64,000 bases of DNA from Solitalea canadensis DSM 3403 (GTDB lineage: Bacteria; Bacteroidota; Bacteroidia; Sphingobacteriales; Sphingobacteriaceae). A program made the position numbers and the translations under genes. Below, one piece after another: positions 1 to 64,000 of this stretch (position 1 is its first letter; every line of letters starts with the position of its first letter). The notes below the pieces were generated by a model that saw only the letters and a program-made list of their open reading frames with translations, was not told where the DNA came from and ran no database searches. Location: positions 2,244,669-2,308,668 of the forward strand of contig NC_017770.1 in NCBI RefSeq assembly GCF_000242635.2, in the 5' to 3' direction.

Positions 1-427
1 ATGCCGGTAACAATACCGCATCAATACCAATCTGATTTAAATAAACAGTATATAAATTGGTAGAAATTAACTCACCTTGTGCTAATATTGCCCGCTCATG
101 TGCAGGTGTAAATGAAGCCTCATTGGCAAATGAGTAAATAGTTGCAAAGTGAGTTTCAATTATTTCATTACCTTTTGCGTAAAATTCTTGCTGCGGAAAT
201 AAATCTTGTATAAAAACGATGTACTTCGACTTCAGATTATCAATCAATGAAACTGCCTTATTCTTATCAACCTTATATGCTTCACTGATTTCTACCAGGC
301 TGTTAGTTGTTCCTGATACTGCTGACAATACAACGATCTGACGTTCGTTAGGATTAATTATGTCTAAAAGTCTGCGCATACGCTCAGGACTTCCGACAGA
401 TGTTCCTCCAAATTTTAATACTTTCAT
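1..427 (-). CDS. Aspartate kinase, N-terminal part (runs off the left edge)
   Basis: Aspartate kinase phosphorylates L-aspartate as the first step to lysine, threonine and methionine. The 142 visible residues begin MKVLKFGGTSVGSPERM, the ATP-binding KFGGTS signature of the amino-acid kinase fold, and continue through VVLSAVSGTTNSLVEI and the AERAILAQGE-type segment (here HERAILAQGELISTNLY), all typical of the catalytic domain. The C-terminal half, with the ACT regulatory domains, lies outside the window, so a monofunctional enzyme cannot be told from a fusion with homoserine dehydrogenase. It is divergent from the phosphohexomutase gene, with a 221-bp AT-rich gap between them. The start is the ATG at 427-425, which gives the canonical N-terminus. 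Confidence 0.93.
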   Translation of the reverse strand, partial: MKVLKFGGTSVGSPERMRRLLDIINPNERQIVVLSAVSGTTNSLVEISEAYKVDKNKAVSLIDNLKSKYIVFIQDLFPQQEFYAKGNEIIETHFATIYSFANEASFTPAHERAILAQGELISTNLYTVYLNQIGIDAVLLPA

Positions 428-648
428 TTTAAGTACAATGATTAAAAAAATATATGTTTAGGTTTTATTCTCAGAAATAAACACTTTTAAGACTTGTGTT
501 TCAACAAATTGAGAAAATTGCAACAATCTTAATTTTTTACTCAAATTTCCTGAACGGATAAGTCAAAATCTTATTTTAATTAAAATTTCGCTAAAATAAC
601 GATATTTTTTTCATTGATTCATTAATTTAGGCACGTAATTGAAAATTT

Positions 649-2058
649 ATGATAAACATTAAATTCGGCACCGATGGATGGCGTGCCATTATAGCTCAGG
701 AGTTTACAGTTGAAAATGTTATTCGTGTAGGATACGGAACTGCCTTATGGTTAAAAGAACAAAAACCTAAAGCTTCAGTAGTAATTGGCAATGACCCTCG
801 TTTTGCAGGGAAATTATTTGCTGAAACCACAGCAAAAGTTTTCGCAAATGCCGGCATTAAAGTATTTATCTCTTCTACCGATTTTGTATCTACACCAATG
901 GTTTCTTTAGGAACCGTATTATTAAAAGCTGATCTGGGGGTAATCATTACGGCAAGTCACAATCCACCGGCTTACAGTGGTTATAAAATCAAAGCTTCTT
1001 ATGGTGGACCTGCTACTCCGTCTATGATTGATGCTGTTGAAGAGCTAATTCCTGAGAAAATTCCTTTGGACTTACTTTCAATTGATGAATACAAAAAACA
1101 AGGATTGATTGAAGAGATTAATCTGGAAGACATGTATATTAAACACGTTGAAGAAAAATTTGACCTTGATGCTATCCGTAACTCAGGGATGAATTTTGCT
1201 TACGATGCGATGTATGGCGCCGGACAAAATGCAATGCGCCGCTTGTTCCCTGATGCAACGTTCCTTCACTGTGATCATAATCCGGGGTTTGACGGACAAG
1301 CACCTGAGCCGATCCACAAAAATCTTTCTGAATTTTCTGAATTGATCAAACTTAGTGGTGATATCGCATCAGGTTTAGCAACTGATGGAGACGCTGACCG
1401 TATTGGTTTGTATGATGAAAAAGGAAATTTCGTAGATTCTCATCATATTATCTTATTACTCATTCATTATTTACACAAATACAAAGGTTTAAGTGGCGAG
1501 GTAATCACCACTTTTTCTTGTACACAAAAAATCGCTGACCTTTGTGCGAAGTATAAACTTCCTCAAACTACCACTAAAATCGGGTTTAAATATATCTGTG
1601 ATTTAATTGTTAACGGTGGTAAGCAAGTGTTGGCAGGCGGTGAAGAATCAGGAGGAATTGCAATTACCGGTTATATTCCGGAACGTGATGGTATTTGGAT
1701 TGGTTTAACTGTTTGGGAATTTATGGCTAAAACAGGTAAATCATTAACTGAACTGATTGAAGAAGTATATGCTGAAGTTGGTTCATTTGCCGTTGAGCGC
1801 TACGATCTTCACTTAACGGAAGAGAAAAAGCAAGCCATCATTAAAGCTTGTAAAAACGGCCTGTATTCTTCGTTTGGAAGCTATAAAATTGCACAAGTTG
1901 AAGATATGGACGGTTATAAATTCCACTTAGGAAATGGAACCTGGGTAATGATTCGTCCTTCGGGAACAGAACCTGTATTAAGAGTTTATGCTGAAGCAGC
2001 AAATTCTGCAGATGCATTTGCAATTCTGGATGCAACAAAAGCGACTTTACTTGGCTAA
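649..2058 (+). CDS. Phosphohexomutase (phosphoglucomutase/phosphomannomutase family)
   Basis: Cytosolic alpha-D-phosphohexomutase that moves phosphate between C1 and C6 of a hexose phosphate through a phosphoserine. All four family motifs are present: TASHNPP with the catalytic Ser103, the metal-binding DGDADR loop (246-251), the sugar-binding GEESGG loop (331-336) and the phosphate-binding RPSGTEP loop (436-442). The length, 469 aa, is normal. Substrate preference (glucose, mannose or glucosamine phosphate) cannot be read from the motifs. It stands alone, divergent from the aspartate kinase gene, and is followed by a strong hairpin terminator, so it looks monocistronic. Start ATG at 649; N-terminus MINIKFGTDGWR is typical. 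Confidence 0.92.
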   Translation: MINIKFGTDGWRAIIAQEFTVENVIRVGYGTALWLKEQKPKASVVIGNDPRFAGKLFAETTAKVFANAGIKVFISSTDFVSTPMVSLGTVLLKADLGVIITASHNPPAYSGYKIKASYGGPATPSMIDAVEELIPEKIPLDLLSIDEYKKQGLIEEINLEDMYIKHVEEKFDLDAIRNSGMNFAYDAMYGAGQNAMRRLFPDATFLHCDHNPGFDGQAPEPIHKNLSEFSELIKLSGDIASGLATDGDADRIGLYDEKGNFVDSHHIILLLIHYLHKYKGLSGEVITTFSCTQKIADLCAKYKLPQTTTKIGFKYICDLIVNGGKQVLAGGEESGGIAITGYIPERDGIWIGLTVWEFMAKTGKSLTELIEEVYAEVGSFAVERYDLHLTEEKKQAIIKACKNGLYSSFGSYKIAQVEDMDGYKFHLGNGTWVMIRPSGTEPVLRVYAEAANSADAFAILDATKATLLG

Positions 2059-2076
2059 TTGAGGCATTAATGCAAT

Positions 2077-2131
2077 TTAACTAAAAGACGAAGCTGTTCC
2101 GTTTTGCGGAACAGCTTCGTCTTTTAGTTAA
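2077..2131 (+). terminator. Perfect 25-bp hairpin terminator after the phosphohexomutase gene
   Basis: Arms 2077-2101 and 2107-2131 are perfectly complementary around a TTTTG loop. The core AAGCTGTTCCG recurs in the terminator at 33916. The outer arms are A/T runs, so it could stop transcription from either side. Confidence 0.85.
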
Positions 2132-2167
2132 GAATCATTTAAATTAAAAGAACAGTATAACATCTAC

Positions 2168-3340
2168 ATGAGTTTTAACGAACAAATAGTTGAAGTCCGC
2201 AGGCATTATAACTCCGGGGACTTTGATCTTGCACATCGACGCCTTTTGGATTGTGTAATAGAAACCGCTGATACAACCCTATTTAAACAAGCACTCTCCT
2301 ATTGTGAGTGGTATGAACAAAGTATTGCATCAGTAGCAAAAGATGAAATAAGTACAAAAGCAGTTGAATTATTGGCGCTTATTGAGAAAATAGGGCCGTT
2401 GGATTCTTCAACAAATCAAAAAGAACTATTAACTGTTAAATCACTGTCTAAACAGTATGCTAAAAGCAATTTTGAGCTAAATGACATTGATTTTACATTA
2501 TCGGCCGGTGAAGTTATCGGATTGGTTGGAGAAAACGGAAACGGAAAAACCACCTTATTACGTTTGTTAGCTGCTGAATTATATCCTGATTCGGGTTTAA
2601 TTAATTACAGCTTCGCCAATAATGTTCATGATTATGAATTACGCTCCAAATTAGTATATGTACCTCAACGCATCCCACGTTGGTGGGGCAGTTTAATGGA
2701 TAATCTGAATTTTACACTAACACAGCAAGGAATCAAAGGCAGTGACAATCTGTTATGGGCTGAAATGATTGTAGCCCGTTTAGGATTAAGGCCTTTCAGA
2801 CACCTAAGCTGGAACCGTCTCTCCTCCGGATACAGAACACGTTTTGAGCTGGCAAAAACATTATTGAGAGCGCCTAAAGTTTTGTTGCTGGATGAGCCAT
2901 TAGCTAATCTAGATATTAACGCCCAACAAACGGTCCTTCAGGATTTAAAATTCCTTTCTCGTTCGGCGAGCAGGCCTTTTGGAATTTTATTGAGTTCACA
3001 GCATATTTATGAGGTGGAAAAGGTTTCAGATAAAATCATCTACCTTGAGCACGGCAAACCTAAATATCAGCAATTAAACGGTCAAAAAATTGACGAGGAA
3101 TCAAAACCTGTTTATGAACTAATCATTGAATTAGAAACTCCCGCTACTAGAGAAAGCGTAGAGAAAACATTCCGGGATTTATCACCAAATCACCTGAAAT
3201 ATAACGGAAACGTTTATATCGTATCATTCTCCCCTGAACAAACCATGGGAGCTGTTTTACAATCAATTGCACAACATCAGCTGGAGATCATTTATTTGAG
3301 AAATATTTCACAATCTTCTCGGAGATTTTTTACTAATTAA
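2168..3340 (+). CDS. ABC transporter ATP-binding protein with N-terminal helical extension
   Basis: A single ABC ATPase domain follows about 85 mostly helical residues. Visible motifs are Walker A GENGNGKT (121-128), Q-loop YVPQ (164-167), signature LSSGY (218-222), Walker B LLLDEP (239-244) and the switch histidine H279. A C-terminal region of about 90 residues follows. The pattern resembles ATPases of export-type or ABC-2 systems. The next gene starts 12 bp downstream and encodes a multi-span membrane protein, which is the natural permease partner. What is transported is not shown by the sequence. The N-terminal extension is unusual for an ABC ATPase. Confidence 0.85.
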   Translation: MSFNEQIVEVRRHYNSGDFDLAHRRLLDCVIETADTTLFKQALSYCEWYEQSIASVAKDEISTKAVELLALIEKIGPLDSSTNQKELLTVKSLSKQYAKSNFELNDIDFTLSAGEVIGLVGENGNGKTTLLRLLAAELYPDSGLINYSFANNVHDYELRSKLVYVPQRIPRWWGSLMDNLNFTLTQQGIKGSDNLLWAEMIVARLGLRPFRHLSWNRLSSGYRTRFELAKTLLRAPKVLLLDEPLANLDINAQQTVLQDLKFLSRSASRPFGILLSSQHIYEVEKVSDKIIYLEHGKPKYQQLNGQKIDEESKPVYELIIELETPATRESVEKTFRDLSPNHLKYNGNVYIVSFSPEQTMGAVLQSIAQHQLEIIYLRNISQSSRRFFTN

Positions 3341-3352
3341 ACTTCTATCCAA

Positions 3353-4714
3353 ATGAAAAAAATTGGACAATGGTTGCTGTTGCATTATCCACTTATATGG
3401 AACACTCGAATCTATATACTATTACCTTTTGTATTACTCTTAAATGTATTATTCTATTTATGGGGTTATAATTCGGTAAACAATTTAAAAGATTTAACTT
3501 ATTACAACTATTTCAGATCTGGCGGTGAAGAAATCATCATATCATTACTAGTCGGAGTGTTAACCCTAATTACATGGTTGGCATTCTATTTACGTCAAAA
3601 TGCGTTCAAAAGTTATTTACCAATCAATAACACTTATTTAATAAAAGAATTCTTTATTATTCTGATTGCAATCGCCGGTGTTTCTTTTTTGATGTTTTCA
3701 CAAGGGCAAGGCAGAATTCATAAGCTTCGCGAACTTTCTAAAGATACTAATCTGATTGAAGAAGCTAATCTTATCAATATTGCATCCCATTTTTTACCTT
3801 TTAACACTGACGACTTTAACCCTAATAATTATTACAATTCTCCCGCAAATAAAGACTCAAGTAATTATACGCCGGTTTCTGCGTTCAGTTATTTAGATTA
3901 TAACAGAGGTCCTGAAATTTATTCTTTAAATTCAGTCTCAAAAACTTCATTAAAATCAGACACGGTTATTAGAAAAACTGCCCATAAATTATTGCTAAAT
4001 CATAAAAGTGATACTGTAAAAGCAATAATAAACAGGTACCTATCCATTTGTAATAAATATGGAATTGAATACCGATTAGATGTTGATCGACTAGTTAACT
4101 CAATATTTGCAACTCCTGATTTCAGACTAAATGGGAAAACAATTGAGCAATATGGAACGGAAGGAGACTATGTGCAGTCGTATAACCTTAATAATGCTAT
4201 AACTACTTTAGACAATGCAAAACACCGTAACATAATGAGTTTGGAAGATAGTATATGCTTCATTTATTGGTGTTTAGGTTGTACAATAGTGCTATTATCG
4301 TTCAGAATTACACAGATTAAAACCTGGTTCATCAGTTTAATCACCTTTGGAGTTCTTGTTATTCTCAACATCTTATTAATGGTTTCATCAGAGAAGGATG
4401 CTTGCATGCTATTAATTTTACAACCTATTGCTGCTTTCATACTAGCTTTCGTTTATATTAATAAAAGAAGAAAGAAGTTAGTATCCGGAGTTTGTTATTT
4501 GTTAGCGTTATGGTCTTTAACTGGCTTTATAAGCGTTTCCTATAGACTTTTAGTGAAACTTTCTGACCGGATAGATTATCTATCAAAAACTGAAACAGAT
4601 TATTACAAACCTGTTTATTACATTGATTACGCCAACTTCATCTTTGCACTCCTAATGATCATTTTTGTAATGATTCCGTTAGCAAAAAAATGGCAGGCTA
4701 ATCCTGCAGAATAG
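3353..4714 (+). CDS. Multi-span membrane protein, probable partner of the upstream ABC ATPase
   Basis: The 453-aa product has about eight predicted membrane segments: three near the N-terminus (roughly 20-38, 60-80, 97-115), then a large polar loop (about 116-298) and four or five more segments to residue 445. The arrangement of two membrane blocks around an extracytoplasmic loop is seen in ABC-2 type permeases, but I do not recognise a named family. It lies 12 bp after the ATPase gene and before a clear terminator at 4722, so the two form a closed two-gene operon. Its role as permease is inferred from this context only. Confidence 0.7.
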   Translation: MKKIGQWLLLHYPLIWNTRIYILLPFVLLLNVLFYLWGYNSVNNLKDLTYYNYFRSGGEEIIISLLVGVLTLITWLAFYLRQNAFKSYLPINNTYLIKEFFIILIAIAGVSFLMFSQGQGRIHKLRELSKDTNLIEEANLINIASHFLPFNTDDFNPNNYYNSPANKDSSNYTPVSAFSYLDYNRGPEIYSLNSVSKTSLKSDTVIRKTAHKLLLNHKSDTVKAIINRYLSICNKYGIEYRLDVDRLVNSIFATPDFRLNGKTIEQYGTEGDYVQSYNLNNAITTLDNAKHRNIMSLEDSICFIYWCLGCTIVLLSFRITQIKTWFISLITFGVLVILNILLMVSSEKDACMLLILQPIAAFILAFVYINKRRKKLVSGVCYLLALWSLTGFISVSYRLLVKLSDRIDYLSKTETDYYKPVYYIDYANFIFALLMIIFVMIPLAKKWQANPAE

Positions 4715-4721
4715 CATTATT

Positions 4722-4754
4722 AAATCCTGACATTAAAGTGTCAGGATTTGTTTT
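4722..4754 (+). terminator. Hairpin terminator of the ABC operon
   Basis: Arms AAATCCTGACA (4722-4732) and TGTCAGGATTT (4739-4749) form a perfect 11-bp stem with a 6-nt loop, followed by GTTTTA. Confidence 0.85.
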
Positions 4755-4817
4755 ATATTTGATTATTACGCTTCCCTTTTCTACGCCTCAATCAATCTAA
4801 ACTTTACATTTTCTCAT

Positions 4818-4878
4818 GTATGTGACAACATACTTACGTTGTACGTAGGTAAACTTGCTTGCGTATTTTCTATTTTTG
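4818..4878 (+). promoter_or_regulatory. Candidate promoter (-7 TATTTTTG) with palindromes upstream
   Basis: TATTTTTG at 4871-4878 fits the Bacteroidota -7 consensus TAnnTTTG, about 100 nt before the lipoprotein start at 4980. A TTG lies 13 nt upstream of it, closer than the usual 17-23. Two palindromes, GTATGT-GACA-ACATAC (4818-4833) and ACGT-TGT-ACGT (4836-4846), lie where an upstream regulator site would be expected. The regulator is unknown. Confidence 0.4.
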
Positions 4879-4979
4879 CAATTGTTTTTGAACCTAAAAT
4901 TCTAATTGCTTTATAATTATGCATGCTATTTGCTTTAGATGCATACTTTAAAAAGATTATAGAAATAAACAGATCTAAC

Positions 4980-5453
4980 ATGAATAAAATCACGACCATT
5001 TTACTTTCGTTAATTGCAATAGGCGTAATGTCTTCATGCGGTAATCAGAAAAAGAAAGATCAGGAACAAGAGAAAAACTTGTTTTCTGAGAGCATGTTAC
5101 TTCATGATGAAGTAATGCCTAAACAAGAAGAGCTTTTTAAATTGAAAAAGAAAATCTCTGGTTTAGGAGCTAAAATGGACAGCTTGAAAATTGCCAATCC
5201 TACATTAGATACTGCTGCTTTAAGAATTAAAATTAATGGATTATCAACCAAAATTGATTCTGCTGTTGATAATATGTCTGATTGGATGCATTCATTTACA
5301 AGTGATTTGGATCAAAAGTTTGAAGGTAAATCGCATGAAGAGATCATGAAATACCTTAATGATGGCAAACAAAGCATTGAGAATGTTCAAAAAGAATTTA
5401 ACCAATCAATTTCTGACGCTAATAAATTTTTGAATGAATATAAAGTTAAGTAA
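4980..5453 (+). CDS. Helical lipoprotein upstream of SCO
   Basis: The 157-aa product begins MNKITTILLSLIAIGVMSSC, a lipoprotein signal with lipobox VMSSC and Cys20 as the lipidation site. A charged, coiled-coil-prone body follows, rich in Lys, Glu, Leu and Asp. I chose the ATG at 4980 because it places the signal peptide correctly; a longer reading from 4923 would put 19 non-signal residues in front. Proteins of this kind in Bacteroidota are sometimes labelled viral A-type inclusion protein, a name taken from coiled-coil similarity only. It overlaps the SCO gene by 20 bp, so the two are translated together; a part in cytochrome or copper-centre assembly is an inference. Confidence 0.75.
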   Translation: MNKITTILLSLIAIGVMSSCGNQKKKDQEQEKNLFSESMLLHDEVMPKQEELFKLKKKISGLGAKMDSLKIANPTLDTAALRIKINGLSTKIDSAVDNMSDWMHSFTSDLDQKFEGKSHEEIMKYLNDGKQSIENVQKEFNQSISDANKFLNEYKVK

Positions 5454-6096
5454 CCTTATTCCTTTAGTTGCCATTGGAATGGTATTAGCATTTGTTGGCT
5501 GCAATAAAACCGACGATAGTAAACTTCCAATCTTAGGTCGTAGAGAACCTGTAACCAAAATGGTTGACGGAAAAGAGGTTATTGATACGCTTTATCAAAC
5601 TATCCAGCCTTTCCGGTTTGTAAATCAGGATAGCCAGTGGGTAAGCAATGAAACCTTTAAAGATAAGATCTACGTAGCTGATTTCTTCTTTACTTCCTGC
5701 CCTACCATCTGCCCTATTATGAAAAAAAACATGCTGGTGGTTTATGACAAATTTAAAGGTAATCCTGAAGTTGGGATCTTATCGCATAGTATCGATCCTC
5801 GTCATGATTCTGTTAGTGTATTAAAGAAATTTGCACATAAAATTGGCGTTGAGGGAAATCAATGGAACTTTATTACCGGTAACCGCGACACTATTTACTC
5901 TATAGCAGAAAGCAGCTATTTAACTACAGCAAAAGAAGATAATACACAACCAGGCGGAATTGTACACAGCGGTGCTTTCATTTTGGTGGATAAAGATCGT
6001 CATATCCGTGGTGTGTATGATGGAACAAATACAGAAGCAGTTGAGCAGATGATGAAGGATATGGATAAACTTCTTTTGGAATACAAAAAGCACTAA
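5434..6096 (+). CDS. SCO1/SenC-family copper chaperone, lipoprotein
   Basis: SCO proteins are periplasmic thioredoxin-fold proteins that help assemble the CuA centre of cytochrome oxidase. The 220-aa product has a lipoprotein signal ending FVGC (Cys23), the metal-binding CPTIC motif (Cys89 and Cys93) and a distal His, probably H178 in GIVHSGAF, which together form the Cu site. The middle contains LSHSIDPRHDSV, typical of the family. The gene overlaps the preceding lipoprotein by 20 bp and is followed 80 bp later by a cytochrome c gene, consistent with a small respiratory module. Confidence 0.92.
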   Translation: MNIKLSNLIPLVAIGMVLAFVGCNKTDDSKLPILGRREPVTKMVDGKEVIDTLYQTIQPFRFVNQDSQWVSNETFKDKIYVADFFFTSCPTICPIMKKNMLVVYDKFKGNPEVGILSHSIDPRHDSVSVLKKFAHKIGVEGNQWNFITGNRDTIYSIAESSYLTTAKEDNTQPGGIVHSGAFILVDKDRHIRGVYDGTNTEAVEQMMKDMDKLLLEYKKH

Positions 6097-6176
6097 ACTT
6101 CAATTTAAAAATAGGCCGAATTATTATTTAAAATCTCAACTAACACAAGATTGAATAATAACTATTTAAAACCTTG

Positions 6177-6599
6177 ATGAAGAAAAAAATTACAGTTTTA
6201 GTTCTTTTGGGAGCTATCGTGGGTGGATTGATCGCTTGTTCTAATCCTAAAGAAATAAAAGAGAAACAATACTATGCTGAAGGCATGTATCTGTATCAAA
6301 AGTATTGTCAGAATTGTCATATGGAAAATGGTAAAGGTTTAGGTGAACTAATACCTCCGTTGGCTCAATCGGATTACTTATTTAATAATATGTCTGATTT
6401 AGCCTGCATGATAAAAAATGGGAAACAAGGAAAAATGATAGTTAATGGCAAGTCTTATGATGGAATTATGCCTGGCTATAACAACCTGAGCTCTATTGAA
6501 ATAGCAGAGATCATTACCTATGTTACTAATTCATGGGGTAATAAATCTTCAACCTATTCAATAAAACAAGTTGAAGAAGATCTTAAAAAATGTAAGTAA
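6177..6599 (+). CDS. Lipoprotein cytochrome c (single haem)
   Basis: The 140-aa product has a lipoprotein signal ending LIAC (Cys21), one haem motif CQNCH (Cys44, Cys47, His48) and a probable axial Met98 in GIMPGY, so it is a class I cytochrome c anchored to a membrane on the periplasmic side. I start it at the ATG at 6177; a TTG codon directly before it is possible but unnecessary. It lies after the SCO copper chaperone. Both suggest an electron-carrier role with a terminal oxidase encoded elsewhere. The rnpB promoter begins just after its stop. Confidence 0.9.
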   Translation: MKKKITVLVLLGAIVGGLIACSNPKEIKEKQYYAEGMYLYQKYCQNCHMENGKGLGELIPPLAQSDYLFNNMSDLACMIKNGKQGKMIVNGKSYDGIMPGYNNLSSIEIAEIITYVTNSWGNKSSTYSIKQVEEDLKKCK

Positions 6600-6604
6600 T
6601 TTGA

Positions 6605-6612
6605 TACTTTTG
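6605..6612 (+). promoter_or_regulatory. rnpB -7 element
   Basis: TACTTTTG matches TAnnTTTG exactly and ends 5 nt before the first base of the RNase P RNA helix P1 (about 6617). This spacing between -7 element and RNA start supports the assignment. No clear TTG lies at the usual distance upstream. Confidence 0.65.
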
Positions 6613-6616
6613 CATC

Positions 6617-6976
6617 ATACAAACTGGTCTGTCGCGCTGAAAAGTGAGGAAAGTCCGGGCAACATAGAGCATCCTGCTTCCTAACAGGAAGGTCTCGCAA
6701 AACGGGAACAGAAAGTGCCACAGAGAATATACCGCCCCGGCTCTGCTGGGGTAAGGGTGAAAACGTGAGGTAAGAGCTCACGGCTTTGTCGGGCGACCGG
6801 CATCGCGGTAAACCTCAGGAGTTGAAAGACCAAATAAACCGGAGCTTGAGGGCTGCTCGCTCAATTCCGGAGGGTAGGTTGCTAGAGATGAATGGTGACA
6901 TTCATTCGAGATAAATGACAGATATCAATCTGACTTGATCGGATTGAGAAACAGAACCCGGCTTATACGTTTGTAT
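6617..6976 (+). ncRNA. rnpB: RNase P RNA
   Basis: The catalytic RNA that trims the 5' leader of tRNA precursors. Conserved blocks occur in order: GAGGAAAGTCCGGGC near the 5' end, CAGAAAGTGCCACAGAGAA, GGTAAGGGTGAAAACG, GAGGTAAGAGCTCACGG, GCGACCGGCATCGCGGTAAA, GGAGGGTAGGTTGC, and ACAGAACCCGGCTTAT near the 3' end. The ends are set by the P1 helix, ATACAAAC (6617-6624) with GTTTGTAT (6969-6976), followed by a T run. The length of about 360 nt is normal for a bacterial type A RNA. It has its own promoter element at 6605. Confidence 0.95.
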
Positions 6977-6985
6977 TTTTTTATA

Positions 6986-7024
6986 AAAACCCCGCAATTA
7001 TATTTTGAATAGTTGCGGGGTTTT
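6986..7024 (+). terminator. Hairpin terminator downstream of rnpB
   Basis: Arms AAAACCCCGCAA (6986-6997) and TTGCGGGGTTTT (7013-7024) are perfect 12-bp complements with a 15-nt loop; A/T runs on both sides allow action in both directions. Confidence 0.85.
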
Positions 7025-7130
7025 CTATTTTTATATAAATAAATTCCTTGTTATAAGCGCTCTTTATCTTTTAACAAAACAAGAAATTAAATTAAGCTCT
7101 TTTTTATCGTTTAAAAATCTACTTAAACAT

Positions 7131-8507
7131 ATGGCAAAACTTCTGATCGTTGATGATGAGCGCAGTATTCGTAATACCTTGCGCGAAATTCTTGAGTACG
7201 AGAATTATGATGTTGATGACACCGATAATGGTGAGTCAGCACTTCAGTTAATTGCAAAAAACAACTATGACCTGGTGCTGTGCGACATTAAAATGAACAA
7301 AATGGACGGATTGGAGGTATTAAGCCGATCACAGCAAACCAATCCTGATCTACCATTTATTATGATCTCTGGCCATGGAACGGTTGAAACAGCCGTTGAG
7401 GCCAGCAAAAAAGGTGCATTTGATTTCATTTCAAAACCACCTGATCTGAATCGTCTTTTAATTACTGTTCGAAATGCGCTTGACAGAGGTGCTTTGGCAA
7501 CCGAAACAAGAGTATTAAAGAAAAAAGTTTCGAAGACCAGGGAAATTCTGGGCCACTCCCCTGCAATCCAGAAAATTAAAGAAACCATTGAGCGTGTTGC
7601 TCCTACTGATGCCCGTGTGTTGGTTACGGGACCTAACGGTAGCGGTAAAGAATTGGTTGCGAGATGGATTCATGAAAAAAGCAACAGATCGGCCAGTACA
7701 ATTATTGAGGTTAACTGTGCCGCAATCCCATCTGAATTAATTGAGAGTGAATTATTCGGACATGAAAAAGGTTCGTTTACCTCGGCAATTAAACAACGTA
7801 TTGGAAAATTTGAACAAGCACACGGTGGAACATTATTTCTTGACGAAATCGGTGATATGAGCCTTTCAGCACAGGCAAAAGTATTGCGCGCTCTTCAGGA
7901 AAATAAAATTACCCGTGTTGGCGGTGAACGTGAAATCGATGTTGATGTAAGAGTAATTGCCGCGACTAATAAAGATTTGTTAAAGGAAATTGAAAAAGGA
8001 AATTTCCGCTTAGACCTTTATCACCGCTTGAGTGTAATTATTATCAATGTTCCTGCATTAAAAGAAAGGAAAGGTGACGTGACCTTGATAGCTGAAAGTT
8101 TTCTGGATGAAATTTGCTCAGATTACGGAATGCCAGTAAAACAGCTCACAAAAGAGGCTTTACGTGCTTTGGAAAACCTTGAATGGTCTGGCAATATTCG
8201 TGAGCTCCATAATATGATCGAACGACTGATCATTATGAGTGATAAAGTTATTACAGATGTAGACGTACAGCTATTCTCTCACTCTCCTCAGTTATCTACT
8301 TCGAATGAGAGTAATTTCGACTTTGAACGTTTCAGTAAATTCCAGGAATTCAAAGATCATATCGAAAAACAATTTATAAAGCATAAATTGGAGAAAAACA
8401 ATTGGAATGTTTCAAAAACTGCTGATGAAATTGACATTCAGCGAAGTCATTTGTATAGTAAAATAGAAAAATTTGGATTAAAACGAGAAGAAATTGGGGC
8501 CAATTAA
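7131..8507 (+). CDS. NtrC-type response regulator (receiver, AAA+, Fis HTH)
   Basis: The 458-aa protein has a receiver domain (about 1-120, phosphoacceptor Asp52, Lys102), an AAA+ domain and a C-terminal Fis-type helix-turn-helix. The Walker A is GPNGSGKE (167-174), the usual GETGTGKE being altered, and Walker B is LFLDEIGD (235-242). The GAFTGA loop that contacts sigma54 reads GSFTSA (214-219). It most resembles NtrX-like regulators. The ATG at 7131 gives the canonical receiver start MAKLLIVDDE; an upstream open frame back to 7005 overlaps the rnpB terminator and is not coding. No sensor kinase lies beside it, and it stands between two terminators. Confidence 0.9.
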   Translation: MAKLLIVDDERSIRNTLREILEYENYDVDDTDNGESALQLIAKNNYDLVLCDIKMNKMDGLEVLSRSQQTNPDLPFIMISGHGTVETAVEASKKGAFDFISKPPDLNRLLITVRNALDRGALATETRVLKKKVSKTREILGHSPAIQKIKETIERVAPTDARVLVTGPNGSGKELVARWIHEKSNRSASTIIEVNCAAIPSELIESELFGHEKGSFTSAIKQRIGKFEQAHGGTLFLDEIGDMSLSAQAKVLRALQENKITRVGGEREIDVDVRVIAATNKDLLKEIEKGNFRLDLYHRLSVIIINVPALKERKGDVTLIAESFLDEICSDYGMPVKQLTKEALRALENLEWSGNIRELHNMIERLIIMSDKVITDVDVQLFSHSPQLSTSNESNFDFERFSKFQEFKDHIEKQFIKHKLEKNNWNVSKTADEIDIQRSHLYSKIEKFGLKREEIGAN

Positions 8508-8546
8508 AATGAATCACTTTCTCAAATCCTAAAAATATTTTTTCAC

Positions 8547-8579
8547 AAAAAGATGGCGTTAAAATCGCCATCTTTTTTT
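8547..8579 (+). terminator. Hairpin terminator of the response regulator gene
   Basis: Arms AAAAAGATGGCG (8547-8558) and CGCCATCTTTTT (8566-8577), 12 bp, 7-nt loop, with a T run. Confidence 0.85.
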
Positions 8580-9001
8580 CATTATCAATTTAATAACAAA
8601 TACTTATTTTTATTATAAAATTATTAATGTTTATTTCTTGATTGCAACCCAAACTAGAAAAATATCATTACACAAATCCCTACCAAGCCTTCTGATTGAT
8701 TTTTCATTAACAAATTTGCAACAAATTGCCATGATTTAAAAAATTTTAGCAATTACATACAAAATCGTAAGTCTAACAGCTCCCTAATTGAAAGATTGGT
8801 GTATTTTTTACAAAAAGAAAAAAACATTCATATTTCGAGCTTCAAAGCTGAAAACCCATTTTTCCTACCAATCATTTAATCGAATACTTTTGTGTCATAA
8901 ATGGCACTTACATTGTACCTCAATAGCGCTAACTATCAATATTAACATTAGCTAGCGATTAATGGATTAACAGTGCCGATCACAAAAAATCTATATTTAT
9001 T
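8580..9001. other. Non-coding AT-rich gap upstream of glmS
   Basis: No gene is visible. The only element I would call is TACTTTTG at 8885-8892, matching the TAnnTTTG -7 consensus 109 nt before glmS. The resulting long leader has a few short inverted repeats but nothing resembling the glmS ribozyme of Firmicutes. Confidence 0.5.
8885..8892 (+). promoter_or_regulatory. Candidate glmS -7 element
   Basis: TACTTTTG is identical to the rnpB -7 element. No TTG is seen at the usual spacing, so only the -7 half is supported. Confidence 0.4.
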
Positions 9002-10837
9002 ATGTGTGGAATTATCGCTTATGTTGGCCGACAGCAAGCTCTGCCTATTTTGCTTAATGGCTTAAAACGTTTAGAATATCGTGGATACGACAGCGCTGGT
9101 ATTGCTGTTATGAATCCAGACCTGACCATCTTTAAGAAGAAAGGTAAGGTTATCAATCTTGAAGAACATGCCAATGCAAACTCTATAGACAGCACTATTG
9201 GTATGGGCCATACCCGTTGGGCTACTCACGGCGAACCTTGCGACCGCAACTCTCACCCTCACCTTTCAGACAATAAAAAACTGGCAATTATTCACAATGG
9301 TATAATTGAGAATTATGCTACGCTTAAGAAAGAATTACAAAGCAAAGGACATATTTTTGATAGTGATACTGATAGTGAAGTATTGATTCATTTCATTGAA
9401 GATATTCAGGAAAATCTTAGATGCTCATTGGAAGATGCTGTTCGTATTGCACTTACACGCGTAACAGGCGCTTATGCAATTGTCGTAATGTCGCAAGATG
9501 ATCCGGATTTGCTTATTGCCGCAAGAAAAAGCTCTCCGCTAATTGTTGGGATTGGTAAAAATGAATTCTTCCTTGCTTCAGATGCTACTCCTATAATTGA
9601 ATACACTAACCAGGTTGTTTACCTGAAGGATTTTGAAGTTGCTATTATTAAAAATGGTAAACTCACCTTAACCGACCTTGAAAACAATATCCACGACACT
9701 TATATCAAAGAGTTAGACATTGAACTTGCTGCTATTGAAAAAGGAAACTTTGAGCATTACATGCTTAAAGAAATCTTTGAACAACCAAGCACCATTTTTG
9801 ATTGTATGCGTGGACGATTGCTGTTAGAAGATAAAAAAGTATACCTGGGAGGAATCCGCGAATATATTGATCAGTTATCTAATGCTAAACGTATTGTAAT
9901 TATTGCCTGCGGAACATCATTGCATGCAGGAATGGTTGCGCGGTATTTATTTGAAGAAATCTGTCGCGTGCCGGTAGAAGTTGAATATGCTTCTGAATTT
10001 CGTTATGGAAACCCGGTTATCCGTGATGGTGATGTAGTGATTGCCATTTCACAATCAGGTGAAACAGCCGATACATTAGTAGCCATCGAAAAGGCTAAAG
10101 AAATGGGCGCTATCATTCTGGGTGTATGTAATGTGGTAGGTTCATCAATTCCACGAGCATCTCATGCCGGTGTATACACACACGCAGGGGCTGAAATCGG
10201 TGTTGCTAGTACCAAGGCATTTACAGCTCAGTTAACTGTTCTGTACCTTATCGCGTTGCAGGTTGCAAAAGAAAAAGGTACGATCGATAATGAGCGCTTC
10301 AAAAAGCTTATTACTGAATTAGATCTTATCCCTGAAAAAGTGCAGCAGATTCTTGAGAACTCTTACATTGCACAATCATTAGCCAGCTTATACATGGATG
10401 CTAAAAGCATGATTTATTTAGGCCGTGGCTATAATTTCCCTATTGCACTTGAGGGAGCGTTAAAGATCAAAGAAATTTCATACATCCATGCAGAAGGCTA
10501 TCCTGCCGCCGAAATGAAACACGGCCCGATTGCTCTTATTGATGAAGAAATGCCGGTTGTGTTTATTGCCACCAAAGATCATACTTACGAAAAAATCGTT
10601 TCGAATATTCAGGAAGTTAAGGCACGAAAAGGCAAAGTAATTGCTGTAGTAAATGAAGGCGATGACGTTGTTAAACACTTAGCTGACCATGTAATGGAAA
10701 TCCCAGAAACCGACCCGTTACTAACTCCATTACTTGCCGTAATTCCATTACAGTTATTTGCATACTATACCGGTGTTTTAAAAGGTTGCAATGTTGACCA
10801 GCCACGAAATTTAGCTAAATCGGTAACGGTAGAGTAA
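9002..10837 (+). CDS. glmS: Glutamine--fructose-6-phosphate aminotransferase (isomerising)
   Basis: Makes glucosamine-6-phosphate from fructose-6-phosphate and glutamine, the entry step to peptidoglycan and LPS amino sugars. The N-terminal glutaminase domain starts MCGIIAYVG, with the nucleophile Cys2, GHTRWATHGEP (69-79) and HNG (98-100). Two SIS domains follow, with CGTS (303-306) and SQSGET (350-355), then GALKIKEISYIHAEG. The C-terminus DQPRNLAKSVTVE is canonical. Length 611 aa, complete. It is followed by a nested hairpin terminator, so it looks monocistronic. Confidence 0.97.
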   Translation: MCGIIAYVGRQQALPILLNGLKRLEYRGYDSAGIAVMNPDLTIFKKKGKVINLEEHANANSIDSTIGMGHTRWATHGEPCDRNSHPHLSDNKKLAIIHNGIIENYATLKKELQSKGHIFDSDTDSEVLIHFIEDIQENLRCSLEDAVRIALTRVTGAYAIVVMSQDDPDLLIAARKSSPLIVGIGKNEFFLASDATPIIEYTNQVVYLKDFEVAIIKNGKLTLTDLENNIHDTYIKELDIELAAIEKGNFEHYMLKEIFEQPSTIFDCMRGRLLLEDKKVYLGGIREYIDQLSNAKRIVIIACGTSLHAGMVARYLFEEICRVPVEVEYASEFRYGNPVIRDGDVVIAISQSGETADTLVAIEKAKEMGAIILGVCNVVGSSIPRASHAGVYTHAGAEIGVASTKAFTAQLTVLYLIALQVAKEKGTIDNERFKKLITELDLIPEKVQQILENSYIAQSLASLYMDAKSMIYLGRGYNFPIALEGALKIKEISYIHAEGYPAAEMKHGPIALIDEEMPVVFIATKDHTYEKIVSNIQEVKARKGKVIAVVNEGDDVVKHLADHVMEIPETDPLLTPLLAVIPLQLFAYYTGVLKGCNVDQPRNLAKSVTVE

Positions 10838-10842
10838 TTATA

Positions 10843-10917
10843 TGATTATACCGATTAGTTTAGATTACACCGATTACTTTAAGTGTAATCATCAAACAAT
10901 CGGTATAATCATTTTTT
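10843..10917 (+). terminator. Nested hairpin terminator of glmS
   Basis: Outer arms TGATTATACCGAT (10843-10855) and ATCGGTATAATCA (10899-10911) form 13 perfect pairs and enclose a second stem GATTACAC (10863-10870) with GTGTAATC (10883-10890). Six T follow. The same words (GTGTAATCA, ACCGATTA) recur loosely through 10930-10955. Confidence 0.75.
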
Positions 10918-10962
10918 CATAAAATCTGTGTAATCAATAATTCGTGTAATCACAATCAATAT

Positions 10963-13170
10963 ATGGCATTAATAAAAAAGGATTCGATGTTGCAACTCGG
11001 TCATAATTTCATTTCGGGTGACCAGATTCCGGAAGGAAAGGACGAGTATTATTTACGCTTTGAGCAATCGAACTCAAATAATTATCGCCAGCTGCGTCGA
11101 GATGAGATTCAGCTTTTACAAGCTAACCAAAACCTCTCAGATGACTGGAATAACCTGTTGGTTACAGATAAATTTAACCCAAGTTTTGTAAGAAACTGTA
11201 ATTTTTACGGTCTGGTTCGCATTGGTGATCTCGAGGAATATTTCCTCGAATATCACGACATGCGCTATCCGGTCGGTTTATATAATTCAACAATCGTTTC
11301 CTGTGATTTAGGCAATAACGTTTCGCTGAATAATGTAAATTATGTTTCTCATTACATCATTGGTAATGAAAGCATATTATTCAATGTAAACGAATTGCAG
11401 GTTTCCAATTACTCCAAATTTGGCAACGGGATTTTAAAAAAGGGTGAAGATGAGAATGTAAGAATATGGCTTGAAATATGTAATGAAAATGGCGGTCGCA
11501 AGATTTTACCTTTTGACGGTATGCTTACAAGCGATGCCTTTCTATGGTCGAAATACCGTGACGATGACGAACTCATGCACAAATTCGTCGAAATAACGGA
11601 AAATCAATTTTCAGCTACAAGAGGTTTTTATGGAACAATTGGCGAACAATGTGTGATTAAAAACTGCCAGATCATTAAAGATGTAATAATAGGGAATGGA
11701 GCTTATATAAAAGGGGCAAACAAACTAAAAAATCTTACCATTAACAGTTCTTTTGAAAGCCGCACACAAATTGGCGAAGGAGTTGAACTAGTAAACGGTA
11801 TTATTGGTTTTGGTTGTAAAATATTCTACGGAGTTAAAGCCGTTCGTTTTTCGTTAGGCAATAATTCCTCTTTAAAATACGGAGCACGCTTAATCAACTC
11901 AATCCTCGGGGAAAACTCAACCATTTCCTGTTGTGAGGTATTAAACTGTTTGATTTATCCGGGTCACGAGCAACACCATAACAATTCATTTTTAATAGCA
12001 GCAACGGTTTTAGGTCAAAGTAATATTGCCGCCGGAGCTACTATCGGTTCTAACCACAATTCAAGAGCTAATGATGGTGAAATTGTTACGGGACGCGGTT
12101 TTTGGCCCGGCTTGTGCGTAAGCCTTAAACACAACAGTAAGTTTGCTTCATTTACGCTTTTGGCCAAAGGCTCCTACCCTGCTGAATTGAATATTTCGCT
12201 ACCGTTCTCATTGGTTTCTATCAATGAACGTGAAGATCTTTTGCAAATAATCCCAGCTTACTGGTGGATGTATAATATGTATGCCCTGGCTCGTAATTCA
12301 TGGAAATACCATGCCCGAGATGCCAGAAAGATTAGATACCAGGAGTTTGAATTTGATTATTTAGCTCCAGACACCATTGAAGAGATTTTTGAGGCGTTAA
12401 GCTTATTAGAAAACTGGGTAGGTGCTGATCGTTCACGTAAAAAAGACTTGAATGGACAAGCAGGTGCTGGTTATGAAGAAATTGGTCGTGCTACTTTATT
12501 AAATTCATCAAAAAAACTAAATCAAATAGAGGTTTTAGGAGGAATTGTAGAAGCCAATAGTCGTAAAACCGTAATTCTGAAACCTAGTGAGGCCTATAAT
12601 TCATATCGGGAAATGATTCATTATTTTGCGATAAAAACGGTAATTGAGTACTCAAGAACGCATAAGTTGGCCAACTTAAACCAAATAATTGCCCGATTAG
12701 GCGAAGGTCAACGTAGTAAATGGATTAATTTAGGTGGACAACTGGTATCAGAAAATGATGTAGCCGAACTAAAAAGTAAAATCAAGGATGGTTCTTTAGA
12801 TAACTGGAATAAAATCCATGATCATTACAATTACTTGCATCGCTTCTACGAGCAACGAAAAGCAGAATATGCCTTTGCTGTATTAAAAGACCTTCATTTA
12901 ACCAGAACAGCTGTTGACATTGAAAATAAATGGAACGAATGGCTCGACTGGGCAATTGAAATTGCAGAAAAAGTAAAAGACCGTACTTTCGATTCGCGTA
13001 ATAAAGATTACATGAACGAATTCCGAAAGCTTCCATACGATAATGAGAAAGAGATGGAAATGGTTTTGGGAAATATTAACGATAATGAATTTATTAAAAC
13101 CGTTCAAACAAGCTATTTGCATTTCCTTGAACATGTAGTTCAATACAAATTTCCGGTAAACGCTTTATAA
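10963..13170 (+). CDS. DUF4954 family protein (left-handed beta-helix)
   Basis: The 735-aa protein matches the Bacteroidota DUF4954 family as I know it. Its middle (about 90-370) has hexapeptide-like repeats such as IIGNESI, VIIGNGAYIKGAN, IGEGVELVNG and ILGENSTISCCEV, the pattern of a left-handed beta-helix as in sugar nucleotidyl- and acyltransferases. No nucleotidyltransferase signature is seen at the N-terminus. The C-terminal 300 residues are helical and charged. Its function is unknown; position after glmS and resemblance to hexapeptide enzymes suggest amino-sugar metabolism, but this is inference. A strong terminator separates it from lepA. Confidence 0.85.
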   Translation: MALIKKDSMLQLGHNFISGDQIPEGKDEYYLRFEQSNSNNYRQLRRDEIQLLQANQNLSDDWNNLLVTDKFNPSFVRNCNFYGLVRIGDLEEYFLEYHDMRYPVGLYNSTIVSCDLGNNVSLNNVNYVSHYIIGNESILFNVNELQVSNYSKFGNGILKKGEDENVRIWLEICNENGGRKILPFDGMLTSDAFLWSKYRDDDELMHKFVEITENQFSATRGFYGTIGEQCVIKNCQIIKDVIIGNGAYIKGANKLKNLTINSSFESRTQIGEGVELVNGIIGFGCKIFYGVKAVRFSLGNNSSLKYGARLINSILGENSTISCCEVLNCLIYPGHEQHHNNSFLIAATVLGQSNIAAGATIGSNHNSRANDGEIVTGRGFWPGLCVSLKHNSKFASFTLLAKGSYPAELNISLPFSLVSINEREDLLQIIPAYWWMYNMYALARNSWKYHARDARKIRYQEFEFDYLAPDTIEEIFEALSLLENWVGADRSRKKDLNGQAGAGYEEIGRATLLNSSKKLNQIEVLGGIVEANSRKTVILKPSEAYNSYREMIHYFAIKTVIEYSRTHKLANLNQIIARLGEGQRSKWINLGGQLVSENDVAELKSKIKDGSLDNWNKIHDHYNYLHRFYEQRKAEYAFAVLKDLHLTRTAVDIENKWNEWLDWAIEIAEKVKDRTFDSRNKDYMNEFRKLPYDNEKEMEMVLGNINDNEFIKTVQTSYLHFLEHVVQYKFPVNAL

Positions 13171-13189
13171 TAAACGATTAAATAATCAG

Positions 13190-13242
13190 ACAGGCTGCGA
13201 AAATACGGGGTAAAAGCGTATTTTTGCAGCCTGTTATTTTTT
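13190..13242 (+). terminator. Hairpin terminator after DUF4954 gene
   Basis: Arms 13190-13207 and 13217-13234 pair over 18 positions with one G-U pair; core ACAGGCTGC/GCAGCCTGT; a T-rich tract follows. Confidence 0.85.
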
Positions 13243-13382
13243 TAGGGTTATTAATTTGTTTTTTTAAGTATTCAAAAAACAAAACAAATGCTTACTCTGA
13301 AAAGGTTTTTTTGGCATATTTATAGGCTATTTTGCCATTGTCAAAAAACAAGTAACAATATACTTTTTAAATCAATTTTTGA

Positions 13383-15170
13383 GTGAAGAACATTCGTAAC
13401 TTCTGTATTATTGCCCATATTGATCACGGTAAAAGTACCCTGGCCGATCGTTTATTAGAATACACCAAAACCATCAGTGCACGCGAGGCGCAAGCTCAAT
13501 TGCTTGACAATATGGATTTGGAAAGAGAACGTGGTATCACCATTAAAAGCCATGCGATTCAAATGGAGTATAAAGTTGGAGGAGAGAATTATATCTTCAA
13601 TCTAATTGATACTCCCGGCCACGTAGATTTCTCCTATGAAGTTTCACGTTCGATTGCTGCCTGCGAAGGAGCCCTGCTTATTGTAGATGCTTCTCAAGGT
13701 ATTCAGGCTCAAACTATTTCTAATCTTTACTTAGCTTTAGAGCACGACTTACATATTATTCCGATTCTGAATAAAATGGACCTTCCTGGTGCAATGCCTG
13801 AAGAGGTTAAGGATCAGATCGTTGATTTAATTGGTTGCGACCGTGATGAAATTATCCCAGCCTCAGGTAAAACAGGTTTAGGTGTCGATAAAATTATTGA
13901 AGCTATTGTTGAACGTATCCCTGCTCCTCTCGGCGATCCGAACGGACCGTTACAGGCCCTGATCTTCGACTCAGTATTTAACTCGTTCCGTGGTATCATC
14001 GCTTATTTTAAAGTTCTTAACGGCGAAATCCGCAAAAATGATAAAGTTAAGTTTGTAGCTACAGGTAAGGAATATATTGCCGACGAAGTTGGAACACTTA
14101 AATTAAACCAGGAACCAAAAGATGTAATCAAAACCGGTGATGTTGGTTATATTATTTCTGGTATTAAGGAAGCCCGCGAGGTAAAAGTGGGTGATACAAT
14201 TACTAAAATTGACAATCCTGGTGAAGCGATAATTGGTTTTGAAGAGGTTAAGCCAATGGTATTTGCCGGTATTTATCCTGTTGATACCGAAGACTTTGAA
14301 GAACTTCGCGAAGCGATGCACAAGCTACAGCTGAATGATGCTTCTATTGTTTTCGAACCTGAATCATCAGCAGCGTTAGGTTTTGGTTTCCGTTGTGGTT
14401 TCTTAGGAATGCTTCACATGGAAATCATTCAGGAGCGTTTGGAACGTGAGTTCGGCATGACCGTTATTACTACCGTTCCCAACGTATCGTACAAAGCATA
14501 TTTAACTAAAGATACAGAAGAAGTAATTGTAAATAATCCTTCAGACTTACCGGATCCAAGTAAGATTGATTTTGTTGAAGAGCCATATATCAAGGCTAAC
14601 ATTATTACAAAGGCTGATTTTGTTGGACCTGTTCTTTCACTTTGTATTCAAAAACGCGGTACAATTGTGAACCAGTCTTACCTTACATCAGACCGTGTAG
14701 AATTGGTATTTGAAATGCCAATGGGTGAAATTGTATTCGATTTTTATGATAAGCTGAAAACAATTTCTAAGGGTTATGCGTCTTTTGATTATCATCAGAT
14801 CGGTTATCGCCAGTCTGACTTGGTAAGAATGGACATTCGTTTGAACGGTGATCCGGTAGATGCGCTTTCTTCATTAATTCACCGTAGCAATGCGTATAAC
14901 TTTGGTAAAAAAATCTGTGAAAAACTAAAAGAGCTTTTACCACGTCAGCAGTTTGAAATCGCTATCCAAGCTTCAATTGGTGCAAAAGTTATCGCTCGTG
15001 AAACGGTAAAAGCCATGCGTAAAGACGTAACTGCAAAATGTTATGGTGGTGATATTTCTCGTAAGCGTAAGTTATTAGAAAAACAAAAAGAAGGTAAGAA
15101 ACGTATGCGCCAGGTTGGTTCGGTAGAGATTCCTCAATCAGCATTTATGGCGGTACTTAAATTAGATTAA
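13383..15170 (+). CDS. lepA: Elongation factor 4 (back-translocase LepA)
   Basis: Ribosome-bound translational GTPase that acts on stalled or mistranslocated ribosomes. G1 is AHIDHGKS (11-18), G3 DTPGH (76-80) and G4 NKMD (130-133). The C-terminal domain is conserved, with [14 protein letters not shown]-like sequence ([15 protein letters not shown]) and [17 protein letters not shown]. Length 595 aa, normal. The start is a GTG at 13383: it gives the canonical [18 protein letters not shown] and there is no better ATG. It is followed by a word-repeat element and then folD on the same strand. Confidence 0.97.
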
Positions 15171-15172
15171 TG

Positions 15173-15308
15173 AAATTACGAGTTGCGTGTTACGAGTTAC
15201 AAATTAGGTGTACTTATTATGCGCAATTCATAATTATTATAAATGAATTTCGGGTTATTTTTTCAAATAATCAATAACCGGAAACTCAAAACCCGAAACC
15301 CGTAATAC
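15173..15308. repeat. Intergenic word-repeat hairpin, ATTACGGGTT family, copy 1 (lepA/folD)
   Basis: The left part (about 15175-15200) reads ATTACGAGTTGCGTGTTACG, and the right part (about 15279-15307) contains AACCCGAAACCCGTAAT. They are imperfect inverted repeats built from the same ACGRGTT words, separated by about 80 AT-rich bases. The right arm ends 8 nt before the folD ATG. Related copies lie at 25267 and 61889. Confidence 0.7.
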
Positions 15309-15314
15309 ACAATC

Positions 15315-16193
15315 ATGCAATTACTTGACGGAAAATTAGTATCAGAAAAACTTAAGAATGACATCGCTTTAGAAGCAGCCGAATTTACTAAACAAAGTGG
15401 TCGCCAGCCTCATTTGGTAGCTATTTTAGTCGGAAATGACGGTGCTAGCGAAACCTATGTTGCCAGCAAAATGAAAAACTGTGAAAAAGTAGGTTTTAAA
15501 TCTTCTTTAGTTAGGTATGATACTTCAATTTCTGAAGCGGAGTTACTTCAAAAGATTGATGAATTAAATAAGGATGAAGGTGTTGATGGATTTATCGTTC
15601 AACTACCTTTACCTAAACACATTAATGCTGAAAAAGTAACAGAAGCAATTGATCACCGCAAAGATGTGGACGGCTTCCACCCTATCAATCTGGGCAGAAT
15701 GCAGCGCAATCTTCCTTGTTTTATTCCTGCCACTCCTTATGGCATTTTATTAATGCTGCAGGAATATGGTATTGATACTACAGGAAAATATTGTGTAGTA
15801 GTTGGACGAAGCAATATTGTAGGATCGCCAATGAGTATTTTAATGGCCCGCAACAACAATCCGGGCAATTGTACTGTTACTATTGTACACAGCAAAACTC
15901 CAGATATTACCGAGTACACTAAAAAAGCTGACATTTTGATTGCTGCAATCGGTAAAGCTGATTTTGTAACCGCTGATATGGTTAAGGATGGAGCTATCGT
16001 TATTGATGTAGGTATTAATCGTGTTGAATCATCTGAAACCAAATCAGGCTTTAAGCTTAAAGGGGATGTGAAATTCGACGAAGTTGCGCCAAAAGCATCC
16101 TTCATTACTCCTGTACCAGGCGGCGTTGGTCTAATGACTATCGTTAGCTTATTGAAAAACACCCTGTCGGCAGCAAAGAAAGAAATCTATTAA
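15315..16193 (+). CDS. folD: Bifunctional methylenetetrahydrofolate dehydrogenase/cyclohydrolase
   Basis: Interconverts 5,10-methylene-, methenyl- and 10-formyl-tetrahydrofolate with NADP+. Family signatures are [11 protein letters not shown] with Tyr48 and the catalytic Lys52, [27 protein letters not shown] and the NADP-binding [14 protein letters not shown], and near the end [10 protein letters not shown]. Length 292 aa, complete. It lies between two word-repeat hairpins, in line with lepA and queE. Confidence 0.97.
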
Positions 16194-16206
16194 TTTTTTA
16201 GTTAGA

Positions 16207-16296
16207 AGATGTGAGACAATAGATATGAGAAATAAAGATCATATCTATTGTCTCACATCTCAAATCTAAAATCTAAAATCTCAAATCTAAAATAAA
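16207..16296. repeat. Perfect 22-bp hairpin plus AAATCTAAAATCT tandem words (folD/queE)
   Basis: Arms 16207-16228 and 16239-16260 are perfectly complementary around a 10-nt loop; the core is GATGTGAGACAATAGATATG. Directly after it, 16261-16290 repeats CAAATCTAAAATCT-like words up to the queE start at 16298. With only AATAAAA between repeat and ATG, the element lies in the translation start region of queE. Confidence 0.85.
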
Positions 16297-16297
16297 A

Positions 16298-16918
16298 ATG
16301 CACCAAATACCCGAAGATGGAACGTCATTGCCTTTAATGGAAGAATTTTACACTATTCAAGGTGAAGGTTTTAATACAGGAAAAGCAGCATATTTTATAC
16401 GTTTAGGAGGTTGTGACGTGGGTTGCCATTGGTGTGATGTTAAAGAATCATGGGATGCAGAATTACACCCGCTTACTCCTGCTGATACTATTGTTGATAA
16501 TGCATCCAAGTTCCCTTCAAAAGCTGTAGTAGTTACAGGAGGAGAACCGCTGATTTATAATTTAGAATATCTTACCAGACAATTACAATCAAAAGGAATC
16601 AAAACATTCATTGAAACTTCAGGTGCCTACCCTCTTTCTGGTAACTGGGATTGGATTTGTTTGTCTCCTAAAAAGTTCAAAGCTCCTCGTCCGGATATTT
16701 TGCCATTAGCCCATGAGCTAAAAGTAATTGTATTCAATAAATCTGATTTTGAATGGGCTGAGCAACATGCCAAAAGTGTTTCAGCAGATTGTAAATTGTA
16801 TTTACAGCCAGAGTGGAGTAAGGCAAAAGAAATGACCCCTTTAATTGTTGAGTATGTAATGAATAATCCAAAATGGGAAATCTCTTTACAAACTCATAAA
16901 TACCTCAATATTCCTTAA
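16298..16918 (+). CDS. queE: 7-carboxy-7-deazaguanine synthase
   Basis: Radical SAM enzyme that converts 6-carboxy-tetrahydropterin to 7-carboxy-7-deazaguanine in queuosine biosynthesis. The iron-sulfur cluster motif is CDVGCHWC (Cys39, Cys43, Cys46), the CX3CX2C form of radical SAM proteins, preceded by the QueE-typical EEFYTIQGEGFNTGKAAYF and followed by WDAE. VVTGGEPL binds SAM. Length 206 aa is normal for the short Bacteroidota form. No other queuosine gene lies nearby. Confidence 0.93.
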   Translation: MHQIPEDGTSLPLMEEFYTIQGEGFNTGKAAYFIRLGGCDVGCHWCDVKESWDAELHPLTPADTIVDNASKFPSKAVVVTGGEPLIYNLEYLTRQLQSKGIKTFIETSGAYPLSGNWDWICLSPKKFKAPRPDILPLAHELKVIVFNKSDFEWAEQHAKSVSADCKLYLQPEWSKAKEMTPLIVEYVMNNPKWEISLQTHKYLNIP

Positions 16919-17258
16919 ACGGATACCTTTCCCACATTCATTTTCTTGTTAAGTTTTATGCATTTTTGTTGAAAATCAATTTAAATGCATTTACTTTTTT
17001 GTTGGTTAGCTCACTGATTTTTCTATCAAATTCTCAGCTTAAAATTCACTTTTTAAAATAATTAGATACTATACCTTTAAAGCAAGTGAATAATCCATTA
17101 TTTCAATTTGTATACAATCATTAACATCTTTTTGCTAACTTAATTATTCAATGAGGTATATAACTATCAAATAACTTATTTGCTAGAAACTAATAACTAA
17201 TAAACAATTTATACAATTTAAATTTTAAAGTTTTATCTTGTACAATTAACCACACAAA
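16919..17258. other. Gap of 340 bp without a gene
   Basis: AT-rich sequence after queE with many T tracts. I see no open frame with coding character, no strong hairpin and no exact TAnnTTTG element. It presumably holds the promoter of the PorE-like gene. Confidence 0.4.
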
Positions 17259-19181
17259 ATGAAGCTTAAATTATTGGCCCGAATAGTTAGCTTAGTTTTT
17301 TTGATGAGCTTGGTTTTTTCAACACTAAATGCCCAGGTTAAATATTCCACTCAGTCAAAGCAAGCAATAAAATACTATGAAGAATCGGATACATATCTGA
17401 ATGTAAAAAATTATAAAGGAGCAATTGATGTACTCAATAAGGCTGTAGAAGAAGACAAATCATTTATTGATGCTTATCAGCGGTTAGGTGATATTTACCG
17501 TATTATTAAATCTCCTGACAAGGCTAAGCTGAACTATACTCAAGTTATCACCATCGACCCTGATTTTTCAAAAACGAATTACTTTTATTTAGGTGAAATT
17601 GAGATCAAAAAAGGCAATTATTCAGAGGCCCAACAACGGCTGAATAAATTCATGATGTATTCTGATAAGTCGCAGTTATTAGTAGCCAGATCAAAGAAAT
17701 ATCTTGAAGACTGCAAATTTGCTATCGACGCAATGAAACGTCCTGTTCCTTTTAGTCCAAAAAATTTAGGAACCGGTATAAACACCAATGCGGATGAGTA
17801 CTTGCCAAGCTTAACCGCTGATGGAAAAATGATGATATTTACTCGTAAAGAGAATAATAATGAAGATTTTTATACCAGTTCATTAGTTGAAGGCCAGTGG
17901 ACGCCTGCCAGTAAACTAAGCGGCAATATTAATACACCTAATTTAAACGAAGGGGCTCAAAGCATTTCTTCCGATGGACAGTATCTGTTACTAACTATTT
18001 GCAATGCCCCGGGAGGGTACGGTCGATGTGATATTTATTATTCCAGATTGAATGGTTCTGAATGGGAAGCTCCTATTAATATTGGCGCACCTGTTAATAG
18101 CGGTGCTTGGGAATCTCAGCCTTGCCTGGCTCCCGACGGACGAACACTCTATTTTGCAAGCGATAGAAAAGGAGGATTGGGAAAAATAGACCTTTGGAAA
18201 TCCTATCTTCAGGATGATGGTACATGGACAGAGCCTGAAAATTTAGGGCCAAACATTAATACTCCCTATGAGGAACAATCACCATTTATCCATCCTGATA
18301 ATGAAACATTATATTTTAGTTCAGATGGGTGGTCTGGAATGGGAGGAAGTGACATTTACTACTCGAGAAAAGATACCGCAGGTAAATGGCAGAAAGCTGA
18401 AAATGCCGGTTATCCAATCAATACCTATTTAGAAGACTTTTGCATGGTGGTAACCGGTAATGGTAGCAAAGGTTATTTCTCAACTAATAATCCCAATGGA
18501 AAAGGTGGTCATGATCTATATTCATTCGATATTCCGCAACAATTAAAACCAAAAGCCTTAACATTTGTCAAGGGAACGGTTTATGACGAGAAAACAAATG
18601 AAAAATTAGATGCGGTAGTCGAAGTTCAAAACATAAAAACGGGAGAAACTGTTTATAAATCAGTCTCAAACTCTGAAACAGGACAGTTTTATGCAAGTTT
18701 ACCACAAGGTAGTCAATATGCGTTGAATGTATCACGAGAAGGATATTTATTCTATTCTGATCATTTTTCCATAAAAAAGGATAATAATACAAGTGTGTTT
18801 TCTATTAATGCTCCTTTAAAAGAAATTGCAGTCGGAGAGAAAATCATTCTTAAAAATATTTTTTTTGAAACCAACTCTTACAAACTAAGTCCAGAATCAA
18901 TGGTTGAGCTGCAAAAAGTAGTTCAGTTTATGAAACAAAACCCTGCCATATCCATAGAGATTTCGGGTCATACTGACAATGTTGGTGATGATCATTCAAA
19001 TCAATTGTTATCCGAAAACAGGGCTAAAGTAGTATACGCCTATTTACTTCGATCTGTACCTAGTCCTATTCGTTTTAAATTTAAAGGATTGGGAGAGACA
19101 CAACCTATCGATTCAAATGACACCGATAAAGGAAGAGCAAATAACCGTCGAACAGAATTAAAAATTATTAGCATTCAATAA
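17259..19181 (+). CDS. PorE-like envelope protein: TPR, PD40 propeller, CRD, OmpA domain
   Basis: Exported by a signal peptide ending STLNAQ (about residue 26). Domains in order: TPR repeats (about 30-150), PD40/WD40-like propeller blades (about 165-425; repeats such as YLPSLTADGKMMIFTRK, QPCLAPDGRTLYFASDRKGG, SPFIHPDNETLYFSSDGWSG), a carboxypeptidase-regulatory-like beta domain (about 435-525) and an OmpA peptidoglycan-binding domain with ISGHTDNVGDDHSNQLLSENRA. This is the architecture of the type IX secretion component PorE, but Bacteroidota carry many such paralogs, no secretion gene is adjacent, and the signal is not of lipoprotein type. It probably links the outer membrane to peptidoglycan. 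Confidence 0.85.
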   Translation: MKLKLLARIVSLVFLMSLVFSTLNAQVKYSTQSKQAIKYYEESDTYLNVKNYKGAIDVLNKAVEEDKSFIDAYQRLGDIYRIIKSPDKAKLNYTQVITIDPDFSKTNYFYLGEIEIKKGNYSEAQQRLNKFMMYSDKSQLLVARSKKYLEDCKFAIDAMKRPVPFSPKNLGTGINTNADEYLPSLTADGKMMIFTRKENNNEDFYTSSLVEGQWTPASKLSGNINTPNLNEGAQSISSDGQYLLLTICNAPGGYGRCDIYYSRLNGSEWEAPINIGAPVNSGAWESQPCLAPDGRTLYFASDRKGGLGKIDLWKSYLQDDGTWTEPENLGPNINTPYEEQSPFIHPDNETLYFSSDGWSGMGGSDIYYSRKDTAGKWQKAENAGYPINTYLEDFCMVVTGNGSKGYFSTNNPNGKGGHDLYSFDIPQQLKPKALTFVKGTVYDEKTNEKLDAVVEVQNIKTGETVYKSVSNSETGQFYASLPQGSQYALNVSREGYLFYSDHFSIKKDNNTSVFSINAPLKEIAVGEKIILKNIFFETNSYKLSPESMVELQKVVQFMKQNPAISIEISGHTDNVGDDHSNQLLSENRAKVVYAYLLRSVPSPIRFKFKGLGETQPIDSNDTDKGRANNRRTELKIISIQ

Positions 19182-19184
19182 AAA

Positions 19185-19619
19185 ATGGACACTCAAAATT
19201 ATGCCAACCATGCCCGAATCGTGAAGGGATTTCATGGTTTATTGTTTTTTCTCCTACTGGCCGGATTGATCGGTTCAATTGTAAACCTCGTAAATGCAGG
19301 CAAGCATGACGGTAGTTTATACAGTGCCTCACTGATTCTGTTCTTGTTTGTTTGTGCATCGCTGTTGGCTTATTATTCAAGAGTTTTTGCGTTAAGAGCA
19401 CAAGACAGAGCTATCAGAGCCGAAGAAAATTTACGACACCTGGCACTAACAGGCAAACTGCTTGACTCGCGTCTGCGTTTAAGCCAGATTATCGCACTTC
19501 GATTTGCACCAAATGAAGAATTTGTTGAGCTGGCACACAAAGCTGCTGAAGAGAATTTACCAAGTAAAGAAATCAAAAGGCAAATTAAAAACTGGAAGGC
19601 CGACCACCACAGAGTATAA
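19185..19619 (+). CDS. DUF6526 family membrane protein
   Basis: A 144-aa protein with two membrane segments (about 19-38 and 46-64) followed by a soluble helical tail that begins RVFALRAQDRAIRAEENLRH. This matches DUF6526, a small Bacteroidota family of unknown function. The start codon lies 3 nt after the stop of the PorE-like gene, so the two are co-transcribed. The following DCC-family gene starts 16 nt after its stop. Confidence 0.8.
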   Translation: MDTQNYANHARIVKGFHGLLFFLLLAGLIGSIVNLVNAGKHDGSLYSASLILFLFVCASLLAYYSRVFALRAQDRAIRAEENLRHLALTGKLLDSRLRLSQIIALRFAPNEEFVELAHKAAEENLPSKEIKRQIKNWKADHHRV

Positions 19620-19635
19620 ATTTCAAGAGATCGAA

Positions 19636-20040
19636 ATGAATGAAGAGCGTTTGATCGTGTTGTTTGATGGAGTGTGTAATCTCTGTAATAACACTGTCCA
19701 ATTTATTATCAGAAATGATTCAAAGGGTAAGTTTCGTTTTGCTGCATTACAATCTGAAACGGGTCAGCGATTGTTAGAAAAATATCAACTTGATACAAAG
19801 AATTTCAACTCATTTATTCTGATAGATAATAATAAACCCCGGTTAAAATCAACCGGGGCTTTATATCTTGTTAAAAATCTAAGTGGATTGTTCCCTTTGC
19901 TTTTTGCTTTTATCATTATTCCTCCCTTAATAAGAGATTGGATTTATGATAAGGTTGCTCAGAATCGGTATAAGTGGTTCGGAAAAAAAGATCAGTGCAT
20001 GGTGCCAACTCCCGAACTAAAAGCACGTTTTCTAAATTAA
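19636..20040 (+). CDS. DCC-family thiol-disulfide oxidoreductase-like protein (DUF393)
   Basis: The 134-aa product begins MNEERLIVLFDGVCNLCN, carrying the DxxCxxC motif (Asp11, Cys14, Cys17) that names the family, thought to have a thioredoxin-like fold. I start it at the ATG at 19636; a longer in-frame reading from 19504 would overlap DUF6526 and add a non-conserved extension. The gene contains a terminator-like hairpin at 19837. Its TAA overlaps the stop codon of the convergent kdsA gene by two bases. Confidence 0.85.
   Translation: MNEERLIVLFDGVCNLCNNTVQFIIRNDSKGKFRFAALQSETGQRLLEKYQLDTKNFNSFILIDNNKPRLKSTGALYLVKNLSGLFPLLFAFIIIPPLIRDWIYDKVAQNRYKWFGKKDQCMVPTPELKARFLN
19837..19858. other. GC-rich hairpin inside the DCC-family gene
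   Basis: CCCCGGTT (19837-19844) and AACCGGGG (19851-19858) form a perfect stem with loop AAAATC. A/T runs flank it on both sides, as in a bidirectional terminator, but it sits in the middle of an intact reading frame. Confidence 0.6.
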
Positions 20041-20843
20041 ATAACTGCTTGACGAACTCTGATCAGTTTCTCCAGCAAGCCTTCCAATAAATCTAATTGA
20101 AGCATATTGGCTCCATCAGATTTAGCATTTTTAGGATCTGGGTGAGTTTCGATAAATAATCCATCGGCACCAACCGCAATCGCAGCTTTAGCAATTGTTT
20201 CGATCAACTCAGGTTTACCTCCGGTAACTCCGCTTTCCTGGTTAGGCTGTTGCAATGAGTGCGTACAATCCATCACCACAGGAACATTAAATTGTTTCAT
20301 CTCAACCAGGTTGCGATAATCAACAATTAAGTCCTGGTAACCAAAAGAATTTCCTCTGTCAGTTAAAATGATATTGGGGTTACCTGCATCCTGAACTTTA
20401 CCAACCGCATGTTTCATTGATGCACCTGATAAAAACTGACCTTTTTTGATATTAACAACTTTTCCGGTTTTAGCTGCTGCTACCAATAATTCTGTTTGAC
20501 GACATAAGAAAGCTGGAATTTGCAGTACATCTACATATTCTGCTGCTATTGCAGCTTCATGACTTTCGTGAATATCTGTAACAGTTGGAATACCAAACTC
20601 CTTACCTACTTTAGCCAATATTTTTAATGCCTTTTCATCTCCAATTCCTGTAAAAGAATCTAAACGTGAGCGGTTAGCTTTGCGATATGACCCTTTAAAA
20701 ACGTAAGGAATATTAAGTTTATCGGTAATTTTAACGATACGTTCAGCTATACGAAGCGCTATTTCTTCACCCTCGATTGCACAAGGTCCTGCTAATAAAA
20801 AGAAATTTGTTGAATCGCTATTCTTAATGTTTGGAATAATCAT
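20037..20843 (-). CDS. kdsA: 3-deoxy-8-phosphooctulonate synthase
   Basis: Condenses phosphoenolpyruvate with arabinose-5-phosphate to give KDO-8-phosphate for the LPS inner core. The N-terminal LLAGPCAIEG carries the Cys of the metal-dependent class (the non-metal class has Asn there). FKGSYRKANRS, MDCTHSLQQPN and HPDPKNAKSDGAN are family signatures. Length 268 aa, normal. kdsD, which makes its substrate, lies 3 kb away on the other strand, so the two are clustered but not in one operon. Its stop codon overlaps that of the convergent DCC-family gene. Confidence 0.96.
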   Translation of the reverse strand: MIIPNIKNSDSTNFFLLAGPCAIEGEEIALRIAERIVKITDKLNIPYVFKGSYRKANRSRLDSFTGIGDEKALKILAKVGKEFGIPTVTDIHESHEAAIAAEYVDVLQIPAFLCRQTELLVAAAKTGKVVNIKKGQFLSGASMKHAVGKVQDAGNPNIILTDRGNSFGYQDLIVDYRNLVEMKQFNVPVVMDCTHSLQQPNQESGVTGGKPELIETIAKAAIAVGADGLFIETHPDPKNAKSDGANMLQLDLLEGLLEKLIRVRQAVI

Positions 20844-20907
20844 TTATAATAATGAATGTTTAGAATGAATGCTTAGTTTAAAAATGTCTATGATCTATGA
20901 ACTATGA
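20844..20907. repeat. Short word-repeat spacer (recQ/kdsA)
   Basis: The 64-bp gap repeats GAATG.TTAG twice (GAATGTTTAGAATGAATGCTTAG) and then CTATGATCTATGAACTATGA. The word CTATGAACTATGA also builds the element at 42785. No stable long stem is obvious here. Confidence 0.5.
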
Positions 20908-23097
20908 TCAATTACCCAGCTCTGATAAAAATTTAATTCTCATCAACTGAATTTCCTCTCTCGAATAATCACCTTCTCCAAGTTCGGCTAACGCCAGATC
21001 TATCGAATCTTCTTCTGCGGTTCTGAAATAATCAAATACTTCATCCTGCTTATCCTCATCTATTACATCATCAATATAATAGTTCAGGTTTAGCTTCGTA
21101 CCCGAAGAAACAATACTTTCTATTTCCTGAATAAGCGCAGGCATGCCCAATCCTTTAGAAGAAGCTATATCATCTAACGGAATTTGCCTGTCAATGTTTT
21201 GAATAATGGAAACCTTCAGACTTGATTTATTAACGGTTGACTTAACAACCATATCTTGTGGGCGGTCGATATCGTTCTCCTCTACATATTTCTTGATCAA
21301 TTCGATAAACGGAGCACCATAACGCATGGCCTTACCATTACCAACACCTGAAATCTGCTTGAGTTCATCCATATTAATGGGATACTGACTTGCCATTTCT
21401 TCAAGCGAAGGATCCTGGAAAATAACGAAAGGAGGAATATTTTTTTGTTTCGCAATTTTTTTACGCAAGTCTTTTAACATGCCCAGCAAAACATCATCAA
21501 GCGCACCACCTCCACCTTTTACCTCATCATCATCAGAAGCTTTGATCTTATCAAAATCTGTGTTAATGATGAATTTAATAGAATAAGGAGCATCAATAAA
21601 TGATTTTCCGTATTTCGTTAATTTCAGAATACCATAACTGTCAATATCCTTTCCAAGGAAATTATGAATAACAGCCTGGCGCAAAACTGACTTCCATATT
21701 ACCACTCCCCTGTCTTTTCCACTGCCAAATTCAGGCATTTCATCGTGGCTAAAGGTGTTCATTTCAGCATCTTCCAATCCTGCCAAAATGTTTATAATAT
21801 GCTCTGCATCAAAGTTTTCACCTAGCGTATTAATTAACCTTAATACCGCAAGTAAATCAGCCTCGGCTTCAAAACGCTCTTTCGGGCTACGACAGTTATC
21901 ACACATATTAGAACAACTGCTTTCATTGTAGCTCTCACCAAAATAATGAAGAATTTGCTTCCTCCGACATACAGAAGACTCTGCATAATCGATTACTTCT
22001 TTCAAAATTTGAGTTCCGATTTCCCGTTCCGAAACAGGCTTATCTTTCATGAATTTAGCCAGCTTGTCGATGTCTTTCTGGTCGTAAAAAGCAATACAAT
22101 TACCTTCACCTCCATCACGACCGGCACGGCCAGTTTCCTGATAATAGCCCTCCATGCTTTTAGGCATGTCGTAGTGGATCACAAAACGCACATCCGGTTT
22201 ATCGATACCCATACCAAATGCAATGGTAGCCACAATAACCTGAACGTCTTCCATCAAGAACTTATCTTGTGTTGTCGCTCTCGTATTAGCATCCAAACCA
22301 GCATGGTAAGGTAACGCTTTAATACCATTAACATTTAATGTTTCAGCAACCTCTTCAACCTTCTTGCGGCTTAAACAATAAATAATTCCAGCCTTACCAT
22401 TTTGCGATTTGATATACTTGATAATCTCCTTTAATTCATTCTTTTTAGGGCGAATCTCATAAAATAAATTCGGTCGATTAAAGGACGATTTGAAAACCTG
22501 AGAATTTTGCATTTGCAGGTTCTTCTGAATATCCTGTTGAACCTTGGGTGTTGCGGTAGCCGTTAGCGCAATAATTGGGATATTTTCACCTAACTGACCA
22601 ATAATCTGACGTATTTTTCTGTATTCAGGCCTGAAATCATGTCCCCATTCTGAAATACAGTGGGCTTCATCAACAGCAACGAAAGAAATATCGATATCTC
22701 TTAAGAAATCAATATTTTCTTGCTTCGAAAGAGACTCCGGAGCTACGTATAACAACTTAGTTTCGCCGGACAGAACATCCTGTTTAACTTTTGCTGTTTC
22801 AGTTTTGTTTAAAGATGAATTAAGAAAATGTGCGATACTGTCAGTACTACCGAAGGCACGTAACTGATCAACCTGATTTTTCATCAAGGCTATCAATGGC
22901 GAAATAACGATGGCCGTACCATCACTCATTAAAGCGGGTAATTGGTAACACATTGATTTTCCGCCACCTGTGGGCATAATTACAAATGTATCATTCCCCG
23001 AAAGTATGCTGGTTATGATTTCTTCTTGCTCTCCTTTAAATTTTTCAAACCCAAAAAAATTCTGCAAGTTATCAAACAGCGACTTTTTAACCTCCAT
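20908..23097 (-). CDS. recQ: ATP-dependent DNA helicase RecQ
   Basis: 3'-5' DNA helicase in recombinational repair. The superfamily 2 motifs include PTGGGKS (42-48), DEAH (143-146) and QETGRAGRDG (motif VI). The RecQ zinc domain follows with four Cys (CRRKQILHYFGE...CSNMCDNC), then the winged-helix RQC region, an HRDC domain (about 535-605) and a C-terminal extension with a helix-turn-helix-like tail. Length 729 aa fits Bacteroidota RecQ proteins, which are longer than the 610-aa E. coli enzyme. It is read in the direction of kdsA with a 64-bp gap and is divergent from kdsD. Confidence 0.96.
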   Translation of the reverse strand: MEVKKSLFDNLQNFFGFEKFKGEQEEIITSILSGNDTFVIMPTGGGKSMCYQLPALMSDGTAIVISPLIALMKNQVDQLRAFGSTDSIAHFLNSSLNKTETAKVKQDVLSGETKLLYVAPESLSKQENIDFLRDIDISFVAVDEAHCISEWGHDFRPEYRKIRQIIGQLGENIPIIALTATATPKVQQDIQKNLQMQNSQVFKSSFNRPNLFYEIRPKKNELKEIIKYIKSQNGKAGIIYCLSRKKVEEVAETLNVNGIKALPYHAGLDANTRATTQDKFLMEDVQVIVATIAFGMGIDKPDVRFVIHYDMPKSMEGYYQETGRAGRDGGEGNCIAFYDQKDIDKLAKFMKDKPVSEREIGTQILKEVIDYAESSVCRRKQILHYFGESYNESSCSNMCDNCRSPKERFEAEADLLAVLRLINTLGENFDAEHIINILAGLEDAEMNTFSHDEMPEFGSGKDRGVVIWKSVLRQAVIHNFLGKDIDSYGILKLTKYGKSFIDAPYSIKFIINTDFDKIKASDDDEVKGGGGALDDVLLGMLKDLRKKIAKQKNIPPFVIFQDPSLEEMASQYPINMDELKQISGVGNGKAMRYGAPFIELIKKYVEENDIDRPQDMVVKSTVNKSSLKVSIIQNIDRQIPLDDIASSKGLGMPALIQEIESIVSSGTKLNLNYYIDDVIDEDKQDEVFDYFRTAEEDSIDLALAELGEGDYSREEIQLMRIKFLSELGN

Positions 23098-23137
23098 TAT
23101 TCGAGAAAAAGTTAAGTAATATTATGGTTTGGATTAG

Positions 23138-23166
23138 TTTGCTAAATTAAAAATAACATAATTTTG
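23138..23166 (+). promoter_or_regulatory. Promoter of kdsD
   Basis: TTTG (23138-23141), 17 nt, then TAATTTTG (23159-23166): both halves of the Bacteroidota consensus with acceptable spacing, ending 31 nt before the start codon. Confidence 0.6.
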
Positions 23167-23197
23167 CACATAATAAAAACATCGATCATTTAAATCT

Positions 23198-24160
23198 TTG
23201 AACAAATTGCAAGTATTAGAATCAGCCAAAAGAACGCTCCAGATAGAAGCCGATGCTTTATTAGGATTGCAAACTTACATAAATAACGACTTTGAAACAA
23301 TCGTTAATATCATTCTTAATTCCAAAGGCCGTGTTGTTATCACCGGAATCGGCAAAAGCGCCATCATAGCGCAGAAAATTGTGGCAACAATGAATTCAAC
23401 AGGTACTCCTGCATTGTACATGCACGCAGCCGATGCTATACATGGAGATTTGGGAATGATACAAAAGGACGATGTAACCATTTGTATCTCAAAAAGTGGA
23501 AATACACCAGAAATAAAAGTACTGGTACCGCTCCTAAAAACATCCGGAAATGTATTAATTGGAATGGCTGGTGATATGAAATCTTACCTGGCAACTCATT
23601 CTGATTATGTTTTAAATACAACTGTTGAAACAGAAGCTTGTCCATTAAACCTGGCACCCACCACCAGTACAACAGCTCAATTAGCAATGGGTGACGCATT
23701 AGCGGTATGTTTACTTCAGCAACGTAATTTCACCAGCCAGGATTTTGCACGTTATCATCCGGGAGGAGCATTAGGTAAAAGATTATACCTGAAAGTAAAA
23801 GACCTTTCTTCTAATAATCAGAAACCGGAAGTGGCCAAAGACGACGATATTAAAAGGGTTATTGTAGAAATTTCTTCTAAACGATTGGGTTCTACTGCTG
23901 TTGTGGATAATGAGCACCTTGTTGGAGTAATCACAGACGGTGATTTACGCCGAATGATGGAAAAGAATGAAAACTTTTCTACCTTGCGCGCCGTTGACAT
24001 CATGAACAGCCAACCTAAAACCGTTGAGGCTTCAGCTATGGCTGTTGATGCTTTGGCACTAATGAAACAATACAATATTTCACAATTAATAGTAGTAGAT
24101 AAGAATAAATATGCTGGTATTATACACCTTCATGATCTAATCAAGGAAGGAATAATATAA
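23198..24160 (+). CDS. kdsD: Arabinose-5-phosphate isomerase (SIS plus two CBS domains)
   Basis: Converts ribulose-5-phosphate to arabinose-5-phosphate, the precursor used by KdsA. The SIS domain (about 30-170) contains VVITGIGKSAIIAQK, TPALYMHAADAIHGDLGM and ISKSGNTPE; the CPLNLAPTTSTTAQLAMGD segment and RYHPGGALGKRL are diagnostic. Two CBS domains follow (about 200-320). Length 320 aa, normal. The start is a TTG at 23198; no ATG lies nearby that keeps the domain intact, and a well-formed promoter sits 31 nt upstream. The guanylyltransferase gene follows after 17 bp. Confidence 0.94.
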   Translation: MNKLQVLESAKRTLQIEADALLGLQTYINNDFETIVNIILNSKGRVVITGIGKSAIIAQKIVATMNSTGTPALYMHAADAIHGDLGMIQKDDVTICISKSGNTPEIKVLVPLLKTSGNVLIGMAGDMKSYLATHSDYVLNTTVETEACPLNLAPTTSTTAQLAMGDALAVCLLQQRNFTSQDFARYHPGGALGKRLYLKVKDLSSNNQKPEVAKDDDIKRVIVEISSKRLGSTAVVDNEHLVGVITDGDLRRMMEKNENFSTLRAVDIMNSQPKTVEASAMAVDALALMKQYNISQLIVVDKNKYAGIIHLHDLIKEGII

Positions 24161-24177
24161 TACAGTCGATACTTAAA

Positions 24178-25266
24178 ATGAAGAGCAACAATTACGTAGT
24201 TATTATGGCTGGCGGGGTCGGGAGTCGCTTCTGGCCGGTTAGTCGTACCAATTTTCCAAAACAGTTTATTGATATTTTAGGAACTGGTAAAACGCTGATT
24301 CAGCAAACGTATGACCGGTTTAAAGACATATGTCCGTCAGAAAATATTTTCTTTGTAACGAATGAAAATTACAGGGAAATTATCAAAGAGCAATTACCGG
24401 ATGTTATTGATGACAATATCCTGGGGGAACCAGTAATGCGTAATACAGCACCTTGTATTGCTTATGCCTGTCATAAAATATCAAAAATAAACAGTGATGC
24501 ATGTATTGTTGTTGCCCCTTCTGATCATTTAATTTTACAAGAAGAGGTATTTAAAAACAATATAAGGGAGTCACTTGAACTTGCTGCTAAAGAAGACGTT
24601 TTGATCACATTAGGGATAGTTCCAAGCAGACCTGACACCGGATATGGTTATATTCAATACAATAATGTTGTAGTTGAAAATAGTTTTTATAAGGTAAAGA
24701 CTTTCACTGAAAAACCTGATCTTGAGTTAGCTAAAACATTTATTGCCAGCGGAGATTTTCTTTGGAATGCAGGCATATTCGTATGGAATATGAATACAAT
24801 TTTAGCTGCATTTAATAAGTATTTACCTGAAATGAATGAAGTTTTCTCCGAAGGAAAAGTTTACTATAATTCTGCCAGAGAAATTGATTTTATTAAAACA
24901 GCCTACACTCGTTGCAAAAATATTTCTATTGACTATGGAGTAATGGAAAAAGCAGAGAATGTATATGTTCGTCCAAGTGATTTCGGTTGGAGTGATTTAG
25001 GTACCTGGGCATCAGTATATGATGTAAAAAAAGACAAAGACTATGTTGGTAACGTAGTTATCGATTCTAACAAAGTAATGATGTACGATTCTGCAAATTG
25101 TATTGTAAGAACACCATCTGAAAAACTAGTTATTTTACAAGGTCTTGACGGGTACATTGTAGTGGAAGAAGACGATGTATTAATGATCTGTAAAAAATCC
25201 GAGGAGCAGGAAGTAAAGCAAATCGTAGCGGATGTAAAGCAGAAATTCGGCGAAAAGTATATTTAA
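24178..25266 (+). CDS. Mannose-1-phosphate guanylyltransferase
   Basis: Makes GDP-mannose from mannose-1-phosphate and GTP for surface polysaccharides. The nucleotidyltransferase signature AGGVGSRFWPVSRTNFPKQF (11-30) is complete, with FTEKPD and FLWNAGIFVW further on. At 362 aa it lacks the C-terminal isomerase domain of bifunctional ManC/AlgA enzymes. It starts 17 bp after kdsD, so the two sugar genes share a transcript. Downstream it converges with rlmB across a word-repeat element. Confidence 0.92.
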   Translation: MKSNNYVVIMAGGVGSRFWPVSRTNFPKQFIDILGTGKTLIQQTYDRFKDICPSENIFFVTNENYREIIKEQLPDVIDDNILGEPVMRNTAPCIAYACHKISKINSDACIVVAPSDHLILQEEVFKNNIRESLELAAKEDVLITLGIVPSRPDTGYGYIQYNNVVVENSFYKVKTFTEKPDLELAKTFIASGDFLWNAGIFVWNMNTILAAFNKYLPEMNEVFSEGKVYYNSAREIDFIKTAYTRCKNISIDYGVMEKAENVYVRPSDFGWSDLGTWASVYDVKKDKDYVGNVVIDSNKVMMYDSANCIVRTPSEKLVILQGLDGYIVVEEDDVLMICKKSEEQEVKQIVADVKQKFGEKYI

Positions 25267-25343
25267 AAAATTACGGATTGCGGGTTACGTATTTCGGATT
25301 AACTATTTAATTCACAACACGTAACTCGAAACCCGTAATAAAT
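25267..25343. repeat. Word-repeat hairpin, ATTACGGGTT family, copy 2
   Basis: Left arm ATTACGGATTGCGGGTTACG (from 25271), right arm ACGTAACTCGAAACCCGTAAT (about 25319-25340). The arms pair over about 20 positions with mismatches at the same places as in the copies at 15173 and 61889. The element fills the whole gap between two convergent genes, so here it may also end transcription. Confidence 0.75.
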
Positions 25344-26102
25344 TTATTTTCTTTGTCGTATCGCTTCGTATAAAATTATCCCTGCAGATACAGAAACGTT
25401 AAACGAAGCAATATCCCCAAACATTGGAATTTTGGCTTTTGCATCACAGTACTTCATATACTCCGGTGATATTCCATCTTCCTCAGATCCCATTATTATT
25501 GCCGTTGGGCCCGTATAATCCACGTCTGCCAATACATTATCAGTTTTCTCTGTACAAGCTACCAACTGAATTCCAGAATCTTTAAGGAACTCCAACGTAT
25601 CCTTTAATTTCATTTCACGACAAATCGGAACTCTGAAAATTGCACCGGCTGATGTTTTTACTGCATCCGGATTAACTTGCGCCGAACCTCTCGCAGGAAC
25701 AATAACGGCATCTACACCCATACATTCCGCAGTTCTTACAATGGCTCCAAAATTTCTAACATCAGTTACCCTGTCTAATACCAATAACAAAGGTGTTTTT
25801 CCTGCAGCATAGATATCTGGAACAATATGTTCTGTTTTATGATAAACAATTGGAGATATGTATGCAACAACCCCTTGATGGTTCTTTGTTGTTAAGCGGT
25901 TAAGCTTTTCAACAGGCACCGACTGGAACGGAATATTGTATTCTGCTATTACTAATCGTAATTCTGCAAAAAGATTTCCAGTCAATCCTTTTTGAATATA
26001 CAGGCTCTCAATTTCTTTGCCAGCTGTAATTGCCTCAATTACAGCACGAATGCCAAACACAAGTTCGTTGCTTTCTTTTTTAGCAGTGCCAAAATCTCTC
26101 AT
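25344..26102 (-). CDS. rlmB: 23S rRNA (guanosine-2'-O-)-methyltransferase RlmB / TrmH family
   Basis: SPOUT-class RNA 2'-O-methyltransferase. An N-terminal substrate-binding domain starts at VFGIRAVIEAI, followed by the catalytic domain with LDRVTDVRNFGAIVRTAE (motif 1), MGSEEDGIS (motif 2) and ASFNVSVSAGIILYEA (motif 3). Length 252 aa, normal. The exact target (G2251 in E. coli) is assumed from the family. A promoter element lies only 7 nt before the ATG. It is divergent from dnaB. Confidence 0.92.
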   Translation of the reverse strand: MRDFGTAKKESNELVFGIRAVIEAITAGKEIESLYIQKGLTGNLFAELRLVIAEYNIPFQSVPVEKLNRLTTKNHQGVVAYISPIVYHKTEHIVPDIYAAGKTPLLLVLDRVTDVRNFGAIVRTAECMGVDAVIVPARGSAQVNPDAVKTSAGAIFRVPICREMKLKDTLEFLKDSGIQLVACTEKTDNVLADVDYTGPTAIIMGSEEDGISPEYMKYCDAKAKIPMFGDIASFNVSVSAGIILYEAIRQRK

Positions 26103-26109
26103 AGGACAG

Positions 26110-26117
26110 CAAAACTA
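26110..26117 (-). promoter_or_regulatory. Candidate rlmB -7 element, nearly leaderless
   Basis: On the minus strand TAGTTTTG fits TAnnTTTG. It ends 7 nt before the ATG at 26102, which would leave a leader of a few bases at most. Confidence 0.4.
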
Positions 26118-26199
26118 CGAATCAATTCTTTTAATATCTGAATATCTGCCATTTAAATTTTAAACATTTTTTAAGGCTAAAATGCTTTGCATTTTCACG

Positions 26200-26226
26200 T
26201 TTTCCACAAAAAAATAATTATCCACA
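26200..26226 (+). promoter_or_regulatory. Pair of DnaA boxes upstream of dnaB
   Basis: TTTTCCACA and TTATCCACA, 18 bp apart start to start. The second is the consensus E. coli box; the first differs at one base. They may let DnaA regulate dnaB, or belong to a replication-related site. Confidence 0.55.
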
Positions 26227-26410
26227 GCCATCAATCTCCATCAAAAAAATTGAAAACTAGATCATTATCTAACCTTTTATTGTCAATTATTCCACTTATT
26301 AACAAACAATGTTAATAACTCTGATTTCATACATTGCTCGTTATCAGGTAGATTTAATAAAAGCAAAATGTCTGTTCAAAAGTCAAAAGACACCTTAAAG
26401 ATTAAGTAAA

Positions 26411-26418
26411 TATATTTG
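26411..26418 (+). promoter_or_regulatory. Candidate dnaB -7 element
   Basis: TATATTTG fits TAnnTTTG and ends 35 nt before the dnaB ATG. No TTG lies at the usual spacing. Confidence 0.5.
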
Positions 26419-26453
26419 CGAGCTCAATAACTAAAAATATCTACTTCATCAAT

Positions 26454-28031
26454 ATGAGTACTGATAATTTCGATTCCAATTCACGTTCTAAAACTGACAG
26501 ACGCTCCACAGGAAGAAAAAGCCCTGCACAGCTTATTGGCGGTAAATTACCTCCTCAGGCTGTTGAATTGGAAGAAGCAGTTTTAGGATCAATTATGATC
26601 GAAAAAAATGCACTAACATCAGTTATTGAATTCCTTCGTCCTGAGATTTTTTACAAAGACGCTCACCAAAAGATATTTAAAGCCATTATGGACTTGTACA
26701 GCGAGTCCTCTCCTGTAGATATTTTAACTGTTACTAATCAATTACGTAAAAGTGGTGATTTAGAAATGGTTGGTGGAGCTTTTTACATTACGGAACTAAC
26801 TAATCGAGTGGCTTCGGCTGCAAACATAGAGTTTCATGCTCGTATCGTTGCTCAGAAATATTTGCAACGTCAGTTGATTGAAATTTCAACTGAAACGGTA
26901 AATATGGCTTATGAGGACACTACTGATATTTTTGAGTTATTAGATAAAGCAGAAGGTGATCTTTTCAAAATTACGGAAGGTAACTTAAGAAGAAATGCCG
27001 AAAACATGGCAGATCTTGTTAAAAAAGCTGTTATTGAAATTGAGAAACTCAAAGATAAAACGGATGGTTTAACCGGGGTACCTTCTGGTTTTACCGCCTT
27101 AGACCGTGTTACATCCGGTTGGCAAAAATCTGACTTAGTAATTATTGCAGCTCGTCCAGCAATGGGTAAAACGGCATTCATCCTGAGTGCTGTTAGAAAC
27201 GCCGCAGTAGGCTTTAACTTCCCTGTGGCTGTATTTTCCCTGGAGATGTCATCGGTACAGTTAGTAAACCGTTTGATTGCAGGAGAAGCGGAATTAGAGG
27301 CCGAAAAACTTAAGAAAGGAAATTTGGCTCAGCATGAATGGCAACAACTTCATTCTAAAGTTGGTAAACTTGCTGAAGCTCCTATCTATATTGACGATAC
27401 ACCTGGCTTAAACGTATTTGAATTACGTGCTAAAGTTCGTCGTATGAAACAACAGTACGGTATCCAAATGATCGTAATCGATTATCTTCAGCTGATGCAT
27501 GGTTCAGGTGATGCAAAAGGTAACCGTGAGCAAGAGATCAGTGGTATTTCCAGGGCATTAAAAGGTATTGCCAAAGAACTGAATGTTCCGGTAATTGCAC
27601 TTTCTCAGTTAAGCCGTGCAGTAGAAACACGTGGTGGTGATAAAAAACCTATGCTTTCTGACTTGCGTGAATCTGGATCTATTGAACAGGATGCCGACAT
27701 GGTATTGTTCTTATATCGTCCGGAATATTATGGATTTACTCAGGATGAAAGCGGTCGTTCAACTGCGGGGGTAGCAGAAGTTATTATTGCTAAACACCGT
27801 AACGGTTCATTAGAGAACGTTCCATTGAAATTCGTTGGTAAATACATCAAATACCAGGATCTTGACCCAGATAACTTTGATTTTGGCGGCTTTGATTCAG
27901 CTAATCTAAATGCCGCTTCAGGCTTAACACCTTCTGCCGGTTTTGATGATGAACGTCCTCAGAACTTTATTATCCGTCCGTCTAAAATGAATGAGTTCGA
28001 TGATGGTAATGATGATTTTGCACCATTTTAG
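26454..28031 (+). CDS. dnaB: Replicative DNA helicase
   Basis: Hexameric 5'-3' helicase of the replication fork. An N-terminal primase-binding domain (AVELEEAVLGSIMIEKNA, about 36-140) is joined to a RecA-like ATPase with Walker A ARPAMGKT (233-240), Walker B VIDYLQLM and LSQLSRAVE. The 30 residues before the first domain and the Asp/Asn-rich tail after about 470 are extensions common in Bacteroidota. Length 525 aa. Start ATG at 26454. DnaA boxes lie about 230 bp upstream. Confidence 0.96.
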   Translation: MSTDNFDSNSRSKTDRRSTGRKSPAQLIGGKLPPQAVELEEAVLGSIMIEKNALTSVIEFLRPEIFYKDAHQKIFKAIMDLYSESSPVDILTVTNQLRKSGDLEMVGGAFYITELTNRVASAANIEFHARIVAQKYLQRQLIEISTETVNMAYEDTTDIFELLDKAEGDLFKITEGNLRRNAENMADLVKKAVIEIEKLKDKTDGLTGVPSGFTALDRVTSGWQKSDLVIIAARPAMGKTAFILSAVRNAAVGFNFPVAVFSLEMSSVQLVNRLIAGEAELEAEKLKKGNLAQHEWQQLHSKVGKLAEAPIYIDDTPGLNVFELRAKVRRMKQQYGIQMIVIDYLQLMHGSGDAKGNREQEISGISRALKGIAKELNVPVIALSQLSRAVETRGGDKKPMLSDLRESGSIEQDADMVLFLYRPEYYGFTQDESGRSTAGVAEVIIAKHRNGSLENVPLKFVGKYIKYQDLDPDNFDFGGFDSANLNAASGLTPSAGFDDERPQNFIIRPSKMNEFDDGNDDFAPF

Positions 28032-28054
28032 GTTGTCTATTAGCATTAACTCTC

Positions 28055-28213
28055 TGTAAAAAAAACTAAAGAATAAAAGCAAATAGCCATTAGGATTAAT
28101 CAGTCGTAAAGGCTAACAAACTAAAAGCCAATACCTAAAATGGTAGTTAGGTATCAGTTATTAAATTTTGCCACTCGACAAGTAGCTAAAAGCTAACTGC
28201 TATAAGCTAATAG
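28055..28213. repeat. Word-repeat spacer, AGCTAA/TTAGGTAT words (dnaB/chrA)
   Basis: Between convergent genes. It contains the hairpin ATACCTAA (28131-28138) / TTAGGTAT (28147-28154) and, at about 28192-28217, repeated AGCTAA words (AGCTAAAAGCTAACTGCTAT, then AAGCTAATAGCTAT). The AGCT core is self-complementary, so many foldings are possible. Confidence 0.6.
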
Positions 28214-29443
28214 CTATATTAAAAAGCTTAATATAAGCCCGCTGAACATAATAATGGCTGCGGGTATTTTTGTGAACCTTAACAAACAAAATGTGACTAC
28301 AATTATACCTATTGAGAAATAATTTATTCCGATAGGTTTTAAAAGAAGGAAAAAAGCTGCAACTACAAAACCAACAGAAACAGCGTTTACTCCAACTAGT
28401 GAATTCTTGATACGTGTGATCTTCTTAAGATCATTCCAGAATGGAACAATGAACAATATCAAGATCAATCCGGGTAAATTTATACCTAACACTGCTGCTA
28501 AACTTCCCAAAAGTTGCCCCCCTATTCCTCCATTTTTCATGGCCATTCCTCCTAAAAAAGAACTAAAGGAAAAAACAGGTCCAGGAATCACCTGTTGTAA
28601 AGCATAACCAGAAAGAAATTCCTGAGTTGTGAGGTATTTTTTAAGCTCAACGAACTCCGTGTACATGTACGGGATCAACACTTGTCCGCCACCGAATATC
28701 AATGCCCCATTACGATAGAAGTTCTCAAACAAACGGACAGGTAAACTAAAGAATGAAGTTCTATTGATTAAAGCACCTAACAATGCAAAAAAGATAAGGA
28801 TACCAAAGAAGTAAGCCACTTTCTTTTTATTTACATTGATTACCAATTTTTCACCCAAATCCCGTTCTTCTAAATTCTTATTAGTTTTAGAAGTAATGTA
28901 TCCACCAAAAAAAATCAAACCCGGAAACATAAATGGAAATACATGCGGATTTTTAAGCAAAAGCGAACAAGTAAGAGAAACAACGGCCAGCAAAATGGTT
29001 AACTTGTTATTCAGTACTTTTCTGGCAAAAATATACCCCGCATAGGCTACAAAACCCAGCGCCATAGGTTCTATGATTTTAAGCAATTTAGGGACCTCAA
29101 TTTTTGAGGAATAAGTAGCAAAAAGAATTGCAGCCAAAGCCATCAGAATTGCTGATGGCAACAGCCAAATAAGAAAAGTTAAAATGGCAAACCACAACCC
29201 TCCTATTTTATATCCGATAGCCGTAATTGTCTGTGTTGATGCAGGTCCGGGCAATACCTGACAAAGAGCATTTAACTCCAATAATTCTTCTTCAGTAAGA
29301 TAATTTCGTTTTTGCACAAATTCTCGCAACATTAAAGCCATGTGTACCTGCGGCCCACCAAAGGCAGTTAATGTATATTTAAGTACATCACGAAGAAAAA
29401 GATTTTTTTTTGGGGTCAAAATCGTATTGTTAAATGATGTCAA
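28214..29443 (-). CDS. chrA: Chromate transporter, ChrA type
   Basis: A 409-aa inner-membrane protein made of two homologous CHR halves. The first has FGGPQVHMALMLREFV and LPGPASTQTITAIGYKIGG; the second repeats FGGGQVLIPYMYTEFV and VIPGPVFSFSSFLGG. About ten hydrophobic segments are visible. The long two-domain form is a chromate/sulfate-type efflux transporter; its true substrate here is not shown. The start is a TTG at 29443: a stop lies two codons upstream in frame and the next Met would cut into the first domain. Its downstream end converges with dnaB. Confidence 0.88.
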   Translation of the reverse strand: MTSFNNTILTPKKNLFLRDVLKYTLTAFGGPQVHMALMLREFVQKRNYLTEEELLELNALCQVLPGPASTQTITAIGYKIGGLWFAILTFLIWLLPSAILMALAAILFATYSSKIEVPKLLKIIEPMALGFVAYAGYIFARKVLNNKLTILLAVVSLTCSLLLKNPHVFPFMFPGLIFFGGYITSKTNKNLEERDLGEKLVINVNKKKVAYFFGILIFFALLGALINRTSFFSLPVRLFENFYRNGALIFGGGQVLIPYMYTEFVELKKYLTTQEFLSGYALQQVIPGPVFSFSSFLGGMAMKNGGIGGQLLGSLAAVLGINLPGLILILFIVPFWNDLKKITRIKNSLVGVNAVSVGFVVAAFFLLLKPIGINYFSIGIIVVTFCLLRFTKIPAAIIMFSGLILSFLI

Positions 29444-29512
29444 TATTTAATCAACGTATTACCGTTAGTATAAATGTATCAGAAAGAATCAATTATAGAA
29501 ATGATTAAAGGA

Positions 29513-29848
29513 TTAATCATCCTCATAATCTAAACCCAACACCGAATTCAATGCCTGCTGCAATTCTGCTGCAGCATGCATTTTACCAGCCTTTCTGGCA
29601 ATCATTAACCCTTTTTTATAGGTAGCTTCTGCATCATCCTTTTTGCTTAGTTTTTCATAAAGTTTACCCAAATGATAATAGGTACCTACATAATTTTCAT
29701 CGGTAGTTACTAATTCTGTAAAATAATTTAATGCCTCATCCAGTTGATCAAGCTTAATATATTCGGTTGCTATTGCGTATTTTAGGAATGAATCATCAGG
29801 CTCATTCAATAAATATTGTTTCAATTGCTCTAAACGAGTGTTTTGCAT
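29513..29848 (-). CDS. Small TPR protein
   Basis: A 111-aa cytosolic protein made of tetratricopeptide repeats: DSFLKYAIATEYIKLDQLDEA (about 19-50), YVGTYYHLGKLYEKLSKKDDA (about 52-85) and a terminal helix. No enzymatic motif. Such proteins serve as binding scaffolds; the partner is unknown. It is divergent from etfB, with promoter elements facing both ways in the gap. Confidence 0.75.
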   Translation of the reverse strand: MQNTRLEQLKQYLLNEPDDSFLKYAIATEYIKLDQLDEALNYFTELVTTDENYVGTYYHLGKLYEKLSKKDDAEATYKKGLMIARKAGKMHAAAELQQALNSVLGLDYEDD

Positions 29849-29893
29849 TTTGAGAATCTAAGGTTTTAGGTATTTTTACGAAATCAATGTCTA

Positions 29894-29901
29894 CAAAATT
29901 A
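29894..29901 (-). promoter_or_regulatory. Candidate -7 element of the TPR gene
   Basis: TAATTTTG on the minus strand fits TAnnTTTG, 45 nt before the ATG. Confidence 0.4.
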
Positions 29902-29921
29902 GTAAAATTGAATTTGCTTTA

Positions 29922-29929
29922 TATATTTG
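29922..29929 (+). promoter_or_regulatory. Candidate etfB -7 element
   Basis: TATATTTG fits TAnnTTTG, 43 nt before the ATG of etfB. It is the same octamer as upstream of dnaB. Confidence 0.45.
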
Positions 29930-29972
29930 TATGCATGCATAATGAATTTTAGAAACCAATCAAATAATAATT

Positions 29973-30710
29973 ATGAAAGTACTAGTTTGTATAAGTAACG
30001 TTCCCGACACCACAACAAAAATAGCCTTTACGGATAACAATACACAATTCAATACTGCTGGTGTGCAATATATCATTAATCCATATGATGAAATTGCCCT
30101 TGCACGTGCAATTGAGCTTTGTGAAGGTGGAAAAGGAACGATAACCGTTATAAATGTTGGGGATGCTTCAACTGAACCAACTATACGCAAAGCATTGGCT
30201 ATTGGGGCAGATGATGCAATCCGTGTAAATGCAGCTCCTCGTGATGCCTACTTTGTGGCTAAGCAAATTGCCAATGTTGCTAAAGACGGTGGCTATGACT
30301 TTATTTTAACCGGACGCGAGTCAATTGACTATAACGGTTCTCAGGTGGCTGCCATGGTTGGTGAATTTTTATCAATTCCATCCATCTCTATCATTAAAAA
30401 ATTAGCCGTAGAGGGTGACAAAGCTACTTTGGAGCGTGAAATTGAAGGAGGAAAAGAAGTTATCGAGTCACCTCTTCCATTTATTGCAAGCTGTGCAGAA
30501 GGTGTTGCTGAACCTAAAATCCCGAATATGCGTGGAATTATGTCGGCACGTACCAAACCATTAGCTGTAATTGAAGCAGTTGAAATCGCTAAAGTTGCTG
30601 AAGTAAAATCTTATGATACCCCTGCTCCTCGTGGTCAGGTTAAGATGATTGCAGCAGACGATGCAGCTAAATTAGTGGATGCATTACATTCAGAAGCTAA
30701 AGTGATCTAA
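29973..30710 (+). CDS. etfB: Electron transfer flavoprotein beta subunit
   Basis: Soluble AMP-binding subunit of ETF, which carries electrons from acyl-CoA dehydrogenases to the quinone pool. The N-terminus MKVLVCISNVPDTTTKI, the segment NPYDEIALARAIELCE, LTGRESIDYNGSQVAAMVGEFL and the ETF-beta signature region around VAEPKIPNMRGIMSARTKPL are characteristic. Length 245 aa, normal. etfA follows on the same strand after 166 bp that include a small inverted repeat. Confidence 0.95.
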   Translation: MKVLVCISNVPDTTTKIAFTDNNTQFNTAGVQYIINPYDEIALARAIELCEGGKGTITVINVGDASTEPTIRKALAIGADDAIRVNAAPRDAYFVAKQIANVAKDGGYDFILTGRESIDYNGSQVAAMVGEFLSIPSISIIKKLAVEGDKATLEREIEGGKEVIESPLPFIASCAEGVAEPKIPNMRGIMSARTKPLAVIEAVEIAKVAEVKSYDTPAPRGQVKMIAADDAAKLVDALHSEAKVI

Positions 30711-30780
30711 ATTAAGATATGAGATGTTAGATTGAAGATTTGAGACTTACCTATCAACACAATTCTAACATCTGGTTAAT
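30711..30780. repeat. Word-repeat hairpin between etfB and etfA
   Basis: AGATGTTAGA (30722-30731) and TCTAACATCT (30764-30773) form a perfect 10-bp stem. The left side goes on with AGATTTGAGAC, a word related to the AGATGTGAGAC and AAATCT words of the element at 16207. Confidence 0.65.
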
Positions 30781-30876
30781 AAATTAAACTGTTTAAAACA
30801 TTGGATTTGATTAGATAACTAAATAAATTGTTATTACTTACTTCAAATCCTAACCAAAATTATATTTAACAAGACT

Positions 30877-31854
30877 ATGTCAGTATTAGTATATGTTGAA
30901 AATGCCGATGGCAAATTCAAAAAATCAACGTTTGAAGTAGTTTCTTATGCAAAAGAGGTTGCAAATCAATTAGGAACAAGCTTAACAGCTCTTTCTATTG
31001 GCAATGTAGATGATGCATCTTTAGCTGAATTAGGCAAATATGGTGCTCAAAAAGTACTTTTCGTAAATAATGATAAATTAAAAAGTTTTGTTAACCAAGC
31101 TTATGCATCCATTGTAGCTCAGGCTGCAAAAGCAGAAGGTTCTAAAATAGTAGTGCTTGCAGCAAGCTTTTCGGGAAAAGGTCTTGCCCCTCGCATTGCG
31201 GTAAAATTAGAAGCTGGTTTAGTTGATGGTGCGGTTGAATTACCTGAATTGGGTGGTGGCAAATTTATTGTTAAGAAAACTGCTTTTTCTGGTAAGGCAT
31301 TTGCTCATGTTGAATTAACTTCTGATGTTAAGATCATTTCATTGGTTCCTAACTCATTTAAAGTTGTTGAGCGTGCTGAGTCTCCAGCAATTGAAGCTTT
31401 CTCGGCATCTACTGCTGAAAATGATTTTAGCATCATGATCAAAGACATCGTTCGCGCATCAGATAAGATCTCCTTACCTGATGCTGAATTAGTTGTTTCC
31501 GCTGGTCGTGGATTAAAAGGTCCGGAGAACTGGGGAATGATTGAAGAATTGGCTAACTTATTAGGAGCTGCAACAGCATGTTCAAAACCTGTATCAGATG
31601 CAGGCTGGAGACCTCACTCTGAGCACGTTGGACAAACTGGTATTGCTATCAGCCCTAATCTTTATATTGCAATTGGTATTTCAGGTGCAATTCAGCATCT
31701 GGCAGGTGTGAGTTCTTCAAAAGTGATCGTTGTAATTAACAAAGATCCTGAAGCTCCATTCTTCAAAGTAGCTGATTATGGCATAGTTGGCGATGCTTTT
31801 GAAGTTGTTCCTAAAATTATTGAGGCTGTTAAAAAGCTGAAAGACGCTGCGTAA
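30877..31854 (+). CDS. etfA: Electron transfer flavoprotein alpha subunit
   Basis: FAD-binding subunit of ETF. The C-terminal FAD domain is clear: VVSAGRGLKGPENW, ATACSKPVSDAGWRPHSEHV (with the Arg and His positions of the family), GQTGIAISPNLYIAIGISGAIQHLAG and VINKDPEAPFFKVADYGIVGD. Length 325 aa, normal. It pairs with etfB upstream. A strong terminator follows. Confidence 0.96.
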   Translation: MSVLVYVENADGKFKKSTFEVVSYAKEVANQLGTSLTALSIGNVDDASLAELGKYGAQKVLFVNNDKLKSFVNQAYASIVAQAAKAEGSKIVVLAASFSGKGLAPRIAVKLEAGLVDGAVELPELGGGKFIVKKTAFSGKAFAHVELTSDVKIISLVPNSFKVVERAESPAIEAFSASTAENDFSIMIKDIVRASDKISLPDAELVVSAGRGLKGPENWGMIEELANLLGAATACSKPVSDAGWRPHSEHVGQTGIAISPNLYIAIGISGAIQHLAGVSSSKVIVVINKDPEAPFFKVADYGIVGDAFEVVPKIIEAVKKLKDAA

Positions 31855-31900
31855 ATCAAGATTTTTTACTGATTTCGGATTCTAAATCCTATATTAGCGT

Positions 31901-31935
31901 GTCGTTCGGTTTTTAACACCGAACGACATTTTTTA
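31901..31935 (+). terminator. Hairpin terminator after etfA, abutting the next gene
   Basis: GTCGTTCGGT (31901-31910) and ACCGAACGAC (31918-31927), perfect 10-bp stem, 7-nt loop, then ATTTTTT. The next start codon is 13 nt after the stem. Confidence 0.8.
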
Positions 31936-31939
31936 ATTA

Positions 31940-32542
31940 ATGAAGAAGATTAAGCTTGATATTGTAGGATTATCATACAGCCAAACCCAGTCGGGGGCGT
32001 ATGCATTAGTTATGGGTGAAGTTAATGGTCGTCGTCGTTTACCTATTATCATTGGCGGATTTGAAGCTCAGGCGATTGCCATTGAGATTGAAAAAATGAC
32101 TCCTACCCGCCCGCTTACACACGATCTCTTCAAATCATTTGCCTTAGCCTTTAATATTCAGATTCAGGAAGTTATTATTTATAATCTTGTTGACGGAATA
32201 TTTTACGCAAAACTTATCTGCTTTGATGGAAAAAAATCGTTGGAAGTTGATGCTCGCACTTCAGATGCAATAGCATTAGCAGTTCGCTTTAACTGCCCGA
32301 TTTACACCTATGAATTTATCTTATCCCAAGCTGGCATATTGATCGAAGGCAACGAATTCGTTTTCCTTGAGAATGTTGAAGGTAAAGAAGATTCTCCTAA
32401 TGTTTCATCTCCGGGAGTAAGTAGTTATGCTTCTTTATCAGATGATGAATTACGTGTTCAATTAAAAGCAGCCCTTGAGGAAGAAGCCTATGAAAAAGCA
32501 GCCAAAATACGGGATGAATTAAGCCGAAGAAAAGCTTCATAA
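31940..32542 (+). CDS. Bifunctional nuclease (BFN) family protein with UvrB/C motif
   Basis: The 200-aa protein has a BFN domain (formerly DUF151; about 1-135: LPIIIGGFEAQAIAIEIEKM, PLTHDLFKSF, VDARTSDAIALAVRFNCPIY) and a C-terminal UvrB/UvrC-type helical motif (about 165-197: LKAALEEEAYEKAAKIRDEL). The family is named for a nuclease activity reported in plants; the bacterial role is uncertain. The start codon sits 13 nt behind the etfA terminator, so it either depends on read-through or has a promoter within the hairpin region. Confidence 0.87.
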   Translation: MKKIKLDIVGLSYSQTQSGAYALVMGEVNGRRRLPIIIGGFEAQAIAIEIEKMTPTRPLTHDLFKSFALAFNIQIQEVIIYNLVDGIFYAKLICFDGKKSLEVDARTSDAIALAVRFNCPIYTYEFILSQAGILIEGNEFVFLENVEGKEDSPNVSSPGVSSYASLSDDELRVQLKAALEEEAYEKAAKIRDELSRRKAS

Positions 32543-32568
32543 CCAGCAGTATATTTCCTCTAAAATTT

Positions 32569-32576
32569 TATTTTTG
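32569..32576 (+). promoter_or_regulatory. Candidate -7 element of the nucleoside transporter gene
   Basis: TATTTTTG fits TAnnTTTG, 38 nt before the ATG at 32615; same octamer as at 4871. Confidence 0.45.
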
Positions 32577-32614
32577 CACCCGTTAAATTAATCTTAAGAG
32601 AACAATCAATAATC

Positions 32615-33877
32615 ATGGGTAGATTTACCGGTTTATTCGGCATTGCACTTATTTTGGGCATTGCTTTTTTAATGTCCAATAATAAAAGAAAAATTAATTA
32701 TCGTGTAGTGCTGAGCGGTTTATTGCTCCAGGTAATCATTGCAGTATTGGTTTTTAAAGTTCCATTTGTACGTCATTTCTTTGAAATGCTGGGTCATGGA
32801 ATGGAAAAAATTGAACATTTCGCATTTCAGGGTGCATCGTTTGTATATGGAGGTTTAGGTGTTGATAAAGGGAATGGTGTTATTGGTAACTATAACTCCG
32901 GTGGATTTGTATTTGCTTTTAATGTTACTGCTACCATTATATTAGTTTGCGCATTAGTGGCTGTATTTTATCATTTTGGTATAATGCAACGTATTGTATC
33001 TCTTATTGCTAGAGCAATGAACTTTATTATGCGTGTTAGTGGTGCCGAAGCATTAAGTAATGTTGCCAGTGCATTTGTTGGTCAGGTGGAAGCCCAAGTA
33101 ATGATACGCCCCTATCTTAAGACAATGACCAAAAGTGAGCTTTTAGCAAGTATGAGCGGAAGCTTGGCCTGTATTGCTGGTGGTATTTTGGTTGTTTATG
33201 CTAAAATGGGTGCTCAAGCTGGAATGGACCTGGCTCCTAAATTAATTACAGCAAGTTTAATGGCTGCTCCCGGCGCTTTAGTTATTTCTAAAATTTTATA
33301 TCCTGAAACTGAAGAAAGCCAAACATTAGGGCATGTTAAACTGGATGTAAAAAGTAATTATTCCAATGTAATCGATGCGATTTCTCACGGTGCGGCAGAT
33401 GGTTTTAAAATTGCCATGAATGTAATCGCGATGCTGATTGGCTTCATTGCTATTATTGCTTTGCTAGATGCTTTATTGTTATGGACGGGACAACTTTTTA
33501 GTCCTGATTTAAACTTAAGCCTTAATTACATTTTCGGCAAAATCTTTTATCCTTTTGCATGGGCTATGGGTGTTCCAAGTGAAGATGTAAATAGTGTTGC
33601 TACTTTACTGGGTCAAAAAATAACAGTAAATGAATTTGTTGCCTTTTTGAATTTAACGAGCAAAACGGTGCCGGTTGTTACAGAAAAAGGATTAATGATT
33701 GTAAGTATTGCAATTTGCGGTTTTGCTAACTTCAGCAGTGTTGGGATGCAAATTGGCGGTATCGGAGCTCTTGTACCAGAACGTCGTGCGGACTTAGCCA
33801 AATTAGGCTTAAAAGCACTATTATGTGGTACATTAGCATCTTATCTTTCTGCTACAATTGCAGGTATCTTGATGTAA
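32615..33877 (+). CDS. NupC-type concentrative nucleoside transporter
   Basis: A 420-aa inner-membrane protein with about nine to ten hydrophobic segments. The three parts of the concentrative nucleoside transporter family are present: an N-terminal block, the gate-like middle (NVASAFVGQVEAQVMIRPYL) and the C-terminal block (ALCGFANFSSVGMQIGG-like sequence AICGFANFSSVGMQIGGIGAL). It imports nucleosides with a cation. It has its own promoter element and ends at a strong terminator, so it is a single-gene unit. Confidence 0.93.
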   Translation: MGRFTGLFGIALILGIAFLMSNNKRKINYRVVLSGLLLQVIIAVLVFKVPFVRHFFEMLGHGMEKIEHFAFQGASFVYGGLGVDKGNGVIGNYNSGGFVFAFNVTATIILVCALVAVFYHFGIMQRIVSLIARAMNFIMRVSGAEALSNVASAFVGQVEAQVMIRPYLKTMTKSELLASMSGSLACIAGGILVVYAKMGAQAGMDLAPKLITASLMAAPGALVISKILYPETEESQTLGHVKLDVKSNYSNVIDAISHGAADGFKIAMNVIAMLIGFIAIIALLDALLLWTGQLFSPDLNLSLNYIFGKIFYPFAWAMGVPSEDVNSVATLLGQKITVNEFVAFLNLTSKTVPVVTEKGLMIVSIAICGFANFSSVGMQIGGIGALVPERRADLAKLGLKALLCGTLASYLSATIAGILM

Positions 33878-33915
33878 GCTATAAAAAAGATTTTAATAAA
33901 ATTTAATTATTAGTT

Positions 33916-33948
33916 AAAGCTGTTCCGAAATACGGAACAGCTTTTTTA
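33916..33948 (+). terminator. Terminator after the nucleoside transporter gene
   Basis: AAAGCTGTTCCG (33916-33927) and CGGAACAGCTTT (33933-33944), perfect 12-bp stem, 5-nt loop, then TTTATTTT. It shares the core AAGCTGTTCCG with the terminator at 2077. Confidence 0.88.
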
Positions 33949-33983
33949 TTTTAGTCCCGCAAACCATTCATCCTATCAATTAT

Positions 33984-34979
33984 ATGCACAAACATTACCG
34001 GAAAGAAAATAACTGTTTAAACTGCGGAACAACTGTAAATGGAAAATTCTGCTCTGAATGCGGACAGGAAAACATTGAAACAAAGGAAAATTTCTGGCAT
34101 TTTCTTTCACACAACGTAGGCCATTATTTCCATTTCGATTCTAAATTCTTCAAAAGCATCATTCCACTGATCACAAAACCAGGTGTTTTAACAAAAGAAT
34201 ATATTGAAGGGAAAAGAGCCAGCCACTTCCCTCCTGCCAGCATGTACTTATTTATAAGTGTTATTTTCTTTCTGATTTTATTTGGACAGAAAAGTCTGGT
34301 TAAAGTAAATGATCACGGCAAACTTTTAAATGAACAGGAAAAAGAAGCTATTATCAAAAGTACTATTAAAGAAAGTTTAAGCAACTCAACTTTAAAAATT
34401 GACTCTGTTCTTTCAGACTCAACTAAAAATAAAGATAATGATCTTTATTGGAGAGGAAAAAAAGGATATACTGCCGAGCAGTATGAGAAAGATCAGCTTA
34501 AATTGAAAGAAGCTGACAGAGATGATAGTTTCACTCATTTTATAAATAAAAGAACAATAGAACTTGGGGAAAAAGAACGACAAGAGGCTTTTTGGGAATC
34601 ATTTAAACATAATATACCAAAAACAATGTTCCTGCTGTTGCCTTTATTTGCAGTTTGTTTGCGTATCACTTTTTATAAGTCGAAACTTTATTATGTAGAG
34701 CATCTTGTTTATTCCTTACACCTGCACACGTTTATTTTCATATTACTCTCTGCATTCATCCTTATAGGAGCACTGCCTCTTCCGGCTAATGCTAAAGACT
34801 TCCTTACTTTTGCTTTTATTATGACTTTGATTTGGTATATATACCGGTCACTAAGGGTTGTTTACGGACAAGGAAGATGGAAAACTGCATTCAAAATAAT
34901 GCTTCTCTATTTGCTCTATGCTATCTGTTTTGTTTTCAGCTTACTGCTTATTACGATGATCTTGTTTAGTACTTTTTAG
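33984..34979 (+). CDS. DUF3667 family membrane protein with zinc ribbon
   Basis: The 331-aa protein begins with a zinc ribbon (CLNCG at 17-21 and CSECG further on), the DUF3667 hallmark in Bacteroidota, followed by HNVGHYFHFDSKFFKS and LTKPGVLTKEYIEGKRASHFPPASMYLF. Membrane segments lie at about 88-105 and four more in the C-terminal half; a charged loop of about 110 residues separates them. Function unknown. It converges with citrate synthase across a shared terminator. Confidence 0.85.
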   Translation: MHKHYRKENNCLNCGTTVNGKFCSECGQENIETKENFWHFLSHNVGHYFHFDSKFFKSIIPLITKPGVLTKEYIEGKRASHFPPASMYLFISVIFFLILFGQKSLVKVNDHGKLLNEQEKEAIIKSTIKESLSNSTLKIDSVLSDSTKNKDNDLYWRGKKGYTAEQYEKDQLKLKEADRDDSFTHFINKRTIELGEKERQEAFWESFKHNIPKTMFLLLPLFAVCLRITFYKSKLYYVEHLVYSLHLHTFIFILLSAFILIGALPLPANAKDFLTFAFIMTLIWYIYRSLRVVYGQGRWKTAFKIMLLYLLYAICFVFSLLLITMILFSTF

Positions 34980-35003
34980 AAAGTGTACAAAAAGATAAAA
35001 CAA

Positions 35004-35036
35004 GAAAGCCTCCCGAAAATAATTTGGGAGGCTTTC
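35004..35036. terminator. Bidirectional terminator (DUF3667 / gltA)
   Basis: GAAAGCCTCCC (35004-35014) and GGGAGGCTTTC (35026-35036), perfect 11-bp stem, with A runs before and T runs after, between convergent genes. Confidence 0.88.
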
Positions 35037-35057
35037 TTTTATTTAGACTATCAATTT

Positions 35058-36344
35058 TTATCGTTTTTCAATGTTTACGTAATCGCGGTTAGTATGACCT
35101 ACATACACCTGACGAGGACGGCCGATTGGCTCTTTATTTTCACGCATTTCTTTCCACTGAGCAATCCAACCAGGTAAACGACCTAATGCAAACAATACAG
35201 TAAACATATCGGTTGGGAAACCTAATGCACGGTAAATAATCCCAGAATAGAAATCTACGTTTGGATAAAGTTTGCGTTCAATGAAATACTCATCATGCAA
35301 TGCAACTTCTTCCAATTTCTTAGCGATATCTAATACCGGATCCTGAATACCTAATTTATCTAAAACTTTATCACATGCTTCTTTGATAATTTTAGCGCGA
35401 GGATCAAAGTTTTTATATACACGGTGACCAAAGCCCATTAAACGGAATGGATCATTTTTATCTTTTGCTTTAGCAACCCATTTATCAACATCGCCACCAT
35501 CTTTCTTGATCAATTCAAGCATTTCAATTACAGCCTGATTAGCGCCACCATGAAGAGGACCCCATAATGCCGCAACACCTGCAGAAATTGAAGCAAACAA
35601 ATTACAATCTGATGAACCTACGATGCGTACTGTTGAAGTTGAACAGTTTTGCTCATGATCTGCATGTAGAATAAGCAATTTATTCATTGCATCTACAATA
35701 ACCGGATCCAACTCATACTCTTCTGTACGGTGACCAAAAGTCATATACAAGTAGTTAGAAACATAATCCAGTTTATTTTTAGGATACATTACCGGATGAC
35801 CGATTGCTTTTTTATAGATCCACGAAACGATAGTAGGCATCTTAGCAAACATACGAACAATGTTCAGGTCTACTTCTTCAGGAGTTTGATTTGGGTGTAA
35901 TGATTCCGGATAGAATGCTGATAGACAACAAGCTAATGAAGCTAATTGTCCCATTGGGTGAGTTTTTGAAGGATAACCATCAAAAAACTTCAGCATATCT
36001 TCGTGAACTAATGTATGACGACTTACGCGAAATTGAAAATCAGTCAATTGCTCTTGTGTTGGCAACTCACCATAAATTAACAAGTAAGAAACCTCAAGGA
36101 AAGTCGATTTTTCTGCTAATTGCTCAATTGGATAACCACGATAACGTAAAATACCTTCTTCACCGTCTAAGAATGTAATAGCACTTTTAGTTGCTCCAGT
36201 ATTTTTATAACCAGAATCTAATGTAATGTGCGTGCTAAGATCTCTTAGCTTACCGATATCAATGGCTTTTTCATTTTCCGTACCTGTAATTACCGGGAGT
36301 TCGTACGATTTGTCTCCTAACTTGAGTTGTGCTACTTCTGACAT
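35058..36344 (-). CDS. gltA: Citrate synthase (type II)
   Basis: Condenses oxaloacetate and acetyl-CoA at the head of the TCA cycle. The catalytic triad is visible: H265 in GPLHGG, H307 in GHRVY and D364 in VDFYSG, at positions almost equal to those of the E. coli hexameric enzyme. Length 428 aa, normal. The minus-strand element TAAATTTG at 36459-36452 probably drives it, giving a leader of about 100 nt that contains an inverted repeat. It ends at a bidirectional terminator. Confidence 0.97.
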   Translation of the reverse strand: MSEVAQLKLGDKSYELPVITGTENEKAIDIGKLRDLSTHITLDSGYKNTGATKSAITFLDGEEGILRYRGYPIEQLAEKSTFLEVSYLLIYGELPTQEQLTDFQFRVSRHTLVHEDMLKFFDGYPSKTHPMGQLASLACCLSAFYPESLHPNQTPEEVDLNIVRMFAKMPTIVSWIYKKAIGHPVMYPKNKLDYVSNYLYMTFGHRTEEYELDPVIVDAMNKLLILHADHEQNCSTSTVRIVGSSDCNLFASISAGVAALWGPLHGGANQAVIEMLELIKKDGGDVDKWVAKAKDKNDPFRLMGFGHRVYKNFDPRAKIIKEACDKVLDKLGIQDPVLDIAKKLEEVALHDEYFIERKLYPNVDFYSGIIYRALGFPTDMFTVLFALGRLPGWIAQWKEMRENKEPIGRPRQVYVGHTNRDYVNIEKR

Positions 36345-36385
36345 AACTTAATTAAAAATCTGAGTGATATATGGGGCCACAAAAT

Positions 36386-36459
36386 ACCCGCACATATTGA
36401 TTTCCTGTTATGGATAAGAGTCTTACTTGATGCGGGTTTTTTATGGGAGTCCAAATTTA
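36386..36459 (-). promoter_or_regulatory. Candidate gltA promoter and structured leader
   Basis: Minus-strand TAAATTTG (36459-36452) fits TAnnTTTG. Downstream in the expected leader ACCCGCA (36437-36431) can pair with TGCGGGT (36392-36386), about 40 nt before the start codon. On the plus strand a T run follows the same hairpin, so it could also act as a terminator from the other side. Confidence 0.4.
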
Positions 36460-36548
36460 ATTATTTAAGATAGATTTAAAAATAAATGTACTTTTCTTTG
36501 TCATTTTTTAAAAATCTCTAACGCTTTAGGCAATTTCTATGAAAAATT

Positions 36549-37412
36549 TCAAAAAGAACGTACTTTGTACCCACAAATAAATACTCCATTTGGAGGTAAT
36601 GAAAGAATCCCTTCTTTTTCGGTCAGTTTTTGTGTACTGTACACAGAATCTGCGATGCCTTGCCAAGGTTCTAAACAAACAAAATCAGAATTTTGTTTTG
36701 CCCAAATCCCAAAAAACGGAAAGTTATTAAAGAAAAAATCTAAACCGCTGTTTTGTAACTGATTTCTGATACTGATTTTTTGGGAGTGTAATCCCTTTAA
36801 AACAATCGCATCGTCCTTAAATAATTCATAACTCAATGGAAGCACATTTTCGTTATTCAGAACAATCTTATAAGGCTTACCGATAAGACCATTTTCGACA
36901 CTCCAACGTTTAATAGTTTCTGTTCTTTCAAATTCCAAAAAGTAATCCGAATATTTCTCGTTCACTGTTAACGGAATTTTGAAAGCCGGATGAAACCCAA
37001 TTGAGAAATACATTTCTTTGTCATCAGCATTAATCACACGGGTTATTACTTCTAGCACTTCTGCCTCCATTCGATAAACAATTTCAAGACTGAAATTAAA
37101 CGGATACTTTAACAAGGTTTCAGCATCACTCTCAAGCCTAAACACTAGCTCTTTATCATCATACGATGCGAGCTTAAAGTTCATATCGCGGGCAAAGCCA
37201 TGTTGAGGCAGATTGTATGATTGCTCCTTATAGTAATAGGTATCGTTTTTGAGTTTACCAACAAAAGGAAACAGGATTGGAGCATGTTTCGGCCAAGTCT
37301 CCTCTGCCTGCCACATGTATTCCAACCCTGTTTTTTTATTAAATAAACTGCATAATTCAGCACCCTTGGTTTTTACCTTAATGGATAAAAATTCGTTTTC
37401 AAGAATATGCAT
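36549..37412 (-). CDS. Aldose-1-epimerase-like protein (LacX type)
   Basis: The 287-aa protein belongs to the galactose mutarotase superfamily: it begins with a beta-sandwich strand set (NEFLSIKVKTKGAELCSLF), has PILFPFVGKL and the conserved PQHGFARD with the catalytic-type His, and GFHPAFKIPL. These are typical of the LacX/YeaD-like branch, which acts on sugar or sugar-phosphate anomers; the substrate is not known. The downstream gap to gltA is 204 bp. Start ATG at 37412. Confidence 0.85.
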   Translation of the reverse strand: MHILENEFLSIKVKTKGAELCSLFNKKTGLEYMWQAEETWPKHAPILFPFVGKLKNDTYYYKEQSYNLPQHGFARDMNFKLASYDDKELVFRLESDAETLLKYPFNFSLEIVYRMEAEVLEVITRVINADDKEMYFSIGFHPAFKIPLTVNEKYSDYFLEFERTETIKRWSVENGLIGKPYKIVLNNENVLPLSYELFKDDAIVLKGLHSQKISIRNQLQNSGLDFFFNNFPFFGIWAKQNSDFVCLEPWQGIADSVYSTQKLTEKEGILSLPPNGVFICGYKVRSF

Positions 37413-37477
37413 GTATGTTATATGTTTTGGGTGAAAAGGTCAAAATACAAGAGAATTGATATCCTAATTTTGATTGA

Positions 37478-37530
37478 ATAGTCATCCAAACTGACTCAAG
37501 ACTATAGATTCAAGACTCCAGACTAAAAAA
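37478..37530. repeat. Word-repeat spacer, CAAGACT words
   Basis: In the gap between the AIM24 gene and the epimerase gene, ACTCAAGACTATAGATTCAAG is followed by ACTCCAGACTAAAAAAC: the unit TCAAGACT(nn) occurs about three times in direct order. Confidence 0.5.
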
Positions 37531-38316
37531 CTAATCTCCGTCTATTAAATTGCCTAAGCCACCTAAAATACTACCTTCCTCTTTACGAGGTCCGGTTGCG
37601 AGCGATAAAATACGGCCAGCTAATCTGGATATTGGTAATGATTGAATCCAAACTTTTCCAGGGCCCCGTAATGTTGCAAAGAACAAACCTTCACCTCCAA
37701 ACAATGAATTTTTTATTCCACCTACAAACTGAATATCATAATCAACGCCATGAGTAAAGGCAACGATACAGCCTGTATCAACTTTTAAAACTTCACCAGG
37801 TTGCAATTCGCGCTCAACAACCATTCCTCCTGCGTGTACGAAAGCCATTCCATCACCTTCTAATTTCTCCATAATAAACCCCTCTCCTCCAAACAAGCCT
37901 GTACCCAATTTTCGCTGAAATTCGATTCCGATAGAAACACCTTTGGCTGCACATAAAAATGCATCCTTCTGGCAGATTAACTTTCCATCTAAACGATGTA
38001 AATCCATAGGAATAATACGTCCAGGATAGGGAGCCGCAAAGGTTACATGCTTTTTACTTTGCCCTTGATTGGTAAAGGCTGTCATAAACAAACTTTCTCC
38101 AGTTAGTAAACGTTTTCCTGCTGAAAAAAGCTTACCCATAAAACCTGAGTTTTGCTGACTTCCGTCACCAAAAATTGTTTCCATTTGGATCTCCTGATCC
38201 ATCATCATAAAACTACCCGATTCAGCGACAACAGTTTCCTGGGGATCCAATTCGATCTCTACGCATTGTAATTCTTCGCCAAAAATGCGAAAGTCGATTT
38301 CGTGATTGTTTTTCAT
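37531..38316 (-). CDS. AIM24 / TIGR00266 family protein
   Basis: A 261-aa Gly-rich all-beta protein. [18 protein letters not shown] at the start, [21 protein letters not shown] in the middle and [24 protein letters not shown] near the end are the conserved blocks of this family (related to yeast AIM24). Function in bacteria is unknown. It is divergent from the Rieske gene, with 71 bp between the starts. Confidence 0.88.
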
Positions 38317-38387
38317 TTTATTTTTAGAAATTATCCGATAAAAATACCATTACTTAGCATAAAGTATTACTATCAACAAAAAAATAA

Positions 38388-38744
38388 ATGGCTGTAAAGT
38401 GGTACAAACTGGAAGGTATAAATTGGATTGAACAGGATAACAGAAATTATTCTTTAGCCTTTCAAAAAATAGGTTCTGCAAAGATTTGTCTGTTAAAACG
38501 AGGAGATGCTATTGACGCTTTTCAGAACAAATGCCCACATGCAGGAGGAAGCTTAAGTGAAGGATGGGTTGAAAATGACTCAATCGTTTGTCCCGTTCAT
38601 AGGCATAAGTTCGATATCAAAAACGGCAGGGAGACAACAGAACAAGGAAACTGTATAAGAATATATCCTGTAAAAATAATTGATGCTGACCTCTTTATAG
38701 GCTTGCCGGTTTCTTACCTTAATCCTATTAACTGGTTTAAATAA
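38388..38744 (+). CDS. Rieske [2Fe-2S] protein, small ferredoxin type
   Basis: A 118-aa protein with both halves of the Rieske cluster site: CPHAGG (Cys-x-His) and CPVHRH (Cys-x2-His), 18 residues apart, then FDIKNGRET. It has no signal or membrane segment, so it resembles the soluble ferredoxins of dioxygenase or nitrite-reductase small-subunit type. No oxygenase partner lies nearby. Its stop is 6 bp from the stop of the convergent LpxR-like gene. Confidence 0.88.
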   Translation: MAVKWYKLEGINWIEQDNRNYSLAFQKIGSAKICLLKRGDAIDAFQNKCPHAGGSLSEGWVENDSIVCPVHRHKFDIKNGRETTEQGNCIRIYPVKIIDADLFIGLPVSYLNPINWFK

Positions 38745-38750
38745 ACTCGA

Positions 38751-39752
38751 TCAGTTAAAAAAGTAAAAAAACTTTATAGAACCGAATTGGCTTGCTTTAA
38801 TAACATTTACCACTTCCTTGCTCCTATAGTTATAAGAAATATCCAGTCCAAATTTTCTTTCAGTAAACAAGAAGCCAATTTGCTGACTAAAAACAAGTCG
38901 TTGAGGCTCTTTAATTATTTCATTAGGCAAAGGCCCTGGTTCAAATATATTACCCTGTATTGTTGCATCGTATACTACCGAGCTGAGCATAGGAAGTGCA
39001 TAAAATGACCATTCACTATTTCGTAGAGCACCCTCTCCACCAGAGGACGGTTTAGCATTAAACACCGCACTATTAAACATTTTTTCTAAACCACCGGCCC
39101 TGAGTAAAACTCCGGCAGAAGCTCCGATAAAAAATGTACCCAAACGGGCTTCTCCTATAAAAGAACAATCGAATCTTCGATTTTCCAATGAATTTTTAAT
39201 AAACACTTTTTTATAGGTAGCAGTAAAATCTATACCATAAGAGTTCTTTATTTGATGCTCCCATCCCTGTGGTTCATAATAACCAAATGCATCATGCACC
39301 CAGCTTTGCAGCTTATCAACCCCGGTTGATGGACCAATAAGTCCCAGCGAAGCTGACAAATTCAATGCTGATTCTTTTTTATAAAAAAAATCATACATAC
39401 CCTTCAGGTAAATATACCCGGCATAAGGTCTGTCAATAAGATCCTCGCTGTAATATCCTTTTTGGGCTGTAAAAGGCATAAATATCTCATGGCCTAACTC
39501 AAACCCATAAATCTTTTTAACTATATTATTTGAAGTAGCATAATTTTTACTGTCTATCGCTTTTCGGAATGAAAAAAACAATCCATTGGAATAGTACCTA
39601 TCTCTTCCGGTAAAAGCATAAGAATCATTGTCTGTTTGTCCACCTACCTGATATGCATATTGCCTGTTGTCTTGCGCAAAAACGAACTGATTCATTAGAA
39701 TGAAAACAGCGCAAAAAAAAGGAAAAAGCAGGCCTGTTCTTGATCTCCCCAT
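38751..39752 (-). CDS. LpxR-like lipid A deacylase (outer-membrane barrel)
   Basis: A 333-aa outer-membrane protein with a signal peptide ending FVFAQ. Family features include the TDNDSYAFTGRDRYYSNG block (Asn42, Asp43, Asp51), RPYAGYIYLKG (109-119) and WVHDAFG with His153, all matching the LpxR family, which removes acyloxyacyl chains from lipid A and needs Ca2+. The C-terminus ends in Phe-Phe-Asn on an amphipathic strand as in barrels. LPS-related genes (kdsA, kdsD) are 15 kb away, so no operon link. Terminator-like hairpin 44 nt upstream of its start. Confidence 0.85.
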   Translation of the reverse strand: MGRSRTGLLFPFFCAVFILMNQFVFAQDNRQYAYQVGGQTDNDSYAFTGRDRYYSNGLFFSFRKAIDSKNYATSNNIVKKIYGFELGHEIFMPFTAQKGYYSEDLIDRPYAGYIYLKGMYDFFYKKESALNLSASLGLIGPSTGVDKLQSWVHDAFGYYEPQGWEHQIKNSYGIDFTATYKKVFIKNSLENRRFDCSFIGEARLGTFFIGASAGVLLRAGGLEKMFNSAVFNAKPSSGGEGALRNSEWSFYALPMLSSVVYDATIQGNIFEPGPLPNEIIKEPQRLVFSQQIGFLFTERKFGLDISYNYRSKEVVNVIKASQFGSIKFFYFFN

Positions 39753-39789
39753 TCGACAAATATGTGATTAAAAAACAGTAATGCAAAGA

Positions 39790-39940
39790 AAAAACAAGCG
39801 TTGAACCGGCCCTGGCCAACGCTTATTTCTTTAGATAAAACGGTTAGATCGAGGTATCCTCAACTAATCCAGGCAGAAGTGGGATAAAGAGATTCAACTC
39901 TTAAAGAGCAATAGATTTGTGTATTTTGATATGTAAAGAT
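39790..39940 (-). ncRNA. Possible small RNA or lpxR-like leader, unassigned
   Basis: This stretch is more GC-rich than nearby spacers and, read on the minus strand, holds a hairpin with 10 pairs and one bulged U (39867-39844: TTAGTTGAGG, loop ATA, CCTCGATCTAA) and then AAGCGTTG...CAACGCTT (39824-39796) followed by GTTTTTTC, a good terminator. There is no open reading frame. The layout fits a short RNA of about 100-140 nt, or a transcription-attenuating leader of the LpxR-like gene. I do not recognise a known RNA family. Confidence 0.35.
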
Positions 39941-40061
39941 GAAAATGTATTAGTGAAAAACAAGCAGTATTACTACTCAACAAAATGCGTATAACTACGT
40001 AATTTTAATCAGTAGTTATACTTTTAATAGAAATTATATGTATAGATTAATCAGTGCTTCA

Positions 40062-40069
40062 TACATTTG
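40062..40069 (+). promoter_or_regulatory. Candidate -7 element of the small-protein/7-TM operon
   Basis: TACATTTG fits TAnnTTTG, 35 nt before the ATG at 40105. Confidence 0.45.
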
Positions 40070-40104
40070 CCCATACAAAAACATCAAAATAAAAAACAAA
40101 AACA

Positions 40105-40458
40105 ATGAAAAAGAAAATTTCGTTAGCTGAAGCAAAAGAACGAGTAAAAAAATACCGGGAAAACGCTCAAAAAAATACTACTAATATAAAGCTACCTAAT
40201 TGTGTTGATTTTGATTTAGCTACAATTACCAACATCATCAATAGTCATCAGGTAAAAGGAGTTAGGGCATATTTTACTCAAATTGATGATAACCAGGTAA
40301 GTCTTTTTTTAGTTGGATATAATGAAGCAGGAGAAGATGTTTTATCTCATGTAGCAGAAAGTGGTTCAAAAACATTATTAAAAGCTGCTGCAATTGACGG
40401 TGAAGTTGATGATCCAATTAGAATGTGTCCACCAGATTGTACTAAAGGTTCTTATTAA
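40105..40458 (+). CDS. Small hypothetical protein with C-terminal CPPDC motif
   Basis: I do not recognise this 117-aa protein. It has a basic helical N-terminus (MKKKISLAEAKERVKKYREN), a central alpha/beta part and a C-terminal Cys pair in MCPPDCTKGSY that could bind metal or form a disulfide. No signal peptide, so it is presumably cytosolic. A promoter element lies upstream, and the 7-TM gene begins 10 nt after its stop, so they are co-transcribed. Codon use looks like that of its neighbours. Confidence 0.7.
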   Translation: MKKKISLAEAKERVKKYRENAQKNTTNIKLPNCVDFDLATITNIINSHQVKGVRAYFTQIDDNQVSLFLVGYNEAGEDVLSHVAESGSKTLLKAAAIDGEVDDPIRMCPPDCTKGSY

Positions 40459-40468
40459 TCCAATTTTT

Positions 40469-41125
40469 ATGTCATTAACACTAAATGATATAAACACAAT
40501 CAGCCTTTGTATAGCCCTGCTAACTGGGCTATACAAAATAAATAGAATTGAGATAACTAATAGGGTAATTGTCTATTACATAGCATACACACTTGTTAAT
40601 GACATTCTGGGTATTTTATTCCAATCACTCTTTAATAATAATCTAATTTTAATAAATTTTTATGTGATCATTAATTTTGTTCTCCTAACTACTCAGTTTA
40701 GGCTTTGGAAATTATTTGAAAATGCTAGAGTAACATTTTGGGGCCTTAATATTATTGTTATCTCAATATGGGTAATTGAAAGCTTATTAAACCGTAACTT
40801 ATTTGTACTCAATAATTATAGTTGGGCTGTTTCGGCTTTTTTACTTGTTATATTAAGCATCCAGCAAATCAATAAAATACTTTTTAAAGAAAAGGGCATT
40901 ATCCTTATTAACTACAAAATACTTGTGTCTTTAGGGGTAGTTCTTATCCATCTCCTTTATTGTTTAATTGCCTTATTTATTAATTTCAAATTTAATGCAA
41001 GCAATGCATTTTACATGAGTGTTTTGAAATTGCACACCCCAATAAGTATTGCTGTTAATATTTTATTTGCCTATGCTATTTTACAAATGCCTGAGCGTAA
41101 AAAGTTTCTTTCAATAGATTCCTAA
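40469..41125 (+). CDS. Seven-transmembrane protein of unknown function
   Basis: The 218-aa product is nearly all membrane: about seven segments (near 10-24, 35-54, 60-81, 90-110, 118-137, 155-177 and 193-209), a short charged tail and no signal peptide. I start it at the ATG at 40469; an in-frame extension back to 40394 would overlap the upstream gene and add polar residues. No named family is recognised. It lies between a small Cys-motif protein and a histidine kinase/NarL pair on the same strand; the kinase has almost no sensory domain of its own, so this protein may be the sensor. That role is inference. Confidence 0.7.
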   Translation: MSLTLNDINTISLCIALLTGLYKINRIEITNRVIVYYIAYTLVNDILGILFQSLFNNNLILINFYVIINFVLLTTQFRLWKLFENARVTFWGLNIIVISIWVIESLLNRNLFVLNNYSWAVSAFLLVILSIQQINKILFKEKGIILINYKILVSLGVVLIHLLYCLIALFINFKFNASNAFYMSVLKLHTPISIAVNILFAYAILQMPERKKFLSIDS

Positions 41126-41307
41126 AGATACCAGATCGGTAATTTATACCCAATACCTAATAAGAAAAGATTTTCTACTGCAATTGAGCAATTAAAAATT
41201 TCTTCAATATTTTTTTAGACCATAGTCCTTTTTTAACCTAGAATTAATATTTTCGCTTTAACTAACTGGAATTAACAATAATTGATGCAGGCTATTAAGC
41301 GTTTGTA

Positions 41308-42063
41308 ATGGATCCAAAGGAAAAAGAACTATATCTTGCTATTATTGTCGCTATTGTGCTTTTCAGCATTATCATCATCTACTTCATCACCTCATTAATT
41401 CTTTACCAACGTAGGTTTATTACTTTGCAAAAGGAACGTATTAATGCTGAAATTAATACGCTTGAGAATGAGCGCCGAAGGGTGGCCTCTGAGCTGCATG
41501 ATGGTATCGGGCCATTAGTTTCATCCGTGAAACTTTATATCAATAGTATTGATGTAGCAGCAGAAGATGAAGAAACCATTTATAAAGCGGGTGCCCATAT
41601 TGACGATATTATGCAAAACATCAGGCAAATATCGAATAATCTTATGCCCAACACCTTGGTAAGAAAAGGACTTGATGCGGCTATTGCTGAATTTATTGCA
41701 AAGGTTGATAACCAGAATAATGTAAAAATTAGCTATTCATGTGAAGCGGCGTCTTTATCTCTTGATAAAGACATGGAAATCAACATTTTTCGAATTATCC
41801 AAGAAATTGTTAACAATACCATTAAACATTCGGGTGCGACACAGCTTATTGTCAAATTGAAAAAAGAAAGCAACCAACTGCTTATTCAAACCCGTGACAA
41901 CGGAAAGGGCTTCGATTTTGACAGCATGAAAAATAAGGACGTAAGTAAGGATGGCGGACTTGGGTTAAAGAACCTTGAAAGCCGTGTGGAAGTCATGGGA
42001 GGACATCTTTTCAGAAAAGCTCACCTAATCAAGGTATCGCTTACCTTTTTGAAATACCATTGA
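41308..42063 (+). CDS. Histidine kinase (HisKA_3), C-terminus frameshifted
   Basis: The 251-aa protein has one membrane segment (about 10-33), a coiled coil, the HisKA_3 phosphoacceptor in ASELHDGIGPL and an HATPase domain with EIVNNTIKHSGA (N box), DNGKGFD (G1) and GGLGLKNLESRVEVMGG (G2). It has no periplasmic domain. After GGHLF the frame gives RKAHLIKVSLTFLKYH, unlike the family; reading with one base added in the T run at 42008-42011 gives FQKSSPNQGIAYLFEIPL, the expected last strands, ending at 42083. So a one-base deletion or sequencing error probably changed the last 20 or so residues. The response regulator follows after 52 bp. Confidence 0.88.
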   Translation: MDPKEKELYLAIIVAIVLFSIIIIYFITSLILYQRRFITLQKERINAEINTLENERRRVASELHDGIGPLVSSVKLYINSIDVAAEDEETIYKAGAHIDDIMQNIRQISNNLMPNTLVRKGLDAAIAEFIAKVDNQNNVKISYSCEAASLSLDKDMEINIFRIIQEIVNNTIKHSGATQLIVKLKKESNQLLIQTRDNGKGFDFDSMKNKDVSKDGGLGLKNLESRVEVMGGHLFRKAHLIKVSLTFLKYH

Positions 42064-42115
42064 TTCAAACTCCAACTATTTAAGTACATTTACGTGCTTA
42101 CAACATTAATGCTCT

Positions 42116-42784
42116 ATGAATTCCCAAGAAATTAAAATTATTATTGCAGACGACCATGAAATTTTTCGTGATGGACTAAGCTTGGTCCTGAAAAAAGAAA
42201 AAGAATTTAATTTAGTAGACCAGGCTATTAACGGAGTTGATCTCATCAACAAAATCGGGATTCATGGGCCAGATGTAGTTATTACTGATATCAAAATGCC
42301 TATGATGGATGGCATTGAGGCTACAAAGGTTATTGTAGATAAATATCCTTCTGTTAAAATAATTGCGCTTTCAATGTTTGATGAGGATAACCTGATTGCC
42401 GAAATGTTTGATGCCGGCGCAAAAGGGTATTTATTAAAAAATGCTCATAAAAATGAGATCATTGAAGCTATTAAAACCGTTTTTGATGATGGCAACTATT
42501 TTTGTGAAGCAGCTTCTATGAAGCTGGTAAAAATGATTGCTAAAAGTAAACAGGCTCAAAAACAACATCAAATTGAATTTAACGACCGGGAGATTGATAT
42601 TATTAAATTCATTTGCAAACAGTTAACTGCTCAAGAAATAGCAGATAAGGTGTTTTTAAGTAAACGTACGGTGGAAGGTTACCGCATGCGTATCCTTGAA
42701 AAAATGAATGTTAAAAACACTGCCGGTGTTGTGGTATACGCACTAAGAAATCAGCTTATTACAGAAGAAGAGATTTTGGATTAG
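42116..42784 (+). CDS. NarL/LuxR-type response regulator
   Basis: The 222-aa protein has a receiver domain (Asp58 in VVITDIKMPMMDG, ADDHE acidic pair at 11-15) and a LuxR-type helix-turn-helix (about 155-215: FNDREIDIIKFICKQLTAQE, LSKRTVEGYRMRILEKM). It pairs with the HisKA_3 kinase upstream, a standard combination. The target genes are not shown; the 7-TM protein upstream is a candidate partner. A word-repeat element follows and converges with miaA. Confidence 0.93.
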   Translation: MNSQEIKIIIADDHEIFRDGLSLVLKKEKEFNLVDQAINGVDLINKIGIHGPDVVITDIKMPMMDGIEATKVIVDKYPSVKIIALSMFDEDNLIAEMFDAGAKGYLLKNAHKNEIIEAIKTVFDDGNYFCEAASMKLVKMIAKSKQAQKQHQIEFNDREIDIIKFICKQLTAQEIADKVFLSKRTVEGYRMRILEKMNVKNTAGVVVYALRNQLITEEEILD

Positions 42785-42873
42785 ATTTGTTAGATCTTTT
42801 AGATTATGGTTCATAGATCATGGTTCATAGCCCTATGAATCTATGAACTATTAACTATATGATCCATGAACTA
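42785..42873. repeat. Word-repeat hairpin, CTATGAAC family
   Basis: The gap between convergent genes is made almost wholly of the words GGTTCATAG and CTATGAACTATTAA. GTTCATAGA and TCTATGAAC form an outer 9-bp stem, enclosing TTCATAG-CC-CTATGAA; further CTATGAAC copies follow to 42890. The same word occurs at 20890-20903. It may act as a bidirectional terminator. Confidence 0.7.
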
Positions 42874-43800
42874 TTAACTATGAACTATTAACCTTTTTGC
42901 TTCCTCTAACTGCTCCTCTACCGATAACTCTCCGTTAATCCAATTAATAACAGCTCCGTCCTTTTCCATTTTTCGGAAGTAGGTCATTTGTCTTTTGGCG
43001 AATTGATGTATGGCTGCTTCTAAACGATCTACCATATCGTCATAAGAAAGCTCTCCAATCAAGTATTGAGTTATGAATTTATATTCCAGACCATAATAGA
43101 TTATTTTTTCAGGAGGAATATTCCTGTTAAGTAACGCCTTTACCTCTTCCACCATTCCATTTTGTAATCGTGAGTGCAAACGATCCGAGATGCGTTGCCT
43201 TCGGGATTCCCTGGAAATATCTATACCAATGGTTTTGGTTTTCAGTGGAGTTTTTTCGTCAGCATTTAGTTGATTCTTTTGTAAATAGGTTCCAATTTCA
43301 ATAGCCCTGATCAAACGTTTGTTTGTTGAAATATCAGCCAATTCAGTAAAGGATGATGGCAATCGCTGAAATAACTTTAACAACTCTTCTTTTGATAGAT
43401 CATGAAGTTGACTCCTTAATTCCGGATCAATCGGGATGGCGGTGTACTTATAATTTTTTAAGATAGCATCAATATAAAGTCCAGTTCCTCCACACAGAAT
43501 AGCCATTTTGTCTTTGGCCATAATCGAATCATAAGCAAGTGCAAAATCCTTCTGAAACTCAAAAATGTTATACTCCTCACCTGCTTCCCTAATATTAATT
43601 AGGTGATAAGGAATAGCCTCACCCTGCACAATATATTCTTCTAAATCCTTACCTGTACCGATATTCATATCTTTGTACACCTGACGAGAATCCGCACTGA
43701 TTATTTCACCATTAATTTCCTTTGCCAACTGAACTGCCAAACGTGTTTTACCTGAAGCTGTCGGTCCAAGAACAATAATCAAATCCTTACTTTCCATCAT
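42874..43800 (-). CDS. miaA: tRNA dimethylallyltransferase
   Basis: Transfers dimethylallyl to A37 of tRNAs reading UNN codons. P-loop GPTASGKT (12-19), then ISADSRQVYKDMNIGTGK, HLINI, LCGGTGLYIDAIL and FAKRQMTYFRKM are the family blocks. Length 308 aa, normal. Two ATG codons start the frame (43800 and 43797); either works. The first 14 bp overlap the end of the upstream nuclease-like/GNAT gene, so the two are translated together. Confidence 0.96.
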   Translation of the reverse strand: MMESKDLIIVLGPTASGKTRLAVQLAKEINGEIISADSRQVYKDMNIGTGKDLEEYIVQGEAIPYHLINIREAGEEYNIFEFQKDFALAYDSIMAKDKMAILCGGTGLYIDAILKNYKYTAIPIDPELRSQLHDLSKEELLKLFQRLPSSFTELADISTNKRLIRAIEIGTYLQKNQLNADEKTPLKTKTIGIDISRESRRQRISDRLHSRLQNGMVEEVKALLNRNIPPEKIIYYGLEYKFITQYLIGELSYDDMVDRLEAAIHQFAKRQMTYFRKMEKDGAVINWINGELSVEEQLEEAKRLIVHS

Positions 43801-44644
43801 CCACCAATAAACGATACTTTATATTTCCTGTATTGTAAACTTTAACAAAACCATTGCTTAGTAAATAAGCCTCCTCCGTTACATCTGCTTCCTTTTCGGC
43901 CATAATTTCTTCTGGTATCCTGTTAGGATAATACCTCACCCAGCTTCCTTTACTTAACCAAAAAAATTGCGGCTCAGTAATCGTTTCAAATTTAAATCCG
44001 AGTTTTTCATAACTTTTCCCAATAGACCAATCTCTATCAGCGTACGTCATGATATCACTTGGCTTCACTTCATTAATAAAATGTTTCAACAATTTGCTTA
44101 AGCCACCAACAACGGTATAACCGCTTAAACTCGCAAAACGAATTAATTCATACGATTTGTAATTAACTCCTCTTTTGGGCATAGGCGTACCTGCACTGAA
44201 AGAGCAAACAGCCACTAATTTCTCCTGATGAAAAAGTCCGTATTTAAATTTTGCCTGAGTTGGATTTTGCAAATGATTTTCCAGCAGAAATGATTCAAGT
44301 TCAGGTTTAGTGATCTTTCTTACTTTTGTAGCTCTGCCATGAATACGTTTTGAAACGCCAATTAACGTGTTTATTCTTCCTTTAACGAGTTCTTGTTTTA
44401 GCTGCCAAACATCTTCCCAAATACAAACTGTTTGAATACCATTTAGCCGGTAATTATCAACTAACGTTATCAGATCATTTAAATTATTCGTACTCGTACT
44501 AAAAGAATCAATCTCAACAAACAAAAAGCCTAACTTCTTTTCATCAAAAAGTATTAATTTTCCAAAAGCATATTCCGTAAATACACTTTTGAAAGATGAA
44601 AAACTAGTTTGAAACCATTGAAAAAAAGAATCGATTGCCGGCAT
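43787..44644 (-). CDS. Nuclease-like/GNAT fusion resembling phage homing-endonuclease-associated proteins
   Basis: I recognise a two-part layout seen mainly in phage proteins. The first 110 residues resemble the end of a Vsr-like nuclease (LGFLFVEIDSF, then YRLNGIQTVCIWEDVWQLKQELVKGRI), but the expected catalytic acids cannot be lined up with certainty. From about 112, IHGRATKVRKITKPELESFL leads to a GNAT-like acyltransferase fold (YGLFHQEKLVAVCSFSAGTP, SYELIRFASLSGYTVVGGLSKLLKHF, YADRDWSIGKSYEKLGF). The length is 285 aa. It overlaps miaA by 14 bp. Base composition is like that of its neighbours. The function is unknown; DNA or tRNA modification would suit the context. Confidence 0.65.
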   Translation of the reverse strand: MPAIDSFFQWFQTSFSSFKSVFTEYAFGKLILFDEKKLGFLFVEIDSFSTSTNNLNDLITLVDNYRLNGIQTVCIWEDVWQLKQELVKGRINTLIGVSKRIHGRATKVRKITKPELESFLLENHLQNPTQAKFKYGLFHQEKLVAVCSFSAGTPMPKRGVNYKSYELIRFASLSGYTVVGGLSKLLKHFINEVKPSDIMTYADRDWSIGKSYEKLGFKFETITEPQFFWLSKGSWVRYYPNRIPEEIMAEKEADVTEEAYLLSNGFVKVYNTGNIKYRLLVDDGK

Positions 44645-44820
44645 TCACAAGTACTAATTATTGCAAAGGTGCATAAATAAACGAAAAAATGAGGGACATT
44701 CATCTTCTATTTTCCTTTTCTATAACTCAGCAAAGCCAGCCAAATTTATAAAGCCCATTTCATAACGTTTGGATTTCAATTAATAAACCTGAATACTATA
44801 ACATAATTCAGATTAACCAA

Positions 44821-45655
44821 TTAATCTTTAGCCTTATGAAATGATTTGATATTGTAAATGAAATTAAGGAAGAACATGTTTCCTTGAAATCTATTTTTAG
44901 CACCAAATTCAGTTATCCAACGAGCAGCAATCATCAATCTACTTTTAGGCAGAAAAACCCTCCCCTCTAAACCCGCTCCAAAAATATGATCCTTATCGCC
45001 TCCAAAATCAAGATTACCAATAGGAATTTCGTCTTCACTTACTTTAAATTGCATGTAATAAATAATGTCCGCATTAAAAATCTTTGGTATTGGACTTCCC
45101 TCAACCGGCTTGTAGATAGTTTTTGCCAAACCTCCTTGCAGAAAACTCGTTTATAAACATTCCTAAACCCGAGTTTTCTCCACCTAATGTGTATTTACCT
45201 GTAGGGATAAACATGCCATAGTCGACTGTGAAGTCAGCACTTTTTGTATGCCAACCCAATTGTATTGGCTGCAGGTAAATATCTGTAAAAGCAAAAACTC
45301 GAATTTGCATTTACTAAGTTACCTTCCACTTTATTTGATGCAAAAGGAATTAAGATGGTGTTAAATCCCCAGTTACCCCCAAGCACTTTAACATTCGTTA
45401 TCCCTGTTACTCCTAATCCGGTAAGAAAAGTATTAAGGTCTGTATTTATGGAAGCATCGTTATCAATGGCATATTTTCCGGTAGTGTAATAATAAACCGG
45501 AAGAAAAACATTGATAGAAGGCGGGCCTTGCGTTCCTGCATTCAGGCCGAGATCACCCAAAATATTTCCACCTTTTAGCTGTGCAAAGCTGAAACAGAAA
45601 AAAAGAAATTAATGAATAGGATGCAGTACGTTAAAAGGTTAACTATCTTTTTCAT
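44821..45655 (-). pseudogene. Broken porin-like outer-membrane transporter gene
   Basis: Translated pieces in three frames together spell one outer-membrane barrel similar to the MetA-pathway/phenol-degradation porin family: signal MKKIVNLLTYCILFINFF (from 45655), then FAQLKGGNILGDLGLNAG to about 45295 in a second frame, then AFTDIYLQPIQLGW...GMFINEFSA in a third, then GGLAKTIYKPVEGSPIPKIF to the stop at 44821. The first shift lies in an A7 run (45598-45604), the second in an A5 run (45293-45297), and the third joint (about 45140) also seems to lack some 30 or more residues between INEFSA and GGLAK. It ends the exported-protein gene run. Confidence 0.75.
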
Positions 45656-45688
45656 AAGAGAGCATACATGAAATTAGTTTAGTACAGG

Positions 45689-46960
45689 TTAAAATGATTC
45701 TCCTGCATTTAAGTAAAAAGCTTTTGATTTGTGGCCCCAGGCATAGTTTAGGATCAGGTTTGTACGGGTTGCTTTATCAAGCAATATCCTGAATCCAACA
45801 CCAAATGCCGGTTGGATAGATTTAAACAATTTTAAGTCACGATCTTTATCACTGGTAGTCGTAAAATCGGCGAATACGGTACCACTAAACAATTGGTTTT
45901 TACTAATTGGAAAACGATACTCAGTTTCGAGATAAACAAGATTGTTTCCCCTAAATAAACCTTGGGTATATCCTTTTCCACTTCTACTACGCTGATCCCA
46001 GCCGATAGATGGTAAATTAAGGTAAGGTATTTTACCTCCTGTTACAAAATTGCCATAGGCCCATACTCCAAACACGTGCTGGAGATTAGTTTTACTTAAT
46101 GGCACAAAGTATCGAACTTCTGCAAATAGCACTGTGCTATTGTATTGGTTTTTACCTATTTTAGGATTTATACGAAAATTGATATTCCCATACCAGCCAT
46201 GATTGGCATTGATCTGATTATCTCTTGAATCATATAGCAAATTTAAACTAACCCCATTTACGTAATAATTCGTTGGAGCAAAACCATATTTATGGTTGTA
46301 TTCATAATGCGCTGTATAACGCTGATTGGCGGTATCAAGATCAATATCCTTAATTGACGTATACCCATCCAAGTGGATTCCTGCCCCTACATAAAAGTTT
46401 TCGGCCACAGACCATGACGCTGTTTGATGGAATTTTAAATAATTATAATCCATCGGTTGCGCTATAGAATCGATCTCAAAACCCTCATCTTCTCCACGTT
46501 TGGGAATAATATCCGTTCCTAACCCATAATTGGGCTGTGAGAAAATATAAAAACGCCAGTCGCCACTCAGAAAAATCTTGTTATTAGATAGCAAAACATT
46601 ATTCTTAACATTGATCAACCATTGATTTTTAGTTGTATAAGTGATACTTGCATTAATGGTTGAATACTTATCTTCCGGTTTTTTCCCTTTAAAAGTATAT
46701 TGCCCCGTTAACCCAAACATAAAACCGGTAGCAGGCTGAGATGCTATTACAGGTATGGCCAAAAAGAAACTGTTCTTTGATCTGGCAGTTCTTGAAGTAT
46801 CCTGTTTCTTCTTTTTGAACAGCACATCACCAATATCTTTTATTGGGTATACCTTTGATGAATCGGTTATCGATTGAGCATTAGTAAAGCCATAACTAAT
46901 GAACAGGATCAGTACGATAAGCAGATATTTTGAGTAGTCAGGCTTTACAAGTTTGACCAT
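45689..46960 (-). CDS. Omp85/BamA-type outer-membrane barrel protein
   Basis: A 423-aa exported protein (signal ending GFTNAQ). After a short linker it is a beta-barrel: alternating aromatic strands such as YSTINASITYTTKNQWLINV, NLLYDSRDNQINANHGWYGN and the D15-type C-terminal segment RGNNLVYLETEYRFPI. There are no POTRA domains, so it belongs to the barrel-only surface antigen group rather than true BamA. It lies between the 808-aa protein and the porin relic in the same direction. What it exports or anchors is unknown. Confidence 0.8.
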   Translation of the reverse strand: MVKLVKPDYSKYLLIVLILFISYGFTNAQSITDSSKVYPIKDIGDVLFKKKKQDTSRTARSKNSFFLAIPVIASQPATGFMFGLTGQYTFKGKKPEDKYSTINASITYTTKNQWLINVKNNVLLSNNKIFLSGDWRFYIFSQPNYGLGTDIIPKRGEDEGFEIDSIAQPMDYNYLKFHQTASWSVAENFYVGAGIHLDGYTSIKDIDLDTANQRYTAHYEYNHKYGFAPTNYYVNGVSLNLLYDSRDNQINANHGWYGNINFRINPKIGKNQYNSTVLFAEVRYFVPLSKTNLQHVFGVWAYGNFVTGGKIPYLNLPSIGWDQRSRSGKGYTQGLFRGNNLVYLETEYRFPISKNQLFSGTVFADFTTTSDKDRDLKLFKSIQPAFGVGFRILLDKATRTNLILNYAWGHKSKAFYLNAGESF

Positions 46961-47000
46961 AAAAAACTAATTAGATGTATTTTTCATTAAGCATTGTTAA

Positions 47001-49427
47001 TCAATGTCTTCTGAAACCACCAGCTCTACCCTGTCTTTGAAAGCGTTCCGTTTGCGTTTGGCCGCGTTCGCGGGCAGAGACAGAATGATCCAGATTCTGA
47101 AATGTATGCTCATTTGTAGGATTTTGAAACCCTCTGTTTTCAGGCTCTCGTTGCACTCCACCTGTACCTCCGATTGGATTGCTACCAGTTCTTTCAGGAA
47201 TCGATGGGTGTTGTTCTGTTTTGCCTGCTAAATTACGTTGCCTATCAGCATCGGCTGTTTGTGCAGGTCTTTGTTGGTTAGTTCCCGCTGTTGCAGGCTT
47301 ATGCTGAGTACTACCTAATGTACCTGCTTGTGTCCAGCCGCCATCTTTATTATTATAATGTTGCCAGTTGCCATTATTATCTTTCCGGTAAACATTACCG
47401 TCTTTGCCTGCATAAATACCGTTATTAGTACGAACCGAGGTACCTCCATTAATACCATGAGTAACTACTCCCGATTGTCCGCTTGAAGTACGGTAACCTG
47501 TGGTGGTACCATATCGTGTAGTCACATGCCCTGTTTGTACCCATTGTCCTCCACGGGTTGCAACTGAACTTCCCCATTGGGCATAAGCATTGTGCCCTTG
47601 TGAAGTAGCAGCATATCCACCCGTCCAGGGATTGTATGCCTGAGCCACCGTTCTTCCTCCATACCACCCCTGAACACTTGCAGAGCGACCGTAACGACCT
47701 GTTACCGGATTATACCAGGCAGAAGTTCCGGCTGCACCATAAGGACCATAGACACGTCGGCCGGCAACATATCCACCTGTCCATGGATTGTAAACTACTC
47801 CTGCACCATAAGTACAAGGCCATGGACGATAAACCGGATAAGGATACGGGCCCCAGTAAACATAAGGAGGATAGTAATAACCTGTTCCGTAGGTAAGGCA
47901 CGCACCTAAAGCCATTCCAATAACAAACACACCGAGGTACCCCCCAGTCGTGCTGCTTTCAACAGTGGTTGGAGTAGCATTTGTTTGTGTTACGTAGGTA
48001 ACATTATAGACCGGAGAACTTGGAGGAATAGTATAAATTTCTTTAGGTACAGAATCGGCAGTTTTCCAGGGTCCGGTTGCGGTGGTCGACATAAACCAAA
48101 CTCCTTGAAAGCACAAATAATATAAGTCACCAACCTTAATTACTTTTTCTTGTGTATTGGTTGCATACTGCAGTGACGTTCCGGAAATTGGCTTAAACAC
48201 CGGGGTTCCGTCGTAATTAACCTTTACTTTTTTCTCCACTTCAGCTTTGTTTACCACCGCCGTTGTTGGAATCTGCGCCAACATTACAGCATCAGAAGCC
48301 TGTTGCGTACCCGGAACTGAGGCCAATACATTACCTCTTGGAGAATCTTCAGGAATTTTAGTAAAATCGGCCGGCAAGGAGTTTCCTGCGTAAACCCAGG
48401 GTCCTGTTAATGATTTTGATGAAAACCATCTACCAGAAAGCAATACGTAGTATAACCCATTTTGCTCAGAAGCAAACACATCATTATCTGTATTATCAAT
48501 ATACATTAACTGCGTATTGGGGATCTTAACAAACTTGGGATCTCCTTCTACCAAAATCAATTCGGCAGGTGAGCTGCTAAAAAATATATTGGGAGCTACA
48601 CCACCAACTTTAGGCGGAATCATTTTTTTAACCTCATCAAAGTTTTCGCCCGATGGCAGTTTGTCCATGTCGGCAGGAAGTTTGGTTGTAAGAGTCCAAT
48701 TCCCTTTTAAATCTTTGGACGTTAACCACATATGGTCGACCAAGAGGTAATAACTCTTACTTGTTTTTTCGAAAAAGAGATCCCAATTGGTGTTAACCAC
48801 ATATTGCATGCTATTTTTTTCAATAGGTGCCAATACAGGATTACCTTCTACGATCAATAGAATTGCCGGTTTTTGGCTGTAGAATATTGGAGGAGGATCA
48901 TTTTTTACGGCAACCGCCTTTGTTTGTATTTTACCTTTCTCCAAATCAGCCATTACCCGATCGACTGAAATAGGGTCGCCTGATTTAGGGACCAATTCTT
49001 TAAACAGGCCAGTCATTTTAGCTGATCGAGTATCATCAAGTGCCGGAAAACGAACATCATCCGCACCAATCTTTTTTAAATAGACGGTGTGATTCTCTTT
49101 ATCCACCATTGTTTCAGCACTAATGGATGCAACTCCTAAAGCTTCTTTTTCTCCCTTCGGTTTTAAGGAAAAAGCTACTCTCGCAGATAATATCTTAAAA
49201 TCTTTCCAATCATCAACCTGAGGCTGGTAGTAGGTTAAAGTATCTCCATCTTTGATTATTTCCCTCGGCCATCCCAAGTCTTTCGTTTGATCTGTAGTAT
49301 CTGCAGCTTTACCACTTACCACTCCATCTTTCTTCTCATGCTTGCAGGCCTCAGCGACTAAAACAATGCTTAATAATCCAATAATTATAGTTGTATTGAA
49401 AAATGTTCTTCGAATGAGGATTCTCAT
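47001..49427 (-). CDS. Large exported protein with three tandem domains and Gly/Tyr-rich tail
   Basis: The 808-aa protein begins with an export signal; Cys28 (AEAC) might be lipidated, but the site is poor. After residue 180 there are three copies of a domain of about 90 residues (180-270, 280-375, 405-480): each has IFYS or similar, VEGxP, a Tyr- and Asn-rich strand, YYLL and W(F/L)xSKxLxGxW. The C-terminal third is repeats rich in Gly, Tyr and Trp, such as YNPWTGGY (three times) and GWYGG. Similar proteins are sometimes called carbohydrate-binding family V/XII; I would not rely on that name. It is part of the run of exported proteins and may be envelope-associated. Confidence 0.75.
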   Translation of the reverse strand: MRILIRRTFFNTTIIIGLLSIVLVAEACKHEKKDGVVSGKAADTTDQTKDLGWPREIIKDGDTLTYYQPQVDDWKDFKILSARVAFSLKPKGEKEALGVASISAETMVDKENHTVYLKKIGADDVRFPALDDTRSAKMTGLFKELVPKSGDPISVDRVMADLEKGKIQTKAVAVKNDPPPIFYSQKPAILLIVEGNPVLAPIEKNSMQYVVNTNWDLFFEKTSKSYYLLVDHMWLTSKDLKGNWTLTTKLPADMDKLPSGENFDEVKKMIPPKVGGVAPNIFFSSSPAELILVEGDPKFVKIPNTQLMYIDNTDNDVFASEQNGLYYVLLSGRWFSSKSLTGPWVYAGNSLPADFTKIPEDSPRGNVLASVPGTQQASDAVMLAQIPTTAVVNKAEVEKKVKVNYDGTPVFKPISGTSLQYATNTQEKVIKVGDLYYLCFQGVWFMSTTATGPWKTADSVPKEIYTIPPSSPVYNVTYVTQTNATPTTVESSTTGGYLGVFVIGMALGACLTYGTGYYYPPYVYWGPYPYPVYRPWPCTYGAGVVYNPWTGGYVAGRRVYGPYGAAGTSAWYNPVTGRYGRSASVQGWYGGRTVAQAYNPWTGGYAATSQGHNAYAQWGSSVATRGGQWVQTGHVTTRYGTTTGYRTSSGQSGVVTHGINGGTSVRTNNGIYAGKDGNVYRKDNNGNWQHYNNKDGGWTQAGTLGSTQHKPATAGTNQQRPAQTADADRQRNLAGKTEQHPSIPERTGSNPIGGTGGVQREPENRGFQNPTNEHTFQNLDHSVSARERGQTQTERFQRQGRAGGFRRH

Positions 49428-49507
49428 AAATTGTATAATTAAAATTAAAGCATTTTAACTTCTATTAATTTACCATTTCAAACATTGAAAATCAATAAAC
49501 TAGCTTA

Positions 49508-50914
49508 TCAATTAATCTTGTTTACCGAAGGAATTTTATAGGTACCGTCGATCATTTCTTTCTTAGGCCAATAGACACGCAACAGTAGGTTAAAATCCCC
49601 TGCCGGAGCTGGCAACCAGTTACTTTCTTTATCTTTTCCGGGAGAATTATGTTGTATATAGATATCTGTAGAGCCATCAGTGTTAGTCTTAAGATTACTT
49701 CTATCGCCAATAGCATTACGATTGATCGGATTTTCAACCATGTACCCCTGTGGATCGTACATGGTTACTGACCAAAATGCATTAGCAGGTGGTGTTTGGC
49801 CTTTTTCAAACCGAATAACATAGTTATTGGCACCATTAAGGGAATTACCTTGACCATCAGAAAATGTAGAAGGGTATATCGCATCTTCAGGTAAATTAGC
49901 TCCTAACCCTCCAATAGCTATAAAAGCTCTTGAACTATAATCGGTACCATAACTACCGATTGTGCCTTTCATAGGATTCCACCCATTTACTAAACCTTTT
50001 GGCTTAGTGAAAAAATCATTGGCAATAGCAAAGAAATCAGCAGGTATTTTTTTCAAGGCTTCACGAGTAGCCTCATTAAATTTGCCGAGGTCAAATTTTC
50101 CTCCAGGAGTAATCCCTAGCGTAGCGAATTTATCAAGCATGGGTTTATCTGCTGCCGATGGTGGATTTTTTACCATTAGTTGATTGCTATAATTAAAAAA
50201 CTCATCAATTGGCATGGCTTGCACAATTTCATTTGGGCCTACTTTACTGAGAGTTGAATCAGGTGTGGCCTTAGGCGGAGTATAACTTTTACCCCAGTAA
50301 CTTAACGGTACCAACTTGTACTGACGTTGAAGAGGTACCACCACCTTGTCACCATCCTCTTTACTGTTTACCTGCGTACGGCCAATGATCCAAACCATAT
50401 TGGTGGGAGCTTTTATTTGCTTCATTTGCGAAGGGACGGTGCCATTCCAACCAGGACCGGTTATCAAGAATGTATTAGCTTTAGTACCTGTGGTTCTACT
50501 GCCCGGAGACGTAAAAACATTCGTATATGCATCTAACATTGGCATCATGTAGTATCGGCCATGCGTATCCGGAAGTGATAACACCAAAGGTTCAACAGAC
50601 AGATCTAATGAAGCGGTAGAATAATAAGTATCAGCATTGGGTCTTACTACATCACGAAAATGCGCATCGGGAAAGGAAGATTTATGGAAAAATGAATTAA
50701 TCGCAGCTGCATCTTTATTATTTCCATCGTTCATCTTTCTACGTGTAATGTCCATCAATACAAGAGGAACACTAAATACGAATGCATCCTTTGCTGTTTG
50801 AACAACAGCGGTATCAACTTTATCTGTCGAAGAACTTTCCTTGTTTTCCTTTTTATTTTGCTTACAAGAATAAAGCACAAGAATAAGTAACAAAATAGAG
50901 AGCGTTTTTTTCAT
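49508..50914 (-). CDS. DUF1254/DUF1214 lipoprotein 1 (typical form)
   Basis: The 468-aa lipoprotein (lipobox VLYSC, Cys17) has the N-terminal DUF1254 domain with RPNADTYYSTASLDLSVEPL, YYMMPMLDAYTNVFTSPGSR and WNGTVPSQMKQI, and the C-terminal DUF1214 domain with AFWSVTMYDPQGYMVENPI, DGSTDIYIQHNSPG and WLPAPAGDFNLLLRVYWP. Family members occur in many bacteria and have crystal structures, but the physiological substrate is not settled. This copy is nearest to the typical form; the other two are more divergent. It starts 9 nt after the stop of the AlkD-like gene. Confidence 0.88.
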   Translation of the reverse strand: MKKTLSILLLILVLYSCKQNKKENKESSSTDKVDTAVVQTAKDAFVFSVPLVLMDITRRKMNDGNNKDAAAINSFFHKSSFPDAHFRDVVRPNADTYYSTASLDLSVEPLVLSLPDTHGRYYMMPMLDAYTNVFTSPGSRTTGTKANTFLITGPGWNGTVPSQMKQIKAPTNMVWIIGRTQVNSKEDGDKVVVPLQRQYKLVPLSYWGKSYTPPKATPDSTLSKVGPNEIVQAMPIDEFFNYSNQLMVKNPPSAADKPMLDKFATLGITPGGKFDLGKFNEATREALKKIPADFFAIANDFFTKPKGLVNGWNPMKGTIGSYGTDYSSRAFIAIGGLGANLPEDAIYPSTFSDGQGNSLNGANNYVIRFEKGQTPPANAFWSVTMYDPQGYMVENPINRNAIGDRSNLKTNTDGSTDIYIQHNSPGKDKESNWLPAPAGDFNLLLRVYWPKKEMIDGTYKIPSVNKIN

Positions 50915-50922
50915 AGTTGTTT

Positions 50923-51636
50923 TTATTTCAGTTTCATGTAATACTCTTTTTCTTTTTTATCAAACTGTTCAATCGCACTACGTAATAATATTCGGGGCAT
51001 GGTTGTCGCATGTTTATCTAAAAAATGCAAAAGTCTTTTTTTATCCTTTGCACCCGCAAAACGTAACATCCAGCCTGCAGCTTTTTGAACAATATCTTCT
51101 GAATCATTTACTAATAATTCACCAATCTTAAAAGTGTCATTAACATCACCCTTTCTTATAAAATAGCAGGTACTTAATATGGCCGTTCGCCTTTTCCATA
51201 AATTTGCCGAAACCGCTAACTGATACAAAATATCCCGTGGTTTATCGAAAAGATAACTTCCTGTCATATACAAACAGCCTAAATCAACCAAATCCCAATT
51301 GTTTATCCGATCATGCCTGCGCATGTACAATTCATAAAAATCTTTTAACCTTTCCGGTGCAATCTTTTTACTGCGCGAGGCTTTATCCATGATACTAATA
51401 GCCCCCGCCCTGACTTCATGAATCTCACTGTCCAACAATTTTTCAATCTCTTCTATTGGCATTTCCCCAAACCCTTTGGCCAATTCAAAGAGTTGTCCCA
51501 TTTTCACTCCCATAAACACATCCTGTTCACTGTATTGTCCTTCCCCTGTTTTAAAGTAGCGTTGTATTTTTTCTTTTTCTTTATCCGATTGAAGTAATTG
51601 AAGTCTTTGGATAAAGTTTTCAGCTGTTAGGTTCAT
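50923..51636 (-). CDS. AlkD-like DNA alkylation repair protein (HEAT-like)
   Basis: A 237-aa helical protein of the AlkD family, HEAT-like DNA glycosylases that remove alkylated purines. NNWDLVD holds the Trp and Asp of the active-site region, and LWKRRTAILS the conserved Arg. No signal peptide, so it is cytosolic. It is set between two DUF1254 lipoprotein genes with gaps of 8 and 25 bp on the same strand. That close spacing makes co-transcription likely and is unexpected for a DNA repair enzyme. Whether it acts on DNA here is inferred from the motifs. Confidence 0.85.
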   Translation of the reverse strand: MNLTAENFIQRLQLLQSDKEKEKIQRYFKTGEGQYSEQDVFMGVKMGQLFELAKGFGEMPIEEIEKLLDSEIHEVRAGAISIMDKASRSKKIAPERLKDFYELYMRRHDRINNWDLVDLGCLYMTGSYLFDKPRDILYQLAVSANLWKRRTAILSTCYFIRKGDVNDTFKIGELLVNDSEDIVQKAAGWMLRFAGAKDKKRLLHFLDKHATTMPRILLRSAIEQFDKKEKEYYMKLK

Positions 51637-51661
51637 TCATTATATCATATAGATTTTCAAA

Positions 51662-53137
51662 CTATTTCATTTCTTCAATATCATCCATTTTCCAGCTTTT
51701 ATCAAAATAAGCCTTAGTTGGACCATAAAAGCGCACATAAGTAAACCAATGTTTTCCAGGAATTGTCTGTACCCAGTTCTTTTCTTTCCCTGCCGGAGCT
51801 GTTGGGCCAAAATACAGGTCTACTGATCCGTCATTGTTCTTAAGTAAATCTTTTCTTGAAGATAAGTCGGCATTCTTCTGTGGATTATCGATTAGGCAAC
51901 GAGTAGCTGCATCATAAATGGTCACAGACCAAAAATTTGCGGCCGGAGGATTTGCAGGCATCCTTAAATGATAGGATTTTGCTCCATCCAGCCAATTTCC
52001 ATCTTTGTCAGCATACGTGGCGAGATAGGCTTGTCCAAAATTAGGCGTTTTGCTGATCATAGCTTTTGAATAGCCAACCGCCTCATAGAAGTAAGAAGTT
52101 CGTTGAAAGAACTCATCATAGTTTTGAGCTCGTTGAGATGGATCACTGATAACCATTGGATAATCCCATTCTCTATCTGACCAATGTCGAGCATTTTCAA
52201 AACGTTTCTTAAACGAATTGGCAATAGCCATCAAATGCCCTCTATCGGCAGCAGCAGTCAGTATTTTCTTTTGACTTTCTGAGGGATTAAAAGGCTTACC
52301 AATCTTAATACCCAGGTTATCTAACCAGGCAATAAACAAGCGGTCACGTTCTTCAACCGGCTCGTTCTGTAAGATGTCATAAAGTCTTTTCCAATATTCT
52401 AAGCCTTGAGGCGGGGCCATAAGATATTTTTTCCCTCCTGGCGAAATTACTTTTGTTTGAGGTGAATTGTTTCGTTGTGAATATGGATAGAGTTTTACTG
52501 CATTTACTAGTGCTTCATCTTTTTTAGGGTCAGGATCTAGTGCACGCAGGCCAAACCAAATATTCATAGTAGGACAAGTTACATTAAAGTATCCAGGCAA
52601 TTTATCTGCTACCGATCCGGGAGGATAAAAAATAAACTTCCCTCCATTACCTTTATCAGGGCCTGCTTCACCAATCGCAATGATCTCTCGCTGCCAGCAA
52701 TCTGTTAAACCACCAGCAATAGCTCCAGGAGGCATTTCTATCACCATAGGACCTGTTTTAGCAAGATTAAAAAAAGACAAAATATACGGTGTAGTAGCAT
52801 TGGCAGTTAAAATGCCCAGCTTGTCTTCGTAAGTGTTATATAACACTAGATCATTTGATGTCGCCCCAAAAACTTTCTCCTGTGTTTCCATTTCTGATGC
52901 AAAAGATACTAATGGAAATGCCCACAAATAACATTGTGTAGCTTGTTGATAATCCATTTCATCAAATAAAATAGGAACTGACTCTTTTGCTGGCAGTTCT
53001 CCGTCCATTTTTATCTGGATAGGCTCAAGCTCCGATGCTGCTGTTTGAATAATTTTATTGCTTTCCTTTTCATTTTTAGACTGTTGCTTACATGACAAGA
53101 GCACAACAAAAGGAACTAACACGAAAAACATTTTCAT
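51662..53137 (-). CDS. DUF1254/DUF1214 lipoprotein 2
   Basis: The 491-aa lipoprotein (lipobox VLLSC, Cys16) has both domains in a divergent form: an N-terminal part with LYNTYEDKLGILTANATTPY and PMVIEMPPGAIAGGLTDCW, and a C-terminal DUF1214 with ANFWSVTIYDAATRCLIDNP, NNDGSVDLYFGPTAPAGKE and VRFYGPTKAYFDKSWKMDDI. It is closer to the third copy than to the first: both end in WKM-I/V-EEMK. It is 62 bp from copy 3 and 25 bp from the AlkD-like gene. Confidence 0.88.
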   Translation of the reverse strand: MKMFFVLVPFVVLLSCKQQSKNEKESNKIIQTAASELEPIQIKMDGELPAKESVPILFDEMDYQQATQCYLWAFPLVSFASEMETQEKVFGATSNDLVLYNTYEDKLGILTANATTPYILSFFNLAKTGPMVIEMPPGAIAGGLTDCWQREIIAIGEAGPDKGNGGKFIFYPPGSVADKLPGYFNVTCPTMNIWFGLRALDPDPKKDEALVNAVKLYPYSQRNNSPQTKVISPGGKKYLMAPPQGLEYWKRLYDILQNEPVEERDRLFIAWLDNLGIKIGKPFNPSESQKKILTAAADRGHLMAIANSFKKRFENARHWSDREWDYPMVISDPSQRAQNYDEFFQRTSYFYEAVGYSKAMISKTPNFGQAYLATYADKDGNWLDGAKSYHLRMPANPPAANFWSVTIYDAATRCLIDNPQKNADLSSRKDLLKNNDGSVDLYFGPTAPAGKEKNWVQTIPGKHWFTYVRFYGPTKAYFDKSWKMDDIEEMK

Positions 53138-53199
53138 AATATAACTTTAACTAATTATGATTTAATTAACTTTTAACACTAATACGTTCGTCAATTTGG

Positions 53200-54654
53200 T
53201 TATTTCATTTCTTCTACATTTCCCATTTTCCATACCTTATCAAAAAATCCTTTTTCAGGACCATAAAAACGAGCCAATAATTCAAATTCTCGTTTAGGAT
53301 CAGTCGGTACCCAATTAGACTCTTTCCCATCCGGTGCTTTTGGTCCGAAGTAAAGATCTACTGATCCATCTTCATTTTTTTGAATCCCGGGAGTTGTCGA
53401 AGCCTTACTAAAATGAGATACTCCTTTTAATAATGCGTGTGTATTACGATCGTATACGGTTACAGACCAATACAACTTTACAGGTACTTTAGCCGGTAAA
53501 TGCAACCGATACTGTTTAGAACCATCAAATGATTTACCATTGCTATCTTTTATAGTAAGCAAGTAAAACTGACCGGATCCCAAATGCTTAACACTGAAAT
53601 AAGCCATTGTATACGCTACGGCCTTACCATCAACCGGGTAATTATTGGGATCTGCATAGTTTTCTGACATTGCTTTGATCATTTCCGGTTTTGCCGGGAT
53701 AGCCCAATGTGTTCCTTCATAAAACGGTGGATCAAATACAGCTTCATATTTTTCGTTGAGCCATTTATGAGCATCTGTTATTGCAGTTGTAAGAATTTCT
53801 TTGGTACGGGCATCAGGATTAAAAGCTTTTCCTTTTTCAATGCCAATGGTTTTGAGTTGATCGACCATCGCCATATCTCGAGTTAACCATGGTTCGCGTT
53901 GAATAAAGGTGTTCAATGTTTCAAAAAAGCGAAGATCGTAAGGAATAATGTTATCAAACGGCACTTGCAATAAATCAACAAATGTTGTTTGAGGAGGATT
54001 GGCTGCTTGTGAATATGAATAAATCTTAACTTTCTTTCCATAATCAACTGCCCGGACTATATCTTGCTTGCTACCATCTGTTAGATTTGAACGTAGTATA
54101 ATAAACCCGGTATAAGTGGATGAAGGCATGGGAAAATAACCGGCAGGTACTTTATCCTTATATCCCGGAGGAAGAATCAAATATTTCCCACCTTTACCTT
54201 TATCAACACCTGCCGGGCCAACATCCTCTATAGCCGTTTGCCAACCATCATCTATTGAACCGGTAATGGAAGACGCACCCTTTGCAGGAGGTATTTCCAA
54301 AACTACCGGACCTTTTCGGGTGTCATAAAATGGATTAATATAAATGACATCCGGGTTAGGCGTTAGTGTTTGATTGTTTGCATTAATTAATCCCGACCAA
54401 TACACCACTTGGTTATAATCCCCTTTTGCTTTCAGTAGGCTTTCGTGCATTAATTCAGAGTTGACAGCCGGCATACCCCATATTACTGCATTAAATGCAC
54501 GACTATAGATAGCTTGCTCATTGGCGTTAGCGGGCTTAAATGCTTGAGATGTTGTGTCTTTTTTATTATTAACATCTCTTTTATTTTCAGCAGCTTTATT
54601 GCATCCTGTGAGCAATAAAATTGATAAACCATAAAGAACAATAGTTTCTTTCAT
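53200..54654 (-). CDS. DUF1254/DUF1214 lipoprotein 3
   Basis: The 484-aa lipoprotein starts MKETIVLYGLSILLLTGC (Cys18). An in-frame reading from 54699 would place 15 extra residues before the signal; I prefer the ATG at 54654, though the one at 54660 also works. DUF1254 part: MPAVNSELMHESLLKAKGD, NANNQTLTPNPDVIYINPF and GPVVLEIPPAKGASSITGS. DUF1214 part: LYWSVTVYDRNTHALLKG, NEDGSVDLYFGPKAPDGKE and ARFYGPEKGFFDKVWKMGNV. It lies 52 bp after the intact sulfatase gene, so the sulfatase and this protein are likely co-expressed. Confidence 0.87.
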   Translation of the reverse strand: MKETIVLYGLSILLLTGCNKAAENKRDVNNKKDTTSQAFKPANANEQAIYSRAFNAVIWGMPAVNSELMHESLLKAKGDYNQVVYWSGLINANNQTLTPNPDVIYINPFYDTRKGPVVLEIPPAKGASSITGSIDDGWQTAIEDVGPAGVDKGKGGKYLILPPGYKDKVPAGYFPMPSSTYTGFIILRSNLTDGSKQDIVRAVDYGKKVKIYSYSQAANPPQTTFVDLLQVPFDNIIPYDLRFFETLNTFIQREPWLTRDMAMVDQLKTIGIEKGKAFNPDARTKEILTTAITDAHKWLNEKYEAVFDPPFYEGTHWAIPAKPEMIKAMSENYADPNNYPVDGKAVAYTMAYFSVKHLGSGQFYLLTIKDSNGKSFDGSKQYRLHLPAKVPVKLYWSVTVYDRNTHALLKGVSHFSKASTTPGIQKNEDGSVDLYFGPKAPDGKESNWVPTDPKREFELLARFYGPEKGFFDKVWKMGNVEEMK

Positions 54655-54706
54655 AATCATTCTGGCAATGACTTGTATTAGTCGTTGTAAATGTGACACT
54701 TATCTA

Positions 54707-56239
54707 TTAATTTGACGGAGTGCTTAACTTTCGCATCACTTCATCTAAATTAAAACTAGCAGGTTTTTGTCTGGGAGGATATTGTTTAAAGGATTGGAGC
54801 CATTGTCCTACCAAAGCTTGTGATCCGTAAGTCATAGGTGCGTGGTGAACCAACCACAAGTTGTACATAATTGATTCATCGCCGCGTTCAAAAGGATCAG
54901 CATAAATATCGAACACTTTAGGAAACCGAAGTTTTTCAAACCCCTTCATCCATACGTCGAGTCCAGTATGATTTTGTTCTAAAAAAACAATCTTCCATCG
55001 ATTATAGCGGATAGCAAAGATATCACCATCATCGCTCCAATAAATGAATTCTTTACGAGGCGATTCTTTCACTTCACCTTTAAAGAAAGGAATTAAATTA
55101 TAGCCATCAAGATGAACTTTTGCCGTTTTACTTCCGAGTTTATATCCATTAAGCGTTTTAGAAACTACATCAGCATCTCCTGCAGCAGCACAAAAGGTCG
55201 GAAGGAAATCTTCATGAGAAAACATCTCATTATAAACGGTTCCAGGCTTAATAACATTTGGCCAACGAATTAAAGCCGGCACTCTAAAACCACCCTCCCA
55301 GTTTGTCGCTTTTTCACCTTTGAAAGGAGTAACACCTCCATCAGGCCAAGTCATTACTTCTGCTCCATTATCGGTTGTATATACAACTATGGTATTTTCG
55401 GCTATACCTAATTTATCTAATTCGTCCAGAAGCCTGCCAACATTATCATCATGTTCAGTCATGCCATCGGCTTGTAACCCCAACCCTGTTTTTCCGTCGT
55501 ATTTTGGACCCAAGTGAGTAAATACGTGCATACGAGTTGAGTTATACCAACAAAAGAAAGGCTTACCAGCTTTTACCTGTCTATCCATATAATCAATAGC
55601 TGCACTGGTAAACTCCTCGTCTACTGTTTCCATCCGTTTTTTGGTAAGAGGCCCGGTATCTTCAATTTTTCCATCTGCGGAAGATTTGATCACACCACGT
55701 GGTCCAAATTTCTTTTTGAATTCAGGCATTTTAGGGTAATCAGGATCTTCCGGTTCTTCTTCTGCATTTAGGTGGTAGAGATTTCCAAAAAACTCATCGA
55801 ATCCATGTTTTGTGGGCAAAAATTCATCTTTATCACCCAAGTGATTTTTTCCGAATTGACCTGTAGAATAACCTAACGTTTTTAAGTATTCTGCTATGGT
55901 AGGATCTTCACCCCTTAAGCCAATATCAGCACCAGGCATCCCTACTTTAGTTAATCCGGTACGGATAGGTGATTGTCCGGTTATAAAAGCAGCCCGCCCT
56001 GCAGTACAGCTTTGCTGGCCGTACCAGGAAGTAAACAAGGCCCCACTGGATGCAATACGATCAATATTGGGTGTGGTAAACCCCATCATCCCCCGGTTAT
56101 AACAACTTGGATTAAACCATCCAATATCATCTCCCATAATCACCAAAATATTGGGTTTCTTTTGGGCAAAAATTTGATTGCTTATCATCACTGTTAAAGC
56201 AACGATGAAGCATTTTCCAATTGTGATGACATTTTTCAT
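54707..56239 (-). CDS. Exported sulfatase (intact catalytic motifs)
   Basis: The 510-aa type I sulfatase has a signal peptide ending FAQ. Metal-site residues Asp37 and Asp38 (MGDDIG), the modifiable Cys78 in SCTAGR (a C-x-A-x-R form of the formylglycine motif, with Ala where Pro is usual), GKNHLG (Lys131, His133), HLG near 242 and TTDNG (Asp290, Asn291) are all present. It hydrolyses a sulfate ester in the periplasm after Cys is turned into formylglycine by a sulfatase-modifying enzyme, not encoded in this window. The substrate is unknown. It opens the run of sulfatase and DUF1254 genes. Confidence 0.9.
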   Translation of the reverse strand: MKNVITIGKCFIVALTVMISNQIFAQKKPNILVIMGDDIGWFNPSCYNRGMMGFTTPNIDRIASSGALFTSWYGQQSCTAGRAAFITGQSPIRTGLTKVGMPGADIGLRGEDPTIAEYLKTLGYSTGQFGKNHLGDKDEFLPTKHGFDEFFGNLYHLNAEEEPEDPDYPKMPEFKKKFGPRGVIKSSADGKIEDTGPLTKKRMETVDEEFTSAAIDYMDRQVKAGKPFFCWYNSTRMHVFTHLGPKYDGKTGLGLQADGMTEHDDNVGRLLDELDKLGIAENTIVVYTTDNGAEVMTWPDGGVTPFKGEKATNWEGGFRVPALIRWPNVIKPGTVYNEMFSHEDFLPTFCAAAGDADVVSKTLNGYKLGSKTAKVHLDGYNLIPFFKGEVKESPRKEFIYWSDDGDIFAIRYNRWKIVFLEQNHTGLDVWMKGFEKLRFPKVFDIYADPFERGDESIMYNLWLVHHAPMTYGSQALVGQWLQSFKQYPPRQKPASFNLDEVMRKLSTPSN

Positions 56240-56490
56240 ATTCTTATTGCTTTTGTTTTTAACTATTGATTTTGCCTAAATAAGGCCAAAGTATTATCGC
56301 AAAACCGCTTCATTTTTTGTTGGATTCTAATCATTTTATGCCGGATCCACGTTTTATACTGAGATTCCGGTTCTAATAATTCTTTTTCTGAATCACTTGC
56401 AACTAAAACAGGTGGGGATTTTGTCAAAAAATGAGAGCGTTTTGTCATTCGTTTAAATGGTTTTTACATAAAGTCTGATGAATGTTGTTG
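56240..56490. other. Gap upstream of the first sulfatase gene
   Basis: It holds a 61-codon minus-strand open frame (56263-56448; MTKRSHFLTKSPPVLVASDS...) with no recognisable relatives, no signal and no clear promoter. I consider it doubtful. The promoter of the sulfatase gene must lie here, but no exact TAnnTTTG is seen. Confidence 0.4.
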
Positions 56491-56525
56491 CAAAAAATAA
56501 TACCTGCCGGTCCGAAGACCGACAG
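56490..56525 (-). terminator. UUCG-loop terminator of the sulfatase 2/HAD operon
   Basis: On the minus strand CTGTCGGTC (56525-56517), loop TTCG, then GACCGGCAG (56512-56504): 9 pairs with one G-U, closing an extra-stable UUCG tetraloop, followed by a T6 run at 56497-56492. Confidence 0.85.
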
Positions 56526-56555
56526 ATATAGCTAAACTATTAGAGAGCATGTTTC

Positions 56556-57536
56556 TTATTCAAATGAAAAAATCTTCTTCCAATCATTTTTCATGCTGAT
56601 GATTATCCAGCCTCTTTTTGGCCCTTCATCTAAGCCCTTATTTAATGTGCCTATTTTTGACTGACGATCATAAGCAAACTCGCGATCGGCGTCATCATGA
56701 TGAACGATTAACCCTAATCGTTTACCTGAAGCAGAAGTGGTGTATTCCAGCATTTGAAAATCGCCGTCTGAATTTCCAAAAGCAGCGATCGGAATTCGAC
56801 CAATGTGCTCGTGTATGCCTACCGGTTTTCCCTCTTTATCATCCAATAAGCTTAAAGCCGGAGTTCGTAACAAAGAAGGGACTCCATCAACAACCTGATA
56901 TTTCAGTTTCATTTTAGTACCCACGATCTGTTCCGGAGGAATTCCATAAACCCGTTCGGCCCAAACACGCATAAAATCAATATCTCCACCCGAAACAATA
57001 AATGTTTTAAACCCATTTGCACGTAGATAAGTCAAAACCTCTAACATGGGCTGAAATACACATTCAGTATAGAGTTTCTTAAATTTTGGATGTTGAGCGG
57101 ATTCAATCCATTCTTTCACAGAAGCGTTAAACACATCAGTAGTCATTCCGGCATGGGTCGCCATCATGATGGCCAGCAGTGATTTCTCCCCTCCTGCCAA
57201 AGCACCTTTCATACTACCGGCCAGTACCGATTTAAATGGTTCCTTGGTTTTCCACTCCGGATGTTTAGGTGCCAATACTTTAACCTGATCCACGGCAAAC
57301 AGAAACTGAAAATACAGCGGTTGTTCACTCCATAATGTTCCATCGTTATCAAATATGGCTATACGCTCAGGTATGGGTACAAAATCAGCCGATCCCTCCG
57401 TTGTAACAGCTTTCACAAAATCGATAATGGACTGTTTTGTTGCCCCTTCATTCCATGAGGGCAAGGGATCTTGTGCTAATAGGTTTAACGGAAAAATGAA
57501 AAGCAGGAAGAAGAACGACCTTAAAAAAGCTTTCAT
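56556..57536 (-). CDS. Periplasmic HAD-family phosphatase
   Basis: A 326-aa exported protein (signal ending NLLAQ) of the haloacid dehalogenase superfamily. Motif I FDNDGTLW gives the nucleophile Asp63 and Asp65, motif II is in FIVSGGDIDFM, and motif IV reads GNSDGD. The WAERVYGIPPEQIVGTKMKL part resembles phosphoserine-phosphatase-like members. It lies 52 bp after the second sulfatase gene in the same transcript and before a strong terminator. Substrate unknown; the pairing suggests phosphate release from the same substrate class as the sulfatase. Confidence 0.87.
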   Translation of the reverse strand: MKAFLRSFFFLLFIFPLNLLAQDPLPSWNEGATKQSIIDFVKAVTTEGSADFVPIPERIAIFDNDGTLWSEQPLYFQFLFAVDQVKVLAPKHPEWKTKEPFKSVLAGSMKGALAGGEKSLLAIMMATHAGMTTDVFNASVKEWIESAQHPKFKKLYTECVFQPMLEVLTYLRANGFKTFIVSGGDIDFMRVWAERVYGIPPEQIVGTKMKLKYQVVDGVPSLLRTPALSLLDDKEGKPVGIHEHIGRIPIAAFGNSDGDFQMLEYTTSASGKRLGLIVHHDDADREFAYDRQSKIGTLNKGLDEGPKRGWIIISMKNDWKKIFSFE

Positions 57537-57588
57537 AACGTTTACATTAATAAGGCAATCTCATTAGTAATAAGATTGCCCTGATTCC

Positions 57589-59097
57589 TTATTTCTTACC
57601 AATATTTCTATTTAGTTCTTCAATAACCTGGTCTATTGAAAACGATGCAGGTCGCTGACGTGGTGGAAACTGTCGATAGGAAGCTAAATAAGCACCTACT
57701 TTCTCTACTGCAGGTAATATCAGGTATGCATGATGGGTTAACCAATCATCATAACCTGATGCACCACTATAAGAATATTCATAAGGATCTGACTTTAAAT
57801 CAATAATTACCGGAGCACGCAGGTTCATCATTGGATTTCTCCAAATATCCATTCCGGTAGCATTTTGAATGGAGAAAATATATTTGAAACGTTCATCTCG
57901 ATAAGCAACTAAATGTCCGTCATCATCAAAATAAACAAATTCTTTACGAGGGCTTTTGGCTGATTTTCCTTCTAGGTAATCAACCTGATTATAACCATCC
58001 AGGTACACTTTGAAGTTTTTACTACCAGCCTGAAATCCGTTCCTCACCTTAGTGGTTAAACTTTGATCATCTCCTGTAGCAGCTACAAGTGTAGGAAGCC
58101 AATCCTCTGCTGAAAAAAGTTCTGTTAAATTTGTCCCTGGCTTAATATGGCCTGGCCAACGTACTAAAGCAGGAACACGGTAAGCACCCTCCCAGTTAGT
58201 ATCTTTTTCTGAACGGAATGGAGATGCACCACCATCAGGCCACTGATTTTTCATGGCTCCGTTACCAGAGGTATAAATAACAATTGTATTATCTGCTACG
58301 CCCAGTTCATCTAAAACTTTCAGGAGTTCACTAACCATTGCATCATGTTCAACCATTCCATCTCCTTGGATGCCTGCATCAGTTTTACCCTGTGAAGCTG
58401 GTTTTAAATGTGTATAAACATGCATTCGAGTTGAATTAAACCAAGTAAAAAATGGTTTTCCAGCCTTAACCTGACGGGTAATAAAATCTTTTGCTGCTGT
58501 AAAAAATTCTTCATCTACCGTTTCCATTCTTTTCTTGGTTAATGGTCCGGTGTCTTCTATTTTTCCATCAGCAGTTGATTTCAAAACTCCTCTCGGACCG
58601 AATTTTTTCTTAAACTCAGGGTCTTTGGGATAATCCGGACTTTCGGGTTCTTCCTCAGGATTAAGATGATATAGGTAGTGGTTTTTACCAAACTGTCCAC
58701 ATACATACCCTAGCGGTTTTAAAAATTCGGCAATCGTAGGATCTTCTTTTTGCAAGCCAATTGACGAGCCTGGTAGCCCAACTTTAGTTAATTCGGTTCG
58801 AAAAGGACATTGCCCCGTTATAAAAGCGGCCCTTCCGGCCGTACAACTCTGTTGCCCATAATAATTTACAAAGACACCACCTTCTGCTCCTATCTTATCA
58901 ATATTTGGAGTCATAAATCCCATCAACCCTCTGCTATAAGCACTCACATTTGACACGCCAATATCATCTCCAAAAATGACCAGGATATTAGGCTTTTTTT
59001 GGGCTTGAGATTCGAAAGCATTAAGAAAAAGTAATCCGAATGAAAAGGAGTATATCGATCTTTTGATAACCCTTAGGAGACGCGTTCCGTTAATCAT
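57589..59097 (-). CDS. Exported sulfatase paralog, probably impaired
   Basis: The 502-aa sulfatase has a signal peptide ending SQAQ and about two-thirds of its sequence like the neighbour at 54707. Asp44, Asp45, the SCTAGR motif (Cys85) and GKNH (Lys138, His140) are kept. Two lesions stand out: after GKNH the twenty residues LGDKDEFLPTKHGFDEFFGN of the neighbour are replaced by a single Tyr, and the metal-site TTDNG has become TSGNG (Gly278; one A-to-G change from Asp). These suggest weak or lost activity or a changed role. It is the first gene of a two-gene operon with the HAD phosphatase. The frame is intact, so it is still translated. Confidence 0.87.
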   Translation of the reverse strand: MINGTRLLRVIKRSIYSFSFGLLFLNAFESQAQKKPNILVIFGDDIGVSNVSAYSRGLMGFMTPNIDKIGAEGGVFVNYYGQQSCTAGRAAFITGQCPFRTELTKVGLPGSSIGLQKEDPTIAEFLKPLGYVCGQFGKNHYLYHLNPEEEPESPDYPKDPEFKKKFGPRGVLKSTADGKIEDTGPLTKKRMETVDEEFFTAAKDFITRQVKAGKPFFTWFNSTRMHVYTHLKPASQGKTDAGIQGDGMVEHDAMVSELLKVLDELGVADNTIVIYTSGNGAMKNQWPDGGASPFRSEKDTNWEGAYRVPALVRWPGHIKPGTNLTELFSAEDWLPTLVAATGDDQSLTTKVRNGFQAGSKNFKVYLDGYNQVDYLEGKSAKSPRKEFVYFDDDGHLVAYRDERFKYIFSIQNATGMDIWRNPMMNLRAPVIIDLKSDPYEYSYSGASGYDDWLTHHAYLILPAVEKVGAYLASYRQFPPRQRPASFSIDQVIEELNRNIGKK

Positions 59098-59440
59098 GAG
59101 AATTTAGTATTTGTTAAACATTATGAAATGATTTGCAATACTTATTCGCTCCGGAACGGTATTTAAAAAGCTAATACGAAATGTAAAGAGATACTACAGA
59201 ATGAGAGCACATAAGTAAATTTTGATTACAACTATTAATTTACAATTTTAATTCAAACAAAAACAACATTTTATTTAAAAACAGGTATTGTTATTCATTA
59301 TATCATTTGTCTTAATTAAAAAACAATCCTCCTCCACGATATTCATGTTATTCATTTTTTTTACTGATTAATTATTATTAATTTCCTGTATATCACTTTG
59401 ATATAGAGTACTATGAAGCTTTGTATCATTAAATAACGCT
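59098..59440. other. Divergent gap between the sulfatase 2 and Bat operons
   Basis: A 343-bp AT-rich spacer without genes. It must hold promoters in both directions; CTTTGATATAG and GAAGCTTTGTATC upstream of the Bat operon are similar to, but not exact matches with, TAnnTTTG. No hairpin of note. Confidence 0.4.
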
Positions 59441-60382
59441 ATGCTCTCTTTTCAAAAAAAAACACAAACACCAAAAACTGAGGTGGCAGTAACACTTGAT
59501 AGTTTACTGCTGCAACAATATCATTCATCATCACTACGCTTTTTTCTACATCAGCTTTCTTCTACTGTTTTAGCCGGAAGACATCTTTCTCACATACGCG
59601 GACGAGGTTTAGATTTCGAGGATTCAAGAATTTATGTACCTGGAGATGATATCCGCAACCTCGACTGGAAAATCAGTGCTCGCACCGGAAAAACACATAC
59701 TAAGGTTTTTAATGAGGAAAAGGACAAAGTCTTGCTGGTAATGGTCGATCAAACTTCAGGTATGTTTTTCGGTACAATTAATAAAACAAAATCAGTTGTA
59801 GCGGCAGAGTTGGGTGCATTGATTGGCTTTAGCACGTTAGACAATGGTGACCGTTTTGGAGGCATTGTTTTTAATGAAACGGATAGTTTTTTATTGCGCC
59901 CATCGAAAATGAAGTCGTCCCTAACGCGCTTTCTTCAGGTACTTACAGACTATAACCAAAACCTAGTAAAGACCAAATCATATAGTGCAGAAAGTGAGAA
60001 ATACACAGAGAACATACTTAAGCAATTAGCATCACTTACTTCTCAAAACATGATGGTTGCATTAGTAAGTGATTTCAGGCGATTGAAAAATGAAACTTAT
60101 GAACATCTAGCTCATTTACGAATGCATAATGACGTAATTCTGTTCCATGTATATGATCCATTTGAATGGCAGTTGCCCGAACAAGAGTTTATTTATAGCA
60201 ATGGTAAACGCCAGATCAGGGTTAAAAACAATCAAAAAAGTTTGATAAGAAAAATCAATAAACACTTTTCAGATAGTCGTAATGATTTTTTTGACAAGAT
60301 ATCTGGTCTCAAGATTCCGGTAATTCATATTAATACAGAAGAGCCAGTAGCTGAACAGTTCGGAAAATGGTTTGCCAAATAA
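59441..60382 (+). CDS. DUF58 domain protein, Bat operon
   Basis: The 313-aa protein carries the DUF58 domain with SHIRGRGLDFEDSRIYVPGD and the family hallmark DIRNLDWKISARTGK. A VWA-like fold follows (VLLVMVDQTSGMFFGT), though the metal-ion site is changed. No membrane segment is clear. DUF58 proteins usually work next to a MoxR-type AAA+ ATPase, which is absent at the 5' side here. It is the first gene in a plus-strand operon with short gaps or overlaps. Confidence 0.9.
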   Translation: MLSFQKKTQTPKTEVAVTLDSLLLQQYHSSSLRFFLHQLSSTVLAGRHLSHIRGRGLDFEDSRIYVPGDDIRNLDWKISARTGKTHTKVFNEEKDKVLLVMVDQTSGMFFGTINKTKSVVAAELGALIGFSTLDNGDRFGGIVFNETDSFLLRPSKMKSSLTRFLQVLTDYNQNLVKTKSYSAESEKYTENILKQLASLTSQNMMVALVSDFRRLKNETYEHLAHLRMHNDVILFHVYDPFEWQLPEQEFIYSNGKRQIRVKNNQKSLIRKINKHFSDSRNDFFDKISGLKIPVIHINTEEPVAEQFGKWFAK

Positions 60383-60391
60383 ACATTCATT

Positions 60392-60868
60392 ATGGAGCCA
60401 TCAAAAGCATTAGATACCCTTCCGCCTCCTGTCCTTCATCCCGCAATAGAGCCACCCCCTATTGAGTTCTCATACGCTGCGCCAGGATGGTGGTTATTAT
60501 TATTGCTTATCATTGGATTGGTTTACCTAATTATTAAAACAACCATTCACTATCTACAACAAAATGCCTATAAAAAACAAGCGCTAAAAACAATTAAAAA
60601 TATTACGTCTACTTCGCCGGAGCCTTATTTAACTGTATTAAAAAACACTGCAATTCAGGCGTATGGCCGAGAACAGGTGGCAGGATTGTATGGAAAGACC
60701 TGGATTGATTTTCTTGATCGCTCCATTAATGGAAAGCAATCCATAGCATCGATTGAACATTTCTTTGGTAATGAATTATATACTGAAACAGCTACGGTAA
60801 AAAACACAGAGGAACTAAAAAACTATGTAATTTTTTGGATTAAACATCATGCTGCACGACTGGCTTAA
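60392..60868 (+). CDS. DUF4381-like small membrane protein, Bat operon
   Basis: The 158-aa protein has one membrane segment (about 31-52: GWWLLLLLIIGLVYLIIKTT) after a Pro-rich stretch and a soluble domain with LTVLKNTAIQAYGREQVAGLYGKTW, as in DUF4381 proteins found between DUF58 and VWA genes. It starts 9 bp after the DUF58 gene and overlaps the next gene by 20 bp. Its function is unknown; it may assemble the VWA membrane proteins. Confidence 0.85.
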   Translation: MEPSKALDTLPPPVLHPAIEPPPIEFSYAAPGWWLLLLLIIGLVYLIIKTTIHYLQQNAYKKQALKTIKNITSTSPEPYLTVLKNTAIQAYGREQVAGLYGKTWIDFLDRSINGKQSIASIEHFFGNELYTETATVKNTEELKNYVIFWIKHHAARLA

Positions 60869-61889
60869 TAGTATTGACTGGCACCACCTGGCTAAGCAAT
60901 TTGGTGTTGATGCTGAAGGAACTTTTCAGTGGGGACGCCCCTGGGCTTACTGGTTATTGCCTGTACCCTTAATTGTTTGGTTGTTATATCCACCTAAGAA
61001 ATACAAGGCAGCTTCTTTACGATTCCCTTCCTTTGACCGTTTGCATGAGGCCTCAGGAATTCGCACCAAAAAAGGAACCAGGATTTTACACCGCAGTTTA
61101 CTTCAGTTTATCAGCATGTGGGTGGTCTGGGTGCTGATTATAGTAGCATTTGCCGATCCTCGCTTGATCGGTAAACCTGATAGAAAAATAATTACCAGCA
61201 GAAGCTTTTTAATTACTGCTGATATTTCTAATAGTATGGGAACAACAGACTGGTCGGTAAACGGACATGCAGCCAGTCGATGGACGGCAGTTAGATCGGT
61301 TATGAATGAGTTTATTCAACGAAGAGAGGGTGACCGTATGGGCTTAGTTTTATTTGCCTCTCAGCCATTTCTGCAAACACCGTTCACGCCGGATTTATCA
61401 GTCGTAAAAACATTATTAAATGAATCGGATGTGGGTATGGCCGGACAAGTTACTGCCATTGGCGATGCAATTGGCTTAGGAATCAAGCTTTTTAGATCCG
61501 ATACTTTGAAAACAAAAGTAATGCTTTTGCTAACAGATGGAGTTGATGCAGGCACTAATATCAGTCCGCTGGATGCCGCTTCCGCCGCTGCCCGCGATGG
61601 TATTATTATCTACACCATTGGAATCGGACAGCATCAACGATTTGGAAGCGATCTGGATGAAGGTACTTTACAGGGAATTGCTGCCCGAACCGGTGGAAAG
61701 TATTTCAGAGCTTATAATCACCAGAGTTTAGAACAAGTTTATAAGACACTTGATCAACTTCAACCCATAAAATTCACAGAAGAACAATATAAACCAGTTA
61801 CTGAGCTTTATTTCATTCCACTATCGGCAGCCCTGGCTTTAGGCGTGGCGACTTTGTTTGTGATGAGTTTAGTGAGGTTGTTTGTTTAA
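60849..61889 (+). CDS. batA: VWA membrane protein, BatA type
   Basis: A 346-aa protein with membrane segments at about 34-48, 88-103 and at the C-terminus (about 325-344), around a periplasmic or cytosolic VWA domain. The metal-ion-dependent adhesion site reads DISNSMG (Asp125, Ser127, Ser129), with LTDGVDAG further on. This matches BatA of the Bacteroidota aerotolerance operon. It overlaps the preceding gene by 20 bp. A word-repeat element (copy 3 of the ATTACGGGTT family) lies between it and the next gene. Confidence 0.88.
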   Translation: MLHDWLNSIDWHHLAKQFGVDAEGTFQWGRPWAYWLLPVPLIVWLLYPPKKYKAASLRFPSFDRLHEASGIRTKKGTRILHRSLLQFISMWVVWVLIIVAFADPRLIGKPDRKIITSRSFLITADISNSMGTTDWSVNGHAASRWTAVRSVMNEFIQRREGDRMGLVLFASQPFLQTPFTPDLSVVKTLLNESDVGMAGQVTAIGDAIGLGIKLFRSDTLKTKVMLLLTDGVDAGTNISPLDAASAAARDGIIIYTIGIGQHQRFGSDLDEGTLQGIAARTGGKYFRAYNHQSLEQVYKTLDQLQPIKFTEEQYKPVTELYFIPLSAALALGVATLFVMSLVRLFV

Positions 61890-61983
61890 AGGGATTACGG
61901 GTTGTGGGTTACGAGTTGTGGGTTGATTTAAATTAAACTCATAATCAAACCCGAAACTCGTAACTCGAAACCCGTAATAAAAA
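61889..61983. repeat. Word-repeat hairpin, ATTACGGGTT family, copy 3
   Basis: Left arm ATTACGGGTTGTGGGTTACG (from 61894), continuing AGTTGTGGGTTG; right arm AACCCGAAACTCGTAACTCG, continuing AAACCCGTAAT and ending 5 nt before the batB start codon. About 25 of 32 positions pair. It is inside an operon, so it cannot be a full terminator. Confidence 0.8.
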
Positions 61984-63669
61984 ATGATAGATATTGAAAT
62001 ACTAAAGGAAAACTTTCATTTTTTGAGGCCCAAGTTATTGTATGCCTTGGTTCCGGTTGTTGCTGTGTTTTTGTTAACATGGCTGACGAGAAGGAAGAAG
62101 GAAAAATGGATAAGGCTGATACCGGAGCACCTTCGTCCGTATATGGTTATTAGCAGTAGTAACAGAAGCTTATACCTGGCTCGGTTTGCTTTATTGTTTA
62201 TTATGTGCCTAATGGTGGTGATGATGGCAGGTCCGACCTGGCAACAGCAAGATATCCCCGGAAAGAAGAATGAATCAGTCTTGTTAATCATACTTGATCT
62301 TTCGCAAAGTATGATGGCAACTGACCTTGCACCTAACCGACTTGAGCGTGCTAAGTTCAAGATTCGCGACTTATTAAAAACCAATCCGCGTTGCCGGGTG
62401 GGTTTAGTTGCATTTGCAGGAACAGCGCATATGGTGGTTCCGTTTTCTGATCAATACCAGGCTCATTTGCTTCAATTGCAAAATATGGTGCCTGCTATAA
62501 TGCCTTTAAAGGGAACCGATCTCTCCTATGCATTTAAGATGACAGACACCTTAATGAGTCGTTTTAAAGCCCCCAGTACAGTTTGGTTGATTACAGATGA
62601 CCTTGATGAAAATGCAGTTAAAGTGCTGAAAGACTTTACAACAGATACACCACATACTATTGCACTTACTACCCTGGCAACCCCACAAGGAGCAATAGTA
62701 CCGGGAACAAAAGCAATCAGCAAACTAAATGTCGCAGCTGTTAAGGAACTTAGCGGCAACCCCAAAATAAGAACAACTGTTTTCACATTAGATAATACGG
62801 ATGTCGAAAAGTTAGTTGAGCAAATCCGGAAAAATCAAACCTTGCAAGACAAACCAAACAGTAAACAAAGCATCTGGATTGATCAAGGTCCGTTTCTTTT
62901 CTGGCTATTATTACCCTTAGGAGCGCTATGGTTTAGGAGGGGTTGGCGAGCTGTGTGTTTACTTCCCTTTTTAGTTCAACTTTCGTCGTGCGGAAACTTA
63001 TCAACAGATGATTTATGGTTCACAAAGAACTATCAAGGGCAAAAATTAATGAAACAAGGCAAGTACAACGAAGCTGCCAAAAAATTTCAAGACCCTGCAC
63101 ATAAGGCAATTGCCTATATGAAAGCAGGAAGTGAAGAAAAAGCAGTTGAATATTTTGAAAAAGATAGTACAGCAACGAGTTTTTACAACGAAGGATTGGT
63201 TTATGCTAAAAGCGGAGACTATAACGCCGCTGCCAACGCTTTTTCAATGGCTGTAAATATGGATTCATCCCTTATAATGGCGAAAGAAAATCTTGATGAG
63301 GTAAAAAATTACTTGAAAAAAAAGAAGGTTCTTGAAGAGCGAATTGCCGCTCAACAAAACAAGCACGCAAAAACAAAACAAGGTGAAAGAGCAACGCACC
63401 ATAAAGCAACACCCGAAGGCGGTGATGAAACAGAAGGTACCTCCAAACAAAAAGCCCCTCCAGGAACTCCTCCTCAATCGGCAGTAAATGATCCGGGAGG
63501 AACTACAGATGAGAAGAAAAACATGAAACCTTCTGACCCCGGCAGCAACTTCAGCAATGTTTTGATACGAAGAGTTCCACTGGATCAGACAGAGTTTCAA
63601 AAACGCAAATTTCAATTACAATACAGACGCTATTATGAGGATGCTCCTAAACCGGAGAATAGCTGGTAA
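61984..63669 (+). CDS. batB: VWA plus TPR protein, BatB/BatC type
   Basis: A 561-aa protein. The first 320 residues are a BatB-like VWA membrane protein: segments at about 18-33 and 66-83 and the adhesion-site motif DLSQSMM (Asp105, Ser107, Ser109), then a membrane segment near 305-318. From about 345 it has TPR repeats (KYNEAAKKF, SFYNEGLVYAKSGDYNAAANAFSMAV) as in BatC, then a low-complexity Lys/Gly/Pro tail. So BatB and BatC are fused here, where some relatives have two genes. It is followed 14 bp later by batD. Confidence 0.85.
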   Translation: MIDIEILKENFHFLRPKLLYALVPVVAVFLLTWLTRRKKEKWIRLIPEHLRPYMVISSSNRSLYLARFALLFIMCLMVVMMAGPTWQQQDIPGKKNESVLLIILDLSQSMMATDLAPNRLERAKFKIRDLLKTNPRCRVGLVAFAGTAHMVVPFSDQYQAHLLQLQNMVPAIMPLKGTDLSYAFKMTDTLMSRFKAPSTVWLITDDLDENAVKVLKDFTTDTPHTIALTTLATPQGAIVPGTKAISKLNVAAVKELSGNPKIRTTVFTLDNTDVEKLVEQIRKNQTLQDKPNSKQSIWIDQGPFLFWLLLPLGALWFRRGWRAVCLLPFLVQLSSCGNLSTDDLWFTKNYQGQKLMKQGKYNEAAKKFQDPAHKAIAYMKAGSEEKAVEYFEKDSTATSFYNEGLVYAKSGDYNAAANAFSMAVNMDSSLIMAKENLDEVKNYLKKKKVLEERIAAQQNKHAKTKQGERATHHKATPEGGDETEGTSKQKAPPGTPPQSAVNDPGGTTDEKKNMKPSDPGSNFSNVLIRRVPLDQTEFQKRKFQLQYRRYYEDAPKPENSW

Positions 63670-63683
63670 TTAAAATCTTAAGT

Positions 63684-64000
63684 ATGGTTTTTAGAATTAA
63701 AACATTGGTTAAATCTATACTGCATAAGAAACAGCAGTTTCTTTTGGGTTTCAGCTATGCTTTTATTCATCTTTTCCTTTTCATTGTACTCATCCTGTTA
63801 TCCATCTCTGTTCGGGCACAGGATGCTCATGCTTATATTGATTTAAGTATTTCACCTAAAAAAGTATATGCGGGACAACCTGCAATTTTAACCTACACTG
63901 TTTATACGGATCAATATTTTACGCAACCACCAGAGGTAAGCAATTTGCAAATGAATGGTGCTTTTTTAGTTCCTTATGATCGTTCGTATTCAATTACATT
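63684..64000 (+). CDS. batD: BatD-like protein, N-terminal part (runs off the right edge)
   Basis: The visible 105 residues have a membrane signal segment (about 23-47, ending SVRAQ) and a beta-sandwich start DLSISPKKVYAGQPAILTYTV, as in BatD (oxygen tolerance protein) of Bacteroidota. Start ATG at 63684. It follows the BatB/C gene by 14 bp, completing the usual order. Confidence 0.8.
   Translation, partial: MVFRIKTLVKSILHKKQQFLLGFSYAFIHLFLFIVLILLSISVRAQDAHAYIDLSISPKKVYAGQPAILTYTVYTDQYFTQPPEVSNLQMNGAFLVPYDRSYSIT

Follow-up and report, generated by a model that had tools for sequence, protein, structure and literature searches.

The stretch of DNA analysed here (the window, 64,000 nucleotides of Solitalea canadensis DSM 3403, contig NC_017770.1) holds a run of mostly exported sulfatase-pathway products and, divergent from it, a MoxR/Bat operon. 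We consider it somewhat probable (about 55%) that the two make up a sulfatase pathway with its own dedicated ATP-driven maturation machine, one that loads the sulfatase with Ca2+ and has a layout like that of mxaRSACKL. Because the machine recurs beside one kind of sulfatase across several phyla, we suggest that it takes part in completing these enzymes and may do so by loading their metal. The sulfatase module was probably acquired horizontally.

The run comprises two sulfatases, a HAD phosphatase, three DUF1254/1214 lipoproteins, a repeat lipoprotein and a cytosolic AlkD-like protein (Table 1), in the order, on the strand and at the coordinates reported by the first-pass annotation. Pfam bears out these products (Sulfatase twice, HAD, DUF1254 with DUF1214 three times, DNA_alkylation). 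Export signals and short gaps had also been described: on visual inspection, a signal peptide or lipobox opens seven of the eight, all but the AlkD-like protein, and the listed ORFs lie 7-80 bp apart, save for 316 bp between the HAD gene and sulfatase 1 (S1). The threefold occurrence of DUF1254 is likewise real, as all three matches of the 5.2-Mb genome sit in the run. So is the lack of SusCD. The longest ORF in the whole window encodes 808 aa, so none is SusC-sized, and no SusC or SusD Pfam match was found in the run; for want of SusCD, we reject the reading of this region as a polysaccharide utilisation locus.

Table 1. Features of the sulfatase run and the neighbouring MoxR/Bat operon (window positions, unless marked as genome positions)
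Feature	Position	Strand	Basis or remark
Decayed MetA-type porin (Phenol_MetA_deg), three frames	44824..45608	-	Pfam on pieces; possible former last gene of the run
Omp85-superfamily outer-membrane barrel, 423 aa	45689..46960	-	PF01103, E 3.6e-10
Repeat lipoprotein, 808 aa, three W-rich repeats and a low-complexity tail	47001..49427	-	
DUF1254/DUF1214 lipoprotein a	49508..50914	-	PF06863, E 1.9e-48; PF06742, E 2.3e-37
AlkD-like HEAT-repeat protein, no signal peptide	50923..51636	-	PF08713, E 1.4e-54
DUF1254/DUF1214 lipoprotein b	51662..53137	-	Pfam, both domains
DUF1254/DUF1214 lipoprotein c, VPA0735 fold	53200..54699	-	Pfam, both domains; PDB 3vb9/2p3y, E 3e-62
Sulfatase 1 (S1), Cys type CTAGR	54707..56239	-	PF00884, E 3.2e-52; active-site residues intact
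Exported HAD phosphatase-like hydrolase	56556..57536	-	PF12710
Sulfatase 2 (S2), degenerate	57589..59097	-	Alignment to S1
DUF58 protein	59441..60382	+	PF01882, E 1.6e-33
DUF4381 membrane protein	60392..60868	+	PF14316, E 9e-31
VWA1 (BatA-like), MIDAS intact, VWA domain predicted periplasmic	60849..61889	+	PF00092, motif, charge pattern
VWA2 (BatB-like) with TPR tail (BatC-like)	61984..63669	+	PF13519, TPR
BatD, start	63684..64000	+	Continues to genome position 2309806
moxR	genome 2309837-2310853		Beyond window
Sulfatase 3 (S3), intact	genome 2316285-2317853		Beyond window; moxR operon's far side

The limits first drawn for the run (47001-59097) hold for the genes listed within them, but the same-strand run reaches further, to the Omp85 barrel and probably to the MetA-type porin. 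Two pieces of the latter pass the Pfam cut-off of 22 (44824-45150 with 23.1 bits, 45104-45310 with 27 bits), and the piece at 45237-45608 gave no Pfam match. Members of this porin family stand near a sulfatase in loci L020, L052, L165 and L169 (Pfam-checked for L020 and L165), and relatives of the barrel lie near operons of the sulfatase-linked clade described below in L164 and L224. The repeat lipoprotein had no match in Pfam or NCBIfam, and its structure model is poor (pLDDT 60); relatives occur in a sulfatase locus (L058) and, in L216, on BatD's strand, where the gene adjoins BatD among the families scanned. The HAD hydrolase is close to PDB 4ovy (E 2.5e-123). The AlkD-like protein was found in none of the scanned loci but the window's, and is probably a passenger.

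The co-occurrence of these genes in other genomes had been chosen beforehand as the test of the idea that they form an envelope pathway. They do occur together: a single stretch of Rhizobium leguminosarum pR132501 contains a DUF1254 gene (broken by a stop in that strain), a MetA-type porin, a sulfatase, a MoxR/Bat operon, FGE and HAD, and a Gemmata locus combines HAD, two sulfatases, DUF1254 and MoxR/Bat. This recurrence supports a sulfatase pathway of the envelope that is not of the SusCD type. That much of the original idea stands; the substrate it put forward, a small sulfated or phosphorylated compound, is conjecture, and it had overlooked the damage to S2 and the best-supported partner of the run, the adjacent MoxR/Bat operon.

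The operon starts at 59441 and reads DUF58-DUF4381-VWA-VWA-BatD-MoxR. Behind moxR follow an L,D-transpeptidase, DUF1634, TauE/SafE, a second Omp85-like barrel and then S3. VWA2 scores under the cut-offs of the NCBIfam BatB and BatC models. Across the operons compared, the MIDAS motif of VWA1 is kept in 38/38, Walker B of MoxR in 37/37 and Walker A in 35/37, and the strict MIDAS motif of VWA2 in only 13/38. A positive loop lies between the two N-terminal TM segments, and the VWA domains are therefore predicted to be periplasmic.

To place this operon among its relatives, we used a tree of 114 rows (quick searches, LG+G4, SH-aLRT only), with families called by HMMs built from the window and locus proteins. 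One clade of 78 rows (SH-aLRT 100) spans Bacteroidota, Planctomycetes, and alpha- and gammaproteobacteria; L264 has a long branch, and the Rahnella group and Marinobacter represent a meeting of long branches. The sulfatase linkage is limited to this clade. Of its 78 rows, 58 have an A1-type sulfatase (>=500 bits) within the stretch read, which extends to ~20 kb at most; none of the 36 rows outside does. The rows are related, and the Fisher values are therefore descriptive. On the tree, the sulfatase label changes 13 times, compared with 38.4 times when shuffled, and 0/500 shuffles were as low. The nearest sulfatase shares the operon's strand in 55/58 and, taking the usual gene order, lies at the moxR end, upstream of moxR, in 54/58, with both true of 51/58; the median gap is 779 bp. 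The window's order differs, in that moxR comes last, the sulfatases are divergent and the nearest, S2, is damaged. Near the operon, FGE/anSME were found in 16/38 clade members of the first tree versus 0/15 outside, and HAD likewise (16/38 versus 0/15); in the widened set, with score floors, the figures are 19/78 for FGE/anSME and 17/78 for HAD, each versus 0/36 outside.

Operons were also counted when found via DUF4381, not via a sulfatase, with our own genome and the chosen centres left out. Inside the clade, a sulfatase accompanies 1/1 in G291, 5/5 on plasmids, 2/2 in alphaproteobacteria and 24/38 in Gemmata's class, the last being a raw count in a class whose genomes are rich in sulfatases. 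Outside the clade, the counts are 0/3 on plasmids, 0/18 in alphaproteobacteria (20 of whose 25 DUF4381 copies were read, the centre genome's excluded) and 0/2 for two weak copies from the window's class. We took the class names (Bacteroidia, Alphaproteobacteria, Planctomycetia) from relatives and from the named loci at the centres. Within the window's class, 8/247 genomes pass the DUF4381 cut-off. Two of them exceed 100 bits, and in both the gene adjoins this sulfatase; six are weak (about 27-35 bits), and the two of these that were read (L160, L161), used as the tree's outgroup, fall outside the sulfatase-linked clade. DUF4381 at large is ruled out as a sulfatase marker, as 20/23 alphaproteobacterial DUF4381 genomes have no such sulfatase (E 1e-100; with the best four candidates per genome scored, counts may be low). 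A Hyphomicrobium DUF58 locus looks, from the lengths and starts of its ORFs as assessed by eye, like a different system.

The association is incomplete on both sides. Such a sulfatase is missing from the stretch in 20/78 clade members, a few of which have weaker sulfatase matches; the six sulfatase-free members of the first tree have no obvious common neighbour by eye, and one of them (L207) has FGE and HAD. Some contigs, L247 and L257 among them, are too short for a neighbour to show. Conversely, 64 of the 80 sulfatase loci have at most two operon families within 10 kb, a count that includes some short contigs (in the 3.4 kb of L085 the sulfatase adjoins a MoxR gene). Further, a strong DUF4381 is missing from 7/9 of the genomes in the window's class that carry this sulfatase (best six candidates per genome scored, so that this count, too, may be low). 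The last two results show that the machine is not generally required by this sulfatase subfamily. A search of the open-access literature returned no paper tying MoxR/VWA to sulfatases and none joining DUF1254 with a sulfatase.

The sulfatases themselves differ in condition. Identity to S1 ranges over 59-80% across the 80 loci; S1 has 80% identity to Chryseolinea and 72% to Ensifer. The type I sulfatase family is defined by the CxxxR formylglycine site and by Asp-Asp, Lys, His and Asp-Asn residues, and both S1 and S3 keep the set (D37, D38, C78, R82, K131, H133, H238, D290, N291 and K310 in S1 numbering). S2 does not: the 19 residues after GKNH (block 134-152, S1 numbering) are gone, and the metal-site Asp290 is Gly. 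Among 123 distinct relatives the block is absent in one, and among the 122 with a letter at that position Asp290 is replaced in one; both are S2. Given these losses, S2 is probably inactive, a homologue and probably no active member of the type I sulfatases. We sought a residue that sets operon-linked sulfatases apart from the others and found no clear one. Regarding formylglycine, anSME is in the locus of 5/5 Ser-type sulfatases versus 18/118 of the Cys type, and the operon is present in 4/5 of the Ser-type loci. The operon accompanies both formylglycine routes and replaces neither; its presence with Cys-type enzymes and FGE and with Ser-type enzymes and anSME alike rules it out as the formylglycine maker.

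DUF1254 was found in 7/150 relatives, and near the operon in 5/78 inside the clade versus 0/36 outside (P 0.18, not significant). The model of lipoprotein c (pLDDT 73) matches 3vb9 with Z 34.9 and rmsd 3.5 over 416 aligned residues, and its C-terminal half gave weak fold-search matches to the RetS sensor and to carbohydrate-binding jelly-rolls (Z 4-6.6).

We propose that the exported half (sulfatases, HAD phosphatase, DUF1254/1214 lipoproteins and outer-membrane barrel) would desulfate, and perhaps dephosphorylate, a compound in the periplasm. Cytosolic MoxR, with DUF58, would hydrolyse ATP, and this could, by way of the membrane-anchored DUF4381, VWA1/VWA2 and BatD, make the periplasmic VWA domains change conformation. 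A VWA MIDAS site might then grip the exported sulfatase and open it, so that Ca2+ could be loaded into the active site. The active-site motifs of arylsulfatases bind Ca2+, and S1 was aligned with human arylsulfatase A through these motifs; the loading step is drawn by analogy with MxaRSACKL acting on methanol dehydrogenase. The gene content, the conserved linkage, its restriction to the clade and the kept motifs are observations; we infer that the sulfatase is the client, that the machine has a trans-envelope topology and that the step it performs is Ca2+ loading. A broader proposal, which we offer tentatively and would not yet bet on, is that a separate MoxR/VWA/BatD clade, passed from phylum to phylum, acts as an ATP-driven metal insertase dedicated to one periplasmic sulfatase subfamily. 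It would add a third step to the maturation of these enzymes, next to export and the formation of formylglycine, with mxa as the methanol dehydrogenase counterpart.

Another possibility is that MoxR/Bat serves the sulfatase as a chaperone of a general kind, for folding, membrane anchoring or export assembly, and does not load metal. The linkage data fit this too, and MoxR/VWA pairs are described as also remodelling without metal insertion (e.g., Rubisco activases, CbbQO). Nevertheless, the closest layout seen, that of mxa, is assigned to Ca2+ insertion, and we regard a purely chaperone-like role as rather unlikely.

The two halves might also have no working relation. Both are patchy, partly plasmid-borne and spread over several phyla, and Bat operons are named for aerotolerance (PMC3557215); these facts would suit fellow travellers on a mobile island, with an operon for envelope stress or aerotolerance that does not have the sulfatase as its client. 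Such an arrangement is improbable in view of a cross-phylum link with fixed position and strand, its absence from the 36 operons outside the clade and the sulfatase maturases that track the same clade. It is more improbable still that the run of sulfatase, HAD and DUF1254 genes forms a catabolic pathway complete in itself, acting on a small sulfated or phosphorylated compound, with the Bat operon next to it in this genome by chance. Sulfatase-DUF1254 neighbourhoods without an operon in the stretch do exist (L027-L030, L049, L052, L065, L072, L078), and the closest tree neighbours of S1 have no operon in their loci, with two of their genomes having one elsewhere (L207, L216); operon labels on the sulfatase tree were given per locus, so S1 counts as operon-linked. 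However, the two closest relatives of S2, in Deminuibacter and Gemmata, lie next to the operon, S3's nearest relative is Gemmata's other sulfatase, and the rare strong DUF4381 copies of the window's class both adjoin this sulfatase.

What Bat operons do biochemically is not settled, and few MoxR/VWA machines have a known client. A clade linked to an enzyme that is soluble and simple to assay allows a direct test of whether the machine loads metal or folds its client. Should some sulfatases depend on such help, this might account for environmental sulfatases that fail in heterologous expression, and co-expression might cure the failure.

VPA0735 (PDB 3vb9, 2p3y), uncharacterised by its entry titles, has both domains in common with all three window proteins, the fold having been tested for c; the window proteins, in contrast, look like lipoproteins and lie within a sulfatase run. 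Arylsulfatase A and PDB 7aj0 share their active-site motifs with S1 and are related to it along most of their sequence, whereas the window enzymes belong to a distinct bacterial subfamily. The canonical Bacteroides aerotolerance (Bat) operon, moxR-DUF58-batA-batB-batC-batD(-batE), has MoxR, DUF58 and BatA/BatB/BatC/BatD-like proteins, as does the window operon. The latter also has DUF4381, absent from the canonical operon, a TPR fused to VWA2 and sulfatases alongside, and is thus no Bat operon in the canonical sense.

To our knowledge, NorQ/NorD comes without DUF58, DUF4381 or BatD. It is an example of the MoxR/VWA pairs stated to facilitate metal insertion: a MoxR-type ATPase and a VWA partner insert metal into an enzyme, but with one ATPase and one VWA protein, iron as the metal and nitric oxide reductase as the recipient (PMC13036017). 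Closer to the window operon is mxaRSACKL, in which MoxR, DUF58, two VWA proteins and TPR likewise share one operon beside an exported metalloenzyme. In the Methylococcus mxa operon, whose genes we name from their order, MxaR matches MoxR (E 7e-35), MxaS DUF58 (1e-11), MxaC VWA1 (4e-15), MxaK the VWA2 TPR tail (3.5e-7) and MxaL VWA2 (1.7e-5). MxaA matches BatD weakly (E 1.3e-3, probability 18%) and DUF4381 with a probability of 2%. Thus, where mxa has MxaA, the window operon has DUF4381 and BatD, with homology weak or absent, and its TPR is fused to VWA2. MxaACKL are stated to insert Ca2+ (PMC6028718, PMC11845868). The neighbour in the window is a sulfatase instead of a PQQ methanol dehydrogenase; the operon is not an mxa operon, but it may work like one.

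The sulfatase genes of S. canadensis adjoin a MoxR/Bat operon, and the comparisons reported here lead us to conclude, with a probability of about 0.9, that the operon and the sulfatase are functionally linked. The operon starts 343 bp from sulfatase S2, in divergent orientation, and is followed by further genes, which include S3, a third sulfatase belonging to the subfamily of S1 and S2. The TauE/SafE permease among these genes, a family with no match in the other loci scanned for neighbours, could export sulfite or sulfate.

Features of the sulfatase locus and adjoining operon (window positions unless marked)
Feature	Position	Strand	Remark
MetA-type porin remnants	44824-45608		frameshifted, three frames; two pieces above the Pfam cut-off; downstream of the Omp85 gene
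Omp85-like barrel	45689-46960	same as gene run
Gene run (eight genes)	47001-59097
AlkD-like protein	50923-51636		between two DUF1254 lipoprotein genes
Sulfatase S1	54707-56239	-
Sulfatase S2	57589-59097	-
DUF58-DUF4381-VWA1-VWA2/TPR-BatD-MoxR	from 59441	+	BatD and MoxR extend past the window end
L,D-transpeptidase, DUF1634, TauE/SafE permease, second Omp85-like barrel, S3	L026 (extended locus) 8877-15853; genome 2310877-2317853		after the operon
S3 itself	genome 2316285-2317853

The first-pass annotation had described a run of sulfatase, HAD and DUF1254 genes without SusCD that looked like a pathway for a small sulfated or phosphorylated compound. ORFs and Pfam matches agree with its account of the eight genes; no SusC-length ORF occurs anywhere in the window, and the threefold occurrence of DUF1254 is borne out. 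These three are all the DUF1254 matches of the genome (5.2 Mb, single contig); two further genomes of the window's family (G004, G023) carry five each, there too together with S1-type sulfatases. The content of the run was correctly described, but not its extent, as the same strand goes on to an Omp85-like barrel and then to the broken pieces of a MetA-type porin, a family also present near sulfatase in rhizobial loci. The HAD protein is very close to PDB 4ovy (E 2.5e-123), a HAD hydrolase; the VPA0735 fold was found for DUF1254 c, and 7 of 80 loci have DUF1254 together with an S1-type sulfatase. This context supports the proposed enzyme pathway, in which the predicted substrate would be sulfated and perhaps phosphorylated, but the annotation overlooked the adjoining operon and S3. 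The AlkD-like DNA-alkylation protein, a cytosolic product, had no counterpart in the other loci scanned for neighbour families. The G+C content of the sulfatase and operon stretch (46000-64000) is 0.37-0.42, at or above the top of the range elsewhere in the window (0.32-0.38), in keeping with horizontal transfer.

A search for DUF4381 covered 40 of the 80 source genomes. It gave matches in 28 of them, and all 42 copies were fetched. Because these genomes had been chosen for having the sulfatase, additional searches were begun from DUF4381. In a 56-row concatenated operon tree, 15 gammaproteobacterial copies form one clade and 38 copies a second. Several genomes carry one copy of each, and the first clade thus serves as a within-genome control. 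None of its 15 operons has an S1-type sulfatase, HAD, FGE/anSME or DUF1254 nearby, whereas the second clade has sulfatase in 32 rows, HAD in 16, FGE/anSME in 16 and DUF1254 in 4; the DUF1254 excess (4/38 versus 0/15) is not significant. When the tree is widened to 114 rows, the second clade comprises 78 of them (SH-aLRT 100), of which 58 have the sulfatase (at least 500 bits), 17 HAD and 19 FGE/anSME, against 0/36 outside for each. The nearest such sulfatase (n = 58) shares the operon's strand in 55 cases, lies on the moxR side in 54 and does both in 51, with a median gap of 779 bp.

DUF4381 exceeds 100 bits in only 2 of 247 genomes of the window's class (its own and G291), with the sulfatase adjoining in both; the sulfatase itself occurs in nine. 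That both should fall among the nine by chance has a probability, calculated by hand, of 36/30381 (~0.001), the window's own genome not being a random draw; with it left out, one of one falls among 8/246 (~0.03). Among plasmids, sulfatase accompanies operon in 5/8 records, exactly the five in the second clade. Of 308 alphaproteobacterial genomes, 23 have DUF4381, eight the sulfatase and three both (one being the chosen centre), 2-4 kb apart; of the 20 copies fetched, two with sulfatase fall inside the second clade and the other 18 outside. Gemmata's class has DUF4381 in 39/397 genomes, and all 38 besides the chosen Gemmata belong to the second clade; 24 of these 38 rows have the sulfatase, a count to be read against the wealth of sulfatases in genomes of this class. 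Further, the operon-linked label is clustered on the sulfatase tree (9 changes versus 39 when shuffled).

A Chryseolinea protein shares 80% identity with S1, and one from an Ensifer plasmid 72%; the other Pseudomonadota plasmid proteins in the 20 best rows have 61-69%, and 513 of 589 records are below 60%. In 16 of the 80 named subfamily loci, three or more of the six operon families lie within ~10 kb; HAD is present in 24 loci and FGE or anSME in 19. The fullest parallel, Rhizobium leguminosarum pR132501, comprises DUF1254 (stop-interrupted), MetA-type porin, alpha/beta hydrolase, arylsulfatase, MoxR, DUF58, DUF4381, VWA, VWA, BatD, FGE and HAD. In Gemmata, the operon is found with HAD, DUF1254 and two sulfatases. 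On the sulfatase tree, S3 has one of these two as its closest relative, and S2 has Deminuibacter's sulfatase as first neighbour and the other Gemmata sulfatase as second. Persicobacter has three plasmid copies of the operon, all with sulfatase; HAD is also present beside one and an Omp85-like barrel beside one. In Vibrio versions (locus L022; relatives L229, L231, L232), an exported ~780-residue protein is encoded between sulfatase and moxR; that of L022 shows, by eye, numerous CxxCH haem motifs as well as TPR-like repeats, and its counterparts are 60-68% identical. A redox partner would be odd in a sulfatase locus.

Certain facts fit less well. The operon is not nearby in 64 of the 80 subfamily loci, so dependence on it would be limited to some subclades. 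Twenty second-clade members have no such sulfatase in the stretch read. Of these, 14 are of Gemmata's class: eleven lack any sulfatase match, and three have weaker ones (255, 209 and 51 bits). The sulfatase nearest the operon in the window is the damaged S2: its reading frame is intact, but 19 conserved residues that follow GKNH are missing, as is the metal-site Asp of TDNG. Each loss is confined to S2 among 123 distinct relatives, L106 showing no letter at the Asp position. In S1 and S3, every active-site residue checked is kept, and S2 is probably a pseudo-enzyme flanked by two intact paralogues. As the nearest relatives of S1 on the sulfatase tree are also unlinked to the operon in their loci, S3 would be the likely client if the machine works in this genome.

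What might the operon do? Formylglycine formation is probably not its role. Ser-type sulfatases (L077, L104, L112, L123, L023) have anSME in the locus in 5/5 cases versus 18/118 for Cys-type; the operon is present in four of the five Ser-type loci, and its other sulfatases are Cys-type, some with FGE. Because it accompanies both formylglycine routes, it probably does something else. The window's genome has five FGE-family matches, all distant from the locus, and the maturase may therefore be supplied from elsewhere. MoxR keeps Walker A in 35/37 and Walker B in 37/37, and VWA1 keeps MIDAS in 38/38; the strict MIDAS motif of VWA2 is frequently lost (kept in 13/38). By hydropathy estimate, both VWA proteins have two N-terminal TM segments in 36/38, with a positive loop between them that is the most positive part in 31/36 and 35/36, respectively. 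This loop would place the VWA domains in the periplasm, the compartment of the exported sulfatase. We consider it reasonably probable that the operon matures the sulfatase, in some way, as a client.

We found no title or abstract start, mostly in the open literature, joining sulfatase with MoxR/VWA/Bat or with DUF1254, and earlier reports are possible; the one mention in PMC7159879 refers to an FGE-like domain of other systems. Across its active-site motifs, S1 can be aligned with human arylsulfatase A; the Asp-Asp and Asp-Asn of these motifs bind Ca2+, sulfatases of this type being Ca2+ enzymes. For comparison, the mxa operon of a Methylococcus genome was read, whose genes we take, by order, to be MxaF, J, G, R, S, A, C, K, L and D (at the ORF size chosen, MxaI did not appear). 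When profiles are compared, MxaR corresponds to MoxR, MxaS to DUF58, MxaC to VWA1 and MxaK to the TPR tail of VWA2. The match of MxaL is weaker, and MxaA has no convincing counterpart. PMC6028718 and PMC11845868 describe MxaACKL(D) as inserting Ca2+ into methanol dehydrogenase, and PMC13036017, on NorQD, describes metal insertion as facilitated by MoxR/VWA pairs. Metal loading would be the maturation step to which these relatives point, and by analogy with them we tentatively suggest that the operon might load Ca2+ into the sulfatase.
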